Assembly (NCBI RefSeq): GCF_018143015.1
Contig: NC_054758.1
Span: forward strand, 13,372,001-13,436,000
Source: Lytechinus variegatus
Lineage: Eukaryota > Echinodermata > Echinoidea > Temnopleuroida > Toxopneustidae
Reading direction: 5' to 3'
DNA length: 64,000 bases
The translations under genes were made by a program, and so were the position numbers. A model generated the notes under the pieces. It was not told where the DNA came from, ran no database searches, and saw only the letters and a program-made list of their open reading frames with translations. Below are positions 1 to 64,000 of the stretch, piece by piece (within the stretch, counting starts at the first letter, position 1; the number at the start of each line of letters is the position of its first letter).

Positions 1-2284
1 CAATGATTTTTTTGTGAAATTAAGGAAAACTTTAAAAAGTCATAGCTTTCTTATTTTACATCCTATTTTATCGTTGAAATATTCAACGTTAAGCTTGTTT
101 AATTTTTCCTCCTTATTCACATCGACTTTTGTCGCTGTTGATGTCGATTGGTTTAAACGGCGGTCTCATAAAAAAGAATATATGCGCCAATCAAAATTAT
201 TTAATCATATCAAAATAATGCTTTTATTCATTATTTTCAGGAGAAAAGTCCATATATTAAGAGATTTTGCAAGCGCACGCAAGATTTGTTACACTTAAAA
301 TCTTGCCGGTGTCCAAACTAAACCGATTCGGCAACGTCAACTCAGAAGCCGCTTGAAGGCGTTCAATTAGATGTGCATATACAAATGCAAAATATACCAC
401 GTGGGGGTATAACTAAAAAAAAATATCAACATCATATCGCATTGGTAACACTAGATGTAGGCGAAAAGTGCAGTGCAATACATGATATTATGTGATATGT
501 AATAATAATAACAATAAGACATGTCTTCTAAATTATCAAAAGTATAGTTTTGCATCACTCGCCGGTCATACCGAGCTACATCCTGGTGGGGCCTGGTGCC
601 CCCATCCTTGCTGCTCTATTCACCCAAGGTTTAAGGGACAAGACTGGTCAGCACACTACTCACATGAGCTCTAGCAAAACAATAAGGGCACACAGCCCCC
701 ATAGGACGCCAGTCAGACCAGTGAGCGATGACAAAATGTTTAGAGTAACAATACAAATTATGAATCATATATAACTTTTATATTTTTTTCCCATATCATC
801 GTGTGATATATACAAACATGTACATATGATGTACATAATGATGGAATATACATATGATGTATATGATATGATGAAATATAGATGATCTATAGAGGGTGGA
901 CCTGTCCTTTAAATTATTATGTAGTCGATCGCTTTCCAAAGTCAATCCATCTCAGATTTGGAAGAAAAACTGAGCACACCAGATGGTACAAAAATTGAAT
1001 TGAAAAGTTGATAATTATTATCATGTTCCGATTTTTTTCTCTGTGTGTGTGTATCTTTTTTTATTTGTAATCCGATTTATTCTAGGTACTTGGGGCCTAT
1101 CTTGAAATAAATTTAACTCTTCTTTCGACGTTAGTTTTAATATCTATACACACTTCATTGTTGGGCAACATATTATCCACTGTGTTGGGTAATCTACGTT
1201 GGTAAAAAATATAAATAGATATTCTGGCCAGTTATTATGCAATTCAGCAAAATGATTACCAAATAATTAGCTTTTATTACCCAATTTGGGCAGATTTTAA
1301 CCAATAGTTGTGTGGACAGTGTGCAGTGTGTTGCCCAGTGATAGTTAAAAATTTTGCATTTTTTGCCCGATCCTTTTAAGAGTGTAATATTACTATAGCC
1401 GCAGAACAATAATCACGATAATGATAAAATAACGCATTGGAAGGAAAGCTTTAATTATATATAGATAACAGCTGCAATAATTACTTTCATTGAAAGGGTC
1501 AGTTGCATTTGTGTTTGTAATACACTTGCGATATGAATCATCATAGCTGAAACCGCATACTTTGATGGTGTATTGATATTATGAGTGATTAACCCCGTTG
1601 TTAAAAAAAAAAATGTATTCCCACTTTTGATATTTCCAACCAGAGACGTCTGCAATTTTGATCCCTCATGTAACAATAAATGGATGACGAGCCAAAATTT
1701 ACTGTCAAAGGTTCAGGAGTTCATTTTGCATGACTGGGACGCTAAGGTTCCCCCCGCCCCCCCCCAAAAAAAAAAGAAAGAAACCCCACACTACCTCGAC
1801 CCCACACGCACTCACTCCCGTATAAGATTATTGATTGCAACATAATACGATAAGTCAGTCACTGTTTTGTTTTATTTTTTAACAGATTAAACGCATTAAA
1901 ATTTGTACTTTTTAATTAGTTTGGAGAGTGAACAAACATATCATTTGTTGATGAATTGGTAATACCATATACCACAATGCAAAAGGAAAGTATTGATATA
2001 TTCTTCATGTCAGGCTTTTTTTTTCTTTTCTCTCCCTTTTATTTTGCTTCACGTAAACTTTTTAATGGCATTATTTTGTTTGACGAAATTACCATATATG
2101 TGATTTATTATTGTTACTATTATCATCATCATCGTTATCATTATCATTTATTGTCATTATCATTGTCATTTAATGTTATCATAATCATTATTATTATCAT
2201 CATCATCATCATCATTATTATTATTAATTATAATAATAGTGATAATATTTACGATCTATAGAAGACCATGCCTGTGATTAACAC
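1..2284. other. Intergenic AT-rich DNA
   Basis: I see no convincing gene here. Bases 10-110 (TTTCTTATTTTACATCC) resemble the inner part of the MITE family at 26166-26740, so the window may open inside a worn copy. Bases 2110-2235 are an ATT/ATC-rich simple repeat that gives a meaningless low-complexity reading frame. Confidence 0.6.
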
Positions 2285-2335
2285 CGAAATTTGACAAGCT
2301 TACTGTAATGATTACAGTAAGCTTGTCAAATTTCG
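2285..2335. repeat. Perfect 51-bp palindrome
   Basis: Two 25-base arms match perfectly as inverted repeats around one central G. The left arm starts CGAAATTTGACAAGC. Nothing comparable is next to it. It could be a collapsed tiny transposon or a cruciform-prone site. Confidence 0.9.
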
Positions 2336-4428
2336 ATATGACTGATTATCATTTATTGTTTTGTGGTATACACACATAATCTGAAAATTATTTAAGGAAA
2401 ATAACATGACAATGTAATTGCAGCTGAGTTACAACAATTTCAAAAAATATTATAGAACATAACAAACCAGATAAATTGCATCTGAGTAGACACATGGTCA
2501 AAATTACAGAAAAGGACATTTTCAATTACTCTGCAGCTGAGCATTTAAAATATAACATAGCACAAATTGCAGTAAAAACGAACAGGATCAAATAAACTGA
2601 ATGAATGATGTATAATTATTATACATCTTACTGCCCCAACCGAGACCTACATTAATTTCAAGCTCCAAGCATAAGATGGTGGTCTCTCACATTTCAATTT
2701 ACGATATTATATCATTTTTTACTGTTTATATACACGTTTCAACATTTTTTAAGAGAATATTATATGTTAATCATTATGTTCTTATTATCTTTATTGTTAT
2801 GAAATGCTGAAAAATGATTATACTTGTAGGCATATATACTATGTTATTGAAATGTGGAATAATAATAATAGAAACAAAATATTAAGAAAAAAAAATCCAA
2901 TACAAGCAGACATTGAAGACACAAACAAATACAGAGACAAAAAGGACAGCATGAGGATTCATTAATTGATTGGTTTTAATCTTGATTAACCAGAGTCACG
3001 TGATCACATGTGATTGAATCTGAACAGGGAGTGGTTCGAATCACGTGCAAAAACCAGAGGACCCTCCTTTCGCGTTACGTAACACTTCCCAATGCCATTT
3101 TTAAACACGGAATTGTCTAATTATTGGGATTAATGGAGTTATTCCAGATGTGTCACTGTGGACATCGCCGATCGAAGGATGGACTCGGCGTTCTATTAAT
3201 ACACATCAGAGGGTATGAACTGTTTACCTTGGCGGCGGGCTGCGATCTCCGAAAACGCTGTCGCAGCCAAGAGCCATTTCATAAAGGTGTTCGTAAGCCC
3301 CTTTCACTGTTGGTGGTGCGATTGCGTCCAACCGTTGCGATTCTGTGCAACATAAATTGTGACCAAATGATCGCAAACGATCGCACGAGCAATTGTGAAA
3401 GCCCCTTGATTGTCACACCGCGATGCAGAAAGAATCAAGACTCCCAGTAAATGTATGGAAAATATTCCCGTCTGATGGCAAGGAACAGCTGAGAGGTCTT
3501 TGCCGGTAACTGTTAAACCGGACCAGCAGTTTCATCCTCAGATTGGAGCTGGCGATAAATTGCAAATATGTCGTTTGTCGAGGTCTAGGACGACACTTGC
3601 TGATTTGATTCGCTAGTTCGTCTCTAAGAAGATTTCTTGATTGCTCTTTTATCATCGAAGGACATTTGGAAATTTATTTTTTGTCTACGTTCTGCATTCT
3701 GCTCGCTCTGCGATAACTCCCCAAAAACTAAAAACACGACCGGTTGCCATTTCTTGAGCTAAATGCATGTCGCGCGTTAAACCATACGTGACAATATACC
3801 AACAGTTTTAAAGCCACCCCGCACCTTACGACTGATCCACAGTCCGATTTCGTAACAAATCGCATTTCTCTCATTATCTGAAATTTTGAATGAAAAATAT
3901 TTGTTTTCATATTTGAGGTTCAAATTAACCAAACGAATACTAATTTAAATATTTTTGGATGATTGCACGCCTATATTTTGCAGTAAAGGCCAAACCAGTT
4001 TCAAATCGTAGCCAATCGTAAGATTGCTTTGACGCCATGATACCCAGATATCAAATTCGCTTTTATTTTTACAAGGATGATAGCATAGTCACAATTTTAT
4101 AGGGATTCGTTCGATGACTTAAAACAATGTATCTCAATATTAACAACGCAGACCGATCGTAAGGTGTGCGATGGCCTTCAGGGGGCGTACTGTATGTCGA
4201 CGTATTGTACGCGCAGCCAGTCGTTTTCTCAACCAACCATTCCATTATTGACATCAAGAAATGCATCTTTTAACAACACAAAACAAGAATAATTCAATTG
4301 TATTTTATTTGGAAATCATTTTGGGTTTTTTTTAACGAAAAAAATCATCTTGAATCAAGAAATGGATTGCAAAAAGTGGCGTTCTACACCCTGTCTATAC
4401 GTCGTCATATAAGCAGGTGGAAACGTTC
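2336..4428. other. Intergenic, no gene recognised
   Basis: The sequence around 3000-3900 is less AT-rich and has several short open frames on both strands, but none shows a domain, signal peptide or credible splice structure. I see no repeat shared with the rest of the window, apart from weak similarity of 3530-3620 to 11570-11660. Confidence 0.5.
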
Positions 4429-4580
4429 GGGGGCCAGTTTCATTAAACATGTCATGGTAACAGCTTTGCAATAACAGCATAAAGATACTGAAATCCTTCG
4501 TTCTGATTGGCTGGAAATTGGTCTAGAAAATATGTGTTTGTTATTGTAGGCCTAACAAGCCTTTATGAAACGGGGACCGG
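4429..4580. mobile_element. Small inverted-repeat element (MITE-like)
   Basis: The ends are imperfect inverted repeats: GGGGGCCAGTTTCAT on the left and ATGAAACGGGGACCGG on the right. They resemble the termini of the MITEs at 11141 and 48326. No coding capacity. Confidence 0.45.
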
Positions 4581-4964
4581 GTATGACACTGCATTAATTG
4601 TTTCCTTTTTAGAATTCACACCGATAGCCGTGGCTGGTTCATAGGTGTGCTTATCAAAAATAGACATAAAATAACGGATGTTATTAAATTAGACATACAA
4701 AGCATGTGTTTTAGGAGTGGGGGGCTGTTGGGGTGCCGCAGACTCAGTGGTGATCGTGGCACTCGGTCACGTAGGCTTTTTTATGGCCAATCATCGCACT
4801 TCCAAGCGGCAATATTTGCGCAGGCGCATGCAGTGACGTCAAGTTCCGTATGACGTCATACTACATGTATTACCTCATGGGGTGGGGTGAGGTTGAGAAC
4901 GATGTAATGGATGTTATATTGATAGTGGCAAGATTTTGGGTTGAAGAGAAATGCCAGTGAGTTG

Positions 4965-5340
4965 CAGTAAAGACTGATTTCATGAGAAAGTCTGTAAAAC
5001 CAGGCTTAATTGTCAGTATATCATCGAGGATCTAGATCTGGTACAGTTACATAAACTGAACTTTGTGAAATCTTGAAATCTAAGCTGAAAAATGTTCACA
5101 CTGAAGATCACCAACACAGATAGGCACACGTGGGACAGTGTATTATTATAGCACTTGAATAAAGACCCGACGGAAGTAACTGAATCCGCGCTTATTTTGC
5201 TGATTTCTCAGCAATTACACAATTTCTTCCAGAATCCTTTGGCACATATTTTTTATTCATACAAACAGACACTTGGGTGGTCATTATATTAGATTCTGTA
5301 AAATGAGATCGTTACCAAAACTGGAATTTATCTTTAACTT
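4965..5340 (+). repeat. Dispersed repeat R1, copy 1
   Basis: This stretch aligns over most of its length with 18462-18838 in the same orientation. Shared blocks include TATATCATCGAGGATC, GTTACATAAACTGAACTTTG and CAGAATCCTTTGGCACATAT. Indels and substitutions suggest old copies. No terminal repeats or coding domain are visible, so the class is unknown. Confidence 0.8.
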
Positions 5341-6630
5341 AAATTAGACCACATTTTCAAGGAGTGCCAGTTGCCATGTATTTTGCTGCAAAAAGTTGTA
5401 AAAAATAAATGAGATGTGAAATCGGAAGAATAAGAAAATACAAAGATATTTTGAATTTCAATTAATTAATCAATAAATGAGAAATGCCATCAATATGGTA
5501 AATATGAAACCCAGCTAACCTAGTTGTGTGGTCTAAATTTTTAGTTTAGACTTGGGGTAAACCCGGGTTTAATTATCCGAATAACACCCGATGTAGACAA
5601 TATATCATCCGAGAAAATGTGTGTAGTTGGATGCTCGTAGTATCCAGTTTATATTGTATTTCTCTTTTCTATTATTTTAATCTCTTGAATCGCTCATACT
5701 TTTTTTCAAAGTATTAAGGAATAAGTATATTTTTATGTATGCGTTTATTAGGAGGCCATATTGGTGACCTGCGTGAATATATGTGATTCACGATGCCCGA
5801 TAATCCGTTTACTGATCATCCCGTCATATCACCAAGTCTATTCCTTTCAGTAGATTCTTATGTTTCAGGTTTTTAAGCCAAGTGCTTAATCGCAGGTCTG
5901 GCTTACCTTTTCCAGTGTTCCTTAACCCTGTAGGTGCTAGAAACAGGCCTACAAATGACGGTAAATGTTGTTTTATTCCTCGCGTGGGGCTGAGAGGGTT
6001 AGTTCTGACCCACTTGGGCTACTGATGGAGAATGCGCCTCAGTCACAACTAACGAAACCGACTCCTAACCGATCCAAGCTATTACGTTATTTTCAATGGC
6101 ATATCATCGGTCGGTTTGGGATCGGTTTCGTTGGTGTGACTGCAGCCTCGGAAACCCTCAACATCTGCCCCGGGATTTTATGTGACGGGTCACCAAATCT
6201 GGAATCTGGTTGATCCCCGGAACGTTTCCAGCTTTAGTTTCGAACGATAAACCTTTACGAATAATGTGTAGACCCTACGTAATTCTGAAATCAGCTCATT
6301 ACGTCCATATGTTCTCAATTAGATCCCGAAAGCAGATATTTTGAGGGAGGACCCGAATTTATATTTTTGAAAAGATTGGGTATATGCTGTACTAGATTTA
6401 TTAGAATATATATGCGGATGTCGGAGATTGATCTGAGATACATAGGTTTGATTAAAAAAGTTGTTCTAATATTTCACATGAATGAGTGAGATATACTTCA
6501 CATTAATGTTTGATTCCTGTTTCCTCTCGTATTGGACGTCTTGCTCGGTGCCAGAAGAAGCAAATTATTGGGAAAATTGTGTATTGGATGTATAGACACC
6601 TGTTATTTCCTTCTATTGAAATCTAAGAAA
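5341..6630. other. 5' flank of the lectin gene
   Basis: Intergenic and probably promoter-containing. A palindromic element lies at 6040-6142. I cannot place a TATA box or transcription start with confidence. Confidence 0.4.
6040..6142. mobile_element. Palindromic MITE (GAAACCGACTCC type)
   Basis: The left end, CAGTCACAACTAACGAAACC, and the right end, GGTTTCGTTGGTGTGACTG, are near-perfect inverted repeats. The inner sequence (CCGACTCCTAACCGAT) recurs at 15886-16020 and, more diverged, at 32030-32110. Confidence 0.6.
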
Positions 6631-6743
6631 ATGACCGGACGTGCATTCTGTTTCGTAGTGTTCGTTGCCATGGTGATATGTGGAAGTTGCACTGCTACAA
6701 GATGCCCTCGGTTTAGCACTTTGGAAAACGGGAGTTGTTACTG
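6631..6743 (+). CDS. Secreted C-type-lectin protein, exon 1 (signal peptide)
   Basis: Exon 1 of a two-exon gene. The chosen ATG opens a typical signal peptide: MTGR, then a hydrophobic core FCFVVFVAMVICG, with probable cleavage near GSCTA. The start of a C-type lectin domain follows (CPRFSTLENGSCYW), including the N-terminal Cys pair of the long-form fold. An in-frame upstream ATG at 6532 would bury the signal sequence and is less likely. The exon ends in phase 2 at a clear donor, CTG|GTAAGTG. Joined to 9607-10279 it gives 261 residues. The product should be extracellular. The exon position, signal peptide and CYW motif are seen directly; secretion is inferred. Confidence 0.8.
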
Positions 6744-6964
6744 GTAAGTGAAACGGAGCTTAATTAAATATGAAATGAATAGGCCTACTTGTAACTTAAT
6801 ATGATTTGTGGAAAACTTGTTTTACCATCACCCAACTCGCAAAAATGTGGACAATGAATAATAAAAAAGATCATGATAACAGTGGCTGCTTAAATAGCAC
6901 ACAGGTCCATCTCAAAGCGCTTCAAGAAAGTAAATTATACACTTTGATCAATAATTGAAATAGC

Positions 6965-7115
6965 ATCACACAATGTGTGAGCATGCAGTGTTCACATTCT
7001 GGATTAGGATAAGCTGTGGAACAGGTTCACGGTGTTGACATTCCCAAGTTTAACAGTGTGAACGTGATTTCACACCGTGTTCCACACTGTGAATACGCTG
7101 TGGCACACGATGTTT
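6965..7115. repeat. CACTGTG-rich repeat, intron copy
   Basis: Contains repeated variants of AACAGTGTGAACGTGATTTC and TTCCACACTGTGAA. The same motif family occurs at 10865-11110, 26000-27114 and 39939-41200. It lies in the intron of the lectin gene. Confidence 0.65.
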
Positions 7116-7119
7116 TCTT

Positions 7120-8130
7120 TCCTCTTGGGAAATCTATGTTTGTAAACAATTCCGCATGGTAGGGACTCGTGAGAATTCCTCTCTCATAATTGGTTTATAT
7201 TATCATTTATAATAATGGCATTATTAATAGAGATAAATAATAACTTTAATAATGGGTTCGGATATCGTTAATGTCTCCTGAATATGATGATGCTCTCAAT
7301 AATTCATTTCCCGGTTCAGCGTAGCTGCGAGGAAATTTTCAAAACAGATCTAGATAAAGTTTTTTCTTCTTCTTCTTCATTCTTTTCTTATGTAGCATTT
7401 CATTAACCTCACCAGGGTTTTGTAATTTTCTAATTTGTCATTTTATTTTTAACAAGGTAACTCTTTCATTTATAAAAAATAATAATAAACAAGGGGCCCT
7501 ACGTGTATTTCAACCGAAATTCACGAAACATAACAAAACAATAGTAAGCATTCAATTATAAAAACAAAGAAATACAAATAACTTGCAATCTAATATCTAA
7601 AGTGAAATATTCATGCAAGTCTCCGAACCATGTCTGTGTGAGGAAAATAATTTTGCACTTTTTTTAATGAATCAAGTAAGTTTAGTCTCAGAGAGAAGGA
7701 GCTAATGCATTCGAAATGATAGAGCCTTGACAGCACCGGATTACGCAATTTCCGATGAGGGATTCGAACCCCGGACCTTGTGATATAATGAAAAGCCTAG
7801 AATCATGGTATTTTACTTAATTTCAATAACAACATCGTTCCCATTAGAGTTAAACTGGGGGCAATCAATTAAACTCCAAAATTACTTGCTATGACAACCG
7901 TAATTATTGACGTATAATGTATCTATTAAGTACTTCCGAAGAATGAGAGCCGGAGGAAAATAATCAGTGATGGCTGCCAATATATGATTACGGAAAGCAT
8001 CTTGAGGAAATGATAAATGGCCACTGTCTTGGTCTACAACTTTCCCAGACCTTCCGTTTGGTCTCCTGCCATATGGTCTATCCCTAATTCCATTATAGCC
8101 ATTTCGTCTACTATTTGGCCTTATTGGCAT
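7120..8130. other. Intron sequence, no gene
   Basis: Part of the 2.9-kb lectin-gene intron. Bases 7980-8125 hold degenerate TTTGGTCTA / TTTCGTCTA motifs, also seen at 8430-8600 and 25160-25330, which look like a worn repeat. No coding signal. Confidence 0.5.
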
Positions 8131-8425
8131 TGTGGGAGCGCTGTGGCATAGTGGTTATATGACTTTCTTCTTTCAATCTGAGGGATGTGGGTTCGATTCC
8201 CAGCCATGGTGTGTTTTCCTTCAGCAAGAACTTTACCCACATTGTGCTGCACTCCACCCAGGTGCATGAGGTGAATTGGTACCTGGTATGAAGAAATTCC
8301 TTGAATGCTTTAGCGCCTATACGGCAGCACTGAGCTAATTTCGGGGTAATGATAGCAGCATTTTGTATCGTGAGGCAAAATGTTCTTAATAAATCCAGCT
8401 ATAATTATTACTATTATAATTATTG
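8131..8425 (+). mobile_element. tRNA-derived SINE, copy 1
   Basis: The head carries RNA polymerase III boxes: an A-box-like TGGCATAGTGG and a B-box GGGTTCGATTCCC at about 8190-8202. A body follows (CAGCAAGAACTTTACCCACA, TTGTGCTGCACTCCACCCAG), then an ATT-rich tail. The body matches 14621-14925 closely, so these are two copies of one SINE family, inserted in the sense direction of the lectin intron. Confidence 0.85.
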
Positions 8426-9606
8426 TTTGTCCCATTAATAGATTTGTTTAATTTCCAATGAGGTTATACCCATTTCGTCTATTGTCCACTTGCTCATCCA
8501 CTTTACATGTTATGTCTAGATTTTTTAAAGTGCAAAATACTAAGCAGACAAAGTAAAAATTAGACCATCGCAGCGTTACACTAAACCATAGTTAGGCCCA
8601 GCGGCGTAATGAGCCAACAGTTTTGTGGGTCCAGATATGGCGTATTGGGCAATATTCATAAAACGCTGCGAGCTAGCGATGCGAACGAACAAAAACTTCG
8701 ACATTTTTGGACAGATTTTGATATGATATTACAAAAATAGTATCATAATTCACACTTTCCCATTCCTTCTTTTTGGGGGTAGTGATTTTTTTTTTTTGGG
8801 GGGGGAAGCGCCCCACCCAACCCCTTCCCATTTTTAAGCCAATGGTTAGGCCAAGTAATATTAGACCAAGTAATGGTGGGATTGAACAGAAGTCTGTATC
8901 TGATATCATCGATGATATTTTGACATCTATATAAATGGAGAAATGATCCTAGTGGAAGTGATACTGAAGATTAATTAAGAGAAGAATTATAACATTGTAA
9001 TGCAGAAGTGCATATTCTTGCGACATAGATCACATTTTTCGAATCTCTTATCGAAAAAAAAACCATTGTTAATTATCCTAAGAATAGATTTAAAAGAAGA
9101 TCTTTATCGTCAGTATTTGTTAATTGCAGAAATGCGTCATCTTCTCAATTTACTTAAATTTATTTCAACTGCTTTAAGCGATTGATCTATTAGTTTAATA
9201 GGGTTTATGTTAGAGTAGATCCGATTCATTACCACGCTAGCTTTCAGTATTTAAATGTTTCATCTATTGATGGGCTCAAGAGACGTTTTCAGCGTCATAC
9301 CACAACTTAAAGGGACGAAACCACATTTTCTTAAAATACAAATTATAAATGTTAAAGTCAATGTTATCCGACACCCAATCCCGATTTGGGGCACCTAATC
9401 AAAATTGATGTTCCTGTAAAATCGTCAAATGCGTTCACTTGTTTTGTTTAAAATCATCCACACTAAATCAGTTCTGGGACATAGGCGTTCATATCATTTA
9501 GAAATGGAACAAGAACGAAAACATCCAAATAAAGCATGTTAAGGGGTTTTGCCAAAACTGGAGAGGCCTTTTTCATTTTTTATTTACTTAATTGTTCTCA
9601 CTCCAG

Positions 9607-10279
9607 GATAATACCCTTCAAATACAACAGGTCACCTTACGTTGGTGGATTCCAAGTTGCTGCCCACCAAGAATGCGGTCTTGAGCAACCTGGCGCCGGT
9701 TTGGTCACCATCAACACCGTCGAGGAAAACAATTTCATATTCGAATGGATCACTCGTTTCGCATCAGAGCCAACAACAGTCTGGATCGGTTTGTTCCAGC
9801 CTAGGGTAGCTAGGCAAGGACCTGTTTGGTTCAGTGGCGAACGCGGAATCCTAGATCTGGTAGAACCTTTGGATTACGGAGAGGGCGCTGTTCTATTCTT
9901 AAACGACCGCAGAAGATACAGTCCCAGGTGGGAAGGTGAGGATCCATTCGAATGGGGGAGTCGACCGTCAGCTCTATGTGAGTACAAGGTCACGCAGGCG
10001 CCACCGACTACGCCTCCAATTGCTCCCACCACTAAACAGAAGACAATTCCTATTCCAGGGCCAAGCCAACAACCGCCAATATTGCCTAAGAGGAATTTTC
10101 CTCGCAAACCTTACTTTCCGAGTTACCATCCCTTCGGTCCTGGACCTTTGTCGCTACATAAACCAGTGGGTACAGACGGTTTTCTTTTTGAGGTGATCAG
10201 ACGGAGGGCTATGTCTCATATTGATAAGCGTGGTAACAATCATTATAAGTCGGGATACTTTCCAATCGCACTACCCTGA
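9607..10279 (+). CDS. Secreted C-type-lectin protein, exon 2 (lectin domain and Pro-rich tail)
   Basis: The acceptor CTCACTCCAG|G restores the frame with exon 1. A second in-frame AG, 24 bases on (ACAACAG|G, exon from 9631), gives the usual 15-residue Cys-to-Cys spacing and a 253-residue product. The lectin domain shows the helix Cys (HQECG), GLVTINTVEENNF, the WIG core (VWIGLF), PVWFSGE and the closing LCEYK. The second disulfide pair and the EPN/QPD and WND calcium-sugar motifs are absent, so classical sugar binding is doubtful. A tail of about 100 residues follows, rich in Pro, Lys and Arg (APPTTPPIAPTT, KRNFPRKPYFPSY), ending FPIALP-stop. A secreted lectin domain with a Pro-rich basic region is the layout of sea-urchin spicule-matrix proteins (SM50/SM30 families); that role is inference. 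Confidence 0.8.
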
Positions 10280-10319
10280 GAAAAAAATGCATAGTCTGCC
10301 AGTATCTTATCACTGATAC

Positions 10320-10864
10320 CTCAGATTATGCTACAGTTACATTTCCCCTTTCCGCGGCCGTACGGTGAGTCGAAATCAGCCGTTTTAACATTTATTGTAC
10401 CAGCTACATTAGGTGGTCTGGCCGCCGAAGGGTAGATTTGACTGAAGCATAATCTTGAACTTTCCTCATATATTTCTTTCAGGGAAATCAGTTTTTTAGA
10501 GAACTCACCCTCCGAAAACCATACCCTTACCTTTTGTACCTTGTGTGAAACATATACGAACTAATGTCAATGTAAATCAAGTCGACCCTTTCGATTGCAA
10601 TCTGCTTCCCTTTAACATCAGGTCAAGATCTATCTTCTATTTCATATGGCCAGATCAATTCGATATAAACTGTGCCATCACCATAATGAAACATTTCGAG
10701 TGAAAAAGAAGAAAGATCAAACTTCATTTTGTAAATAATGAAAGAAAGTAGGGCAACGTACAGTTGGATTGGTTTAATGAAATTATCCTTTCATAAATCA
10801 ATAGGAAATATAAAGTGAATATTGGTTTAAAGTTATGTGTGTTCACATAGGCATAGAGGGAAAT
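10320..10864. other. 3' flank of the lectin gene
   Basis: Probable 3' UTR and intergenic DNA. No second gene is seen and I cannot single out a polyadenylation site. Confidence 0.4.
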
Positions 10865-11110
10865 ATTTGAACTTATTATTCACACTGTTAATGTGCTCAA
10901 ATTCAGCAATGTGGACATATTTTCACACTGTGGACACACCAACAGTGTGACTGTTCCCACTGTGTTCACATGGTCGACTATGTGAATATGTGATTCACAC
11001 CCTTGAAATGCTCCAATTTAACAGTGTGAAGGTGATTTCACATTGTCTTCCACACTGTGAACACACTGAGGAGCACTGTGTTCTTTTCACTTTGTGAATG
11101 GAAGCACACA
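10865..11110. repeat. CACTGTG-rich repeat
   Basis: Dense variants of TTTCACACTGTGGACACAC and TTCCACACTGTGAACACAC. Same family as 6965-7115 and the larger arrays at 26.0-27.1 and 39.9-41.2 kb. Non-coding. Confidence 0.7.
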
Positions 11111-11140
11111 ATAAGCATTCTGCTTCTATTCAAACAAGGG

Positions 11141-11306
11141 GGGTGTTTCATAAAGCTGTTCGTAAGATACGAATGACTTTACGCACGACTGGTGATCCTT
11201 TCTTGTTCTATGTGATATTCCTATGTAATTGAGTTATGAGCTAAGAACATGTTCCAGTTGTGCGTAATGTCTTTCGTAACTTTACGAACAGCTTTATGAA
11301 ACACCC
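11141..11306. mobile_element. MITE with GTTTCATAAAGC ends, copy 1
   Basis: Inverted ends: GGGTGTTTCATAAAGCTGTT at the left and AACAGCTTTATGAAACACCC at the right are exact complements, and similarity continues inward (TCGTAA...TTACGA). ACAAG stands on both sides and may be a target duplication. A longer relative is at 48326-48503. Confidence 0.85.
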
Positions 11307-11479
11307 ACAAGGTAGTAAAGACTTTGTGAAGGGTAGTGTTCTTTTTAATTAGTTACTATACACGATCAATATGCTACATCTTGGGTAATGATTCAGGAGG
11401 TTTATAAGTTCTTGATCTAGTATTGTTCATCGTGGATGTTGAATTTGCAGTTTTTGCAATTGCCACGGGGGTTGGATTC

Positions 11480-11620
11480 TACAACAAAGTGAATCTATTG
11501 GAAATGCCCGTCAAATCACAATGTGCAGATAACAGGCCTTTGTTGAAAATTGGTGAACCGCGACAGCAAATCGTCCTAAGATTTTGAGCTGACTAAAAAT
11601 TGAAAATATATCGTTTGTCC
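11480..11620 (+). repeat. Dispersed repeat R3, copy 1
   Basis: Shares AATGCCCGTCAAATCACAAT and AATCGTCCTAAGATTT with the reverse complement of 41990-42115. Class unknown. Confidence 0.6.
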
Positions 11621-11929
11621 AGAGTCATGTTGTTTTGATTCACCGATTTTCGACTCAGGCTTCTTTGTCATGAAGGGCTTAATTTTGACATTAGATTCTC
11701 AATGTTCGAGAAAGCGCCCGTGTTGTGCTGCTAATACTCCCTATGTATGTCTATAAACACTATGTTTGTATATGAATAACCTAAATTTTTAATTTAGAAT
11801 ATGAAGTTAATTCCCTAATTAAGGAATAGAGGATTTTGTATATATTTATGGACTAATAGATAGAAATATTAACAGCTGTTGTTTGTACAATGTGTGTTTG
11901 AATTGAATAACGCCAATTCGGGGGTCCGT

Positions 11930-12080
11930 TTCACAGACAGTCATAACTATGGCATATTTGATAACTTTGCCATTATGGTAAGTAACACGGAAACCTTGAT
12001 TTTAATTGGCCGCTGGGCGCCTTTACCAATGTAGTTGCGATAATGGCAAAGTTTCATTAGTTGTAACGCTATATGTAACG
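11930..12080. mobile_element. Possible MITE, weak inverted ends
   Basis: GGGGGTCCGTTTCACAGA and TAACGGGCGTCCGG-like ends, with an inner TTTGCCATTATGG / ATAATGGCAAAG inverted pair, suggest a worn relative of the GTTTCATAAAGC elements. Confidence 0.35.
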
Positions 12081-12359
12081 GGCGTCCGGTCTTAACCGCG
12101 ACCTCGAGGACCTATTTCAAGTAAGTTGATAGGAGTTTAAGTTCTCTGGAAGAGATCGCTATCACATGGTCTACCAGCCCTATATAATCTTTAGCGCTTA
12201 CTCGAAAGTAACAGGATCAGACGGATGGTAGACAGGATTGTTAAAAACCTAATTTTGATACTCTGTTATGTTGTGTACAAGTTTTATTTTTCATTTTTAA
12301 CCAAAATGACCACACAATTACAAGTTTATCGTTGTAGAAATTTCTAAATTATGGTCAGG

Positions 12360-12560
12360 TTTTTTGTTATTGTTGTTGTCTGAGTATTCTTTTTCTCACT
12401 GTGCTTTTTAATTTTATTATTGTTATTATCATCATCATTATTAACAGTATTTTTTGTTAATATTGTTTTATTATTATTGTCACCACCATCATCATCGTTT
12501 TTACTGTTATTATTATTGTTATCATTATTATTGTTGTCACTATTATTGTTATACCCCATT
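12360..12560. repeat. TTATTG/ATC-rich microsatellite
   Basis: Imperfect three-base repeats (TTATTATTGTTATC). Long open frames here on both strands are low-complexity artefacts. Confidence 0.8.
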
Positions 12561-12871
12561 CCCCCCAAATTTATTCCTATCTCACCCTCTCTCTCTCATT
12601 TTCTGTCTCTATGTCCCTATATCTGTATATGCAGATATGTGAGCGTTTCTTTCTGTCATGTCTGCCTTTACAAAATCATGTCAACGTGTCAAGGGCCTCT
12701 GTCACCATGGTCACTCCCTAATTATCAAGCTGTCCAAATCTTAACTTGTAACATTCTCATACTCTCTCAAACATTTCCCGAGCTTACCATAATCTCTGAA
12801 TCACTGGCCCACGTGGATTCAGACTTCTTCAGGTAATGCCACCGTACCGACTGCGGTTTTGGGAAGGTCAG

Positions 12872-12880
12872 TAACGGTGA
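12872..12880. repeat. 9-bp target site duplication, left
   Basis: TAACGGTGA precedes the left terminal repeat and recurs exactly at 14489-14497 after the right one. A 9-bp duplication is typical of Mutator-like transposons. Confidence 0.85.
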
Positions 12881-14488
12881 GCGCGATTCCGTTTTACACC
12901 CTGGCGAAGGCATTTTCCGGAAAAGTAGCCAAAAAGCGACTAGTGAAGAGTCTACACACGTCGCTGGTTGCATGCAGCGTGCGACACAGGCGAGTCCACC
13001 ACCGCATGCATGCACAGTTACTCATCAGAGCACAGAGTTCCTCGGCACTTCATGTACAGAGAGAGCGGCAGTCAGGAGTGAAATCCGAACATGCTTTTGC
13101 AGTCGCGTTGTTTATGATAGTTTTTTTTCTAAAAATAAATTATTAACTAAATGAATAGAATGACAGACAAAATCAAAATAAACAGATACTTATAATGGAA
13201 AGACAAATTGAAGTTTGATGGATTGATACACTTAGAAGCTGCCGAAAGATAGATATAGAAGACTGATAAATAGGTAGAGACAAGATAGACAGATAGATAG
13301 ATAGAAATAGAGAGAGAGAGAGAGAGAGAGGTGGATAGATAGATAGAAAGAGAGAGGAAGAGGGAGAGATGATGGGTAGATAGATAAATAGAGAGAGGGG
13401 GAGAGACAGAGATGTCGATATATAGAGGGAGAGGGGGAGAGAGAGAAAGAGAGAGAAGGATAGATAGATAGATAGATAGAGAGATGTTATAGATAGAAAT
13501 ATGGACAGACAAAGAGAAAAAGACAGACAGATATGCTCGAGAAGGAGAGAGATAGAGAATTTGAGAGACAGATTAGATAGATAGAAAGATAAAGAATGAG
13601 AAAGACGGAGAAGATAGACAAATTAACAAATATAGATAGATACATAGATAGATATATAGATAGAGAGAAATAAAGAAAGACAGTCAAATGGATAGATAGA
13701 TAGATAGATAGATGAGAGATAGATAGATGTTAGATAAAGAGGGAGAGAGACAAAGAATATTAACAAATTAACAGATAGATAAGTTAAAAAAATAGATATA
13801 TAGATAGAGAGAATAAGAGAAAGACAGGCAGATGGATAGATAGATAGAGAGAGAGAGATATTAAATAGATAATTAACGAATGAGAGAGACAGAGAAGATT
13901 ATTAACAAATTAACAGATAGATAAATACTCTAGTTAAAAATAGATAAATATAGATAGAGAGAAATAGAGAAAGACAGACAGATGGATAGATAGATGGATA
14001 GAGAGATAGATAGAGAATATGAGAGATAGATGTCAGATACATGTAGATCAAGAATGAGAGAGAAGAGCGACAAATTAACAGATAAGTTACATAGGTAGGT
14101 AGAGAGAAATAGAGAAAGACAGACAGATGGATTGATAGATAGAGAGAGATAGAGAATTTGAGATAGATAGATGTTAGATAAAGAATGAGAGAGTACAGAG
14201 ATTATTAGATAGATAGATACTGCAGTTACATAGATAGATAGAGATAGATATATAGACAGATAGAGAGAAAGACAGACATAAGCAAATCGGCAAGGCAAAT
14301 GATCAAGGCAAACATTCGTATTGAACCATTTGCAAGTACGGCATGTTCTGCGGGATAACTTCGGTGCGGACTTTGGATCGCGCGCCCAGCTGATAATGTA
14401 AACAAACGTAGACGTAGACTCTTCACTAGTCGCTTTTTGGCTACTTTTCCGGAAAATGCCTTCGCCAGGGTGTAAAACGGAAACGCGC
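12881..14488. mobile_element. Non-autonomous Mutator-like element with GATA array
   Basis: Terminal inverted repeats of 75 bp (12881-12955 and 14414-14488) match at all but one base. They start GCGCG[A/T]TTCCG and include TTTTCCGGAAAAGTAGCC. A 9-bp direct duplication (TAACGGTGA) flanks the element exactly. Long terminal repeats and a 9-bp duplication are hallmarks of the Mutator (MULE) superfamily. The interior has no transposase: about 290 bases of unique DNA, then roughly 1 kb of GATA-type repeat. The near-identical ends argue for recent insertion. It must have been moved by a transposase encoded elsewhere. Confidence 0.85.
13244..14278. repeat. GATA/AGAG microsatellite block
   Basis: About 1 kb of imperfect TAGATAGA, GAGA and AAAGACAGAC units. 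A longer motif (GAGAAATAGAGAAAGACAGACAGATGGAT) recurs three or four times, showing a higher-order period of roughly 130-150 bases. It fills most of the Mutator-like element. The long minus-strand frames here are artefacts. Confidence 0.9.
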
Positions 14489-14620
14489 TAACGGTGAAAG
14501 GTATAGCTTTGTCTTTGTCGCCCTCATCGTCACGGTAAATAATTACTATTCTACGAATTCTCCTGACAACATATTTGCTGAAATGTTTATTTCAGGATGA
14601 TAATTAGAAGCGATCGTGCT

Positions 14621-14925
14621 CCTGTGGGGCGTTGTGGCCTTGTGGATTAGTCTCCGGACTTTGAAACAGAGGGTCGTGGGTTCAAATCCCAGTCAAGGCG
14701 TAGTTTCCTTCAGCAAGAAATTTATCCACATTGTGCTGCATTCAACCCAGCTGAGGTGAATGGATACCTGGCAGGAATTATTTATTCCTTGAAATGCCGA
14801 GCAGTGGAAAGGCTGCTTGAGCTACAACCTTGGTTATGATATCCAAGTCCTTTGGAAGCGCAAAGAGACGATATTCATAATGTTTTATCCGCTATAATAG
14901 AACTGACTATTGTTATTATCATTAC
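14621..14925 (+). mobile_element. tRNA-derived SINE, copy 2
   Basis: Pol III boxes (TGTGGCCTTGTGG and GGGTTCAAATCCC), then the body CAGCAAGAAATTTATCCACA and TTGTGCTGCATTCAACCCAG, and an ATT-rich tail. Same family as 8131-8425. It begins about 120 bases after the right duplication of the Mutator-like element. Confidence 0.85.
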
Positions 14926-14929
14926 TAGG

Positions 14930-15547
14930 AATTTTAAGAGGGATATAATTCATTTTATCTATATAAATCAGTAAAGGTATGATCAAGCCACACAGTACAC
15001 TCACACTAACGAAAGTGATTCCGAACCGAGGGATGATATGTCATTGGTAATAAATGCCATACATTTAGTCGGTCAAGTCCATTTCGCTCATACGTGATTG
15101 TGACATGATGCTTGTTATTGTCCATATTTGATTTCCTCACTAAATCATGATTTTTGTTGTTATTATTATTGTCATTTTCATTATAATCACTGTATTCAAA
15201 TAAAACCAGGGAATGAACTCGACGTATAATAACAAGCATGACAATGTCATACAACATCGGACGATGTCTAGTAAACATCAACGAGTTCTATTATAGTATC
15301 CATGATTATTCTAGTTATCTCTCACGATTCTGAAACATTATCCAGGTGCTTATCTCAAATCTAAACCTAACTTTTAACTTGTTTCATGCTCTCGGGATCT
15401 GATAAAGTGTTTTTTATTGAGGGTTTGGGGGATTTATTTACTTCTGTAGTTGGTTTGGGACTGCAGTATCCCGTCTATTGCCTTTTTTAGACTATATGTT
15501 TCCTGGGGGCCTCCCATAAGAGAAGGCCGTTCGGGCATGAACCTTAA
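14930..15547. other. Intergenic, nothing recognised
   Basis: No gene or clear repeat is seen. The ATT-rich stretch at 15150-15185 is a simple repeat. Confidence 0.5.
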
Positions 15548-15780
15548 TACCAGCTAAGAATAACTTTTGAGTACTAGTATGTATCTAGTCGCTAGCTAGT
15601 CTGTAGGCACAGACACTTGTCTTTTCGCAATTAGCATAGTGCATTATGCAGAGTCTGGAGAAGTGAGACTAGATGCACTATGTATGATGACTTGCTATTA
15701 CTTGACACAGACCGAGGAGTAAAAGCTTTTGGCGTCTCGTCGTCACTCTAGATATGGTAAAATTGATTAAATCGTCAAAC
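15548..15780 (+). repeat. Dispersed repeat R2, copy 1
   Basis: Similar to the reverse complement of 41645-41835. Shared pieces include GTATCTAGTC, AGGCACAGAC, TTTCGCAATT, GCATTATGCAGA and GTGAGACTA, ending near GGCGTCTCGTC. Non-coding, class unknown. Confidence 0.65.
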
Positions 15781-15885
15781 AAGAGTCTGAACTTGCAGAC
15801 TAGTCGTTAGTGGCTTCTGTTGACCAAAAAATCCTCCTCCCTGCAAAATCTCGTGAATCATGAGATTTTCATTCGCTAAGAATTT

Positions 15886-16020
15886 ACCTAACACCGCCTA
15901 AACCGACTCCTAACCGATTAACCGACCGATGATTTGTCAATGGAAATAACATATTAGATTTTGTCGTTTTGGGGTGCGAAACCGACTCCAAACCTGTTAA
16001 CCGACCGAATACATGCCATT
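15886..16020. mobile_element. MITE-like repeat (CCGACTCC type)
   Basis: Two direct blocks of AACCGACTCC(T/A)AACC with GTTAACCGACCGA, related to the palindromic element at 6040-6142. Edges are unclear. Confidence 0.45.
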
Positions 16021-16139
16021 GGATATAAATAAGGCAACATTTTTGTTGTTCTGTATTTTTTTCTTGATAAATAACTTGTTTTGTCTTCTTCTTCTCACCA
16101 CCCTTCTTTTCTTTCATTCTCTTTTCTATCTCTCTCATT

Positions 16140-18461
16140 TGTCATTATTTTATTTTTTCTCCATGACATATACAGTCGAAATGCAACAAAGAAAATGAAT
16201 GGAGAAATGCATAATTCATCTAGGCCCTATAGTGAAAATTCTTTTGACGTTCTGTTTTTTTTTCACTGCTCGGCTAAATCGATTTTTTCTGTAATCATGA
16301 TATTAAGGGGAATTTCGCCTTTAAGAACAGACTTCAATTTCCTCCGCATCCATGATGTTGAGGGTGGATTTTGTCTTTTCCACGTGTAGGCAAGCGATAC
16401 CAAATACATGAATCCATGAAAAAGGGAACATTTTATTGTGCCTTGCCGGTAGCCGTAAAGACGTTCATGTGCTGCTTTAATCCCTGGTGGATCTTGGCGT
16501 TAATCCTTCTTCTAAATTTGGGGGCTAGAGCTAATTCCGTCTTAGATCAAGAAGAGGGGAGAACTGATGTTCTCTGTCTGTCTCTTTGGGGGCAACTTGT
16601 ATTTTCAGTGGCTGGGAAAATGGGCGTGACTCGAGAGACAACGAGACATATAGACTACAGAGCTCTGTGGGGATTAGGCATGTACAGCTGAAGCGAAAAA
16701 AGGAGGAGGAGGAGAAGAAAAAGAAGAAGAAGAAAAAAAAGAAGAAGATGTCCACACAAAAAAACATGTTCACATTATCAGTCGAGACTCACAAATATTC
16801 TGTGATTTTATTCACAGTCAACACTAGTTACTTCATCGTGCCGGGACGTCCCTGATCTTGCTTACCCCATACTTCACGAACATTATGGTTTAGATATTCA
16901 GAATATGAATAAAGGGGCAAATTGAATAAGGTAGGCATACATATTTAATGTATCAATTTCGCCGTAAATTCGTCTACCTGTAAGACTATTTTCCAATAAC
17001 ACCCCCCACTTCCCTCTCCCCGGGTACTCTATCCATTGGTTTACGCGCCTGAGTGTGGGTGTGGGGATACGTGTGACTGTGTGTGTGTAGGTGATTCATC
17101 CAAGTTTAATTGATTTTCAAAATTAGGCCCACACTTAGTGAAAATCGGTGAGAAGCTGAAAACAAAGAGCTATCTTAATAGTCGCGCGTTGTTGTTTTTT
17201 TTCAAATCACTGCCTTGATGCAAAATTCTGCAATCATCTCTGAGCTGAATAAGATTGGAAATATATTCCCTAAAAATCTTCTGGAAGTGCAGAGTATCAA
17301 AGTCTCGATTCACTTCAGTAAGTACCTCTTTTTATAGCCTCATATTCCCCCATAGGGACGACTTCAGGATACGCCAAGAAATAGCGTTTGGCAAAGGATG
17401 CGACAAGGAGGCCTGAAATAGTAGGGGTGAAAAGTCTACCCCGTTTCACATTACTCGCCTCCCTATTTGCGGATAATGACATCAAGATCTAACTTGATTC
17501 TGTGGTGAACATTAAAGGTCCCCCCCCCCTTCCCCATTCCCCTTCTTCAACATGTTTACTTTGAACGAAGTACATTACCCCCCAAACGTTACCCCCATGG
17601 CTTGTTTCCGGAGGGGAAATGAGGGGTAATGAGGCTACCCCCTTACGAGGTTTTGTGACGGAGCGAGGAGAAATGAGAGTTGATAAAGGGGTCATAGTCA
17701 AGCAACGAGAAAAAGTTATCGGGGAAAAATGTTGGCTCATAATCGGTATTTGTTGGATTAACACTTTAATTCCAACGGAAATGTTATAGTTATGCTTGCT
17801 TTTTCTCGCTTCATTGCTGTAGTGGTAAATTGTTGATTATACATTATACTGTTGATTGTTATGAAAATCTTTGTAAGTTTTCAATTTAATTTGAGGGGAG
17901 CTTGACAGTCTAAAATAATGTTGGCAGAAGATGGCTCGCCCTTCTCTTTACAGAGAAGCTAACAGCGCCCGCATCGGTGGGAAGCTTGCATGCGCCAGTC
18001 ACGACTCCCTTCAATAAGCAATGTTTATTACTTCATCTTGCTGAGCAACTTCATTTACTATTCAGGGATATCAAATGTTGATTAAGAAATAGACCATTAC
18101 GGTGAATTTGCTGTTTCGAGCATTATCACTGCATAAATTGGATACATTGATAAGGAAATGGAAAGTCCTACAGAAAAAGTTATGTGAAGATGGCAGAAGG
18201 TGACAATGATGCAGTAAAACAGATAGAAAAGAAACCGAAACAGGGAAACATTTAAAATGATGTAAACGAATTAGTGAAGAGAATAGAGCGATGTTAAAGA
18301 GAGGATGAGACATGGAGAGAGAGAACGAGAGTGTTCAAAATCATATACTGTTCCATATGAACTTTTCGTTTATAGAATACCATTATGAATAGTGCACTCG
18401 TATTTTTTTTCTTAATTGTATACTTCCATGTTTTAGTACATTTAAAGATAAATGAAAGTAG
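16140..18461. other. Intergenic, no gene recognised
   Basis: Bases 16697-16747 are a polypurine run. Bases 16340-16690 hold a moderate open frame with no recognisable domain. No splice-supported exon can be proposed. Confidence 0.45.
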
Positions 18462-18838
18462 TTGCAAAAAACACTGAAATCACGAAAAAGTGTGTGAAAC
18501 CAATCGTAATTGTCACTATATCATCGAGGATCGAGATCTGGTATAGTTACATAAACTGAACTTTGTGAAATCTACGCTGAAAAATGTTCACACTTAAGAT
18601 CACCAACACAGATAAGCGCACGTGGGATATAGTGTATAATTATTGCTTTGAATGTCGGCCCGACGCTTGACCCGAATCCCGTGCTTATTTGTTAATTTCT
18701 CAGCAATTAAACAATTACTTCCAGAATCCTTTGGCACATATTTTTTATCTATACAAACAGATACTTTGGTGGTCATTTCATTTGATTCTGCACGAACTCA
18801 TTTTGAAATCGTGACCACAACTGGAATTTATTTTGAAA
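18462..18838 (+). repeat. Dispersed repeat R1, copy 2
   Basis: Direct-orientation counterpart of 4965-5340, sharing TATATCATCGAGGATC and GTTACATAAACTGAACTTTG. Confidence 0.8.
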
Positions 18839-21800
18839 CGGGAAGAAACACCATGGCATCAGGATTGCTTTGATAAAAGTGGAAATGGGAAAAAACGAAT
18901 TAATCCTTTAAAGACCAATAGACGAGTTAATACTAATTAAATGAGGCCAGGTGAGATCTTCCATCATATTTAATCATAAGAATTTCATACGATGTCATTT
19001 TCTCAGAAGGTTGAAAGCATTCAAACATGAACAGACACTTTATAATCACATGTGTGTAATTCATGACGCCTATCTTAAAGGAAATCAATTGTCTTGAAGC
19101 AATATAGTATTGCAATTCAAGAAAATCATAAGGGGTAATCAGGTGCTTATATGTTACGTTCCAATGTTAAGATTGATAATGACAATTATTAATAATTCAA
19201 AGAATGATTATGTTAATCTATCGTGAAATCATGCCCGACCTTCATCGTTATTACTTAATCATACTTCGTTTGTTTGTTGTCATTTGTTGTGGTTGTTGTT
19301 GTATTTAGTTAGTTTTTACAAATCCGCCTTGACGGCAGGGAAGATTTTCTATTAATCTTTTCTCCATTCATCCTCTTCCGCAATGAGAAGAAAATTTGCT
19401 ACATTTTGCAGGCCTATAGGCTTCCTAGAACATTTGCCGCAGTTCTGCCCAACTGTTCATTGCTTTATAGAACTGACTCATGCCATGACAAATGAATAGC
19501 ACGTTCTCTTCTATGATTCAATCCCTCCTGACCTGGACTTTTTGTTTTCGAGGGCTAAATTTGTCCCCCTCTTTACCCCCGTTTACGTCCGTTGCTTTGA
19601 GTCATATTTAAAGGTATGAAAAGGTAACGCCACGGACCTACTACAGCAGAGCTTTGACAAATTACAGAATCAATGTCATTTTGATTGCATACACTACTCT
19701 ACAGTATTTCCATAATGTTGTTTTACGTAAGAGATTCTAGCACAATTAATATGTGTTAGTAACCGGTTAGCCCATGTGGTACACGTTGGTGATCCTGTTT
19801 GTGTTTCTCGTCATAGCTTCATCGCATCTTTAAAACTAAATCATTTTTCAATATAAATATGAATTAGGCAAGCCCAATAAACTTATTTTGTTCATTGAAT
19901 CACAATTTATCCCCCCCCCAAAAAAAAAAACTAATCATAATTATAAATATATAAATAAATAAATGAATATATAAATAAGTAATTAAATGAAATCCGCTTA
20001 TATTTATTCCATATCGAAAAAAAGTTCGCAGACAAAGTAAATACGTAGAACGTTACCAGATTCTAGGACATTTGCTATCCAATTGACCTTTCCCCAAAAC
20101 GGGCTGCGTCAGACTTTTCTGTAAGCAATGAATAATACGCGAGCCGTTTGGCAAAATAGTATTTGGATAAACTGAGATTATTCCAATCAAAATGGATTAA
20201 TCAGAGCTTTGTTGGGCAGCAGATTAAAGGATTTAAATTGGATTAAGTAAGAGGACGTGTTGTCAGTGAGTCCAAAGAAGTTCCAAATCTGGCTGGTGAC
20301 GTTGAATATTTCTTCATTAAACTTATTTATTTTGCTTTCTTATCTGACATCCATATTTGCAAGACAGTGACGTAAACGTCTTACACATTTTTTTCTCTCC
20401 ATTTTTCGTGTGTTGGTTTTGTTTTTTTTTCCTCACACTTCCCCTTATTTCATCTGTATATTGTTCATTTTCATCAGCAAAGTTCCCCTTCCATCATGTT
20501 CATCCTTAGAGGGGAGGTTCACTCTGAAGGAAAGTTTGTTGTAAACAAATACCAAATGAAATATAAATGAATTCAAAATATTAGTGAAGGTTTGAGGAAC
20601 ATCCATTAAAGATTAAGAAAGTTATTAGAATTTGAAGGGATTTTTTACGTGTGACGTCATATACGAGCAGCTGTCCCGCATATCATGCATTTTAAAACGC
20701 ACTTCCAGAGTAAAACATCAATTACCTGTTTTTGATAATATAAAATTTGCACTTCAGAATTATTTCAAGAATGAAAAATATATCGCAGAGTCAAATTGTA
20801 AAATGGTAGTTTACAAAGAAATGGTTTCAATTACGTGCCATGTTTACATGAAGTGATTTATTCAGTTCCCTTTCCATGTACAATTATACATATGAATATT
20901 ATTGTTCATTTACTCCTCGCTTGTTTCTTTTAAATTGTTTACTATTATGTGAACCTGAAAGTTCAATTTATATATTTGTTGCAATTACTGTTGTACTGTA
21001 ATTCGTTGTTATTAATTTGATTTGTCATTGAAAAGATATCTTGTTATGTTTGAATAATAATAAAATCCCTGTGGAGGGGAAACAAATTGAAAAACAAAAA
21101 TTAAAACGCATTAATTTCAATTTTAGTCAATGTTGATAATGGCTAAATATTTTTCTGTCTTTATTTCTTTTGTGAAATGATGTATCTGTTGATCTGGCTC
21201 AAAATCAGATCGTAATCTGCGTTTTTCTAGACGGTTCTGACAAAAAGCGGGCTGAAACCTACGACCCCCCCACCCATCCCCGTTTCCGTGGCACCTGTAA
21301 AAATATATAATTTTGTTTTAAGAAAATGACATTTTCGCTTTTTTTAATACACGATACATGTAAAGCGGGTCGCACTTGACGTTACAAATAAAAAACAATT
21401 AATCTAAAGATTTTAGTTTTTATTATTTTTTCTGTTTTCACAATAATTTTTTTTCAGGGTGAGCTTCCGCTTTAGTTAAATTAAAGAGTTATTATAGAGT
21501 AACATGCTCAATTAAGCATCTCTTATTTATACGCTTATTGCTTATGTTCTTATTTTTCTCACCCTCTTTCGCTTCCGTTCTCATTTTCTGCTCATTACAA
21601 ACAAAGCTGAAAACTTTGCACGTTTGAATCAAAAGTGGCTTCGGTCCCCTCATTATTTGGGGGCTAGTGCGGGAAAATGGTGATCGTCGACGTGGAGAAA
21701 CTTCTTATAATCACCTTTCCAGTTATTTCCAGCAAGAAATTTGTTCTCACCCCCATTTAGAAGCAAGGACTTCCGTAACTTAAAACAGTGTCAATGAAAA

Positions 21801-21987
21801 GTCATTGATTAATGGCTTTGTCAAACGCGACCTTGATGTTGAACGGAAGAGGGCGACATTTCTACCAAACTTAGCTAGTCGTCTATGATTCTGCAGACAA
21901 TTTATTTTAAGATAATGACGATGATGTTGATAATCATAATGATTATAATAATGATGTAGCTGCTATTGGCGGTGGTGGTGATAATGG
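18839..21987. other. Long AT-rich intergenic stretch
   Basis: No gene, terminal repeat or RNA gene is seen. The short frame at 20632-20856 lacks any recognisable domain. Confidence 0.5.
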
Positions 21988-22140
21988 TATCAGGGGCCGC
22001 GGGACGGTTTTGAAAGAGGGGGATGCAAAAAAAATAAGAATCAGATGGTCGTTTTTACATTTTTGTACACGGTTTTGGAAAAAAGTGGGGGGGGGGGCTG
22101 AAGCTCACCAATCCCCTACCCCCAGTTCCGCTGCCCCTAG
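21988..22140. mobile_element. MITE-like element with CAGGGGC ends
   Basis: Left end CAGGGGCCGCGGGACGG and right end CCGCTGCCCCTAG are imperfect inverted repeats around a G-run/C-run interior. Similar G/C-run segments occur at 8770-8830, 21250-21295, 38283-38345 and 44160-44275. Confidence 0.5.
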
Positions 22141-22258
22141 GTGTTGGTTGTCATAATGATAAAGATAATGACGGTGATAAAGAGAATGATGATTTATTCA
22201 ATTATCTATTAGAATATATTTATCCATGAGATCTGCATAAAGCTGTTTTTCATCAATG

Positions 22259-22440
22259 ACCCGATGAAAGGATGATGATGACGATGGTGATGATGATGAT
22301 GGTGATGATGATGTTGATGATGATGATGATGATAATGATGATGATGATTATGATGATGATGACGAAAATGATGGTGGTGGTGGTGTAATGATGGAGATGA
22401 TAATGATAATACTACCTACTGTAGCAGCAATTGAAAAAAT
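22259..22440. repeat. GAT-type microsatellite
   Basis: Imperfect GATGATGAT repeats with GGT variants. Confidence 0.9.
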
Positions 22441-22754
22441 ATCAGACTATGATAATAATAGAGAAAAATATTTTGCAATGTTTTAAATGTTAAAAATGAG
22501 TGTAATAATGATAACAATAATAATTACAACAACAGTAGCAATGATATATATAATAATAAAATAATAAAAATAGAATGAATATCATAACGTTGTTATTTAA
22601 CAACATAATTGCAAAGAAATTTAAATTTTGCTAACTACTTCGTATGACATGTATTGCGATATAAAACGATATGTGTTTATATATTTAGTAAGTGATAATA
22701 AATTTGGCGGTTTGATTCCCTGCCCTGTTAAAGATAGTAATCTTTTGCAAGATG

Positions 22755-22758
<4 letters not shown>

Positions 22759-22821
<63 letters not shown>

Positions 22822-22845
22822 ATATATATATATATATATATAGTA
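22759..22845. repeat. TA dinucleotide tract
   Basis: Nearly pure TA repeat touching the 3' end of the minus-strand tRNA-like SINE at 22846. A TA tract also ends the plus-strand copy at 61165, so TA repeats seem to be this SINE's tail. Confidence 0.9.
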
Positions 22846-23014
22846 AAGAAATGGATGAAGAAAACAATGGTAGACGTAGCTTAAATCAAGGTTCCCCAGA
22901 GCTATCTACCCTTTGGAAAAATTGGTTATGCCGAAAAAATGTCTCTGCCGGGAATCGAACCCGGGCCCCCAGCTTTGAACGCCGGTGCCTTAACCACTAG
23001 ACCACAGAGACGGG
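22846..23014 (-). mobile_element. tRNA-headed SINE, TA-tailed, copy a
   Basis: The minus-strand bases 23011-22940 fold as a full tRNA cloverleaf: a perfect 7-bp acceptor stem (GTCTCTG with CAGAGAC), a D arm with TAGTGGTTAA, and a T arm CCGGG-TTCGATT-CCCGG. The anticodon loop GTTCAAA would read UCA. A 95-base body follows (ATTGGTGATGCC-like, TTTGGAAAAATTGG, GGTAGATAGCTC), then a TA tail. Further copies at 60484, 60892 and 61008 with the same body show a SINE or tRNA-related repeat rather than a working tRNA gene. Confidence 0.75.
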
Positions 23015-23153
23015 CTAGTGGATAGGCCGACTGAGATCCGATTGACCGTCAGAAAGACAGATTTTCGACACTATACCAATTACCTTTGTCGGGTGAAGGT
23101 GGGTTTTGAACAATGACAAGCCGTCATGCCTCAGCTGGATCAAAGCTATTGCT

Positions 23154-23277
23154 TCGATACAGTACACGTATGTGAGAATGTCTTTACAATATTTAAATAA
23201 AAGAGTTGCCAAAGCTGTTGTACATGTATAGCTTCACACATTTGTATATACTTTCTCACATACGTGTACTGTATCGA
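23154..23277. repeat. Inverted repeat with perfect 25-bp arms
   Basis: Arms at 23154-23178 (TCGATACAGTACACGTATGT...) and 23253-23277 are exact complements. The 74 bases between include TACAATATTTAAATAAAAGAG, also found at 60373 and 60780 near the SINE units. This may be the end of a larger composite repeat. Confidence 0.75.
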
Positions 23278-23327
23278 TTATTATTTACTTTCCGTGACGG
23301 GGGACATACTTCGTTATTTCATCGTGT

Positions 23328-23331
23328 TTAT

Positions 23332-23401
<70 letters not shown>
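23328..23401. repeat. TA dinucleotide tract
   Basis: Nearly pure TA repeat, about 70 bases. Confidence 0.9.
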
Positions 23402-23408
<7 letters not shown>

Positions 23409-25369
23409 AAACAATAATAATGGTTTACTAAAGATTGATAACCAGCTGGTGTCTGTTAATATCGCCATTAATTATTTTTGAATTATCTCATAATCCCACC
23501 TAGTAAATCGTTTTCTTTCTCATGAAGTTATTACTCTGCCACCTTTTGGAGGAGGGGAAAGGGGAGGGGATATATTATTTACAGTCCACATAACGTTCTT
23601 TCTGTTTCTTCTTTTTTTCTTAGTGTAACCACTCCGTGTTTATGTGCTTTGCAATGATTTAATAATCGTTTATAATTTTTGTAATTGACTTCAATTCGTT
23701 ATAATAAAAAAGAATAAGAATAAAAATGGTTTGCGAAAGATTTCACCAAGATTGTATATATGGATTTATAAGCATATCATCACCAACATTCGGAATTTAC
23801 TACCTTTATATATACGAATTTGTAACAACATTTTATTATTGAATAAGAATATGAATAATTTATATCTCTCCAAATACATTAAATAATACTTCTTTAAATT
23901 ACTCTCATAATTGAGGTGCCTAAATGATGTCCATATCTGAATATGCTATAGGGGCATTATTGTATTTTTTGTGTTAATTTTTGTTCTGTTTTTTTATGAA
24001 TACTTATTTCGAGCCATGTTTTAGTTAAACGAGTAACTTACATACGATGTTATTTAAGGGAATCTGCACTTCAAACATTTGGTATGCTTAGTTCCTACTC
24101 TGTATTGATATTATCAATTTAACATTTTATTTTGTCAAACTATTTCTTGTTATACATGGTGAAAAAACAAGCAAACAAAATTTATTATTCCTACATTTAT
24201 TCTTTATGGTAACACGAACATTGAAGGTCTTATCAACATTTGGAGGAATTTGACAAACGAATGAATGTCTAAAATAAAATAGATATCAAGATATCGAAAG
24301 ACTACAATCCATACGTAGATTTATTATTTGAGTATTATGAGTTTGGCAGTTTAAGTAAACTTTACTTATTTTTTGGCATTCATTTCACTCAAGAAACAAT
24401 AACTTAATTCAATTTGGTAAAACATTCACTTAAATGCTTGGAAAAATCAAATGGGGAAGTGGACTTTCGTTATTCGAAAGTCCGCTTCCCCATCGTCCCA
24501 CTTTTACTTTAGTGGCATCATATTCATCTTAGACATCTATTATCCAAATATTAGAATTCGTGCATTTTCACTTACCTGTTACATATATAGGTACTTACAA
24601 TGATATTTATACGCGCTCGTTTTATTCTTACAAATAAAACAATGCGAACAATATAATCATTTTCCGAAAACCTAAAAAGACATCTGACATTTTCTGCTAA
24701 ATGACTATTTAATGTTGCTCTTTCTTTGATTCAAGAAAAGAATAAAATAGTTAGCACACCCTTATCCAAAAAGTATTCAAACACAAATAGATATGACAGT
24801 TATTATAAAAAACACACATTTACTGGCTCTAACATGTCTAATGAATATTTATGCATTATTTAAATAAGACGTTAATTTAAAAATATAGGTATATTCAACA
24901 AGAATTTATAAGTAATACTCATCATGCTCATCTTAGCCTAATTGAGTTAGATTAACTCAATCAAAGCAAGCCAGCAATACGTGAATTTTCTTGAATGTAT
25001 ATTGAACCCAAATAAATGAAGTAAATTAAAAGACAAGTTAAAACTACTTAAAAATGAAAAGTAATGACAAATTATAAATTTTACTTATATTCATTAAGTA
25101 TTAACTACTGATTCATATTTTTTTACAGTGTATTACACAATGTTTGTAGACAGTACAATTAATGGTAAATTATAGGTTTGTCTACGCCCTCTTCGTTTAC
25201 TTTCCATTTTGGTCTCATCCCACTCATTCTTCGTAAACAAGCCATCTGGTCTAACTGCACATGCTGATTGGCCAATTTATCATTTGTCCGATTTCGAGTT
25301 AGACTATACCTATTTCATCTAATATGGTTGAGTGAACGGTTAATCCAATATACATTTGATAAATGCGCA
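23402..25369. other. AT-rich intergenic DNA
   Basis: No gene. It contains the hairpin at 24451-24493. Bases 25160-25330 carry degenerate TTTGGTCT / GTCTA motifs like those at 8430-8600. Confidence 0.5.
24451..24493. repeat. 19-bp hairpin, 5-base loop
   Basis: Arm ATGGGGAAGTGGACTTTCG (24451-24469) pairs with 24475-24493 over 19 positions with a single G-U type mismatch; the loop is TTATT. Too short for a typical animal microRNA precursor. Probably a MITE remnant or chance hairpin. Confidence 0.7.
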
Positions 25370-25866
25370 TACATTCGTAATTCCGAAGCTTCGTTATTCC
25401 AAAGGTTTGGTTATTCCGAAGGTTCGTATTTCCGAAGGTTTGTAATTCCGAAGGCTCGTAATTCCGAAGGTTCGTTAATCCGAAAACAAAAAAAAAAAGA
25501 TTCGTAAGTCCGAAAACGAAATAAGGTTCGTAATTCCGAAGGTTTGTTAATCTGTAAACGAAATGAGGTTCGTAATTCAGAAGGTTCGTTAGTCCGAAAA
25601 CGAAATGATTAACTAACGCTATTTCGTTTTCGGACTGACGAACCTTCGGAACAACGAACCTTATTTCGTTTTCGGATAAACGAACCTTCGGAACAACGAA
25701 CGTTATTCCGTTTTCGGATTATCGAACCTTCGGAATAACGAACCTTCGGAATAACGCCACAAATGTTCGGATTAACGAACCCTTTTACGTTTTCGGATTA
25801 ACGAACATCGAGGAATAGGCAATTTACATATTTCGGAATTACGAACATTCGGAATTACGGAGTGTA
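25370..25866. mobile_element. Complete fold-back element of TTCG-CGAA arrays
   Basis: Starts TACATTCGTAATTCCGAAG and ends CATTCGGAATTACGGAGTGTA, inverted versions of each other flanked by TA. The left half is tandem GGTTCGTAATTCCGAA / GTTCGTTAATCCGAAAACG. The right half is the inverted set, so the whole folds on itself around 25617. Same unit and termini as 27115-27575 and 39643-39938. No coding capacity. Confidence 0.85.
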
Positions 25867-25999
25867 ACCTGACAAATGATACACAAGTAGACAAAGTGGA
25901 AAATTAAATCAAATTGGCATTTGACTAAATAATGATTATACTAAGTGAGTATTAGAAAAAGTATATTCCAAACTAAAACTAGGCTAGAGTTTCCTTAAA

Positions 26000-27114
26000 G
26001 TTTGTACAGGTGACTCACTGTGTTCCCACTGTGTATAGTTTAATGCATAAAGATGTGATTCACATGGAGAAAATAGACGTACACTGTGGATTGGGCTCTA
26101 CCCTGTGTGTGAGAGTCCACAGTGTGTTCACAAAGTGGACCCCTCAAATTCGAGATTGACCTTCTTAAGGGTCAAGTCCACCTCAGAAAAAAATCTTGAT
26201 TCGATTCACAGAGCATTATGCTGAATATTTCATCAAAATCGGATGTAAATTAAGAAAAAATGGCATTTTAAAGTTAGGCTTATTTTTCACAAAATAGGTA
26301 CATGCACAATTTAGAAAAATGCAAATGAGAGAATCGATGTATCCCTAAGTCACTATTTTTTTCATTGTTTGAATTATACAATATTTCGTTTTTAAGGATT
26401 TGACAAGAAGGACCAACTTGACTGAACCATAAAATGTTTAACAGTGGTAATTCCACATGTTCAGGGCAAACTGAAACCTTTTTTTCACAGGAAAATGGTG
26501 AGAAAATTAGAATATTTCATATAATAAAATACAAAAGAAGTAGTGTCATCATGTTATCAGTCTCCTCATTTACATACCGGGATGTGAATATAAGTATTTT
26601 GTGAAATTTAGCAAAAGTTAAAATTTCATAACTTTTTTTATTTTACATCCGATTTTGATGAAATTTTCAGCATTATGCTTCTTTGATTTTTCTCTTTTGA
26701 TTCAAATCAAGAATTTTCTGAGGTGGACTTGACCTTTAAGTATGAACATTTTAACAGTGTGAAAACAATTTCAAACTGTGTTCCACACTGTGAACACCCG
26801 GTGAACCACACTGTGGACTTATTGTGAACACTCAGTATATCACACTGTGTGACAATGCATTCTGTATTCGAGGATGCAGCTCATTTTCCTTCAATGTCTT
26901 GGCCCAAATCAAGTTCACGTCGAGTTCCAAACTGTGAACGAACGATTAAACACAGTGACTGTAAAACGACGTGCAGGTCGCTATGTTTTTGTCGCTGATC
27001 GAGGATTTAGTCAATTCTTGTCCAATTTGTTGGCTTATATCAAGTTCGCATTGCGTCCCAAACTGTGATCACACTGTGAACCACACTTTAAACGTATAGG
27101 TTACTGTGAACGGT
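26000..27114. repeat. CACTGTG minisatellite, left part
   Basis: Diverged tandem units including CACTGTGAACCACACTGTGG, GTCGCTATGTTTTTGTCGC, CTGATCGAGGATTTAGTC and TTGGCTTATATCAAGTTC. The same units in the same orientation resume at 39939, so one array appears to have been split by the fold-back element. A MITE interrupts it at 26166-26740. Confidence 0.75.
26166..26740. mobile_element. MITE with GGTCAAGTCCACCT ends, copy 1
   Basis: Long inverted ends of roughly 150 bases: TTAAGGGTCAAGTCCACCTC at the left, GAGGTGGACTTGACCTTTAA at the right, with inner TTTCATCAAAATCGGATGTAA matched by its complement. It sits in the minisatellite. Related copies: 43409-44013 (whole, diverged) and 63429-63540 (left half). 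Confidence 0.85.
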
Positions 27115-27575
27115 TACACTTCGTAATTCCGAAGCTTCGTAATTCCGAAGGTTCTTTATTCCGAAGGTTCGTAATTCCGAAACACGTAAAGTGCCTATTC
27201 CTCGATGTTCGTTAATCCGAAAACGAAAAAGGGTTCGTTAATCCGAACATTTGTGGCGTAATTCCGACGACTCGTTATTCCGAAGGTTCGATAATCCGAA
27301 AACGAAATAAGGTTCGTTGTTCCGAAGGTTCGTTAATCCGAAAACGAAACAAGGTTCGTTGTTCCGAAGGTTCGTTAATCCGAAAACGAAAAAGGTTCGT
27401 TGTTCCGAAGGTTCGTTGATCCGAAAACGAAATAAGGTTCGTTTTTCCGAAGGTTCGTTAATCCGAAAACGAAATAAGGTTCGTTAATCCGAAAACGAAA
27501 TAAGGTTCGTTAATCCGAAAACAAAATAAGGTTCGTTAATCCGAAAACAAAATAAGGTTCGTTAATCCGAAAAAT
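27115..27575 (+). repeat. TTCGTTAATCCGAA array, left arm
   Basis: About fifteen units of GGTTCGTTAATCCGAA / AACGAAATAAGG type. Inverted counterpart at 39643-39938. Confidence 0.9.
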
Positions 27576-28602
27576 AAAAACCGGGAAAGCAGAGGCAAGG
27601 GGAGGGGGCGGGGGACATTGTTGCCGTTCATTGTTATGAGGATGGGAAGGCAAGGGCGGCCGAACGAATTTTCGTTGGGGGTAAAGCCAAAAAATGAAAC
27701 TCATACGTCAAAATGGGCACTTTGGTGATATTTTCACCTTAAGACTATCATCTGCTTGAAGTCATTGTGTGTTTGATATTGATTAAGTAGAGAAAAACTT
27801 TTTTGAAGTGACTTCTTATTATGGCAAAATGTATATTTAGGCTTTATTTTTCGGGAGAGAGTATAATGAGCGAGCGGCTTGGTAAAACAAATTCAAAGGT
27901 GAAGTTGTTTAACGTTTTTTTGTGGTCAATTATTCTTAAAATGGCATTATTGCGAGGTGTTGCGAGCGTGAATCACAAGCTAAAATTTTAGGTTATTTCA
28001 ATAAAAAATGAAAATTAGTTTTTAGGGTTAACCCTAAAATCCGAGCAGATTTCTGCTGTCATTAAAAAGATGTGCATCTAACTAAAGAATTAACACGAGC
28101 GCAAAACGCGAGCTTAAACATACTGACCAGAAAAGGAACATGTTAAAGAAAGCATTTAGTAACCTCTTTAGGATGCATATTTCACCAATCGAATGAGAGT
28201 GCGAAGCGCAAGCTGAAAATTTTCAATATTCCAGCCTGAAAACTTAACTAAACTTGTATACTCTAAAAAGAGTATTTCATTAAAAAAAACATGAAAAACG
28301 GCATATTTATTTTTGAAAAAGGAACTTTCCCATTTGGGAAAATATTAATTCCCCTGTTTTTTATTTCATTTTTGATGCCCCCTGCCTCCCTCCCGGCGGA
28401 TCCAACTCTCGTCAAATAGAGGGGGGGGGGCAATTTTTTAGCCATATTTTCCTTGATCGGCAGTTAAAGTTGATTTTTGTTTGTTTCTTTGAAAGGGTAG
28501 TCCTAACAGTCAATAATTAGCTTTATCCTTATAAAATAAAGTAAATATGTAATAACATGATAAACCCTTTTTAAATAATGCGAGCGCGAGCTATATATTT
28601 TT
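27576..28602. repeat. R4 repeat, left copy
   Basis: Contains GATATTTTCACC, GTGTTGCGAGCG and AAGATGTGCATCTAACTAA motifs. It matches 38280-38660 directly and parts of 38780-39300 in inverse. Non-coding. Confidence 0.6.
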
Positions 28603-29173
28603 TTATTCACGGCTAACAAAACAACAAGAACAAGTGAATTGCGATTTGTCGTGGCTTTAATGAAAATAGAGATGAATGTGCATCTTTACCAATTCTGCTT
28701 TTTGTGTACAGTGTATGAATATCATCACATATACATATACCGATAATGTCTGTAACCAACCGATACCCTTGTTTAATAAGCTCCTCGGAGAGGGGTTAAA
28801 CCCCCGGCTAGAAGGCCCCCCTCGTAAGTTCTTCAATGTTTAAATTCATGGCTGTTTTCCCACTGGTTCCCTGCTAGCCGGACGGAATCCCAGCACAGCT
28901 ATTAATTATGAGCTATCGGTGTATTACAGATGACATAAATATAGCATATAGAGATATATGAATGCCCATGACTATAGACCAGCCTGCCCGCCTTTAAGAT
29001 CAGGTCAGGCTAAGATTAAACTTTAAGCATGACACAATTATTTCAGTTTAACAGCGTTCTCAAACATTTGTATGTACAAATAGGTCCCCCTCACCTAGGT
29101 AACGAGTGGGGACCTGCAACTTACATAATAACATAACATAATTGATTAAAATCCACATGCCTGCCCTGGCATG
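28603..29173 (-). repeat. Ngaro split repeat B2
   Basis: Begins TTATTCACGGCTAACAAAAC. Near-identical to B1 at 31067-31639. It forms the left outer end of the element. Confidence 0.95.
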
Positions 29174-30768
29174 GAAAGGAAAAAAGGAGGTACTTTAATA
29201 ATGCGCCTCTTACTGAAATCATGCCCCCAGAACTTCAACTGCTTGTTTTTCAACAACACACAAGGCGTCAACACTCCTCCCAAAAACGAGTAAGGGCGAA
29301 AACCCGCCTGCCCACTGGCCAAAATAGGACAGGAGGATAAAATTCCCTTACGGCCCACTTATGCACGACGATCGTTGTTAGGATTGGTGTGCGACCAGGT
29401 CAAACACCCTCGAATTTGGATTCGTGTTACGCTCTTCTATCAGCCTAGGCTCTGCCTAGATTCTGAAATTAACCATGAAAAGTATACCATCACCCTCCAA
29501 CTACTTCATACACCATTCATTATAGCGTATCATATAGATTCAACAAATACAACTTCCTGGAAATATAAATGCAAAAGTACTTGTACCCCCCCCCCCCCCC
29601 TAATCACACTTTGCCAAGATCAACTACTGCTGGTATTCAAGCCAACTATAGGTATCCAATTTTCATCCCACTGAAAATATTGAGCCCCTTAAAGGAACTT
29701 AATAAAGGAAATTGAATTCAGAAAGAAATTTGTTTCACCAAACGAAATTCACTAATATGGCCATACTCTGGCAAAGGGAAGCAAGGTACGAAAGTATCAC
29801 TCGTTGTAAATGACCAATGTGTGTTCGTCATTAACATATACATCAATGCAATTAAACTAAATAATATTTTCTTCAATATCTTTCCCCAAAACGATCATTT
29901 CTTCACAATTTCTGCCTGAACGGGCAGCACACAACAGATATTTAAAAACCATAACTCAAATCTGACTGATGCGTGAGCTGCTTCCTATACCAAAGGTGGG
30001 CAGTATTAATAATAAATACACCATGACAAAATTACCATACAAATTACATAAGTATACCAACATACTACGCCTAAAGACCTGAACATGCGGCTGAACATGA
30101 AGAAGACTAAAAATTGGGACAATACTTCCGTCTAATTCCTAAGGAGTCCGATGCAGACCCGAGAAATAACTTTATCTGAAATGAAGCCTATGCAATCTTA
30201 TCAAACATTTCTTCATATATTAATCTGAGTAGAGGAAATAAAAACATACATAGAAATTATGAATTCATAAACATTTCTTCTCAAATGACCTGAGAAAATT
30301 ATAATTTCAATCCCCAGATTTATTCTATAACCATCCATAACTTGGATTTTTATGACAACTCACATGAACGTTTGAGGCATAACCTGCTTCATAGTAATTT
30401 CGAATTGACTTCTTCCTTGCAAACAAAAACTAAATAACAAAATAAAAATTAAGAATGAACAAGGACAATAAATGCACAAACCATATCATATATGCAAGAA
30501 TCCCCCATTTATATGTCAACATACCTTAATTATAACTAGGATGGTAATAGGAGGAAAGATTATGAATTTAAGTTTTTTGTAAATTTATTGCACTGATAAA
30601 CCATGAAGGTATTACTAAACATGCACAACGATTCATTTCGAACTTGCTCTCAATAAATGAATAAAATGAACAAGAAACATGATAAAATAAAAGAGCAACA
30701 TATGCCCCTAATATGAATAAAAGAGACATATTAATAAAAATTAACTAATAATTTTAATATCCGGTGGG
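29174..30768 (-). other. Spacer between B2 and A2 inside the Ngaro element
   Basis: About 1.6 kb with no recognisable domain on either strand; poly-C at 29585-29600. It lies inside the element by position. Confidence 0.55.
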
Positions 30769-31069
30769 AATTTTGTAAGCACGCTTTACACATGCACCGT
30801 CATCTCTCTTCATTGAAAGCCAAAACGAAAATGAAGCATTCCCCGCACTTTTATCCGCGCATAGCTCAACCGCGGCAAATGTCTGGCATTGTGCCCAAAT
30901 TCTTTGGCGCGGGCGCCAAAAAGCGCTGCCCCGCCCTTTACGGGTCGGGTCACGAGCCCTTTCTCGGGCAACCACGCCCCCTTTCAAAATCAAAACAAAC
31001 TAAAATGTGTATTTTGCTAGCCCGCTAATAAATCATTTTAAATCGTCAAGCCGTCTTTAAAATCCATTA
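30769..31069 (-). repeat. Ngaro split repeat A2
   Basis: 301 bp identical to A1 at 37813-38113. It shares its last three bases (TTA) with the start of B1. Confidence 0.95.
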
Positions 31070-31639
31070 TTCACGGCTAACAAAACAACAAGAACAAGTG
31101 AATTGCGATTTGTCGTGGCTTTAATGAAAATAGAGATGAATGTGCATCTTTACCAATTCTGCTTTTTGTGTACAGTGTATGAATATCATCACATATACAT
31201 ATACCGATAATGTCTGTAACCAACCGATACCCTTGTTTAATAAGCTCCTCGGAGAGGGGTTAAACCCCCGGCTAGAAGGCCCCCCTCGTAAGTTCTTCAA
31301 TGTTTAAAATTCATGGCTGTTTTCCCACTGGTTCCCTGCTAGCCGGACCGGAATCCCAGCACAGCTATTAATTATGAGCTATCGGTGTATTACAGATGAC
31401 ATAAATATAGCATATAGAGATATATGAATGCCCATGACTATAGACCAGCCTGCCCGCCTTTAAGATCAGGTCAGGCTAAGATTAAACTTTAAGCATGACA
31501 CAATTATTTCAGTTTAACAGCGTTCTCAAACATTTGTATGTACAAATAGGTCCCCCTCACCTAGGTAACGAGTGGGGACCTGCAACTTACATAATAACAT
31601 AACATAATTGATTAAAATCCACATGCCTGCCCTGGCATG
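31067..31639 (-). repeat. Ngaro split repeat B1
   Basis: 573 bp, matching B2 except for two single-base indels. It joins directly to A2. Confidence 0.95.
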
Positions 31640-32136
31640 ACCAGAAATACCCAATTATTCTTGGAAAATACGTGTTTCAGGTGGCCTAATTGCCAAATTA
31701 CCGCCAAACGAGAATATATAATTTATTTATATATGATCGACCGCCAACAAACACGTCAAAATTTTACTCGTATCTACCAAGATATTCAATAAATCTTAGC
31801 AACCATTACAGGATCATTCTACTAGTATTCACCAACGTTATTATCCTTAGTGCTTTTACCAGGGGGGGGGGGGGGGGTACCAGGGAACATTGCCCATTCC
31901 TCCATTTCAATGTATATCTAGGTTATCCATAACTGACCCCAACATGATTTAATGCATGCATACATTGAACGTAAATGCATGAGCAGCTAAATAACAACAA
32001 ATGATACATTATGAAAACATAGACACACTGGTGAAACCGGCTCCAGACCAGCCAAAACCCTTATTCATACTATCGGATCGGACGGTCTGGAGTCGGTCAC
32101 GCCGGAGCGACTAAGGTAAAATGTATAAATACATAC

Positions 32137-32868
32137 TCAACGAAGATATGAAAGACCAACTTTTAACTCACTGATAAATCTGTCCAACCCTTCATCGGCC
32201 AGATGTAGGCCATCAGTTCTGTACAGCGAAATGTCATTATGGGATATTGATGGATGCGGTATGGCTTTACCATGAAATCTTGCAGCTAAAGCCTTGGCGT
32301 ACCTATTGGCCGCCCTTCTCTTTAAGTCCAATTTACCTTGATCTCCTGTACAGCCAGCGGGGTACCAAACCCTCTCCAAAATGTCCGACCACACTATTTG
32401 AAATTTGTCCTTATTGGCGTCAAAAAGTCTATACGTCAAACTAGCCAGCTTCTTCTTGGACAGTGCCTCAATGTCATTCGTTCCTACATGCAATACTACT
32501 ACTGAAGGCTTTGGTTCACTCCGACCCATCTTATCTAACCAATCGCTTACCCCTTCAATTCGTAGCCCCCTTTTCCCCAACCAGCGGACCGACGTTCCAA
32601 GTCCAAGGTCAGCCTCGCCGGTGTTCTTCGCCCTGCGATGTGCCCAAAACACTATCGAGTCCCCTATGATCCACACCACAGGTCCTGTAATAGAAAACAA
32701 GAAAAGAGGGCTGGGCAGAATTTTGAAGTATGAAAATTTCCCCCTGAAAGGTCTGCTACCCTTCACCACCCCTTCATCACGGGGTTTTCCCCTCCAAGAT
32801 ACAATGTATGTAATCACATTTTTGACCCCTCCCCTTAATCCTGAAAGCATTGATATTAAACACGTCAT
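32137..32868 (-). CDS. SGNH-family hydrolase of the Ngaro element
   Basis: The SGNH/GDSL esterase blocks are in order: block I IIGDSIV with the nucleophile Ser, block III HVGTND, and block V DGLHLADEG with the Asp-x-x-His pair. Upstream of the domain the reading is unconvincing, and a good splice acceptor (TTTTCTATTACAG) lies just before GPVVWIIGDS at about 32686. The domain may therefore be reached by splicing, which Ngaro elements are known to use. Hydrolases of this kind are a recorded accessory gene of Ngaro elements; substrate unknown. It lies downstream of the recombinase on the same strand. Confidence 0.8.
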   Translation of the reverse strand: MTCLISMLSGLRGGVKNVITYIVSWRGKPRDEGVVKGSRPFRGKFSYFKILPSPLFLFSITGPVVWIIGDSIVFWAHRRAKNTGEADLGLGTSVRWLGKRGLRIEGVSDWLDKMGRSEPKPSVVVLHVGTNDIEALSKKKLASLTYRLFDANKDKFQIVWSDILERVWYPAGCTGDQGKLDLKRRAANRYAKALAARFHGKAIPHPSISHNDISLYRTDGLHLADEGLDRFISELKVGLSYLR

Positions 32869-33084
32869 TATACCGTTGTAACATTCTCTCTAAAAAGCAG
32901 AATGCTCGTAATTGTGTGATATCATTAAACCCGCACTTACTCATTCAATATTAAGCCCAGAGTTATTTTGATGATACATGTATATTGATATCAACATGTA
33001 CAGGGGGGGGGGGGGGGGGGTCGTTATGATCAATCTGATGTTCCAAACACCTTCCAATCAATATAGTACTATCTCTTTCTTCCT

Positions 33085-33390
33085 TTTGTTATAATGTAAT
33101 AATGTATAATGTATAAACACATTCCAACCAATATATAATAATGTATAATGTATAATGTCTGAGCACATTCCATTCAATCAATTTATAATAATGTATAATG
33201 TATAATGTAAAATGTATAAGGTATAATGTATAATGTAAAATGTATAAGGTATAATGTATAATGTATAACGTATAAACACATTCCCATCAATATAGTACCA
33301 TCTCTTTCTTCATTTTGTATAAAGAATGTAATAATGTATAATGTATAATGTATAATATATGATGCATAATGTATAATGTATAATGTATAC
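33085..33390. repeat. ATGTATAATGT minisatellite inside the Ngaro element
   Basis: Tandem TAATGTATAATGTATAA units between the hydrolase and the recombinase, near a poly-G run at 33003-33020. Confidence 0.85.
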
Positions 33391-33712
33391 TGTAACAAGG
33401 GCTCCTTTGTAAACAGGCCTCTTGGCACTGAACATACCACCCTGCTTCTGAATAGGGCTGAATAAAATAAAACAATACCATGTAAGCAGATATATTGAGA
33501 ATTATACACCCAAATATCCAACAACCCATCGGCCACGGCTTTGATTAAAGCACATGTCCTCGTGTAAAGTAAACGCGTTGTGACATTATTGGAAGATAAC
33601 TTACACCTGATTTTGGTCAAAATGTCAAATAACCTAAAATCATCATTTCATATATATTTTCGTTCTTTTTTTTTTTTTTTTTTTTTTATTTTTTACTTAA
33701 CCATGTCGAGTC

Positions 33713-34612
33713 TTATATATCTCCGATGTGCACTCGAAACCCAACGCCCATGCGTTGGATTTCTTCATCCGAGCAACCGGCCATGGCAGCGGTCGTAGCC
33801 GCCCCAATACGAAAGGAATGCGATGAAAACATTGCCGCCGGCATATCCCCGTATGTCAAACATCGTTTTATCATGTTTCCAAATTCACGCCTAGTTAGCG
33901 GGAGAGCACCATATGAACAAAAGAAGGCTCCACCATTCTTTGGGCGGATTTCTAAATAACGAATAACCGCCATCACAGGGCAGCTAACTGTCCCCAACTC
34001 TGGTATCGAAATGGTGCACCCATTTCCCCGCTGGTCAGTCTTTGACTTCCTTAGGAATAATTCCACCCTGCGATGCGGTGCATCGCCAGTGACCCTAACA
34101 TCTGTGTGCTGCAGAATAGACTCACATCTATGCCTGGACTCTACTGTCAACTCACTAACTCTCAACAAACCATAAAATGCCACTGAAAAAGCAGCAGAGT
34201 ACATCAAAACATCGTAATGACTACCACAAACATGCCTCAAGTAGGCGAGCATTCTATTTAACACAGACAATGTGATTGGATGCCTAGCATCTCTTCTCAA
34301 AGTACTTCGCCTACACCCTTCAATTAACCTTGTAATCACAAAACTTTTGGTCACATCCTTTAGCCCAGATGAACTCATATAAAATGCCAACCCAGATATG
34401 TATGTTTGAATAGTAGACCCTGCATATCCCATAAAGGATAAATAAGAAATGAACTGCGCCACCCATTCTACATTAGGGGGTAGCTGGGGGTCGTATCCGT
34501 ACACTTTACAAAATTTCACGTATGCCCCCAAGGCAATAGAGTAAGTTGTGTGTGTTCGAGCTGCCCTAGAAGCCATCAGCAGTCGACTTCTCTCGATAGC
34601 CAGCTCTTCCAA
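33713..34612 (-). CDS. Tyrosine recombinase part of the Ngaro element
   Basis: Family features seen in order: an N-terminal helical core-binding region (YSIALGAYVKFCKVYG), the catalytic Arg in FYGLLRVSEL, a Lys-bearing hairpin (FLRKSKTD) and the HxxR box HSFRIGAAT. This enzyme joins the circular DNA copy to the target in DIRS-order elements, replacing an integrase. It overlaps the RNase H part slightly. Treated as a fossil component. Confidence 0.85.
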   Translation of the reverse strand: MEELAIERSRLLMASRAARTHTTYSIALGAYVKFCKVYGYDPQLPPNVEWVAQFISYLSFMGYAGSTIQTYISGLAFYMSSSGLKDVTKSFVITRLIEGCRRSTLRRDARHPITLSVLNRMLAYLRHVCGSHYDVLMYSAAFSVAFYGLLRVSELTVESRHRCESILQHTDVRVTGDAPHRRVELFLRKSKTDQRGNGCTISIPELGTVSCPVMAVIRYLEIRPKNGGAFFCSYGALPLTRREFGNMIKRCLTYGDMPAAMFSSHSFRIGAATTAAMAGCSDEEIQRMGVGFRVHIGDI

Positions 34613-36484
34613 AGACGGACTGGAACCTCCACGCCCTCCCGGGCGGCCCCGGTGCTAACGCATGGAACCTCGGCATCTGAAATCGAGATAGTGCATCAGC
34701 TATACCATTATCACATCCATGTACATGCCTAGCCCTCAACACTATATTATTGCTTAAACATATAATCACCACCTTCCTCACCAAAACCATAATATCAGGG
34801 CATAGCGCCGACTGCTTGTTAAGTACTGCCACCACGGCCTGATTATCACAATTAAACAATATATTCTTGTCCTTTAGCTCCATGCCCCAAATCTCCAAGC
34901 CTACCCAAATAGGGAATAGCTCTAAAAAAGCTATAGACCTCCTATCGGCCTGGAAATCAGCAGGCCACCTGGATTGAGCCCACCTGCCTCCAAAGAAAAT
35001 TCCAAAACCAATGCCAGCCGCCGCATCAGTGAAAAACTGAATTTCCTCGCTTCCAAACCAGCCTGGAGCCCGGAAGAAAACTTGACCATTAAAATGTGCC
35101 AAGAACTCCAACCAAACCCGCAAGTCAGCCTTAGCCCCTCTCGTCAACCTAACCATGTGAAAAGGACGCTTAACGCTCTTAGTTAAGTCAATGAGCCGTC
35201 TCATGAATGCTCGCCCTGGAGCAATTGCCTTACATACAAAGTTTAGACTACCTACAATCGACTGAATGTCTCTTAGGGAAATTTTTTGTTTCTGTACCGC
35301 CCAATTTAATTTCCCCTACTAATTTCTCAATTTTGTCCTCCGGTACCCGAACCTGCTGAGAAACGCTATCTATTACCAGCCCAAGATATGACAACTGTGT
35401 GGTCGGGCCTTCCGTTTTTTCTCGCGCTATGGGCACCCCAAATCGTTCGCAAATTGCTTCAAAACAATGCATTGCCCGCCTGCAATCCTCCGAGGCAGGG
35501 CCGCCTGCAAAAAAGAAATCATCCAAATAATGGACAATATTTTGCGACTTCGCAACTTTTCTCGCGCAAAACTCTAAAAAAGTACTAAAACATTCAAAAG
35601 TGGAACAAGAAACTGCGCAGCCCATCGGCAAACAACGATCAAAATAGTAACGACCATCTATATACATCCCAAGCAACTCAAAATCTTTTGGGTGAACAGG
35701 CAAGAGCCTGAAAGCTGACTTAATGTCAGTCTTTCCCCATAAGGGCACCCCGCCCCAATTGCGTCACAATATCTACCGCCGAATCAAAGGACGAATATGT
35801 TACTGTACACTGCCCCTCCGGTATGCCATCATTAACTGAATTTCCCCTGGGTGCCGATAAATGTTGAATCATACGGAACTCCCCTGGGGCCTTTTTGGGC
35901 ACCAACCCCACTGGTGAACACCTCATATTCTCGAAGGGAGGAACAACAAAAGGCCCAACTATCCTACCTAAGTCTATTTCATCCCTCAATTTCTTTTTCA
36001 ACGCATCCATGTGTTCGAATGCTGATTTCAGGTTTTTAACAACCAATGGGACCCTGTCCCCTTCAAAATGTAATGAAAAACCAAACTTAAAACCATTATA
36101 CAAGCACTGAGCATGCTCCTGATTAGGATAAGTAGCTAACATGGGCACCAAACGTGCTAACTTAATAGGGGTCGGAGCAATAGACGACACCGCACTAGCC
36201 GTAGACCTATTTACTGCCAGCGGGACTGGAACCGGCCCGCCCTTGGCTACACTGCTTAGCCCCATGACCTGTCGCCTGGCAGCGGGAACACTTGTGCTCA
36301 TAGATGCAAGCTTTGCCTCGCATGCACTTGCCTCTATTAAAGGCAAAGCACACGCCTCGGCTGGGTGTGCCATTGGCTCCGGGTCCCTTTCCTCCGAAGG
36401 GAAAAGATTTTCTCGCGCCGTACTCCCCTCTGTAGAACTGATGGCGAGGGGCATGGGGTAAATTGTGGCGCTGCCGCGGACCAT
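34566..36484 (-). CDS. Reverse transcriptase and RNase H part of the Ngaro element
   Basis: The RT shows LVPKKAPGEFRMIQHLS, KTDIKSAFRLLPVHP and the catalytic YLDDF box. RNase H shows FFTDAAAGIGFG, LELFPIWVG, FNCDNQAVVAVL and GIADALSR. This order and these motif variants belong to DIRS-order elements, not to LTR elements or LINEs. The upstream end overlaps the gag-like frame. Part of a broken fossil. Confidence 0.85.
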
Positions 36485-37445
36485 TAGAGGCCACCAGCAT
36501 CAACCACAACTCGGCGTCGACGCTCGCCCAGGATCGCCCGGGTAAACGCGCCTGCTTGCTCCTAAACTGAGTGTCATAGTCACGCCAGCCATAACCTGCA
36601 AACGCACGGGCTGCATGCCTTATCAAATCCATATATTTCATGAGCTCCCTGCTCCTTTCAATGTGCTTCTCAGCGTAAATTGAGGCAAATACTAGAAACA
36701 CCGAAGTCCACTGCTCTACCGACATGATTTTCTTAGCCTTTGATTGAGGTTGAAGTTGCAAACCAAGACCAGATCCCGATTGACACAAACTCAAAGTGGT
36801 GTCACCTACACTCAAGGCCCCAAACTCATCACGTGCATTATTATGCTTAAGGAGCACTCCCAAATCTATATATTCACTTGCCCAAATTTTTTCCTTCAGT
36901 GAGATAGCCACTTCCACACCTAGTGGGTCGCATGCGCTAATAAATGGTTCCGGTGCCCCCAACACGGCAGAAAGCCTAGGCGCCTGGGGCTCAGATCTCT
37001 CAACACCGACCTCCACTAGATCTAGGCCTAGATCTTCGGCTACCCCTGCCGACCGCGCCGGCACTGAAACTGCTGGCTGAGCCTGCCCCGAGCTACCGGT
37101 ATCCGACTCCTGTGCTACTATCTCATGCCAAGCAATAGATCTGCCCACGGGCGCCTGGCCTTCCCGCCCCACTAGATCTAGATCTAGCTCTGCCATTTTA
37201 TCACTAACTTTAGACCTAGGCCTACCACTTTTTTCATCAACATCGACAACTTGAGACTGAGAGGGATTTAACTCACCGCTCCTTCCTGGCTCGTTGTTGC
37301 CGCCTCCCAGCCCCAGATCCACACTTGCGGGGGTTGACGTCGCCCGTGGACCTCTCGGCCGACCCGGCCTCCTCTTCGGTGTGTCATCTCCCTTCCTCGC
37401 ACCTGCGGTCGTTATTTTCTTGGCCTTAACCTTTGGCATGATCAA
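36207..37445 (-). CDS. Gag-like protein of the Ngaro element
   Basis: About 412 residues. The N-terminus is basic (PKVKAKKITTAGARKGD, KRRPGRPRG), the middle is acidic and Ser/Pro-rich, and a folded segment lies around residues 220-330. Near the C-terminus are a CCCH-type zinc finger (C-x7-C-x5-C-x3-H) and then a CCHC knuckle (C-x2-C-x4-H-x4-C), as in DIRS-order gag proteins that bind the element RNA. First ORF after repeat A1. Confidence 0.8.
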   Translation of the reverse strand: MIMPKVKAKKITTAGARKGDDTPKRRPGRPRGPRATSTPASVDLGLGGGNNEPGRSGELNPSQSQVVDVDEKSGRPRSKVSDKMAELDLDLVGREGQAPVGRSIAWHEIVAQESDTGSSGQAQPAVSVPARSAGVAEDLGLDLVEVGVERSEPQAPRLSAVLGAPEPFISACDPLGVEVAISLKEKIWASEYIDLGVLLKHNNARDEFGALSVGDTTLSLCQSGSGLGLQLQPQSKAKKIMSVEQWTSVFLVFASIYAEKHIERSRELMKYMDLIRHAARAFAGYGWRDYDTQFRSKQARLPGRSWASVDAELWLMLVASNGPRQRHNLPHAPRHQFYRGEYGARKSFPFGGKGPGANGTPSRGVCFAFNRGKCMRGKACIYEHKCSRCQATGHGAKQCSQGRAGSSPAGSK

Positions 37446-37812
37446 CTCGCGAAACTAGAGTTAGACTCGAAGCTCCGTCACTCAGCCCAAGTCCAATGAA
37501 TCCTGGATGCAATCACCTCCAAAGTTCAATCAAGCGAACCGCCAAGAAAAATTCAATCCTGAAGTTGCAAACTGAATCTTTTAGGTCCACAAATCGGCAC
37601 AGCTAACTTAGTCTTAGTTCTACGGCAACAATTCCTGAGGCTGAAGTCTGAAGACAGTAAAAAAACTGAAATCAGCGTCTGTATAATCCAATAAAAGTAT
37701 GAATCCTTTGTGTAGATATCCGGTATAGGTAGCTAGACAAATGTCGAAATATCTGCCACCTAGGCCTAGTGTCCAATTCTAGTTGCCAGTGCCGAAAGAA
37801 AAATTTTTAAAA

Positions 37813-38113
37813 AATTTTGTAAGCACGCTTTACACATGCACCGTCATCTCTCTTCATTGAAAGCCAAAACGAAAATGAAGCATTCCCCGCACTTTTATCC
37901 GCGCATAGCTCAACCGCGGCAAATGTCTGGCATTGTGCCCAAATTCTTTGGCGCGGGCGCCAAAAAGCGCTGCCCCGCCCTTTACGGGTCGGGTCACGAG
38001 CCCTTTCTCGGGCAACCACGCCCCCTTTCAAAATCAAAACAAACTAAAATGTGTATTTTGCTAGCCCGCTAATAAATCATTTTAAATCGTCAAGCCGTCT
38101 TTAAAATCCATTA
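37813..38113 (-). repeat. Ngaro split repeat A1
   Basis: Identical to A2 over 301 bp. It is the outer right end and, on the minus strand, the 5' end where transcription should start. It is GC-richer than its surroundings (GGCGCGGGCGCC). Confidence 0.95.
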
Positions 38114-39642
38114 ATAATGTTTGTGATCTTCAAAGCGATATGCCTATGTAACTAAATTTAGATAACTGCTAGCAAGAAGCGCGAACAGAATTTTTAAATA
38201 TATAAGCTCTGACCTGATCTAAAGGGGACATTTTAAGAACTTTTTGCAGTTAGCCATGAAGACGATGCGTGTTTTAACCAATGGCGGAGGAACGTATGTT
38301 TTTTTTTTTTTTTTTTTTGGGGGGGGGCAAAGCAAAAAAAAGGGGCCAATAGGGGCAATTTGGTGCAAACGGATATTTTCACCATTAGATTATCATCTGT
38401 GTAAGAGGTTGTGTGTTTTGTAGTAACTAAATTGAGCACAATTTTTTAAGTGATCACTAAAGTTATATATTTACGTTTCATTTCTGCGAGCGTATAGAGA
38501 GCAAGCGGTTTGGGGGAAAAGTCAAATCTGAAGATGTAAAATTCACCTTTTTGGTCAATTACTGGTAAAAGGGCATCCTTGTGAGATGTTGCGAGCGAAT
38601 CACGTGCTCAAACTTTTGGAAATTTCATGTGGGCCTAGAATGATGATATTGATATAGATATTATTTACCCAGGGAAGCCACTTCAGTTCTGAAAACTATT
38701 CTCCCAGCTATTATTATTTTTTTTTACAAGAATGCTTAGAATGTCCAGTTTTTAGGTTGGAAAATCGGAAAAATTTGGCTCACGTTTCTCGCTCGCAACA
38801 AGTATTGTTTATTGAGGAACTCATTCTATTCCTGGTTACAAAAAAAGAAGTATGAAATGTCCAGTTTTCAGGTTGGAATATCACAAATTTTAAGCTTGCT
38901 GTTCGCGCTCTCATTATTTAGTTCGTGAGATATATATTCTATTCATGAGTCACTAAATGCAGTCCTTAAAAGATTACTTTCTGAAGCCTGTTGCATAAAA
39001 CTTTTTACCTGAGAAAACTCTGGTAAAAACTGAAAACTAAGGTTAGTCTGATTTCCGCCATTGACTTTAGCACAGGGCAAAACTCCAGTAAAAACAACCT
39101 GAGTTTTCTCAGGTAAAAAGTTTCATGCAACGGGCCCCAGGTCAGTATATAAACAAATTACAGCTCGCCCTCGCATTAATTCTTTAGAAAGATACACATC
39201 TTTTTTTCACGATTACAAAAAATGCTCCGAATGCTCAGTTCGCGTCTTGTTACATGAAATGTCTACTAGTTTGAGCTTGCGATTTGCGCTTTCAACATCT
39301 CACAAGGATCATTATTAGTATTATTTTTATTTTTATTACCAGCAGAAGCTGTTATTAAAAATGACATCCCCTCCAATACAAATCCTATTATCTAGAGGTT
39401 GCTCGCACGCTTCCAACACACTTGATCCCCTGCATCTTTAATTAAACCATTTGCTTAGGCAGCAATTGCTCAGATAAAATCGAAATTAGCCTATGCTTGA
39501 TCAGGGCGCCTATATTCTTAATGAAATACATGCTTTGGCCCCAACACACGCATGTATCATCGATCGTTATTACTATCATTGCATAATATCGTGTAATCTT
39601 GTAATGACAACATCGTTTTTGTTACCAAAATGAATTATTTTC
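38114..39642. repeat. R4 repeats, right side
   Basis: 38280-38660 matches the left R4 directly (GATATTTTCACC, GATGTTGCGAGCG). 38780-38960 and 39160-39300 match it in inverse. A MITE sits at 38986-39135. Confidence 0.6.
38986..39135. mobile_element. MITE with GTTGCATAAAAC ends
   Basis: 150 bp. Left GCCTGTTGCATAAAACTTTT and right AAAAGTTTCATGCAACGGGC are inverted repeats running about 45 bases inward (TTTTTACCTGAGAAAACTC). Confidence 0.85.
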
Positions 39643-39938
39643 ATTTTCGGAAATACGAACCTTATTTAATTTTCGGATTAACGAACCTTATTTCGTTTTC
39701 GGATTAACGATCCTTCGGAATTACGAACCTTATTTTGTTTTCGGATTAACGAACCTTCGGAATTACGAACCTTATTTCGTTTTCGGATTAACGAACCTTC
39801 GGAATTATGAACCTTATTTCGTTTTCGGATTGACGAACCTTCGGAATTACGAACCTTCGGAATTCCGAACCTTCGGAAATACGAACCTTCGGAATAACCG
39901 AACCTTCGGAATTACGAAGCTTCGGAATTACGAATGTA
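39643..39938 (-). repeat. TTCGTTAATCCGAA array, right arm
   Basis: Inverted version of the 27115 array: CGGATTAACGAACCTT and TTCGGAATTACGAACC units. The terminus CGAAGCTTCGGAATTACGAA complements the left end. Confidence 0.9.
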
Positions 39939-41200
39939 TGCGACTGTGAACACACTGTGAAACACACTACAGGTCACTATATATTTTGCAGCTGATCGAG
40001 GATGTATTCATTTGTTGTGCGATTATTTGGCTCAAAATTGATTTCACATTGTGTTCCAAAGCAAACCGTGAATCACACTGTAAACTTACTGTGAATACAC
40101 TGTAACACACTACGGGTCACTGTGTTTTTGCAGCAGATCGAGGATGTAGTCTATAATTGTGCAATGTGTTGACTCAAGTTGATATCATGTTGTGTTTCAA
40201 AGTGTTGTTACTGTGACCCAAACTGTGAAACTCGATGTGCAGGCCTTCCGTATGTGCATTATATTGAAGCTGTTGTCATTTCTTTGTAGTCATTCCCTGG
40301 TTCTAATCGTTTTCACATTATGTTCCAGACTTTGAACGCACTGTGAGACACATTGGGTGATTTCAAGTACGGTGTTGAAATCTGGTGTTGGTGTTAACAC
40401 CAACACCAGCCACAACACCGTACTTGAAATCAGGCTGGTGTTGGGATTGACCTCGGAAAATATGACGTACTTCCGGCAGTTCGTGTGGAATGACGTCTGC
40501 TGAACCCAGCACTGAGGCTGGTGTTGACGATCTACATGCAATTTCCACATTCTCCAACACCATGATTTCAAGTTCGGTATTCCTGATGGTGTTGGCAATC
40601 TCAAGCTCGTGAACCGGCGGCAAACACGATGAACAATCCCCGTAAAATTAGCTTTTCAGTCAAGAAAAGCACATATTATTTGAGCTTTATATATTTTGAT
40701 GAAGAATACTGTTCACTCATTCGAATTCTTGAATTAAAGCATTGGTATTCTGTACGATGAGAATTCAATGCATTTCTCTCCGATTTCATTATCGGCGTCA
40801 ATACTTCTCGCGTGAAATGGAGATGACTTAGTATAGCAGCGCAGAGGCATTACGTCATGTGCTATTGACAATGCAATCAGTATCGTTCCTCTGAACCCAG
40901 CTAGGTGTTGGAGCTCGGTTCAGCGGCATTTTTACGCTCTAAACTTCAACACCAACACTGAACACAGTACCTGAAATCACCCAGTCTGTTTTGGAGCAGA
41001 TCGGGGATACAAGCTTTTTTGGTGCAATTTTTTGACTCACTAATCGAAAACAATAAAAAAAATCCAAACATTGACCATAATTGTGGGACACATTGCGCGA
41101 CTCTGTGTTTTCTCCCCGTAAATCAAGGCTTGTAGGCATGTGCATGTTTTGTTTTATTTTTGTGTGCAATTCTTCGCTCAAATCGATAGTGTGTTAGTGT
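39939..41200. repeat. CACTGTG minisatellite, right part
   Basis: Units of about 130-150 bases: CACTGTGAAACACACTAC, GGTCACTGTGTTTTTGCAGC, AGATCGAGGATGTAGTC, TTGTGCAAT, TTGACTCAAGTTGAT. Interrupted by a MITE at 40354-40983, then resuming with TTTTGGAGCAGATCGGGG. The last unit runs to about 41200 and overlaps the stop codon of the receptor gene. Confidence 0.7.
40354..40983. mobile_element. MITE with TGGGTGATTTCAAGTAC ends
   Basis: Left end TGGGTGATTTCAAGTACGG, right end GTACCTGAAATCACCCA. Just inside the left end the terminal sequence is mirrored: 40358-40432 is a near-perfect palindrome centred at GTTAAC. It interrupts the minisatellite cleanly. Confidence 0.8.
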
Positions 41201-41318
41201 CAGTCTTCAAGCATCTCAGGGTAAGGATCTTCATGAAACTGTCCTTGAAGGCTTCGTCTGCCAGAGCGTAACAGATCGGATTGATCATACTATTCATGTA
41301 GCCCCAGAATATCACTAC
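41178..41318 (-). CDS. Muscarinic-like receptor, exon 3 (TM7 and tail)
   Basis: The acceptor TTATTACAG|GTAGTGATA opens the exon in phase 0 after exon 2. It encodes TM7 with the class A NPxxY region as NPICY (VVIFWGYMNS, MINPICYALADEAF), then a short tail, KDSFMKILTLRCLKT, ending DTNTLSI-stop. Muscarinic receptors have YVNSTINPVCYAL here, so the match is strong. Tyr 7.43 is kept; Tyr 7.39 is replaced by Ile. The final residues and stop fall in sequence similar to the adjoining minisatellite. An intron of 6.6 kb separates it from exon 2. Confidence 0.85.
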   Translation of the reverse strand, partial: VVIFWGYMNSMINPICYALADEAFKDSFMKILTLRCLKTDTNTLSI

Positions 41319-41471
41319 CTGTAATAAAAAAAAATGTATACATTAATTTTAGAAAAAAAATAGTGAACAGAATGTCAGCGACACACATACTTATCAAAGA
41401 TAGTATACTCCCCCCCCCATGTTACAGTCACATGAACGAAACTATTCAACCTAGTCTGCAATCGCATACTC

Positions 41472-41472
<1 letters not shown>

Positions 41473-41514
<42 letters not shown>

Positions 41515-41565
41515 TATATATATACATATATATACATGCATACATATATATATATTATATACCAC
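41473..41565. repeat. TA-rich microsatellite
   Basis: TA repeat with ATACA interruptions in intron 2 of the receptor gene. Confidence 0.9.
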
Positions 41566-41644
41566 TCGAATGGGTTTCAGTGGGATGGAACGCACGATCA
41601 GCCAGTGCTGTTTATCTTACGGGTCCATATTTGAAACTTCAATC

Positions 41645-41835
41645 AATAACAGGTCTAGAGTTTAGACGAGACGCCATGCAGAGACTCTGTCTGTGTAAGC
41701 CAGCTACAGTTCATAGTGAATAGTCTCACTACTTCAGATTCTGCATTATGCATTATGCGAAATTGCGAAAAAAAACAAGGGTCTGTGCCTGCAGACTAGA
41801 TACCACCGTCCGATTAGATATAGTTTTAATCGATG
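41645..41835 (-). repeat. Dispersed repeat R2, copy 2
   Basis: Reverse-orientation relative of 15548-15780; the overall match is patchy. Confidence 0.6.
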
Positions 41836-41989
41836 CAGAGTGACATTAGGGACGGTTCACAACACTACACATACGCTTTCTGGAACGTAAATAATATATT
41901 GTCAAAAGCCCTCATGACAAAGCAGCCTTTGTAAAAAAAATCGGTAATTCAAGACAGCAGTGTCGTCCTGGCCTATGGGCAAATGACAT

Positions 41990-42115
41990 AATTTTGCAAG
42001 TTTTCATTATCTCCAAATCTTAGGACGATCTGCCCCGGTTCCCATATTATTCGACAATAACCTCTAAGCTGTTTATTGTGATTTGACGGGCATTTTTAAT
42101 AGGTTCTCACTGTTC
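41990..42115 (-). repeat. Dispersed repeat R3, copy 2
   Basis: Reverse complement shares AATGCCCGTCAAATCACAAT and GATCGTCCTAAGATTT with 11480-11620. Confidence 0.6.
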
Positions 42116-42269
42116 CAGAAAGCGTCTTCACGAAAAGCGTTTGAGAAAACTCTTTAATGTAGAGATGCTATCAACTGGTCAACCTGTGGGCCCAATCCTG
42201 TGTTATAAAATTTGGAATACGTGTTCGTTAGAATTTTAAAAGATACCAACGGCAATCAAATTAATTCAC

Positions 42270-42425
42270 CTCTCCTTCTTATTCTTCTTCTTCTTCTTCT
42301 TCTCCTTCTCCTCCTCCTTTTTCGATGTTGCCTTTTTTCTCTTCTTCTTCTTTTTCTTCTTCCTCTTGTTGTTGTTATTATTATTACTACTATTATTCCT
42401 CTTCTTCTTGTTTTATTTCTACCTT
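42270..42425. repeat. CTT/CTC-rich tract
   Basis: Imperfect TTCTTCTTC and CTCCTCC repeats in receptor intron 2; non-coding. Confidence 0.85.
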
Positions 42426-43408
42426 TCCAGTTTTACCTTTTTTGTTTCACACATTATAAGCCAACTTTATCAATATGGGCTATATAGAAACATTTTAAAG
42501 GAAAATGGCATACGTTAACCTTCATCAAATAAGAATTATGAGACCAAGTTTGCTTTTATATAATGATTGAATAAGAAGAGGGAGTAATTTTCTCTCCTTC
42601 TCAGCTTCTTACAAATAAACTTTTCACAAATGGGAACCGTTATATAATTCAAAGAGCTTATCAATAGACAGAATTCGCCTTTTGTCAAGGAAAATCAATA
42701 TGCAAGAATATATACAATTTCATATGATATTGAAAATAAAATTTATAAACATCAAATAACCATTATACCGAAGAAATTGGTATCACGGGCCAATACCACG
42801 TGTGACATTTAAAAAAAAAATATGTCACCTAGATAGTACAGGTTTTACTGAATATCAAACCACTTTTTGTAAAGGACGGAAACTGAAATGGGAGAGTCAA
42901 TCCACTTTACAATATATGCAATTATTCGATTGAAAAGCTTGACCTTTCATATAGGGCAGTCGTTATGTTTTTATCAGCCATTGAAATATCTAAAACGCTA
43001 TTTTGAATGTGCCAAGAAAATCAATGAAAATATATTCAGATATACTTTCTTATCAAACAATATTTCTATTTTCGATCTTATTTTCCGATGCCATGCTGAT
43101 TTTCAATGATATTCGTCTAGAAATCGAATTCCGCATTTTTTCCGGCAGTTCTTTTTATTTTTTCTTAAAGAAGCCACCTATGATACTAACAAATGTTCCG
43201 AGACTTGATAAAACAGATTTTTCACCCCTCTAAATCGATATCAGTACGGTTGATACGGTTTTATTAAATTCATACGGAGAAAAGGGGTTTTATGTCCTCT
43301 TTTATAGATAAAATGACCTTCCGCGATCGCATTGAAATACCAGTCACTCTGCAATACTTGCCAAGAGCGCTACCAAGAGTAAGATTCAAATTCAAACGAA
43401 TGCGATTA

Positions 43409-44013
43409 TTTAAAGGACAATGCCACACCAACAAAACCTTCAACAAACATTTCAATTAAAAAAAGAGAAAAATCCAACAAGCATAACATTGAAAGATTCA
43501 TCAATATTAGATGTAAAAAAAGAAAGTAATGACATTTTAAAGAAAGTTATGACATTTTAAAGTTTCGCTTAATTTCACAAAAAAGTTATATGCACATCCT
43601 GGTCGGTAAGCAAGTGAGAAGACTGATGACATCATCCACTCACTATTTTTTTTTGATACATGAAATGTGAAATATTATAATTCTTTCCTCATTAACATGA
43701 TAAAGTGAAGCAATAATTGATTTCTCCCTGAACATGTTGAAATGGCATTGTTTAATACCAAATGGTTCAGTCAGGTTGGTCTATTGTCAAATCTGTAAAC
43801 ATTTAAAAAAGAAATAGTGAATGAGGGACATCATCGTCTATCTCGTTTGCTTATCATCATGTTGTGCTTCTCACTTTTTTTGTGAAAAATGAGCGAAATT
43901 TTAAAATATCATAACTTTCTTATTTTACGTCCGATTTTGATGAAATTTTCTGCTAGTTTGAATTGTTTCTATTGATTTAAATCAATATTTTTGCTGGGTG
44001 AACTTAATCTTTA
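43409..44013. mobile_element. MITE with GGTCAAGTCCACCT-type ends, copy 2
   Basis: Diverged relative of 26166-26740: TTTAAAGGACAATGCCACACC at the left, and at the right TATTTTACGTCCGATTTTGA, GATGAAATTTTCTGC and a TGAACTTAATCTTTA end. In receptor intron 2. Confidence 0.65.
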
Positions 44014-44159
44014 TCTTTCTATGTCATGCCTAATACTCAATTTTCTACTCCCTCTATACATCCGTATTCATGATACCCTAACATAATATTCGATCAAATC
44101 TGTTTAACCAAGAGGGTCACAAAATTTGTGCGTGCATAATGTAGTCCTATACATTACTT

Positions 44160-44290
44160 TCTATCAAGGGCGCCGGAAGCGGGGGGGGGGGGGGCAGGGG
44201 GCACAAGTGCCCCCAAAATAAAATTTTGGGGGGCAAAACGAGATTTTGCCCCCCCCCCATGTGCCCCCCTGAAAGTAGAAAAAAAATTAT
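44160..44290. repeat. G-run/C-run segment
   Basis: GGCGCCGGAAGCGGGG, then poly-G and poly-C blocks that can pair (CACAAGTGCCCCC / GGGGGGCACATGGGGG). Probably the end of a MITE like 21988-22140. Confidence 0.5.
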
Positions 44291-46589
44291 TATATAAGGA
44301 AAAAGCAAACGAATGCGCTTTTCTGCCAAAAAATTGTCATTTCCATCGTCAAAAATGAAAAAAATTTGCCCTTGACGGAGCAAATACATTATCATAGTAA
44401 GCCTCGCGTCTTTCGACGAAAAGCTCCTCTGTGAAACATACATTTCATAAGCCCCTTTTCCAACTTATTAAAGTGTGATAACGTTTAACCTTTTAATGAA
44501 TACATTTCAGACTAAAAGCGAATGGCAAATTGATAGTGGTCCACCAATGATTAGGTTTATAACTCTATGGTGCTGGCTGTGTCGTCTAACAAACGCGCGG
44601 TCGCCCAGAAACGCTCAGACCGGACCCGATATCACTAAAGCGCGTGAACACTAGTTACTCGAGCAACATTAATGGAATCTATGTCATAGCTGTCAAGCCC
44701 AGAAACCATAACATCTCGAGAAACTTGTTTCAATTATTTCATTTTCAACTAAATATAAGTTTAGTACAGCGCTAACAAGTCAGTGCCCTAAAGAAAATAC
44801 CAAGGTCATTTCAACTCAATATAGACACGTTATCAGAAAATTACACGCAGAATAATCATGTGTAGAGGACTATAATTTATAATTTTTGAAAATGGTGAAT
44901 CTCACTCGAGAGCAACTTGAGATAAAGTTTAGACATGAAAATAATAAAATCATCTGTGAAAGTGTCTTCTTGACCGGACTCATATTATCCGAGATATGAA
45001 TAAAAATGTATATAAAGAATATAAAAGAAAAAAATAAGCGTTACAGTACTGCTCTACTTAAAAAAAAATCTTAAGATATTTTCACAGCCCCGTATTTTCC
45101 TCTAGTCTTTTTCATTGGCATGATTGGAAGGCGTTTTGTCTGATACTATTTCAGCTTATAGGATATAGCACTTATATATTTTAGATTCCAAAACTTCTTC
45201 CCATTTCCTGTTACTAATCAGATCGAGATGGCAGCTATGTTCTCTGGTTCATGCCAGCTTTTGTTATTCATGGACGTTTGCACAAATAAAAAAAACAATC
45301 CGGGAGTGGGTGGGGCTGCAAGACCTAAATTTTCGAAGAAACTTAAGAGCGAGGGGGTTTGTGATGGGGGAGCTTAAAAAAATTCTAGAATATAATTGAA
45401 AGATTTCGTGCACACTTTTGGTGAATTTTGTGAATTTTGCCCTCTCGATCGGCGGCCCCCGGCTGCGTACGGTCATGTTTGTCATCTTAAAGTCTTTAAA
45501 AGGCCTATATTACATTGGTTTGAAACAATTCGTTTGCAATAAGGCTCGTAATTCGCTGGAACTGCGACCCTGATCATGAAGAAACACCAGTCTGGGTCAG
45601 AAGGGAGGAAACAGAAGGAGCAAAAAGAATTCCAAGACTGTTTAATTCTCAAGAAATTTATTTTGAATGCTCTGGCTATGCAACTTTTATACTCCATCTT
45701 TACACAAAGTCCTTACCGTGGGTCCCACAGCCTCTCCTGCTCGATCGCTTCGGTATCTCACACTGTCAAAAATATTGTGCCCCCTTCGGGATTTAAAAAA
45801 AAAACTGAAAGTGTTCCGGCGCGCCTGCTTTCTATGTTTAGTGTTTGCGATTCTCGGCAACATTCAAATCATGCATTTGCAATAAGTGGTCATTTTACAG
45901 CAATGACAATTTTTATGTGCATTAAAGAGCCACCCCGAATGTTTATGTTTATTTTTTGTCAGAATAAAAAAAAACATATTTCTTTTCATCTTTATCATTA
46001 ATTTTAGCCCCTTTAATATGCATCGCCTTCATCTATAAAATTATGTTATTTTTTCTTGTTACGTTTTCCCACATTCGTCGTGTTGATGTACATTGTTTTC
46101 AATTGCTATTTCCTATTCCCCCCGGTTATAATTTGTATTTCAAATATTTGCAAGAATATAATCAGGTCAATCTAAATGCGCTAATTCATTGTTTTGAAAT
46201 AATTGATCGCAATTCGCTATATTTCATGTGAATCAGGTTGGTCAAGACAGCTAGGATCGTTCTCAGTAAAAAGCTTTTTTCCGGAAGTTGTAAAATCCGT
46301 TTAATGGTCACGGTTTTGGTTTAGTTTAAAGTTGTAACACAACATCTGTGTTGAACTTGTAATTTTCCATAAAATGGCATGCGCATGACTAAGAGAGGGA
46401 CTAACTATTTTGCGCAAATGCAAAGTTTTTTGGGTCATAAGTAACTTGAGATTGCATAGCCAATCTCAAACTATCAATTAATGGTATGCCATCAACCCTA
46501 CATATCAGAAAATGTATTTGATAGTCAGTAGTCAGTTCATATCTACTTCAGATCGAGTTAATACTCGTCTTCAGCTGGAGTGCACTCTA
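44291..46589. other. Receptor intron 2, nothing recognised
   Basis: No domain-bearing frame. Bases 46546-46574 on the minus strand hold a weak hammerhead-like remnant (see findings). Confidence 0.5.
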
Positions 46590-47536
46590 CAGGGCGTATC
46601 AAAAAAAAGTTTACACTTTGAAAAAGCCCTGGGAATTAAAAAATATACATGTGGGTAATTTTTTAATTTTAAAGTTTTGACAGAATGTTACACTTGAGTG
46701 AAGACTGTCCATTTTTGTATAGCTCGCAGAAATCTGTTTGGGCATAAATGCTTGTTTTCACCATGTGTCAAGCGGAACGGGCGAAATCAAACTTACCCTG
46801 CGAAATATTTTTCATACATTTCCCTGGCACTTTCAGTTAATTTAGATAAAACGGATACATTCAAGCATTTTGTAACAATTTTGCTACCCAAATTGATATT
46901 TCAACACTTAGTAAGCACAACCTTTACCCTTTTTGTGCCAGCTGGATCTGAGGACATAACATTCATCTTAACAAAGGTTTACATTAGACATCTCCAACAT
47001 TTTTTCACTAATTTTTTGTCATTTAAAGTAGGTTTACATTTCTTTTTTCTTATAATACTTGTTTCTCTACACTTTTCCCAAGCTTGACATTAATTAACAA
47101 AATGAAAATCAAGCCTAAGCCATTTCATGTAGATCACAGCTCAGTGTAAAGCAAATATCGTCTTGATGGCCTCGGTTTGTGGGGGAGTGGGGTGGGGCGC
47201 AAAGCACTCTTCGAAGTGTTTTGGGCAAGGAAACAAGTTTAAAAAAGTAAAATATATCTTCTAATCAATTTTACTAGCTAAATTCCACGTGTTCTTTATG
47301 ATTAAGGTCTACTTTTATTCGCATAACTATTTCAAAGTTCTGCTCAAATTATTTTTCACTAACTTTTCAAAAGTAAGTGGTGCTCACTCAAGCGGAAATA
47401 TTTTACGCTAGTTATATCATCATATGCTTAAATGGGTCTGTACCAATATTAAAATGTGGAAAAATCTTCAGGATATTACAAATGTATAATTTTACAGGAT
47501 TTTTTTCAAAGTGTAAACTTTTTTTGATACGCACTA
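46590..47536. mobile_element. Non-autonomous Tc1/mariner-like element
   Basis: 947 bp between TA dinucleotides (46588-46589 and 47537-47538). The inverted ends are about 33 bp: CAGGGCGTATCAAAAAAAAG, then TTTACACTTTGAAAAA; the right end is TTTTTTGATACGCACTA. TA duplication and these ends fit the IS630-Tc1/mariner superfamily. Interior frames (46698-47087) have no DDE motif, so it is taken as non-autonomous. In receptor intron 2. Confidence 0.75.
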
Positions 47537-47940
47537 TATATTTCGGTGCAGCGCGACAAAACTCGCCGTTCTCCCACGTTAGGAATTCTTCTACACGGCC
47601 TTCATATTGTACATGTGTTATAAATCATGCGCCGCACCCCTAGAAATTACGTTGGTGTACTTAACTGTAAATTATGAAATATTGCTCTTTTTTCTTCATT
47701 GTTATTATTTTTTTGGATTGATAACCATACCATGGTTAAAAAATCGTTCCCAGTACACTGATTTATGAATATGATTGATTCTCCTAAAGACGACAAGAAC
47801 ACGCTTGTCGAGGTGGTCCTTTTCTGGACCAACACCTTCCCCCAGAAAGATACATGGTGTACCGTGAACTTCCCACTACAATCTGTGATTGTATTATGCA
47901 AGTTTAAAAACGAATTGTCAATGGGCTGACGTATAATTAC

Positions 47941-48056
47941 CGAATAGACGATACTCGGCACGCACGTGGGGCAAAATGGTGACGTCACTGTGACGATTAC
48001 GGCCGGGAACCATGCTATCCACATAGCAGTAACGATAAAGGCCAAGGTACGAACGC
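47941..48056 (-). CDS. Muscarinic-like receptor, exon 2 (TM6)
   Basis: A 116-bp exon bounded by acceptor CTTCATACGCAG|GC and donor TATTCG|GTAATT. Phase 1 in and phase 0 out match exons 1 and 3. It encodes TM6 and the third extracellular loop: GVRTLAFIVTAMWIAWFP, then FCPTCVPSIVYS. Muscarinic receptors read ARTLSAILLAFIITWTPY and FCDSCIP in the same register. Trp 6.48 and Pro 6.50 are kept; Tyr 6.51 and Asn 6.52, which contact acetylcholine, are Ala and Val. Confidence 0.85.
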
Positions 48057-48325
48057 CTGCGTATGAAGAAAAACAATAGAATTGCATGTATATCAAATAG
48101 CTTCAGCTAAATCAAAACGATGACGTAACAATAAGCTGTTTTCTATAGTTATGCTTTATTTTTATTTTATTTATGTTTCACTTGCATTTCAGCTTTTTTC
48201 ATATTTATAATACCATATCCCCATGGAGCACGACACCCACTACTCAGACTTGGTCGGAAATTGGTCCATATGGTTCTTAGACGTAGTGTATGAATATAAA
48301 CCCGTTATTATTGTTTGGAGCCAAG

Positions 48326-48503
48326 GGCCCGTTTCATAAAGCTCTTCGTAAGTTAAAAGCGACTTTAAGAACGACTGGTGATCCTTTCTTACGCGCTAAA
48401 CCATCATCAATGAACATTTGTATGCATACCATTTACCACAAGAAAAGATTACCAGTTGTTCTTAAAGTCGCCCTTAACTTATGATGAGCTTTATGAAACA
48501 CTA
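48326..48503. mobile_element. MITE with GTTTCATAAAGC ends, copy 2
   Basis: 178 bp with arms of about 60 bases: GGGCCCGTTTCATAAAGC and GCTTTATGAAACACTAACC, and inner CGACTTTAAGAACGACTGGT matched by ACCAGTTGTTCTTAAAGTCG. In receptor intron 1. Confidence 0.85.
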
Positions 48504-48976
48504 ACCAGGCCGATTTTCGGGTATTCATTTAACTATACATCATGAACCGATTAATCCAAGGGGCCTATTGCAGAAGGAGCTACGATCAAACGCAACTAAA
48601 AAAAACCCTACGTGCCGGTATGTACATACATGTATAGAGTATAGTTAATGAATGATTTCCAAACTTAGCAACAACAACGGGTGATTAAAATGGGATTTCC
48701 TAATAATCAATTGGTCAATTTTATTTTTCACTCAGGTAATACTATCATATAGGATTCTTTCTTGTTATGATTTGGACATTGAGCATTCTTTGTGCTGAAT
48801 AACCGACACATAATTTTATTCATAATTAGGTCTATTGTCAGATAAATATTATTCACAATATCTGTAACCAACTTTAAAATTTCAGCTACCAATAATTATT
48901 TAAGCCTGCAATAAGATTGTATTTTCATACAGAATATGAATAACTAATGACTACTTTGAATAGATTTGTGACAAAC

Positions 48977-49874
48977 CTTTCATGCTCTCACTGCCGATTT
49001 CCTTTGTCTTTTTTATGTCTTCCTTTACAACACTCTCAGTCGCAGTTGATGTCTGTACCGATGCAGTTATGTTGCCAGTTCCAGGATCACTTGGCCGGTC
49101 GACAGCGGAAGACGGAGACTGCACGATCCCTGTTGCAAGTCTCATCTTCTTTCGCCCTTTGTAGAATTTTCTAATGACGGCGTAAATTTTGGCACAGAGG
49201 ACGGTTGTTAGGATAAAGGGGACGAAGAAGTAAACCATGGGAAGGACAAAGCTTGCAGCAACACTTTGAAAGTACAAGGGTTCGCAAACATCTTCAGGAA
49301 AGGGCCTTTGGTCATTGCCGTTGATGATTTGCCAGAGAGTCGTCGCCGGTAACCAGACGACGAAAGGGAGAATGTAACCGATTGTAATGATGAGGATTGC
49401 ACGGGACCGTCTTCGCCAGTGTTGACGATGTCGGAAAGGGTCCGATACAGCAACGCAACGATCGAGGCTGATGAGGGTGACGAGTACCATGCTCGTATGT
49501 GTGAACGCGTGGTCGAGGAAGGTGAAGATATCACAGAAGACGGCACTGAACGGCCATCGTCCCATGATGATGACGACGGCGAACAGAGGCATGTCGACTG
49601 CACCGACCAACAGGTCGGCGATGGCCAGACCCAAAATGAAATAGTTGTTGTAAGTGCGGAGTTTGGTTGTCGTGCAGAACGCGATGACGACGAAGAGATT
49701 CCCGACGACGGTCATGAAAATGATCACAGCTATGACCACGGATAATACAATAACGACTGCCAGAGAATAAGGACTCGACAGGGCAATATCCTCACCGTGT
49801 CCTGCGAACATGACCTCGGTAACGACATCAGTCAGAATTTCAGAAGCCACCGTTGTGCCGACAAGGCTAGACAT
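48977..49874 (-). CDS. Muscarinic-like class A receptor, exon 1 (TM1-TM5)
   Basis: Encodes residues 1-299 of a 384-residue plasma-membrane receptor. TM1 carries GN (Asn 59, 1.50), TM2 LAIADLL (Asp 87, 2.50), TM3 Cys 114 (3.25), Asp 121 (3.32, the amine-binding Asp) and DRC in place of DRY. TM4 has FVVWLPATTLWQ, very like muscarinic FVLWAPAILFWQ. Loop 2 has Cys 197 and TM5 Pro 219. The third cytoplasmic loop is short and basic or Ser/Thr-rich, ending at donor ATGAAAG|GTTTGT in phase 1. Met 1 precedes an extracellular stretch of about 35 residues without N-glycosylation sites. A G-protein-coupled role is expected; the ligand is uncertain because His replaces Tyr 3.33 and Cys replaces Tyr 5.58. 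Confidence 0.85.
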
Positions 49875-50291
49875 ATTGCAATAGTTTCCACTGCAGTTCT
49901 TGATGGAAAATCAGCAAAATATACTTCTTGCTTCAATTCCACCTCTCCACATGAACAGCATTTCACTTAACGTTAAAAACTCTTCAATCCCTATATATAT
50001 CCTTTCCGAGATGGATATTGCGGAGTAAAAATTTGCGCATGCTCAGTTTCAAACTCAATGTCATTCAAATGTGTTGACCTAGCTATACTGTTTTGCATAA
50101 GCATAAGCAATTTCGCTTAGGTGTAAATGTATATATTGTGGTAATGAATGAAATTCAAACAAGAATACAACTACGAAGGTTTTTCATGTGTAATTATCAA
50201 TTCGTACATGTATGTATTTCATTAAAGACCATTTTAATTGAATTATATTTGCACTCATTGATCAGTTGATGCACGTGTCCAACGGTCTTCT
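49875..50291. other. 5' flank of the receptor gene
   Basis: Probable promoter and 5' UTR region on the minus strand. No core promoter motif can be fixed. Confidence 0.4.
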
Positions 50292-50449
50292 GGGCTCCGT
50301 AACACAAATATTTGCGATGGATTGCAAATATGAAAGAACCGCACTGATTGGTCTCTGGTCAGTATTTCCTACCAAATGCGCATGCATCATTGATATTGAT
50401 TGATCAGTTCATTTAGCGATTGATCGCTATTCTTTGTGTTACGGAGCCC
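50292..50449. mobile_element. MITE with GGGCTCCGTAACACAAA ends
   Basis: 158 bp with perfect 17-bp inverted ends (GGGCTCCGTAACACAAA / TTTGTGTTACGGAGCCC). Lies about 420 bases upstream of the receptor ATG. Confidence 0.85.
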
Positions 50450-50689
50450 TGATGATTGTAAAAATTAATATTGTTATACGAATGGTTATATTCATGAAGA
50501 AAATACTGTTTGTTTCACGTTTGCTAAGAATCGGATAAAAACGTCTGCGATATTTGAATGTGAGTACTATTAAAGTGTCTGTTTTTTTTTTTTTTTTTTT
50601 TTTGGGGGGGGGTATTTATTTATTTATTTTTATCTTTATTATTTTTTTTTTGGGGGGGTGGGTGAATATTGATGATGGTCATGGGCGTA

Positions 50690-50930
50690 CACTGCAAAAG
50701 CACTCGTGTTATTTTAACACCAGTCCGGTATCTACATCGGAAAACATCGGGGAAGTGTAAAAAACATCAGTTATGAATCAAACCGATGTTGTTTTAACAT
50801 TGATTGGTGTTGCTTAAATGCATATCTGGTGTTAGCTTAACGCCAAACCGGTGTTGTTTCAACACCTTTCTGGTGATTTCCGATAAAGATACTGGGCTGG
50901 TGTTAAATTAGCACTAGTGTTTTTGCAGTG
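50690..50930. mobile_element. MITE with CACTGCAAAA ends
   Basis: 241 bp. Ends CACTGCAAAAGCACTCGTG and CACTAGTGTTTTTGCAGTG are inverted; inner TTAACACCAG / CTGGTGTTAA pairs repeat. Non-coding. Confidence 0.8.
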
Positions 50931-51789
50931 TTGTGATGGGGACTGCGCACCGACATGTACCAATTGTGGTGGCGGTTGCTGATGGCGGTGGTGATGATGG
51001 TTAAAATGGTGGGCGTTGTGCTTATGTTTGTCATGATTCGCAATCACAGTACTTCGTATGGTCACTTGTAGGCTTATCATTTTGAGGAAAAAAATCACTG
51101 TTTGTGTCTGCATCAGATTCCTGAAAAGCAAAACCAATCAGATGCCGCTTCCACTTAGATTAAAGGCAAAGGAGTTGTAGCTGAAGCATCTCTTTAAAGG
51201 AAAATTTGTCATTTCTTTGAGGTTCCAATCATTCTTTAATTCTTTCAAATAATCCATAAGCTCCGTATGCTCCGTAAATACTACATACAAATGAAACAAA
51301 TCGAACGAATAATAAATCAACCATTCACGAATATGCATGTACAGAGAACAATGACCTTAAGAAATATGCATCTTACATTGTCTAATTATAACCCTTTGTC
51401 ATAACCACAACTTGACATATTTCCATTACAATACCATGCTTTCATTGTTCATAGTTCAATGTTTCATTGTACTTTCATGCATTACATTATGCACATATAC
51501 TTTATAATCTATCAGAAACCATAATTTCATATCTGTATTCTTCATGATTTAACTTATCTCACATTTGTTATTCTTCATCATTCAACTAAAGTCAATATTT
51601 CTGACCATTTGCATTCTTTGTAACTCAACTCTGTGAACATGTCTTTTCTCCTTCTTCTTCCGTTGCGTACAGTCCTCTTTACAGAGTATAGTCGTACTTG
51701 TCTGAGGCCGCAATCATAAAAACACATGACATTTGGTGAAATTGAACAAAACTTTAGTGCAAGTAAATAGATGCATCTCAACTAGAGAG

Positions 51790-52473
51790 CTAACGGAGGG
51801 TGAGTGGTTCCAGGTGGCTCCTGAAAGACTCAGTTGAAGGAGCCAAAACCACTGTTGTAGGCAGGACATTCCACGAGCAGATGGTACTTGGGAAAAAGCT
51901 GTGTTGGTAGGAGATGATTCTACAATGCTGCTGTTTGACTTGTTGGCAATGTCCTCTGGTTGGTTCAGACGAGGCATACATGAAATGTGGTGCAGCTGGG
52001 ATGGCGATTAGACCATTGACGATTCTGTACATCATGATGACTTTGTTGTGAGCTCGTCGTTCATGAAGAGACTGTCACCGTAGTTCTTTCATCATCTGAG
52101 TGACACTGCTCTGTCGGTCATAATCACCTTTTACAAATCTAGCTGCACGCCGATGAATCATTTCAGTCTTAGAGATAGGCTCTTTGGTATGAGGGTCCCA
52201 AACTGAAGAAGAGTACTCAACAAATGGACAAAAGTAGGTCGTATACGCTCTCTCCTTTATGCTAACTGGGCATTTCCTTAAGTTGCGTCGAAGGAAGCCA
52301 AGAGTGCTGTTACTCTTTTTACAGATGGCGTTAATATGGGATTTCCAGCTGAGGTTTCGTTGAAGTATATCTCCAAGATAATTCGCTTCATTAAGGGTGT
52401 GGACAGCAGTTCCATGGATGGAGTAAGGAGATGCTCGAATTATGAGATTTCTTTTGTATGAAATCCTCAGCAC
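51790..52473 (-). pseudogene. LINE ORF2 C-terminal region
   Basis: YLGDILQRNLSWKSHI, STLGFLRRNLRKCP, YSSSVWDPHTKEP and RRAARFVKGDYDRQSSV are standard blocks downstream of the RT in CR1/Jockey-group LINEs. The closing part FFPSTICSWNVLP with LEPLTLR-stop follows in another frame, so a frameshift lies near 52040-52080. Confidence 0.85.
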
Positions 52474-53803
52474 CTCACACTTTCCGCATTAAACGACATG
52501 AGCCATTTCCCCTCCCATTCCTGAACACTGGCTAGATCTCTTTGTAGGAACTCAATATCATCATGGAAGTTTCTTGATCTGTATAGGAGGGCGTCATCAG
52601 CATATAGCCTGATAGAAGAAGAGACACAATCAGGGAGGTCATTGATGAAAATCAAGAACAGAAGCGGACCGAGGACTGTACCTTGGGGCACGTATAACTT
52701 GCTGTGTACGCCCTTTAAGAAAGCCCTTTATCCATGAGAGTAAGTAAGTGACCTCGAACTCCATAGTGGTTCAATTTAAGAAGGAGACGCTCATGAGGCA
52801 CTCGGTCGAAGGCCTTTGAAAAGTCGAGAAGAATGTCATCGATATGTTGCTTGTCTCTGAGTCCTGTCACAAGGTCATGAACTGTTAATAGCAGTTGCGA
52901 CTCACAAGATCGTCTCTTTCTAAAGCCAAACTGACAGTCTGTTGGGAGGTTGCATGTATCAAGGTGATGCATGATTTGGCTGTTTACGATATGCCCTGCA
53001 ACCTTACAGATGATAGAGGTAAGGGAGATAGGTCTATAGTTCTCTGCCTTGTGTTTATCGCCCTTCTTGAAGATTGGTACAGCGTTGGCTGCTTTCCATG
53101 CATGAGGTATCTTTCCCTCCTTAACGATATGTTTAACAAGAGAGAGAGAGAGAGCTGGAGCTATCTCACTTGAGACTCCCTTAAGCAGGTAAGCAGGAAG
53201 GTCGTCAGGACCACAGACTGTATGTGGTTTCAGGTTGGCAAGAAGTTTCCTTACAACTTCACTGTCAATAACAAAGGCAGAAACTGAAGGATGTGGACTT
53301 TCTCCAAGGTCTGATAGATGTGATGAGTCTTCCTTGGTAAAGACCGAGGTGAATTGGTCATTCAGTAAGTTTGCCTTGGCTGAGGAGTCACGCTGGAGTA
53401 CACCGTCCTCCAGCAGGGGTGCAACACCTGTGTTTTCACATCGCATGTTCTTGATGTAGGACCAGAATCTTTTGGGTTTACATATACCTTCATTACAGAG
53501 CATGTCTCGTATGTAAGCATGATAGGCAGATCTGCATTCACTTTGCATGACCTTCTTGAGATTGTAGTATCTGTCCCAATTTTCGGCTCTGTGAGATTTG
53601 CGTGCGGTGTTGTAGGCTCGTTTCTTTCTCCTAGATAAGGTTTTCAGGTGTTGATTTATCCATGGTTGGCTGAAGAGAGAAGAGTACTCGGAAGGAAACA
53701 TGGTGTCCATCACCTTGTGGAGCTCAGAAGATATCTGTTCCCACATATCGTCAACGTTGGTGTTGTTGACATTAGATTGGACAAACGCCTTCCCAAATGA
53801 CAT
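52467..53803 (-). pseudogene. LINE reverse transcriptase
   Basis: RT blocks in order: FKKGDKHKAENYRPISLTS, CQFGFRKRRSCESQLL, DILLDFSKAFDRVPH, PQGTVLGPLLFLIFINDLP and the catalytic YADDALLY. Two frames are needed: 53803-52715, then 52691-52467. At the switch, near 52700, about 12 codons usual between QQVI and VPQG are absent. Target-primed reverse transcription was its role. Confidence 0.9.
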
Positions 53804-53815
53804 AATTTCTGACTT

Positions 53816-54200
53816 GATACAGTCAAAATCAGCTTTTCTCCATAAAACAGATTTTCCGACGGACTCGTTTCAGTTTCTTTGCACGAACATCAGATATTGC
53901 GAGGATCCTATCATGATCGCTTACTCCTGGCAAGGGTACGCATTTGCTGATCAGCGCTGGCCTATTCGTCAAGAACAAATCAAGTGTTCTGTCCCTGCGG
54001 GTTGGAAAGTTAACAATTTGTGACAGATCGACATCATTGAAGGTGTACATAAAACAATCATTCAGTACAGCAGTGTATTGGTGACCTTCAACTGATGCAG
54101 TGTTCCAATTAATGTTGGGAAGATTGAAATCCCCGCTGACCCAGACTACTGCTGAAGGATTACTGATCGTAATCTGTTGGATTGCTTGGAACAGAGACTG
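53816..54200 (-). pseudogene. LINE endonuclease, C-terminal part
   Basis: Encodes AIQQITISNPSAVVW, the catalytic-core block GDFNLPNINW, QIVNFPTRRDRTLDLFLTN and the SDHD motif (GVSDHDRIL) of the APE-type endonuclease. Asp and His of SDH are intact. It is separated from the N-terminal part by the foreign segment at about 54215-54477. Confidence 0.85.
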
Positions 54201-54214
54201 AGCATAGACCAGGG

Positions 54215-54477
54215 GCAGTCTTCAGGAGTGAAGACGGACAATCAACCTGTCCGAAATGTCGAGTCTCTCTACTACTCATCATCTCTACTCGCCGACTCAA
54301 GCCAGCATCTCCTCATCAGCTCTACTACTCAAGCTGTTCTCCTCAACATTCCTTCTGGTTTACAGTCCTTTTCAGGACTATTTTCAAGAAAGAATACTCT
54401 ACTCTCAAATCTCCACTTTCTCGCCTATCCACTTCTTCTATCCACTGTTTCTATAACACTCCACATGGTGTACCGTA
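54215..54477 (+). mobile_element. Foreign 0.26-kb segment in the LINE endonuclease
   Basis: LINE coding sequence stops at both edges and about 50-60 endonuclease codons are missing here. The segment carries TGAAGACGGACAATC...GTCCGAAATGTCGAG, a hammerhead-like core (54228-54260), followed by CTACTACTCAT-rich sequence. It could be a 5'-truncated Penelope-like tail. Boundaries are approximate. Confidence 0.5.
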
Positions 54478-54633
54478 AACCACATCAGCAATAGATCATT
54501 CTTGGTGGCAAGAAGAACACCTCCATAACCATCATGCCTATCTTTTCTGATGGGTGTGTTGTTACCTGGTGGGATCATTTCAGAGTTCAACAAAGTTGGT
54601 TTCAGCCAGGTTTCATTGGCAACAATTACGTCT
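54478..54633 (-). pseudogene. LINE endonuclease, middle part
   Basis: Encodes PDVIVANETWLKPT (catalytic Glu block ETWL) and RHDGYGGVLLATKNDLL. Lies between the two insertions. Confidence 0.85.
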
Positions 54634-56526
54634 GGGGGGTATTCTGAAAAGTCTCGTAAGTTTCCACTTAAATTTCCTTTTAAGTTACCCATTTAATGGA
54701 GCGCTAATGTACCTCCAAATTCGTATTCTGAAAACTCTATTAGCGCTCAATTAAGTCCCTTTAGGCCACTCCCCTACTGAGCAGAATTAGCCAATCAAAT
54801 GCGCTTTTACAACGTAAAAATTTCTCTTAGCGCGCAGTGTCTCTTCACTTTGCTGCCTTGCAGCGCAGCGCCCGGCAGCTGCAGGTGCACTGCACCACGA
54901 TCTTGATAAAAAGATTTTTTGCTGAAATGCTAAAGCAATGCTAAAGCATTTGCATCTGTGATAAGAGGTTCGTTATGTTGTTGAAATTAACTGTTGTCTT
55001 TTCCCTTTCTCTCTCATTTATTGTACCTTCGTGCTTTTCTCTATTTTTCGAACGCTTTCTGATTTTCACATCCCCCTATTTGAATCCATTTGTAGCTTTC
55101 TTTCTTTTTCTTTTTTTTTACAATATTTTATTTGCCTCTGTCTCGGGGCCATGATGAGGGGGGGGTTCTTCTTGAACTTAATTCCTACTTGTTTTAAAAA
55201 CTACATACTTTTTTCATTTATATGAGAAATCTTCTCCAACAAAATTTTAATAAACATATTTTAAAAATCAACAAGCATTATTTAAAAAGATAGCCGAAAT
55301 TTTATTAAAATTTAATGTACAAACGTTATGACATTTATAGGTTTTTATAGGTGGGGAAACCGATGGCATCACTCACTATTTTTTTCTTTTGTATTTTATT
55401 CTATATTTGTTTAAATATTAAAGGGGTCTATGCTTATTTTTCATTGTCAGAAACAAGGTTTAATTCACCCCTGCACATTGCTGCATCTACCGAGATTGGC
55501 AATTTCATTATTGTCAAAAAAAAGTGTGCAAAAACAAATAGTTTATGAAGCTAGAAAATGTAGAAAAATAATAGTCATATTTCTTATAAGTACGCAATTT
55601 CTTTCTCCTTTTTCCCCTTTTCTAATTTCTTTATTAACAAATATAGTCCCTATTCCTTATTTTACTTGTTTCTATATACCACATTTTCCCCTTTATTCTA
55701 TTCCCTTTTTAGCTCTCTCCTTTATTCTCTTCCTTCCTTCTTCCTTCCTCCTAGTATTAAACCAATTTGATGATATCTATACGAAATGAAAGCAACATTT
55801 AGCAAGATATGATGAGACTTAATGGACCTCTTATCACCATTATCTTTCCCCACTGGAAAGTCCGCTAATTGAGCGCTATGAGACTTTTCAGAATACCAAA
55901 AGTCTCGTAACTCCTCAATTAAGTCTTCGCGCGGTCATAACGCGTATGGTCAGTTCCCCCATGTCTGCGCGGTCTCCCAAGTCTGCGCACCCGCGTATCT
56001 GCGCGATTCTAGTAAAAGAATATACGCAACGAACACAAACTTTGCACATTCAATGCATAGACAGGTATTCATAAAAAAATCCGACTCAAAATGGTGGAAA
56101 AATAATGAATTCAGGGCATTTCATGTGACGGTCTCAAAATGCAGCCTTTTGTCATCAAAATTCCCGAATCGTGTGCAAAGTGAATGAGTGCGCAGACATG
56201 GGGTACCATTTTTTTTCAATCTGAAAATGACTGCCCGAGGTTTTATCCAAGAAAATCATATATTTCTTTCAAATTTTTATGAGATATTTGGCACACTAAC
56301 TCATTATGATGTAAGGAACATTATCAACTTAAAGATTTTGTGAAATAAGAAGAAATTCATGTTAAATCTTAACTCAAATTGTTAGGTGCGCAGACTTGGG
56401 GCCCACCATCATACTATTGCAAGTGCGCGCAACGCAAACCTGCCAAATAAGGAAAGGGCACTTAAGTGACTTCAGAATACCAAAATGCTAATTGACCGCT
56501 AATTGAGCTTTCAGAATACCGCCCCC
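54634..56526. mobile_element. 1.9-kb inverted-repeat element inserted in the LINE
   Basis: Ends GGGGGGTATTCTGAAAAGTC and GAGCTTTCAGAATACCGCCC are inverted. Removing it restores the LINE codons CAACC+AGACG (Gln-Pro-Asp-Val), so the edges are good to a base or two. The terminal motif GTATTCTGAAA also appears at 54724 and, inverted, at 55889 and 56472, implying nested or duplicated ends. 55965-56405 holds an inner inverted pair (CCCATGTCTGCGC / GCGCAGACATGGG). No transposase is recognisable. Confidence 0.8.
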
Positions 56527-56774
56527 GGTTGACAACTTTCCACCGCTTCCCAGAGGGCTTCTCTTTTGGCACACATGGATTGCAGATTAACGGACAGGAC
56601 ATTCAACGGTCTTGCTATGTTCTTCCTCCTTTTCGAGTTGCCTTTTTTAGGAGAAGACTGGTACAAGGGAGATCCAGAATTGGGTGCAGGTTGTCTTCTT
56701 CTCAAGGGTGAATGAGTAGATGAGAGCTTTGAATCATCACTGCCCATGCTTGACGTACATGTAGAGTTGTCCAT
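56527..56774 (-). pseudogene. LINE endonuclease, N-terminal start
   Basis: A basic linker (PLRRRQPAPNSGS, KRRKNIARP), then LNVLSVNLQSMCAKREALWE and VESCQPG: the first strand and Asn block of the APE-type endonuclease, cut by the 1.9-kb insertion. Confidence 0.85.
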
Positions 56775-56809
56775 GTCCGATAATACCTGAAACTGGTTTT
56801 CAGAATCAC

Positions 56810-57361
56810 TTAAGAGTCAAGTAGGGAGAGGGAGTAATTAGGGGAATCACAAGTCGCACAGATCCAACTGACATTCGATTTGTTGATTCTATCATACGAT
56901 TCCGATGACATTCCCATGCAGTCTGTGTGATACCAGGTGTTACAGGAACCACATGCAACCGCCATTCTGGTCTTTGACCAGCGTACTGCTTTCTTGCATA
57001 CTCCACAAGGAAAGTTTGAAGTGTAAGGACCTGGATTAATTTCCGTGTCATGCGAGTGAGGTATCAAAAGGACTGATAGATATAGTGATACAGAACCTTC
57101 TTTGGGGTTTGGCTTGAACCTCCTGGTAGACAGGCTTAGTACTGAAGAAGCTCGGGACGCTTGAAGAAACATATGGCTTGTAATCGGTGCACAAATGAGA
57201 GTTACCGGGTAACAGAAGTTTGCATAATTTATGTCTCTGTTTGTTGAAGTTGGGAGATCAGAGTCTACAGCTGAATATGTACTAAGTGGCTCAACTGAGA
57301 AAATGTTGGAGAGCATAACAGGCAATAAAAGTAGCCCTGCAAAAACCTGCCAGTTCACCAT
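56810..57361 (-). CDS. LINE ORF1-like protein with 2A-like motif and PHD finger
   Basis: 183 residues. The N-terminus looks like a signal peptide (MVNWQVFAGLLLLPVML). At residues 102-112 stands HSHDTEINPGP, a variant of the 2A ribosome-skipping consensus D-V/I-E-x-N-P-G-P with Thr at the V/I position. A PHD-type zinc finger follows at about 119-171: C-x2-C, C-x2-C, H-x2-C and WICATC. PHD fingers and 2A-like peptides are recorded in CR1-group LINEs of sea urchins. The frame ends at 56810, with the endonuclease opening in a different frame 36 bases on. Whether the skip works is unknown. Confidence 0.75.
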   Translation of the reverse strand: MVNWQVFAGLLLLPVMLSNIFSVEPLSTYSAVDSDLPTSTNRDINYANFCYPVTLICAPITSHMFLQASRASSVLSLSTRRFKPNPKEGSVSLYLSVLLIPHSHDTEINPGPYTSNFPCGVCKKAVRWSKTRMAVACGSCNTWYHTDCMGMSSESYDRINKSNVSWICATCDSPNYSLSLLDS

Positions 57362-57965
57362 GATGACTACACACTTGGCAGCTGTAGATCAGTATGTAAA
57401 GTTATTCGGTTCCAATGTTAATCAGCCGCTACTGATGCTCGCTCAGATATATCATGACCAGACAGACTCAAGCAGAGACAAAAATAAATACATGTCCAAC
57501 TTACATTAGTAACTAATCCACATGAAAAGGAGTCCTTAGGCTAAGCTTTTCTCTTGTAATGAAGGTTTAAATAAGCTGGCACGATTCGACAGGACAATTC
57601 CTCTCCAGATAATGACTGAAAATATTCCAAAATAACATTACAGATGAGTAATCAGGGTAGCTTTCATCTCTGAAGTGAAATCACAGTTAAGTCGGTTTCC
57701 AACTCAAGAAGATATATATGGGAATACACAAGACTCAAATTTCCAAGATTGCTGCTGGGTAGGTTGTGAGCCTGTGAAGGGTCCTAACTGAGGAATCCAG
57801 AAAATTGCCTAACACAGCACGAAATCTGCTACATCTTGGAACATTCCTGACAAAACTCACTATGCCTTAAATATAGAGCAAGATTTCACAACTTGCAGAA
57901 AAAAGGCGAAATGTATAGTAAGGTGAAGAGCACAAAAAAGTCATGTGTTCCGGTGATCGCGCCGT

Positions 57966-59044
57966 CCAGTCTTTAAAGCTGTATAACGCTTCATTTCTAA
58001 TTATACTTCTATCAGTACCAATATAAATGAATCAATCTTGCACTGTATCAAACTTGCATCAACCTTCTGAATTTCTCCATGTCGTGCACTTATTTAAATC
58101 ATAATAGTACATCAACCTCACCGTGTGCAAACGTTTGTTTTTATTCTTTCATTCATGTGCATTTTGTTCACGTGCCGTAATCTACATTACATAATAACAA
58201 TTTGAATTTGCGAATCAACATTGCGTCGGCAACTGAAATGTAATGTACATCGGCCTGATGTAATGTACACACATTGAGTTATCTATCATGGTTCTGTGCT
58301 TATTGAATGTAGATAATGTTATCATTGAAAGTTTAATTATCCTTAATTATCACTATGTTAGATCATTAAATACCTCCTTTCTGCCTTCTTATGTGTATAT
58401 TGAAACTCACGATACAGTAATTTGGCACTTCAAATAATCACACTTAAATCCCATGAAATTACAATTAGATAGGTTGTATAGATAATTGAACTATTTAACC
58501 TCAAGAGAAAATGCTCGCATACTCACATCATTGGGCTTTTATGCAATTTTAAACCAAAATCAATGGCATCGTTGGGCAACAAAACAACTCCTCTAAACTC
58601 AGAATTTCTAGCAGCAATCTTCGGCTGCTTGATAAATTCATGTTCATTGCATGATTTTGGACGAAATTTCTATTGTCCTCTTTGATAAATGAATACAATT
58701 TTAGCATTCATCTTAAAGTTGACAAGGTTAAGTACACTTTTAGGTGTCTAAATTCACTACTTCTTTACCATCTTCATTTTTCATGAATGGTTATACATTT
58801 GTTTCATGCCCTGATGAATTTATATTTAGAGCAAAAATATTATATTTTGATGAATGCTTTCGATATATTCGTCATAATGTTCATAAGGTGTGAAACAGTT
58901 TTAGCGTTCTAAATTTCACTGCTTTTTCGCATTGTCATTGTTCTCATAGTTAGTATACATGGTTGTGCATTTGTTATATGCCCTTAATAAACTTAGGTTC
59001 ATCGATTTAAAAATCAATCCTTATCATTGTTCTTTTTTTATGAA
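57966..59044. other. AT-rich intergenic DNA
   Basis: No gene, repeat edge or RNA gene recognised. Confidence 0.5.
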
Positions 59045-59805
59045 TTTCAAGACTTCACCGATCGTGCAGCAACGATGATGATTACCATGACAAAGCGAAG
59101 GAATTCTTCCGCAGAAGGGGTTACCCGGAAGATGTTATTTTAAGTGCTGTACGCAAGGCCTCCAAGTTGACACGTCAGCAAGCTCTTCAGGAGAGAACTC
59201 GTCAAAAAACTAAGTGATGACCACCCCCAGACAGTCAAACTCGTCTCCAAAGTCATGAGCAATACCTCTATCCTTGAAAAAGACAATGAAGGGAAGAGGA
59301 TATTCAATGAAGAACCAATTTTTGCCTACAAAAAAGACAAGAGTTTGAGGGACCTACTCGTTCACTCCAGAATGAAACCACTTGCAGTCAATCAAACCCA
59401 GCGGCAAGGAACAATATCTTGCACAAGACGAAGGTGCAACACGTGCCGTTTTGTTTCTGATTGCACTCTGCTGAATGGCACGTGGCAAATAAGGGAAGAT
59501 TTTACCTGTACCTCCACCAACCTGATTTATACCATCGTCTGCTCTCGCTGTGACTCTATATTGGGAAAACCAAGCGTAGGATGGCCGACAGAGCTACTGA
59601 ACACCTAAGGTCCAATTAGACTCAACACTCAAGGTCATCCTGTGGCCCGTCACTTCAATGTGCCAGGACACACCATAGATGACTTGAATATCTTCGGAAT
59701 TCTATCTCGCAAAGGAAGTGATGAGGACAGAAAGCTTTTGGAAGAGAAGATTATCCATCGCCTTGGATGTCTCCAACCCAATGGACTCGATGTTTCTTTC
59801 CACTA
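59045..59805 (+). mobile_element. Truncated Penelope-like element fragment
   Basis: Carries the C-terminal end of a Penelope-like polyprotein: KDKSLRDLLVHSRM, a Cys-rich segment (GTISCTRRRCNTC), TSTNLIYTIVCSRC ahead of the GIY-YIG nuclease, and GHPVARHFNVPGH with LGCLQPNGLDVSFH at the end. This order identifies the nuclease end of the family. The reverse transcriptase is missing, as in most 5'-truncated copies, and the remaining frame is broken. An old fossil. Confidence 0.75.
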
Positions 59806-59814
59806 ATTTCGTCT

Positions 59815-60060
59815 GACCTAGATATTTCTTTTATTATTCTTTTACTTCCTTTTTCTTTTATTTTCTTCTCCTTGTATTTCTTTCCTTTTCTCTTTTCTTT
59901 TTCCTTGTTTTTTTTTCTTTCTCCCCTACCTCCCGCTCTCTCTCTCTCTCTTTCTTTCTTCATTTCTTTCAGTCTCTAACGCTCTCTCTCTTTTCGTCAC
60001 TTTCTCCTTTTCTCTCTATCTACCTCTCCTACTGTCTTTTTTCGTTTCCCCTTTATGACG
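59815..60060. repeat. Pyrimidine-rich tract
   Basis: TTCTTTT and CTCTCTCT runs, probably part of the Penelope-like 3' tail. Confidence 0.7.
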
Positions 60061-60157
60061 TATCTTTTTCGTCATCCTTTATGCGCTTTTGCTAACTGTT
60101 TTGGATACGCGCATCTTTATGATGCATTATTTTGCGGCAATCTAATAAATTTGTCAT

Positions 60158-60184
60158 AACTTGACAAAGCCCTATGGGCGAAAA
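60158..60184 (+). ncRNA. Degenerate hammerhead-ribozyme-like motif
   Basis: TTGACAA, stem GCCC, loop TAT, stem GGGC, then GAAA resembles the hammerhead core CUGANGA-stem II-GAAA with two core changes. It lies about 350 bases after the Penelope-like frame; that family is known to carry hammerhead motifs. Probably inactive. Confidence 0.3.
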
Positions 60185-60286
60185 TTCGTTTAAATATTAT
60201 TGTCCACGTAGTTTTTATACTTGTCTTTGTTTGAACCTACTTATAATCTCCGAGCAAATCATTTGAAATTATTCTATATATATATG

Positions 60287-60302
<16 letters not shown>

Positions 60303-60336
<34 letters not shown>
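60303..60336. repeat. TG dinucleotide tract
   Basis: About 34 bases of TG, preceded by a TA tract at 60277-60302. Confidence 0.9.
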
Positions 60337-63428
<3,092 letters not shown>

Positions 63429-63540
63429 TTTAAAGGTCAAGTCCACCTTAGAAAAATGTTGATTTGAATCAAAAGAGAAAAATCAGACAAGCACAATGCT
63501 CAAAATTTCATCAAAATCGGATGTAAAATAAGAAAGTTGC
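63429..63540 (+). mobile_element. MITE with GGTCAAGTCCACCT ends, left half
   Basis: CTTTAAAGGTCAAGTCCACC, then TTTGAATCAAAAGAGAAAAA and TTTCATCAAAATCGGATGTA, as in 26166-26740. The opposite end is not found before 63660. Confidence 0.75.
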
Positions 63541-63663
63541 GCCTAATTCACGTTTATAACATTAGGCCTATACATTATTCACTTATTTTGTATCCATACG
63601 TCGGTTACTAGACGACGAGTCGTTGACGATGTGGAGTAAGTCAGGTCGTTGGATCAAGGCCGG

Positions 63664-64000
63664 TTAGAAATACGTGTCCAGTTTTCCATTGTAGCCTTTA
63701 GGCTGTTCGCTCCCGTTCGTGGCGCCATGATGGTAGGGCCCGTTTGTTAAGTAACCATGGTAACCACCGGTTCGCTTTCCGTACGAGAACCCATTGTCGT
63801 GTACCGCGTAGTGATCCTTGAAGCCAGGAGATGCGCCATCATTCATGCCAGAATCTAATCCCATCTCAAGCTTGGCGTTCATTTCGTGCATGATTCGAGG
63901 GTTGGTTTGCGGTCTAGGACGTTCATATCCCCCTGTTGGCCCCCGTTTCAAATAGCCCGGTATTCCATAAGAAGGGTCACCCTTCGTTAGCTTCATCTCC
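63664..64000 (-). CDS. C-terminal exon of an unrecognised Gly/Tyr-rich protein (partial)
   Basis: An open frame enters from beyond the right edge and ends at a TAA (63664-63666). It is much richer in GC than its surroundings, with animal-like codon use. The 111 or so residues are hydrophilic with no membrane segment: GDPSYGIPGYLKRGPTGG, ERPRPQTNPRIMHEMN, GYHGYLTNGPYHHG, ending KLDTYF. The last four residues could be a PDZ ligand. It looks like a cytosolic tail or disordered C-terminus. The Met at 63996 is probably internal. I do not recognise the family. Confidence 0.6.
   Translation of the reverse strand, partial: EMKLTKGDPSYGIPGYLKRGPTGGYERPRPQTNPRIMHEMNAKLEMGLDSGMNDGASPGFKDHYAVHDNGFSYGKRTGGYHGYLTNGPYHHGATNGSEQPKGYNGKLDTYF

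Follow-up and report, generated by a model that had tools for sequence, protein, structure and literature searches.

A sea urchin gene for a putative amine-type class A GPCR of a distinct subfamily, probably with a main ligand other than acetylcholine

Results

A three-exon receptor gene

The window, by which we mean the whole 64-kb stretch of sea urchin DNA that was analysed, contains an intact three-exon class A GPCR gene on its minus strand (Table 1). Its coding sequence of 1155 nt specifies 384 amino acids plus a stop, and Pfam 7tm_1 matches residues 58-355 of the protein (E 8.1e-46). The complete frame, the GT-AG introns and the 7tm_1 match bear out the gene model of the preliminary description. 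Three paralogs from the same genome (P1, P2 and P3) repeat the reading frame and the splice places, including the donor place of exon 1, and dN/dS in codon bootstraps was almost always below 1, which argues against a chance gene model. As a substitute for RNA reads, the splice places conserved in the paralogs probably support both exon junctions. P2 also has an AATAAA at the position matching the possible polyadenylation signal of the window gene.

Table 1 Features of the receptor gene in the window.
Feature	Position	Strand	Remarks
Exon 1	48977..49874	minus	start codon, N-terminus, TM1-TM5, ICL3; ends in phase 1 (AAAG|GTTTGT)
Intron 1	48057..48976	minus	920 bp, GT-AG, phase 1
Exon 2	47941..48056	minus	TM6 and loop 3; ends in phase 0; like exon in P1-P4
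Intron 2	41319..47940	minus	6622 bp, GT-AG, phase 0
Exon 3	41178..41318	minus	TM7, helix 8, C-terminus, TGA; like exon in P1-P4
AATAAA, possible polyadenylation signal	41153..41158	minus	about 20 nt past the stop; read by eye

Using tblastn, no second copy was found within the 64-kb window, and no relatives were confirmed in the viral contig and genome contig collections, which gave 5 and 17 pattern matches, respectively. A single-sequence AlphaFold2 model of the protein was unusable (mean pLDDT 48.6). The surroundings of the gene are rich in repeats. Elsewhere in the window, the open reading frame at 9533-10279 was considered as a C-type lectin from a reading by eye only; it had no Pfam match at 1e-3 and was set aside.

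A ligand pocket that keeps the amine anchor and lacks the tyrosine lid

Numbered by alignment on human M2, the window receptor displays the class A hallmarks N1.50, D2.50, C3.25-C45.50, R3.50, P5.50, W6.48/P6.50 and N7.49/P7.50/Y7.53, so that R3.50 and the NPxxY motif are intact. Both amine-type hallmarks, Asp3.32 and Tyr7.43, are present as well. The tyrosines Y3.33, Y6.51 and Y7.39, which form the lid of muscarinic receptors, are replaced by His3.33, Ala6.51 and Ile7.39; 6.52 is Val, not Asn, and further residues are DRC, Y4.50 and C5.58. Asp3.32, Tyr7.43 and all of these replacements had been read correctly before, while the changes T3.36, H3.37, S5.39, L5.42, Y5.46 and G7.42 are added here. 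Asn6.52 is also absent from three muscarinic-like receptors of the same genome, L018, L019 and L021, which have Ser there and keep all lid tyrosines.

Pocket identity to human M2 is 4/14 for the window receptor, the same as for human H3, and 12/14 for L021. At 3.33, 5.46, 6.51, 6.52 and 7.39, all five places differ between the window receptor and M2. Partial information from the literature describes what several of these places do: the pair Y3.33C and A5.46G gives muscarinic receptors with extremely low acetylcholine sensitivity (PMC12015759), mutations of the lid tyrosines impair agonist binding, and for N6.52 a role in holding acetylcholine via a water has been proposed (both PMC8696876).

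The pocket is shared by a clade of at least six genes

Together with its paralogs P1 to P5, the window gene forms a clade of at least six members in the same genome, supported at 100/96 in a tree of 56 rows and at 100/99 in a tree lacking L054 and 14 receptors without Asp3.32 (Asp-less receptors). All six members have Asp3.32-His3.33 and W6.48, and none has a lid tyrosine at any place read. His3.37 occurs in five of them, and the pattern Asp3.32-His3.33-x-x-x-His3.37 is found in 5/6 clade members vs 0/48 of the other rows read. Where TM7 was found, four of five members have Y7.43; P2 has Phe there and also lacks Pro5.50, which shows that clade members can drift.

P1 and P2 are close copies on the same contig as the window gene. 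We obtained dN/dS values of 0.39 (window gene and P1), 0.28 (window gene and P2) and 0.41 (P1 and P2), and of 0.14 for the window gene and P3, the last at a dS of about 2.6, which is near saturation. Of 1000 codon bootstraps each, 0, 0, 1 and 0 reached a dN/dS of 1 or more. The close copies are therefore under purifying selection (dN/dS 0.28-0.41). As the window gene and P3 both have Asp-His at 3.32-3.33 despite this dS, the pocket of the clade is old. The pocket had been described as rebuilt, and the tyrosine lid is indeed gone; the recency which that word implies does not hold for a pocket common to six genes. The suggestion of unusual basal activity is likewise not supported, as it rests mainly on DRC, which is found in 3/6 clade members, at a place that varies beyond the clade (DRF in L021, DRM in L018), with R3.50 and NPxxY intact.

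Exon structure differs from that of the muscarinic-like genes

Exon phases had been taken as a muscarinic sign. In L018, L019 and L021, however, a single open frame spans TM1-TM7, so a muscarinic placement of the window gene finds no support in exon structure. The phase-1/phase-0 intron pair is instead common to the window gene and P1-P3, and P4 matches it by its acceptors and second donor. An intron common to the clade and the Asp-less receptors was also considered; it is ruled out for L025 and L026, in which TM6 and TM7 lie in one exon with likely phase-0 donors.

Tree position depends on sampling

The 56-row tree comprises the six clade members, 4 human receptors and 46 receptors from the same genome, and is a sample of the matches listed (lists of 152 and 120). 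The 46 consist of 28 of the 38 listed loci plus 18 hand-picked places. Left out among the 38 were L009 and L010-L014 (the six themselves), L034 (the TM7 exon of the window gene), L003 and L008 (the same places as L016 and L017) and L006 (a near-copy of L005). L054, whose frame is broken near TM6, was dropped from every later tree, the 14 Asp-less rows from two trees, and P5 from one of the Asp-less-free trees and from the later trees keeping Asp-less rows. The root of the trees was not inferred.

A phylogeny had been proposed as a check, and with human receptors and those of the same genome it gives a divided answer. Without the Asp-less rows, the clade lies among amine receptors and groups with the muscarinic receptors at 86/88 (P5 dropped) or 89/86 (P5 kept), both unstarred; in the former tree, the branch point that unites the clade with L018, L019 and the remaining muscarinic receptors is drawn open. 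When the Asp-less rows are included, the clade lies together with them across a starred branch: the six join the 14 Asp-less receptors at 95/95 in the 56-row tree, and five of the six join them at 100/94 once P5 and L054 are dropped. In this latter sampling, the muscarinic receptors form a starred branch that excludes the window clade (96/91). AU tests of the clade with the muscarinic receptors in the wider sets gave p values of 0.128, 0.064 (L024 added) and 0.067 (without P5 and L054). In the trees shown, neither H3 nor the H3-like receptors of the genome group with the clade; forcing such a grouping costs 9.3 and 8.2 log units and is not rejected (AU p 0.133 and 0.101). Whether the six fall on the muscarinic or the Asp-less side thus depends on sampling. 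Of the claim that the receptor is muscarinic-like, the nearest solved receptors and the retained Asp3.32 and Tyr7.43 stand, but the trees do not settle kinship.

Discussion

Overall, we consider it probable that the window gene encodes a working orphan amine-type class A GPCR that has a main ligand other than acetylcholine and belongs to a distinct subfamily with six or more members. Its expression, its binding of an amine and the secondary place of acetylcholine are what we infer for this receptor from its sequence; a different amine is our best guess for the ligand. In the usual pocket, a ligand carrying a protonated amine would form a pair with Asp3.32 close to Tyr7.43. The remaining pocket residues, on TM3 (His3.33 and His3.37), TM5 (Leu5.42 and Tyr5.46), TM6 (Ala6.51 and Val6.52) and TM7 (Ile7.39), may together select something other than acetylcholine. 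Trp6.48 would shift upon binding, and the signal would reach a G protein through Arg3.50 and NPxxY, both of which are intact.

Alternatively, the window gene may encode a divergent muscarinic receptor that works like protostome type B and would respond to acetylcholine via Asp3.32, with an atropine-insensitive pocket. We regard this as unlikely, even though the best solved matches are muscarinic, the grouping is recovered without the Asp-less rows and the AU test does not reject it in the wider sets. Moreover, a response to acetylcholine and muscarine is described for a tick type B receptor whose residue at 3.33 is His (PMC13022164, in part), indicating that some of the pocket changes seen here are compatible with acetylcholine. 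Against this, 6.51 and 7.39 are changed too and only 4/14 pocket places match M2, the genome already holds three full-lid receptors with an exon structure unlike that of the window gene, and the starred muscarinic branch leaves out the clade when the Asp-less rows are included.

Somewhat more doubtful is that the clade is the Asp-keeping sister of the larger, possibly chemosensory Asp-less set and that its ligand is not a transmitter but an environmental or social amine. The joining of the clade with the 14 Asp-less receptors is consistent with this, some receptors share stretches (LRTYNNYFI, for example) and a DP-containing loop by eye, and the best solved match of one Asp-less receptor is muscarinic M4. 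However, with the root not inferred and stems of 0.64 and 0.86, long-branch attraction may account for the joining, and the introns of L025 and L026 differ. A bolder and still more speculative proposal is a separate amine-type subfamily in which the acid-histidine patch on TM3, its histidines one helical turn apart, could make binding dependent on pH or on a bound metal ion, for instance zinc, and which links muscarinic-like receptors to the Asp-less expansion while keeping Asp3.32. That the gene is a decaying or unexpressed duplicate is very improbable: the repeats around it, the close copies on its contig and the conserved residues missing from P2 would fit, but its own reading frame is open, its splice sites and its class A core are intact and dN/dS is below 1 in all but 1/4000 bootstraps over four pairs, pairwise values with which a very recent loss in this one gene is compatible.

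Returning to the favored reading of an orphan amine-type receptor, best-hit annotation would probably name such genes muscarinic, and the window gene shows how that can mislead. Finding its ligand could extend the known amine specificities by a new one, and where it falls in the tree could reveal how expansions of Asp-less receptors arose from amine receptors. For now, the finding amounts to a single family of orphan receptors in one sea urchin genome; genomes of this kind hold many hundreds of GPCRs.

Comparison with known receptors

Among the 60 distinct solved-structure sequences shown, muscarinic receptors are the best 30 matches of the window receptor and H3 comes second. With muscarinic M1-M5 it shares Asp3.32, Trp4.57, Trp6.48, Tyr7.43 and the TM4 and TM7 motifs; unlike them, it lacks the lid tyrosines and Asn6.52 and has Tyr4.50 and Cys5.58. 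Its introns before TM6 and TM7 are found in none of the genome's own muscarinic-like genes. Histamine H3 and the H3-like receptors of the genome have Asp3.32 in common with it.

The tick type B receptor (mAChR-B) was compared by description, without a type B sequence, its places being the paper's residue numbers matched in this analysis. Human M1 Ala193 is presumably 5.43, and so not the 5.46 that is changed in the window receptor. At the place of this alanine lies the TM5 change of mAChR-B, which resembles the window receptor in that 3.33 is His and both 3.36 and 6.52 are changed (PMC13022164). The tick receptor, as far as the text of that source covers it, is still acetylcholine-responsive with this His and three further pocket changes (EC50 0.68 uM, or 0.15 uM with added G protein), and the four divergent pocket residues given there do not include 6.51 and 7.39, whose tyrosines are both lost in the window receptor (PMC13022164).

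Finally, the surreal-GPCRs (groups A-F), chemoreceptor expansions of sea urchins, are described as lineage-specific class A sets of echinoderms in a source that by one count gives 954 GPCRs for S. purpuratus (PMC7042368, in part). The Asp-less receptors that the tree places near the clade may belong to such a set, and the window gene differs from them in keeping Asp3.32.

Gene model and closest solved receptors

The three coding exons of the window gene join into a 1155-nt reading frame for a 384-residue protein, across introns of 920 bp (phase 1) and 6622 bp (phase 0) that are both bounded by GT-AG. Pfam assigns the protein to 7tm_1 (E 8.1e-46). With phmmer, 704 distinct sequences were found among solved structures. 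Of the best 60 of these, the first 30 are muscarinic receptors or their fusions (E 1.4e-49 to 8.9e-42), followed by four H3 entries (from E 1.1e-40), one designed M1 fusion (E 1.3e-38) and other amine receptors from 9.2e-36. The structure model of the receptor is of poor quality.

Features of the window
Feature	Window position	Strand	Remark
First coding exon, window gene	49874-48977	-	
Second coding exon, window gene	48056-47941	-	
Third coding exon, window gene	41318-41178	-	
Retroelement-like ORFs: reverse transcriptase, GDSL-like hydrolase	32137-37454	-	RVT_1 E 3.4e-12; hydrolase E 1.7e-6, under Pfam cut-off
LINE-like pieces: RVT_1, endonuclease (Exo_endo_phos_2), PHD finger	52715-57388	-	
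tRNA-like, TCA anticodon	22940-23011, 60484-60555, 60892-60962	-	Three sequences, 71-72 nt
TTCG..CGAA-unit arrays, periods 16, 26, 42	25374-27573 and 39639-39934		One type, two places ~12 kb apart
ORF, C-type lectin end and proline-rich tail by eye	9533-10279	+	No Pfam match at 1e-3

The retroelement-like ORFs resemble DIRS/Ngaro elements; an additional ORF there looks by eye like a tyrosine recombinase and has no Pfam match. Two of the tRNA-like sequences, 37.5 kb apart, have equal Rfam tRNA scores (60.9 bits). Given their length, all three may be repeats derived from tRNAs and not true selenocysteine tRNAs.

A family of at least six receptor genes

The window spans C19:13372001-13436000 in the species' own genome (869.6 Mb, 33 contigs). 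A protein search of that genome returned 120 matches, of which the closest, P1, lies ~180 kb from the window gene on C19 (87% in exon 1). It is followed by P2 (C19, ~3 Mb away, 83%), P3 (C17, 51%), P4 (C18, 49%) and P5 (C3, 33%). A search with P5 ranked P5 itself first and P4 second, ahead of the window gene, P1 and P2; P3 was level with the muscarinic-like locus L019. Elsewhere, equal-score receptor genes occur in pairs, far apart on one contig (e.g. C5:20042437/25271579, C4:31060206/40068847, C1:24442486/26219391), being either recent duplicates or assembly duplication.

P1, P2 and P3 share the three-exon layout and phases of the window gene. P4 shares the TM6 exon and carries its TM7 exon ~24 kb away from exon 1, whose donor was not located. 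P5 carries TM1-TM6 in a single frame with a donor at the phase-0 intron place; TM7 was not found in the P5 sequence examined. The preliminary description had taken exon phases as a sign of muscarinic kinship, an argument that fails within this genome: L018, L019 and L021, which have muscarinic-like residues, hold TM1-TM7 within one open frame.

Searches of an open-access library turned up no published account of this subfamily, though one may exist. In the text available, sea urchin embryos are reported to contain M2-like and M3-like transcripts, the M2-like one being absent in L. variegatus (PMC12467107), and the accessible portion of another study has nothing on amine-type receptors (PMC5442662).

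The six are monophyletic in both trees that hold them all. In the 56-row tree they form a single clade (100/96), and a branch marked as well supported (95/95) places them on one side together with 14 Asp-less receptors (no Asp at 3.32). L018, L019, L021 and human M2, M4 and M5 form a separate branch (91/77). Constraining the six to group with those muscarinics was 9.2 log units worse (AU p 0.128); the AU p was 0.064 when L024 was added and 0.133 for the six with the H3-like set. Once the Asp-less rows were removed, the six grouped with the muscarinics at 89/86, and five of them did so at 86/88, neither branch being marked. With the Asp-less rows kept and P5 removed, the remaining five joined the Asp-less set (100/94), the muscarinics formed their own marked branch (96/91), and the five with muscarinics gave AU p 0.067. 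The AU test did not reject a single group that joins the five to both the muscarinics and the Asp-less set (p 0.392), nor one in which the H3-like set stands in for the muscarinics (p 0.094).

Pairwise dN/dS (Nei-Gojobori, 1000 bootstrap resamples per pair) was 0.392 (0.258-0.606) for the window gene and P1, 0.280 (0.192-0.415) for the window gene and P2, 0.408 (0.276-0.597) for P1 and P2, and 0.140 (0.037-0.236) for the window gene and P3, where dS of 2.63 is near saturation. Values of at least 1 arose in one resample for P1-P2 and in none for the other pairs. The ratio was not consistently lower in the TM parts: with P1 it was 0.283 there versus 0.479 elsewhere, and with P2 0.351 versus 0.229. 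The window gene, P1 and P2 show no frameshift relative to one another.

Hallmark and pocket residues

All six carry Asp3.32-His3.33 and Tyr or Phe instead of Trp4.50; five have Cys at 5.58 and three the DRC motif. Five also pair His3.33 with His3.37, the exception being P2 (Gln). TM3 was placed by script in 55 of 56 rows (all except L054); it was apparently misplaced in L018, L036 and L055, which were read separately, and in L031, which was left out. Among the 48 other rows read, Asp-His occurs only in L032 (L030 has Glu-His) and the histidine pair in none. P2 (C19:10351000-10360900), its frame intact, has lost Pro5.50 and has Phe in place of Tyr7.43, perhaps through early decay or an altered role.

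Numbering on human M2 bore out every pocket and motif residue in the preliminary description, which had reported a retained Asp3.32 and a lost tyrosine lid (3.33, 6.51, 7.39). At 14 pocket places, a set of our own choosing, the window receptor matches M2 at four (Asp3.32, Trp4.57, Trp6.48, Tyr7.43). Compared with M2 in this way, human H3 matches at 4, M4 and M5 at 14 each, L021 at 12, L019 and L018 at 8 each, and L001, L004, L005 and L033 at 3 to 7. By these counts its pocket is about as distant from the muscarinic one as that of another amine receptor. It differs from M2 at 3.33, 5.46, 6.51, 6.52 and 7.39 together. The lid, Asp3.32 and Asn6.52 are named as pocket places in the available part of PMC8696876, where 6.52 of M2 is proposed to hold acetylcholine via a water. 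In all three muscarinic-like receptors read, L018 (C7), L019 (C1) and L021 (C7), 6.52 is Ser.

Comparison with altered muscarinic pockets

Judged from its sequence, the window gene probably encodes a functional receptor of the amine type, and its main ligand would be something other than acetylcholine. By analogy, acetylcholine is possible but unlikely, since the evidence from engineered receptors stands against it and that from a tick receptor for it. As far as the available texts go, lid-tyrosine mutation impairs agonist binding (PMC8696876) and the muscarinic DREADD changes Y3.33C and A5.46G leave extremely low sensitivity to acetylcholine (PMC12015759); 3.33 and 5.46 are altered in the window receptor too, but to different residues. 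Tick mAChR-B, in the accessible part of its report, answers acetylcholine and muscarine despite a changed pocket (PMC13022164). Of its further changes, two fall at 3.36 and 6.52 by our matching, and another lies in TM5 at the residue that corresponds to Ala193 in human M1. That place we take to be 5.43. The tyrosine that we matched to 3.33 is replaced by histidine in the tick receptor, as it is in the window gene.
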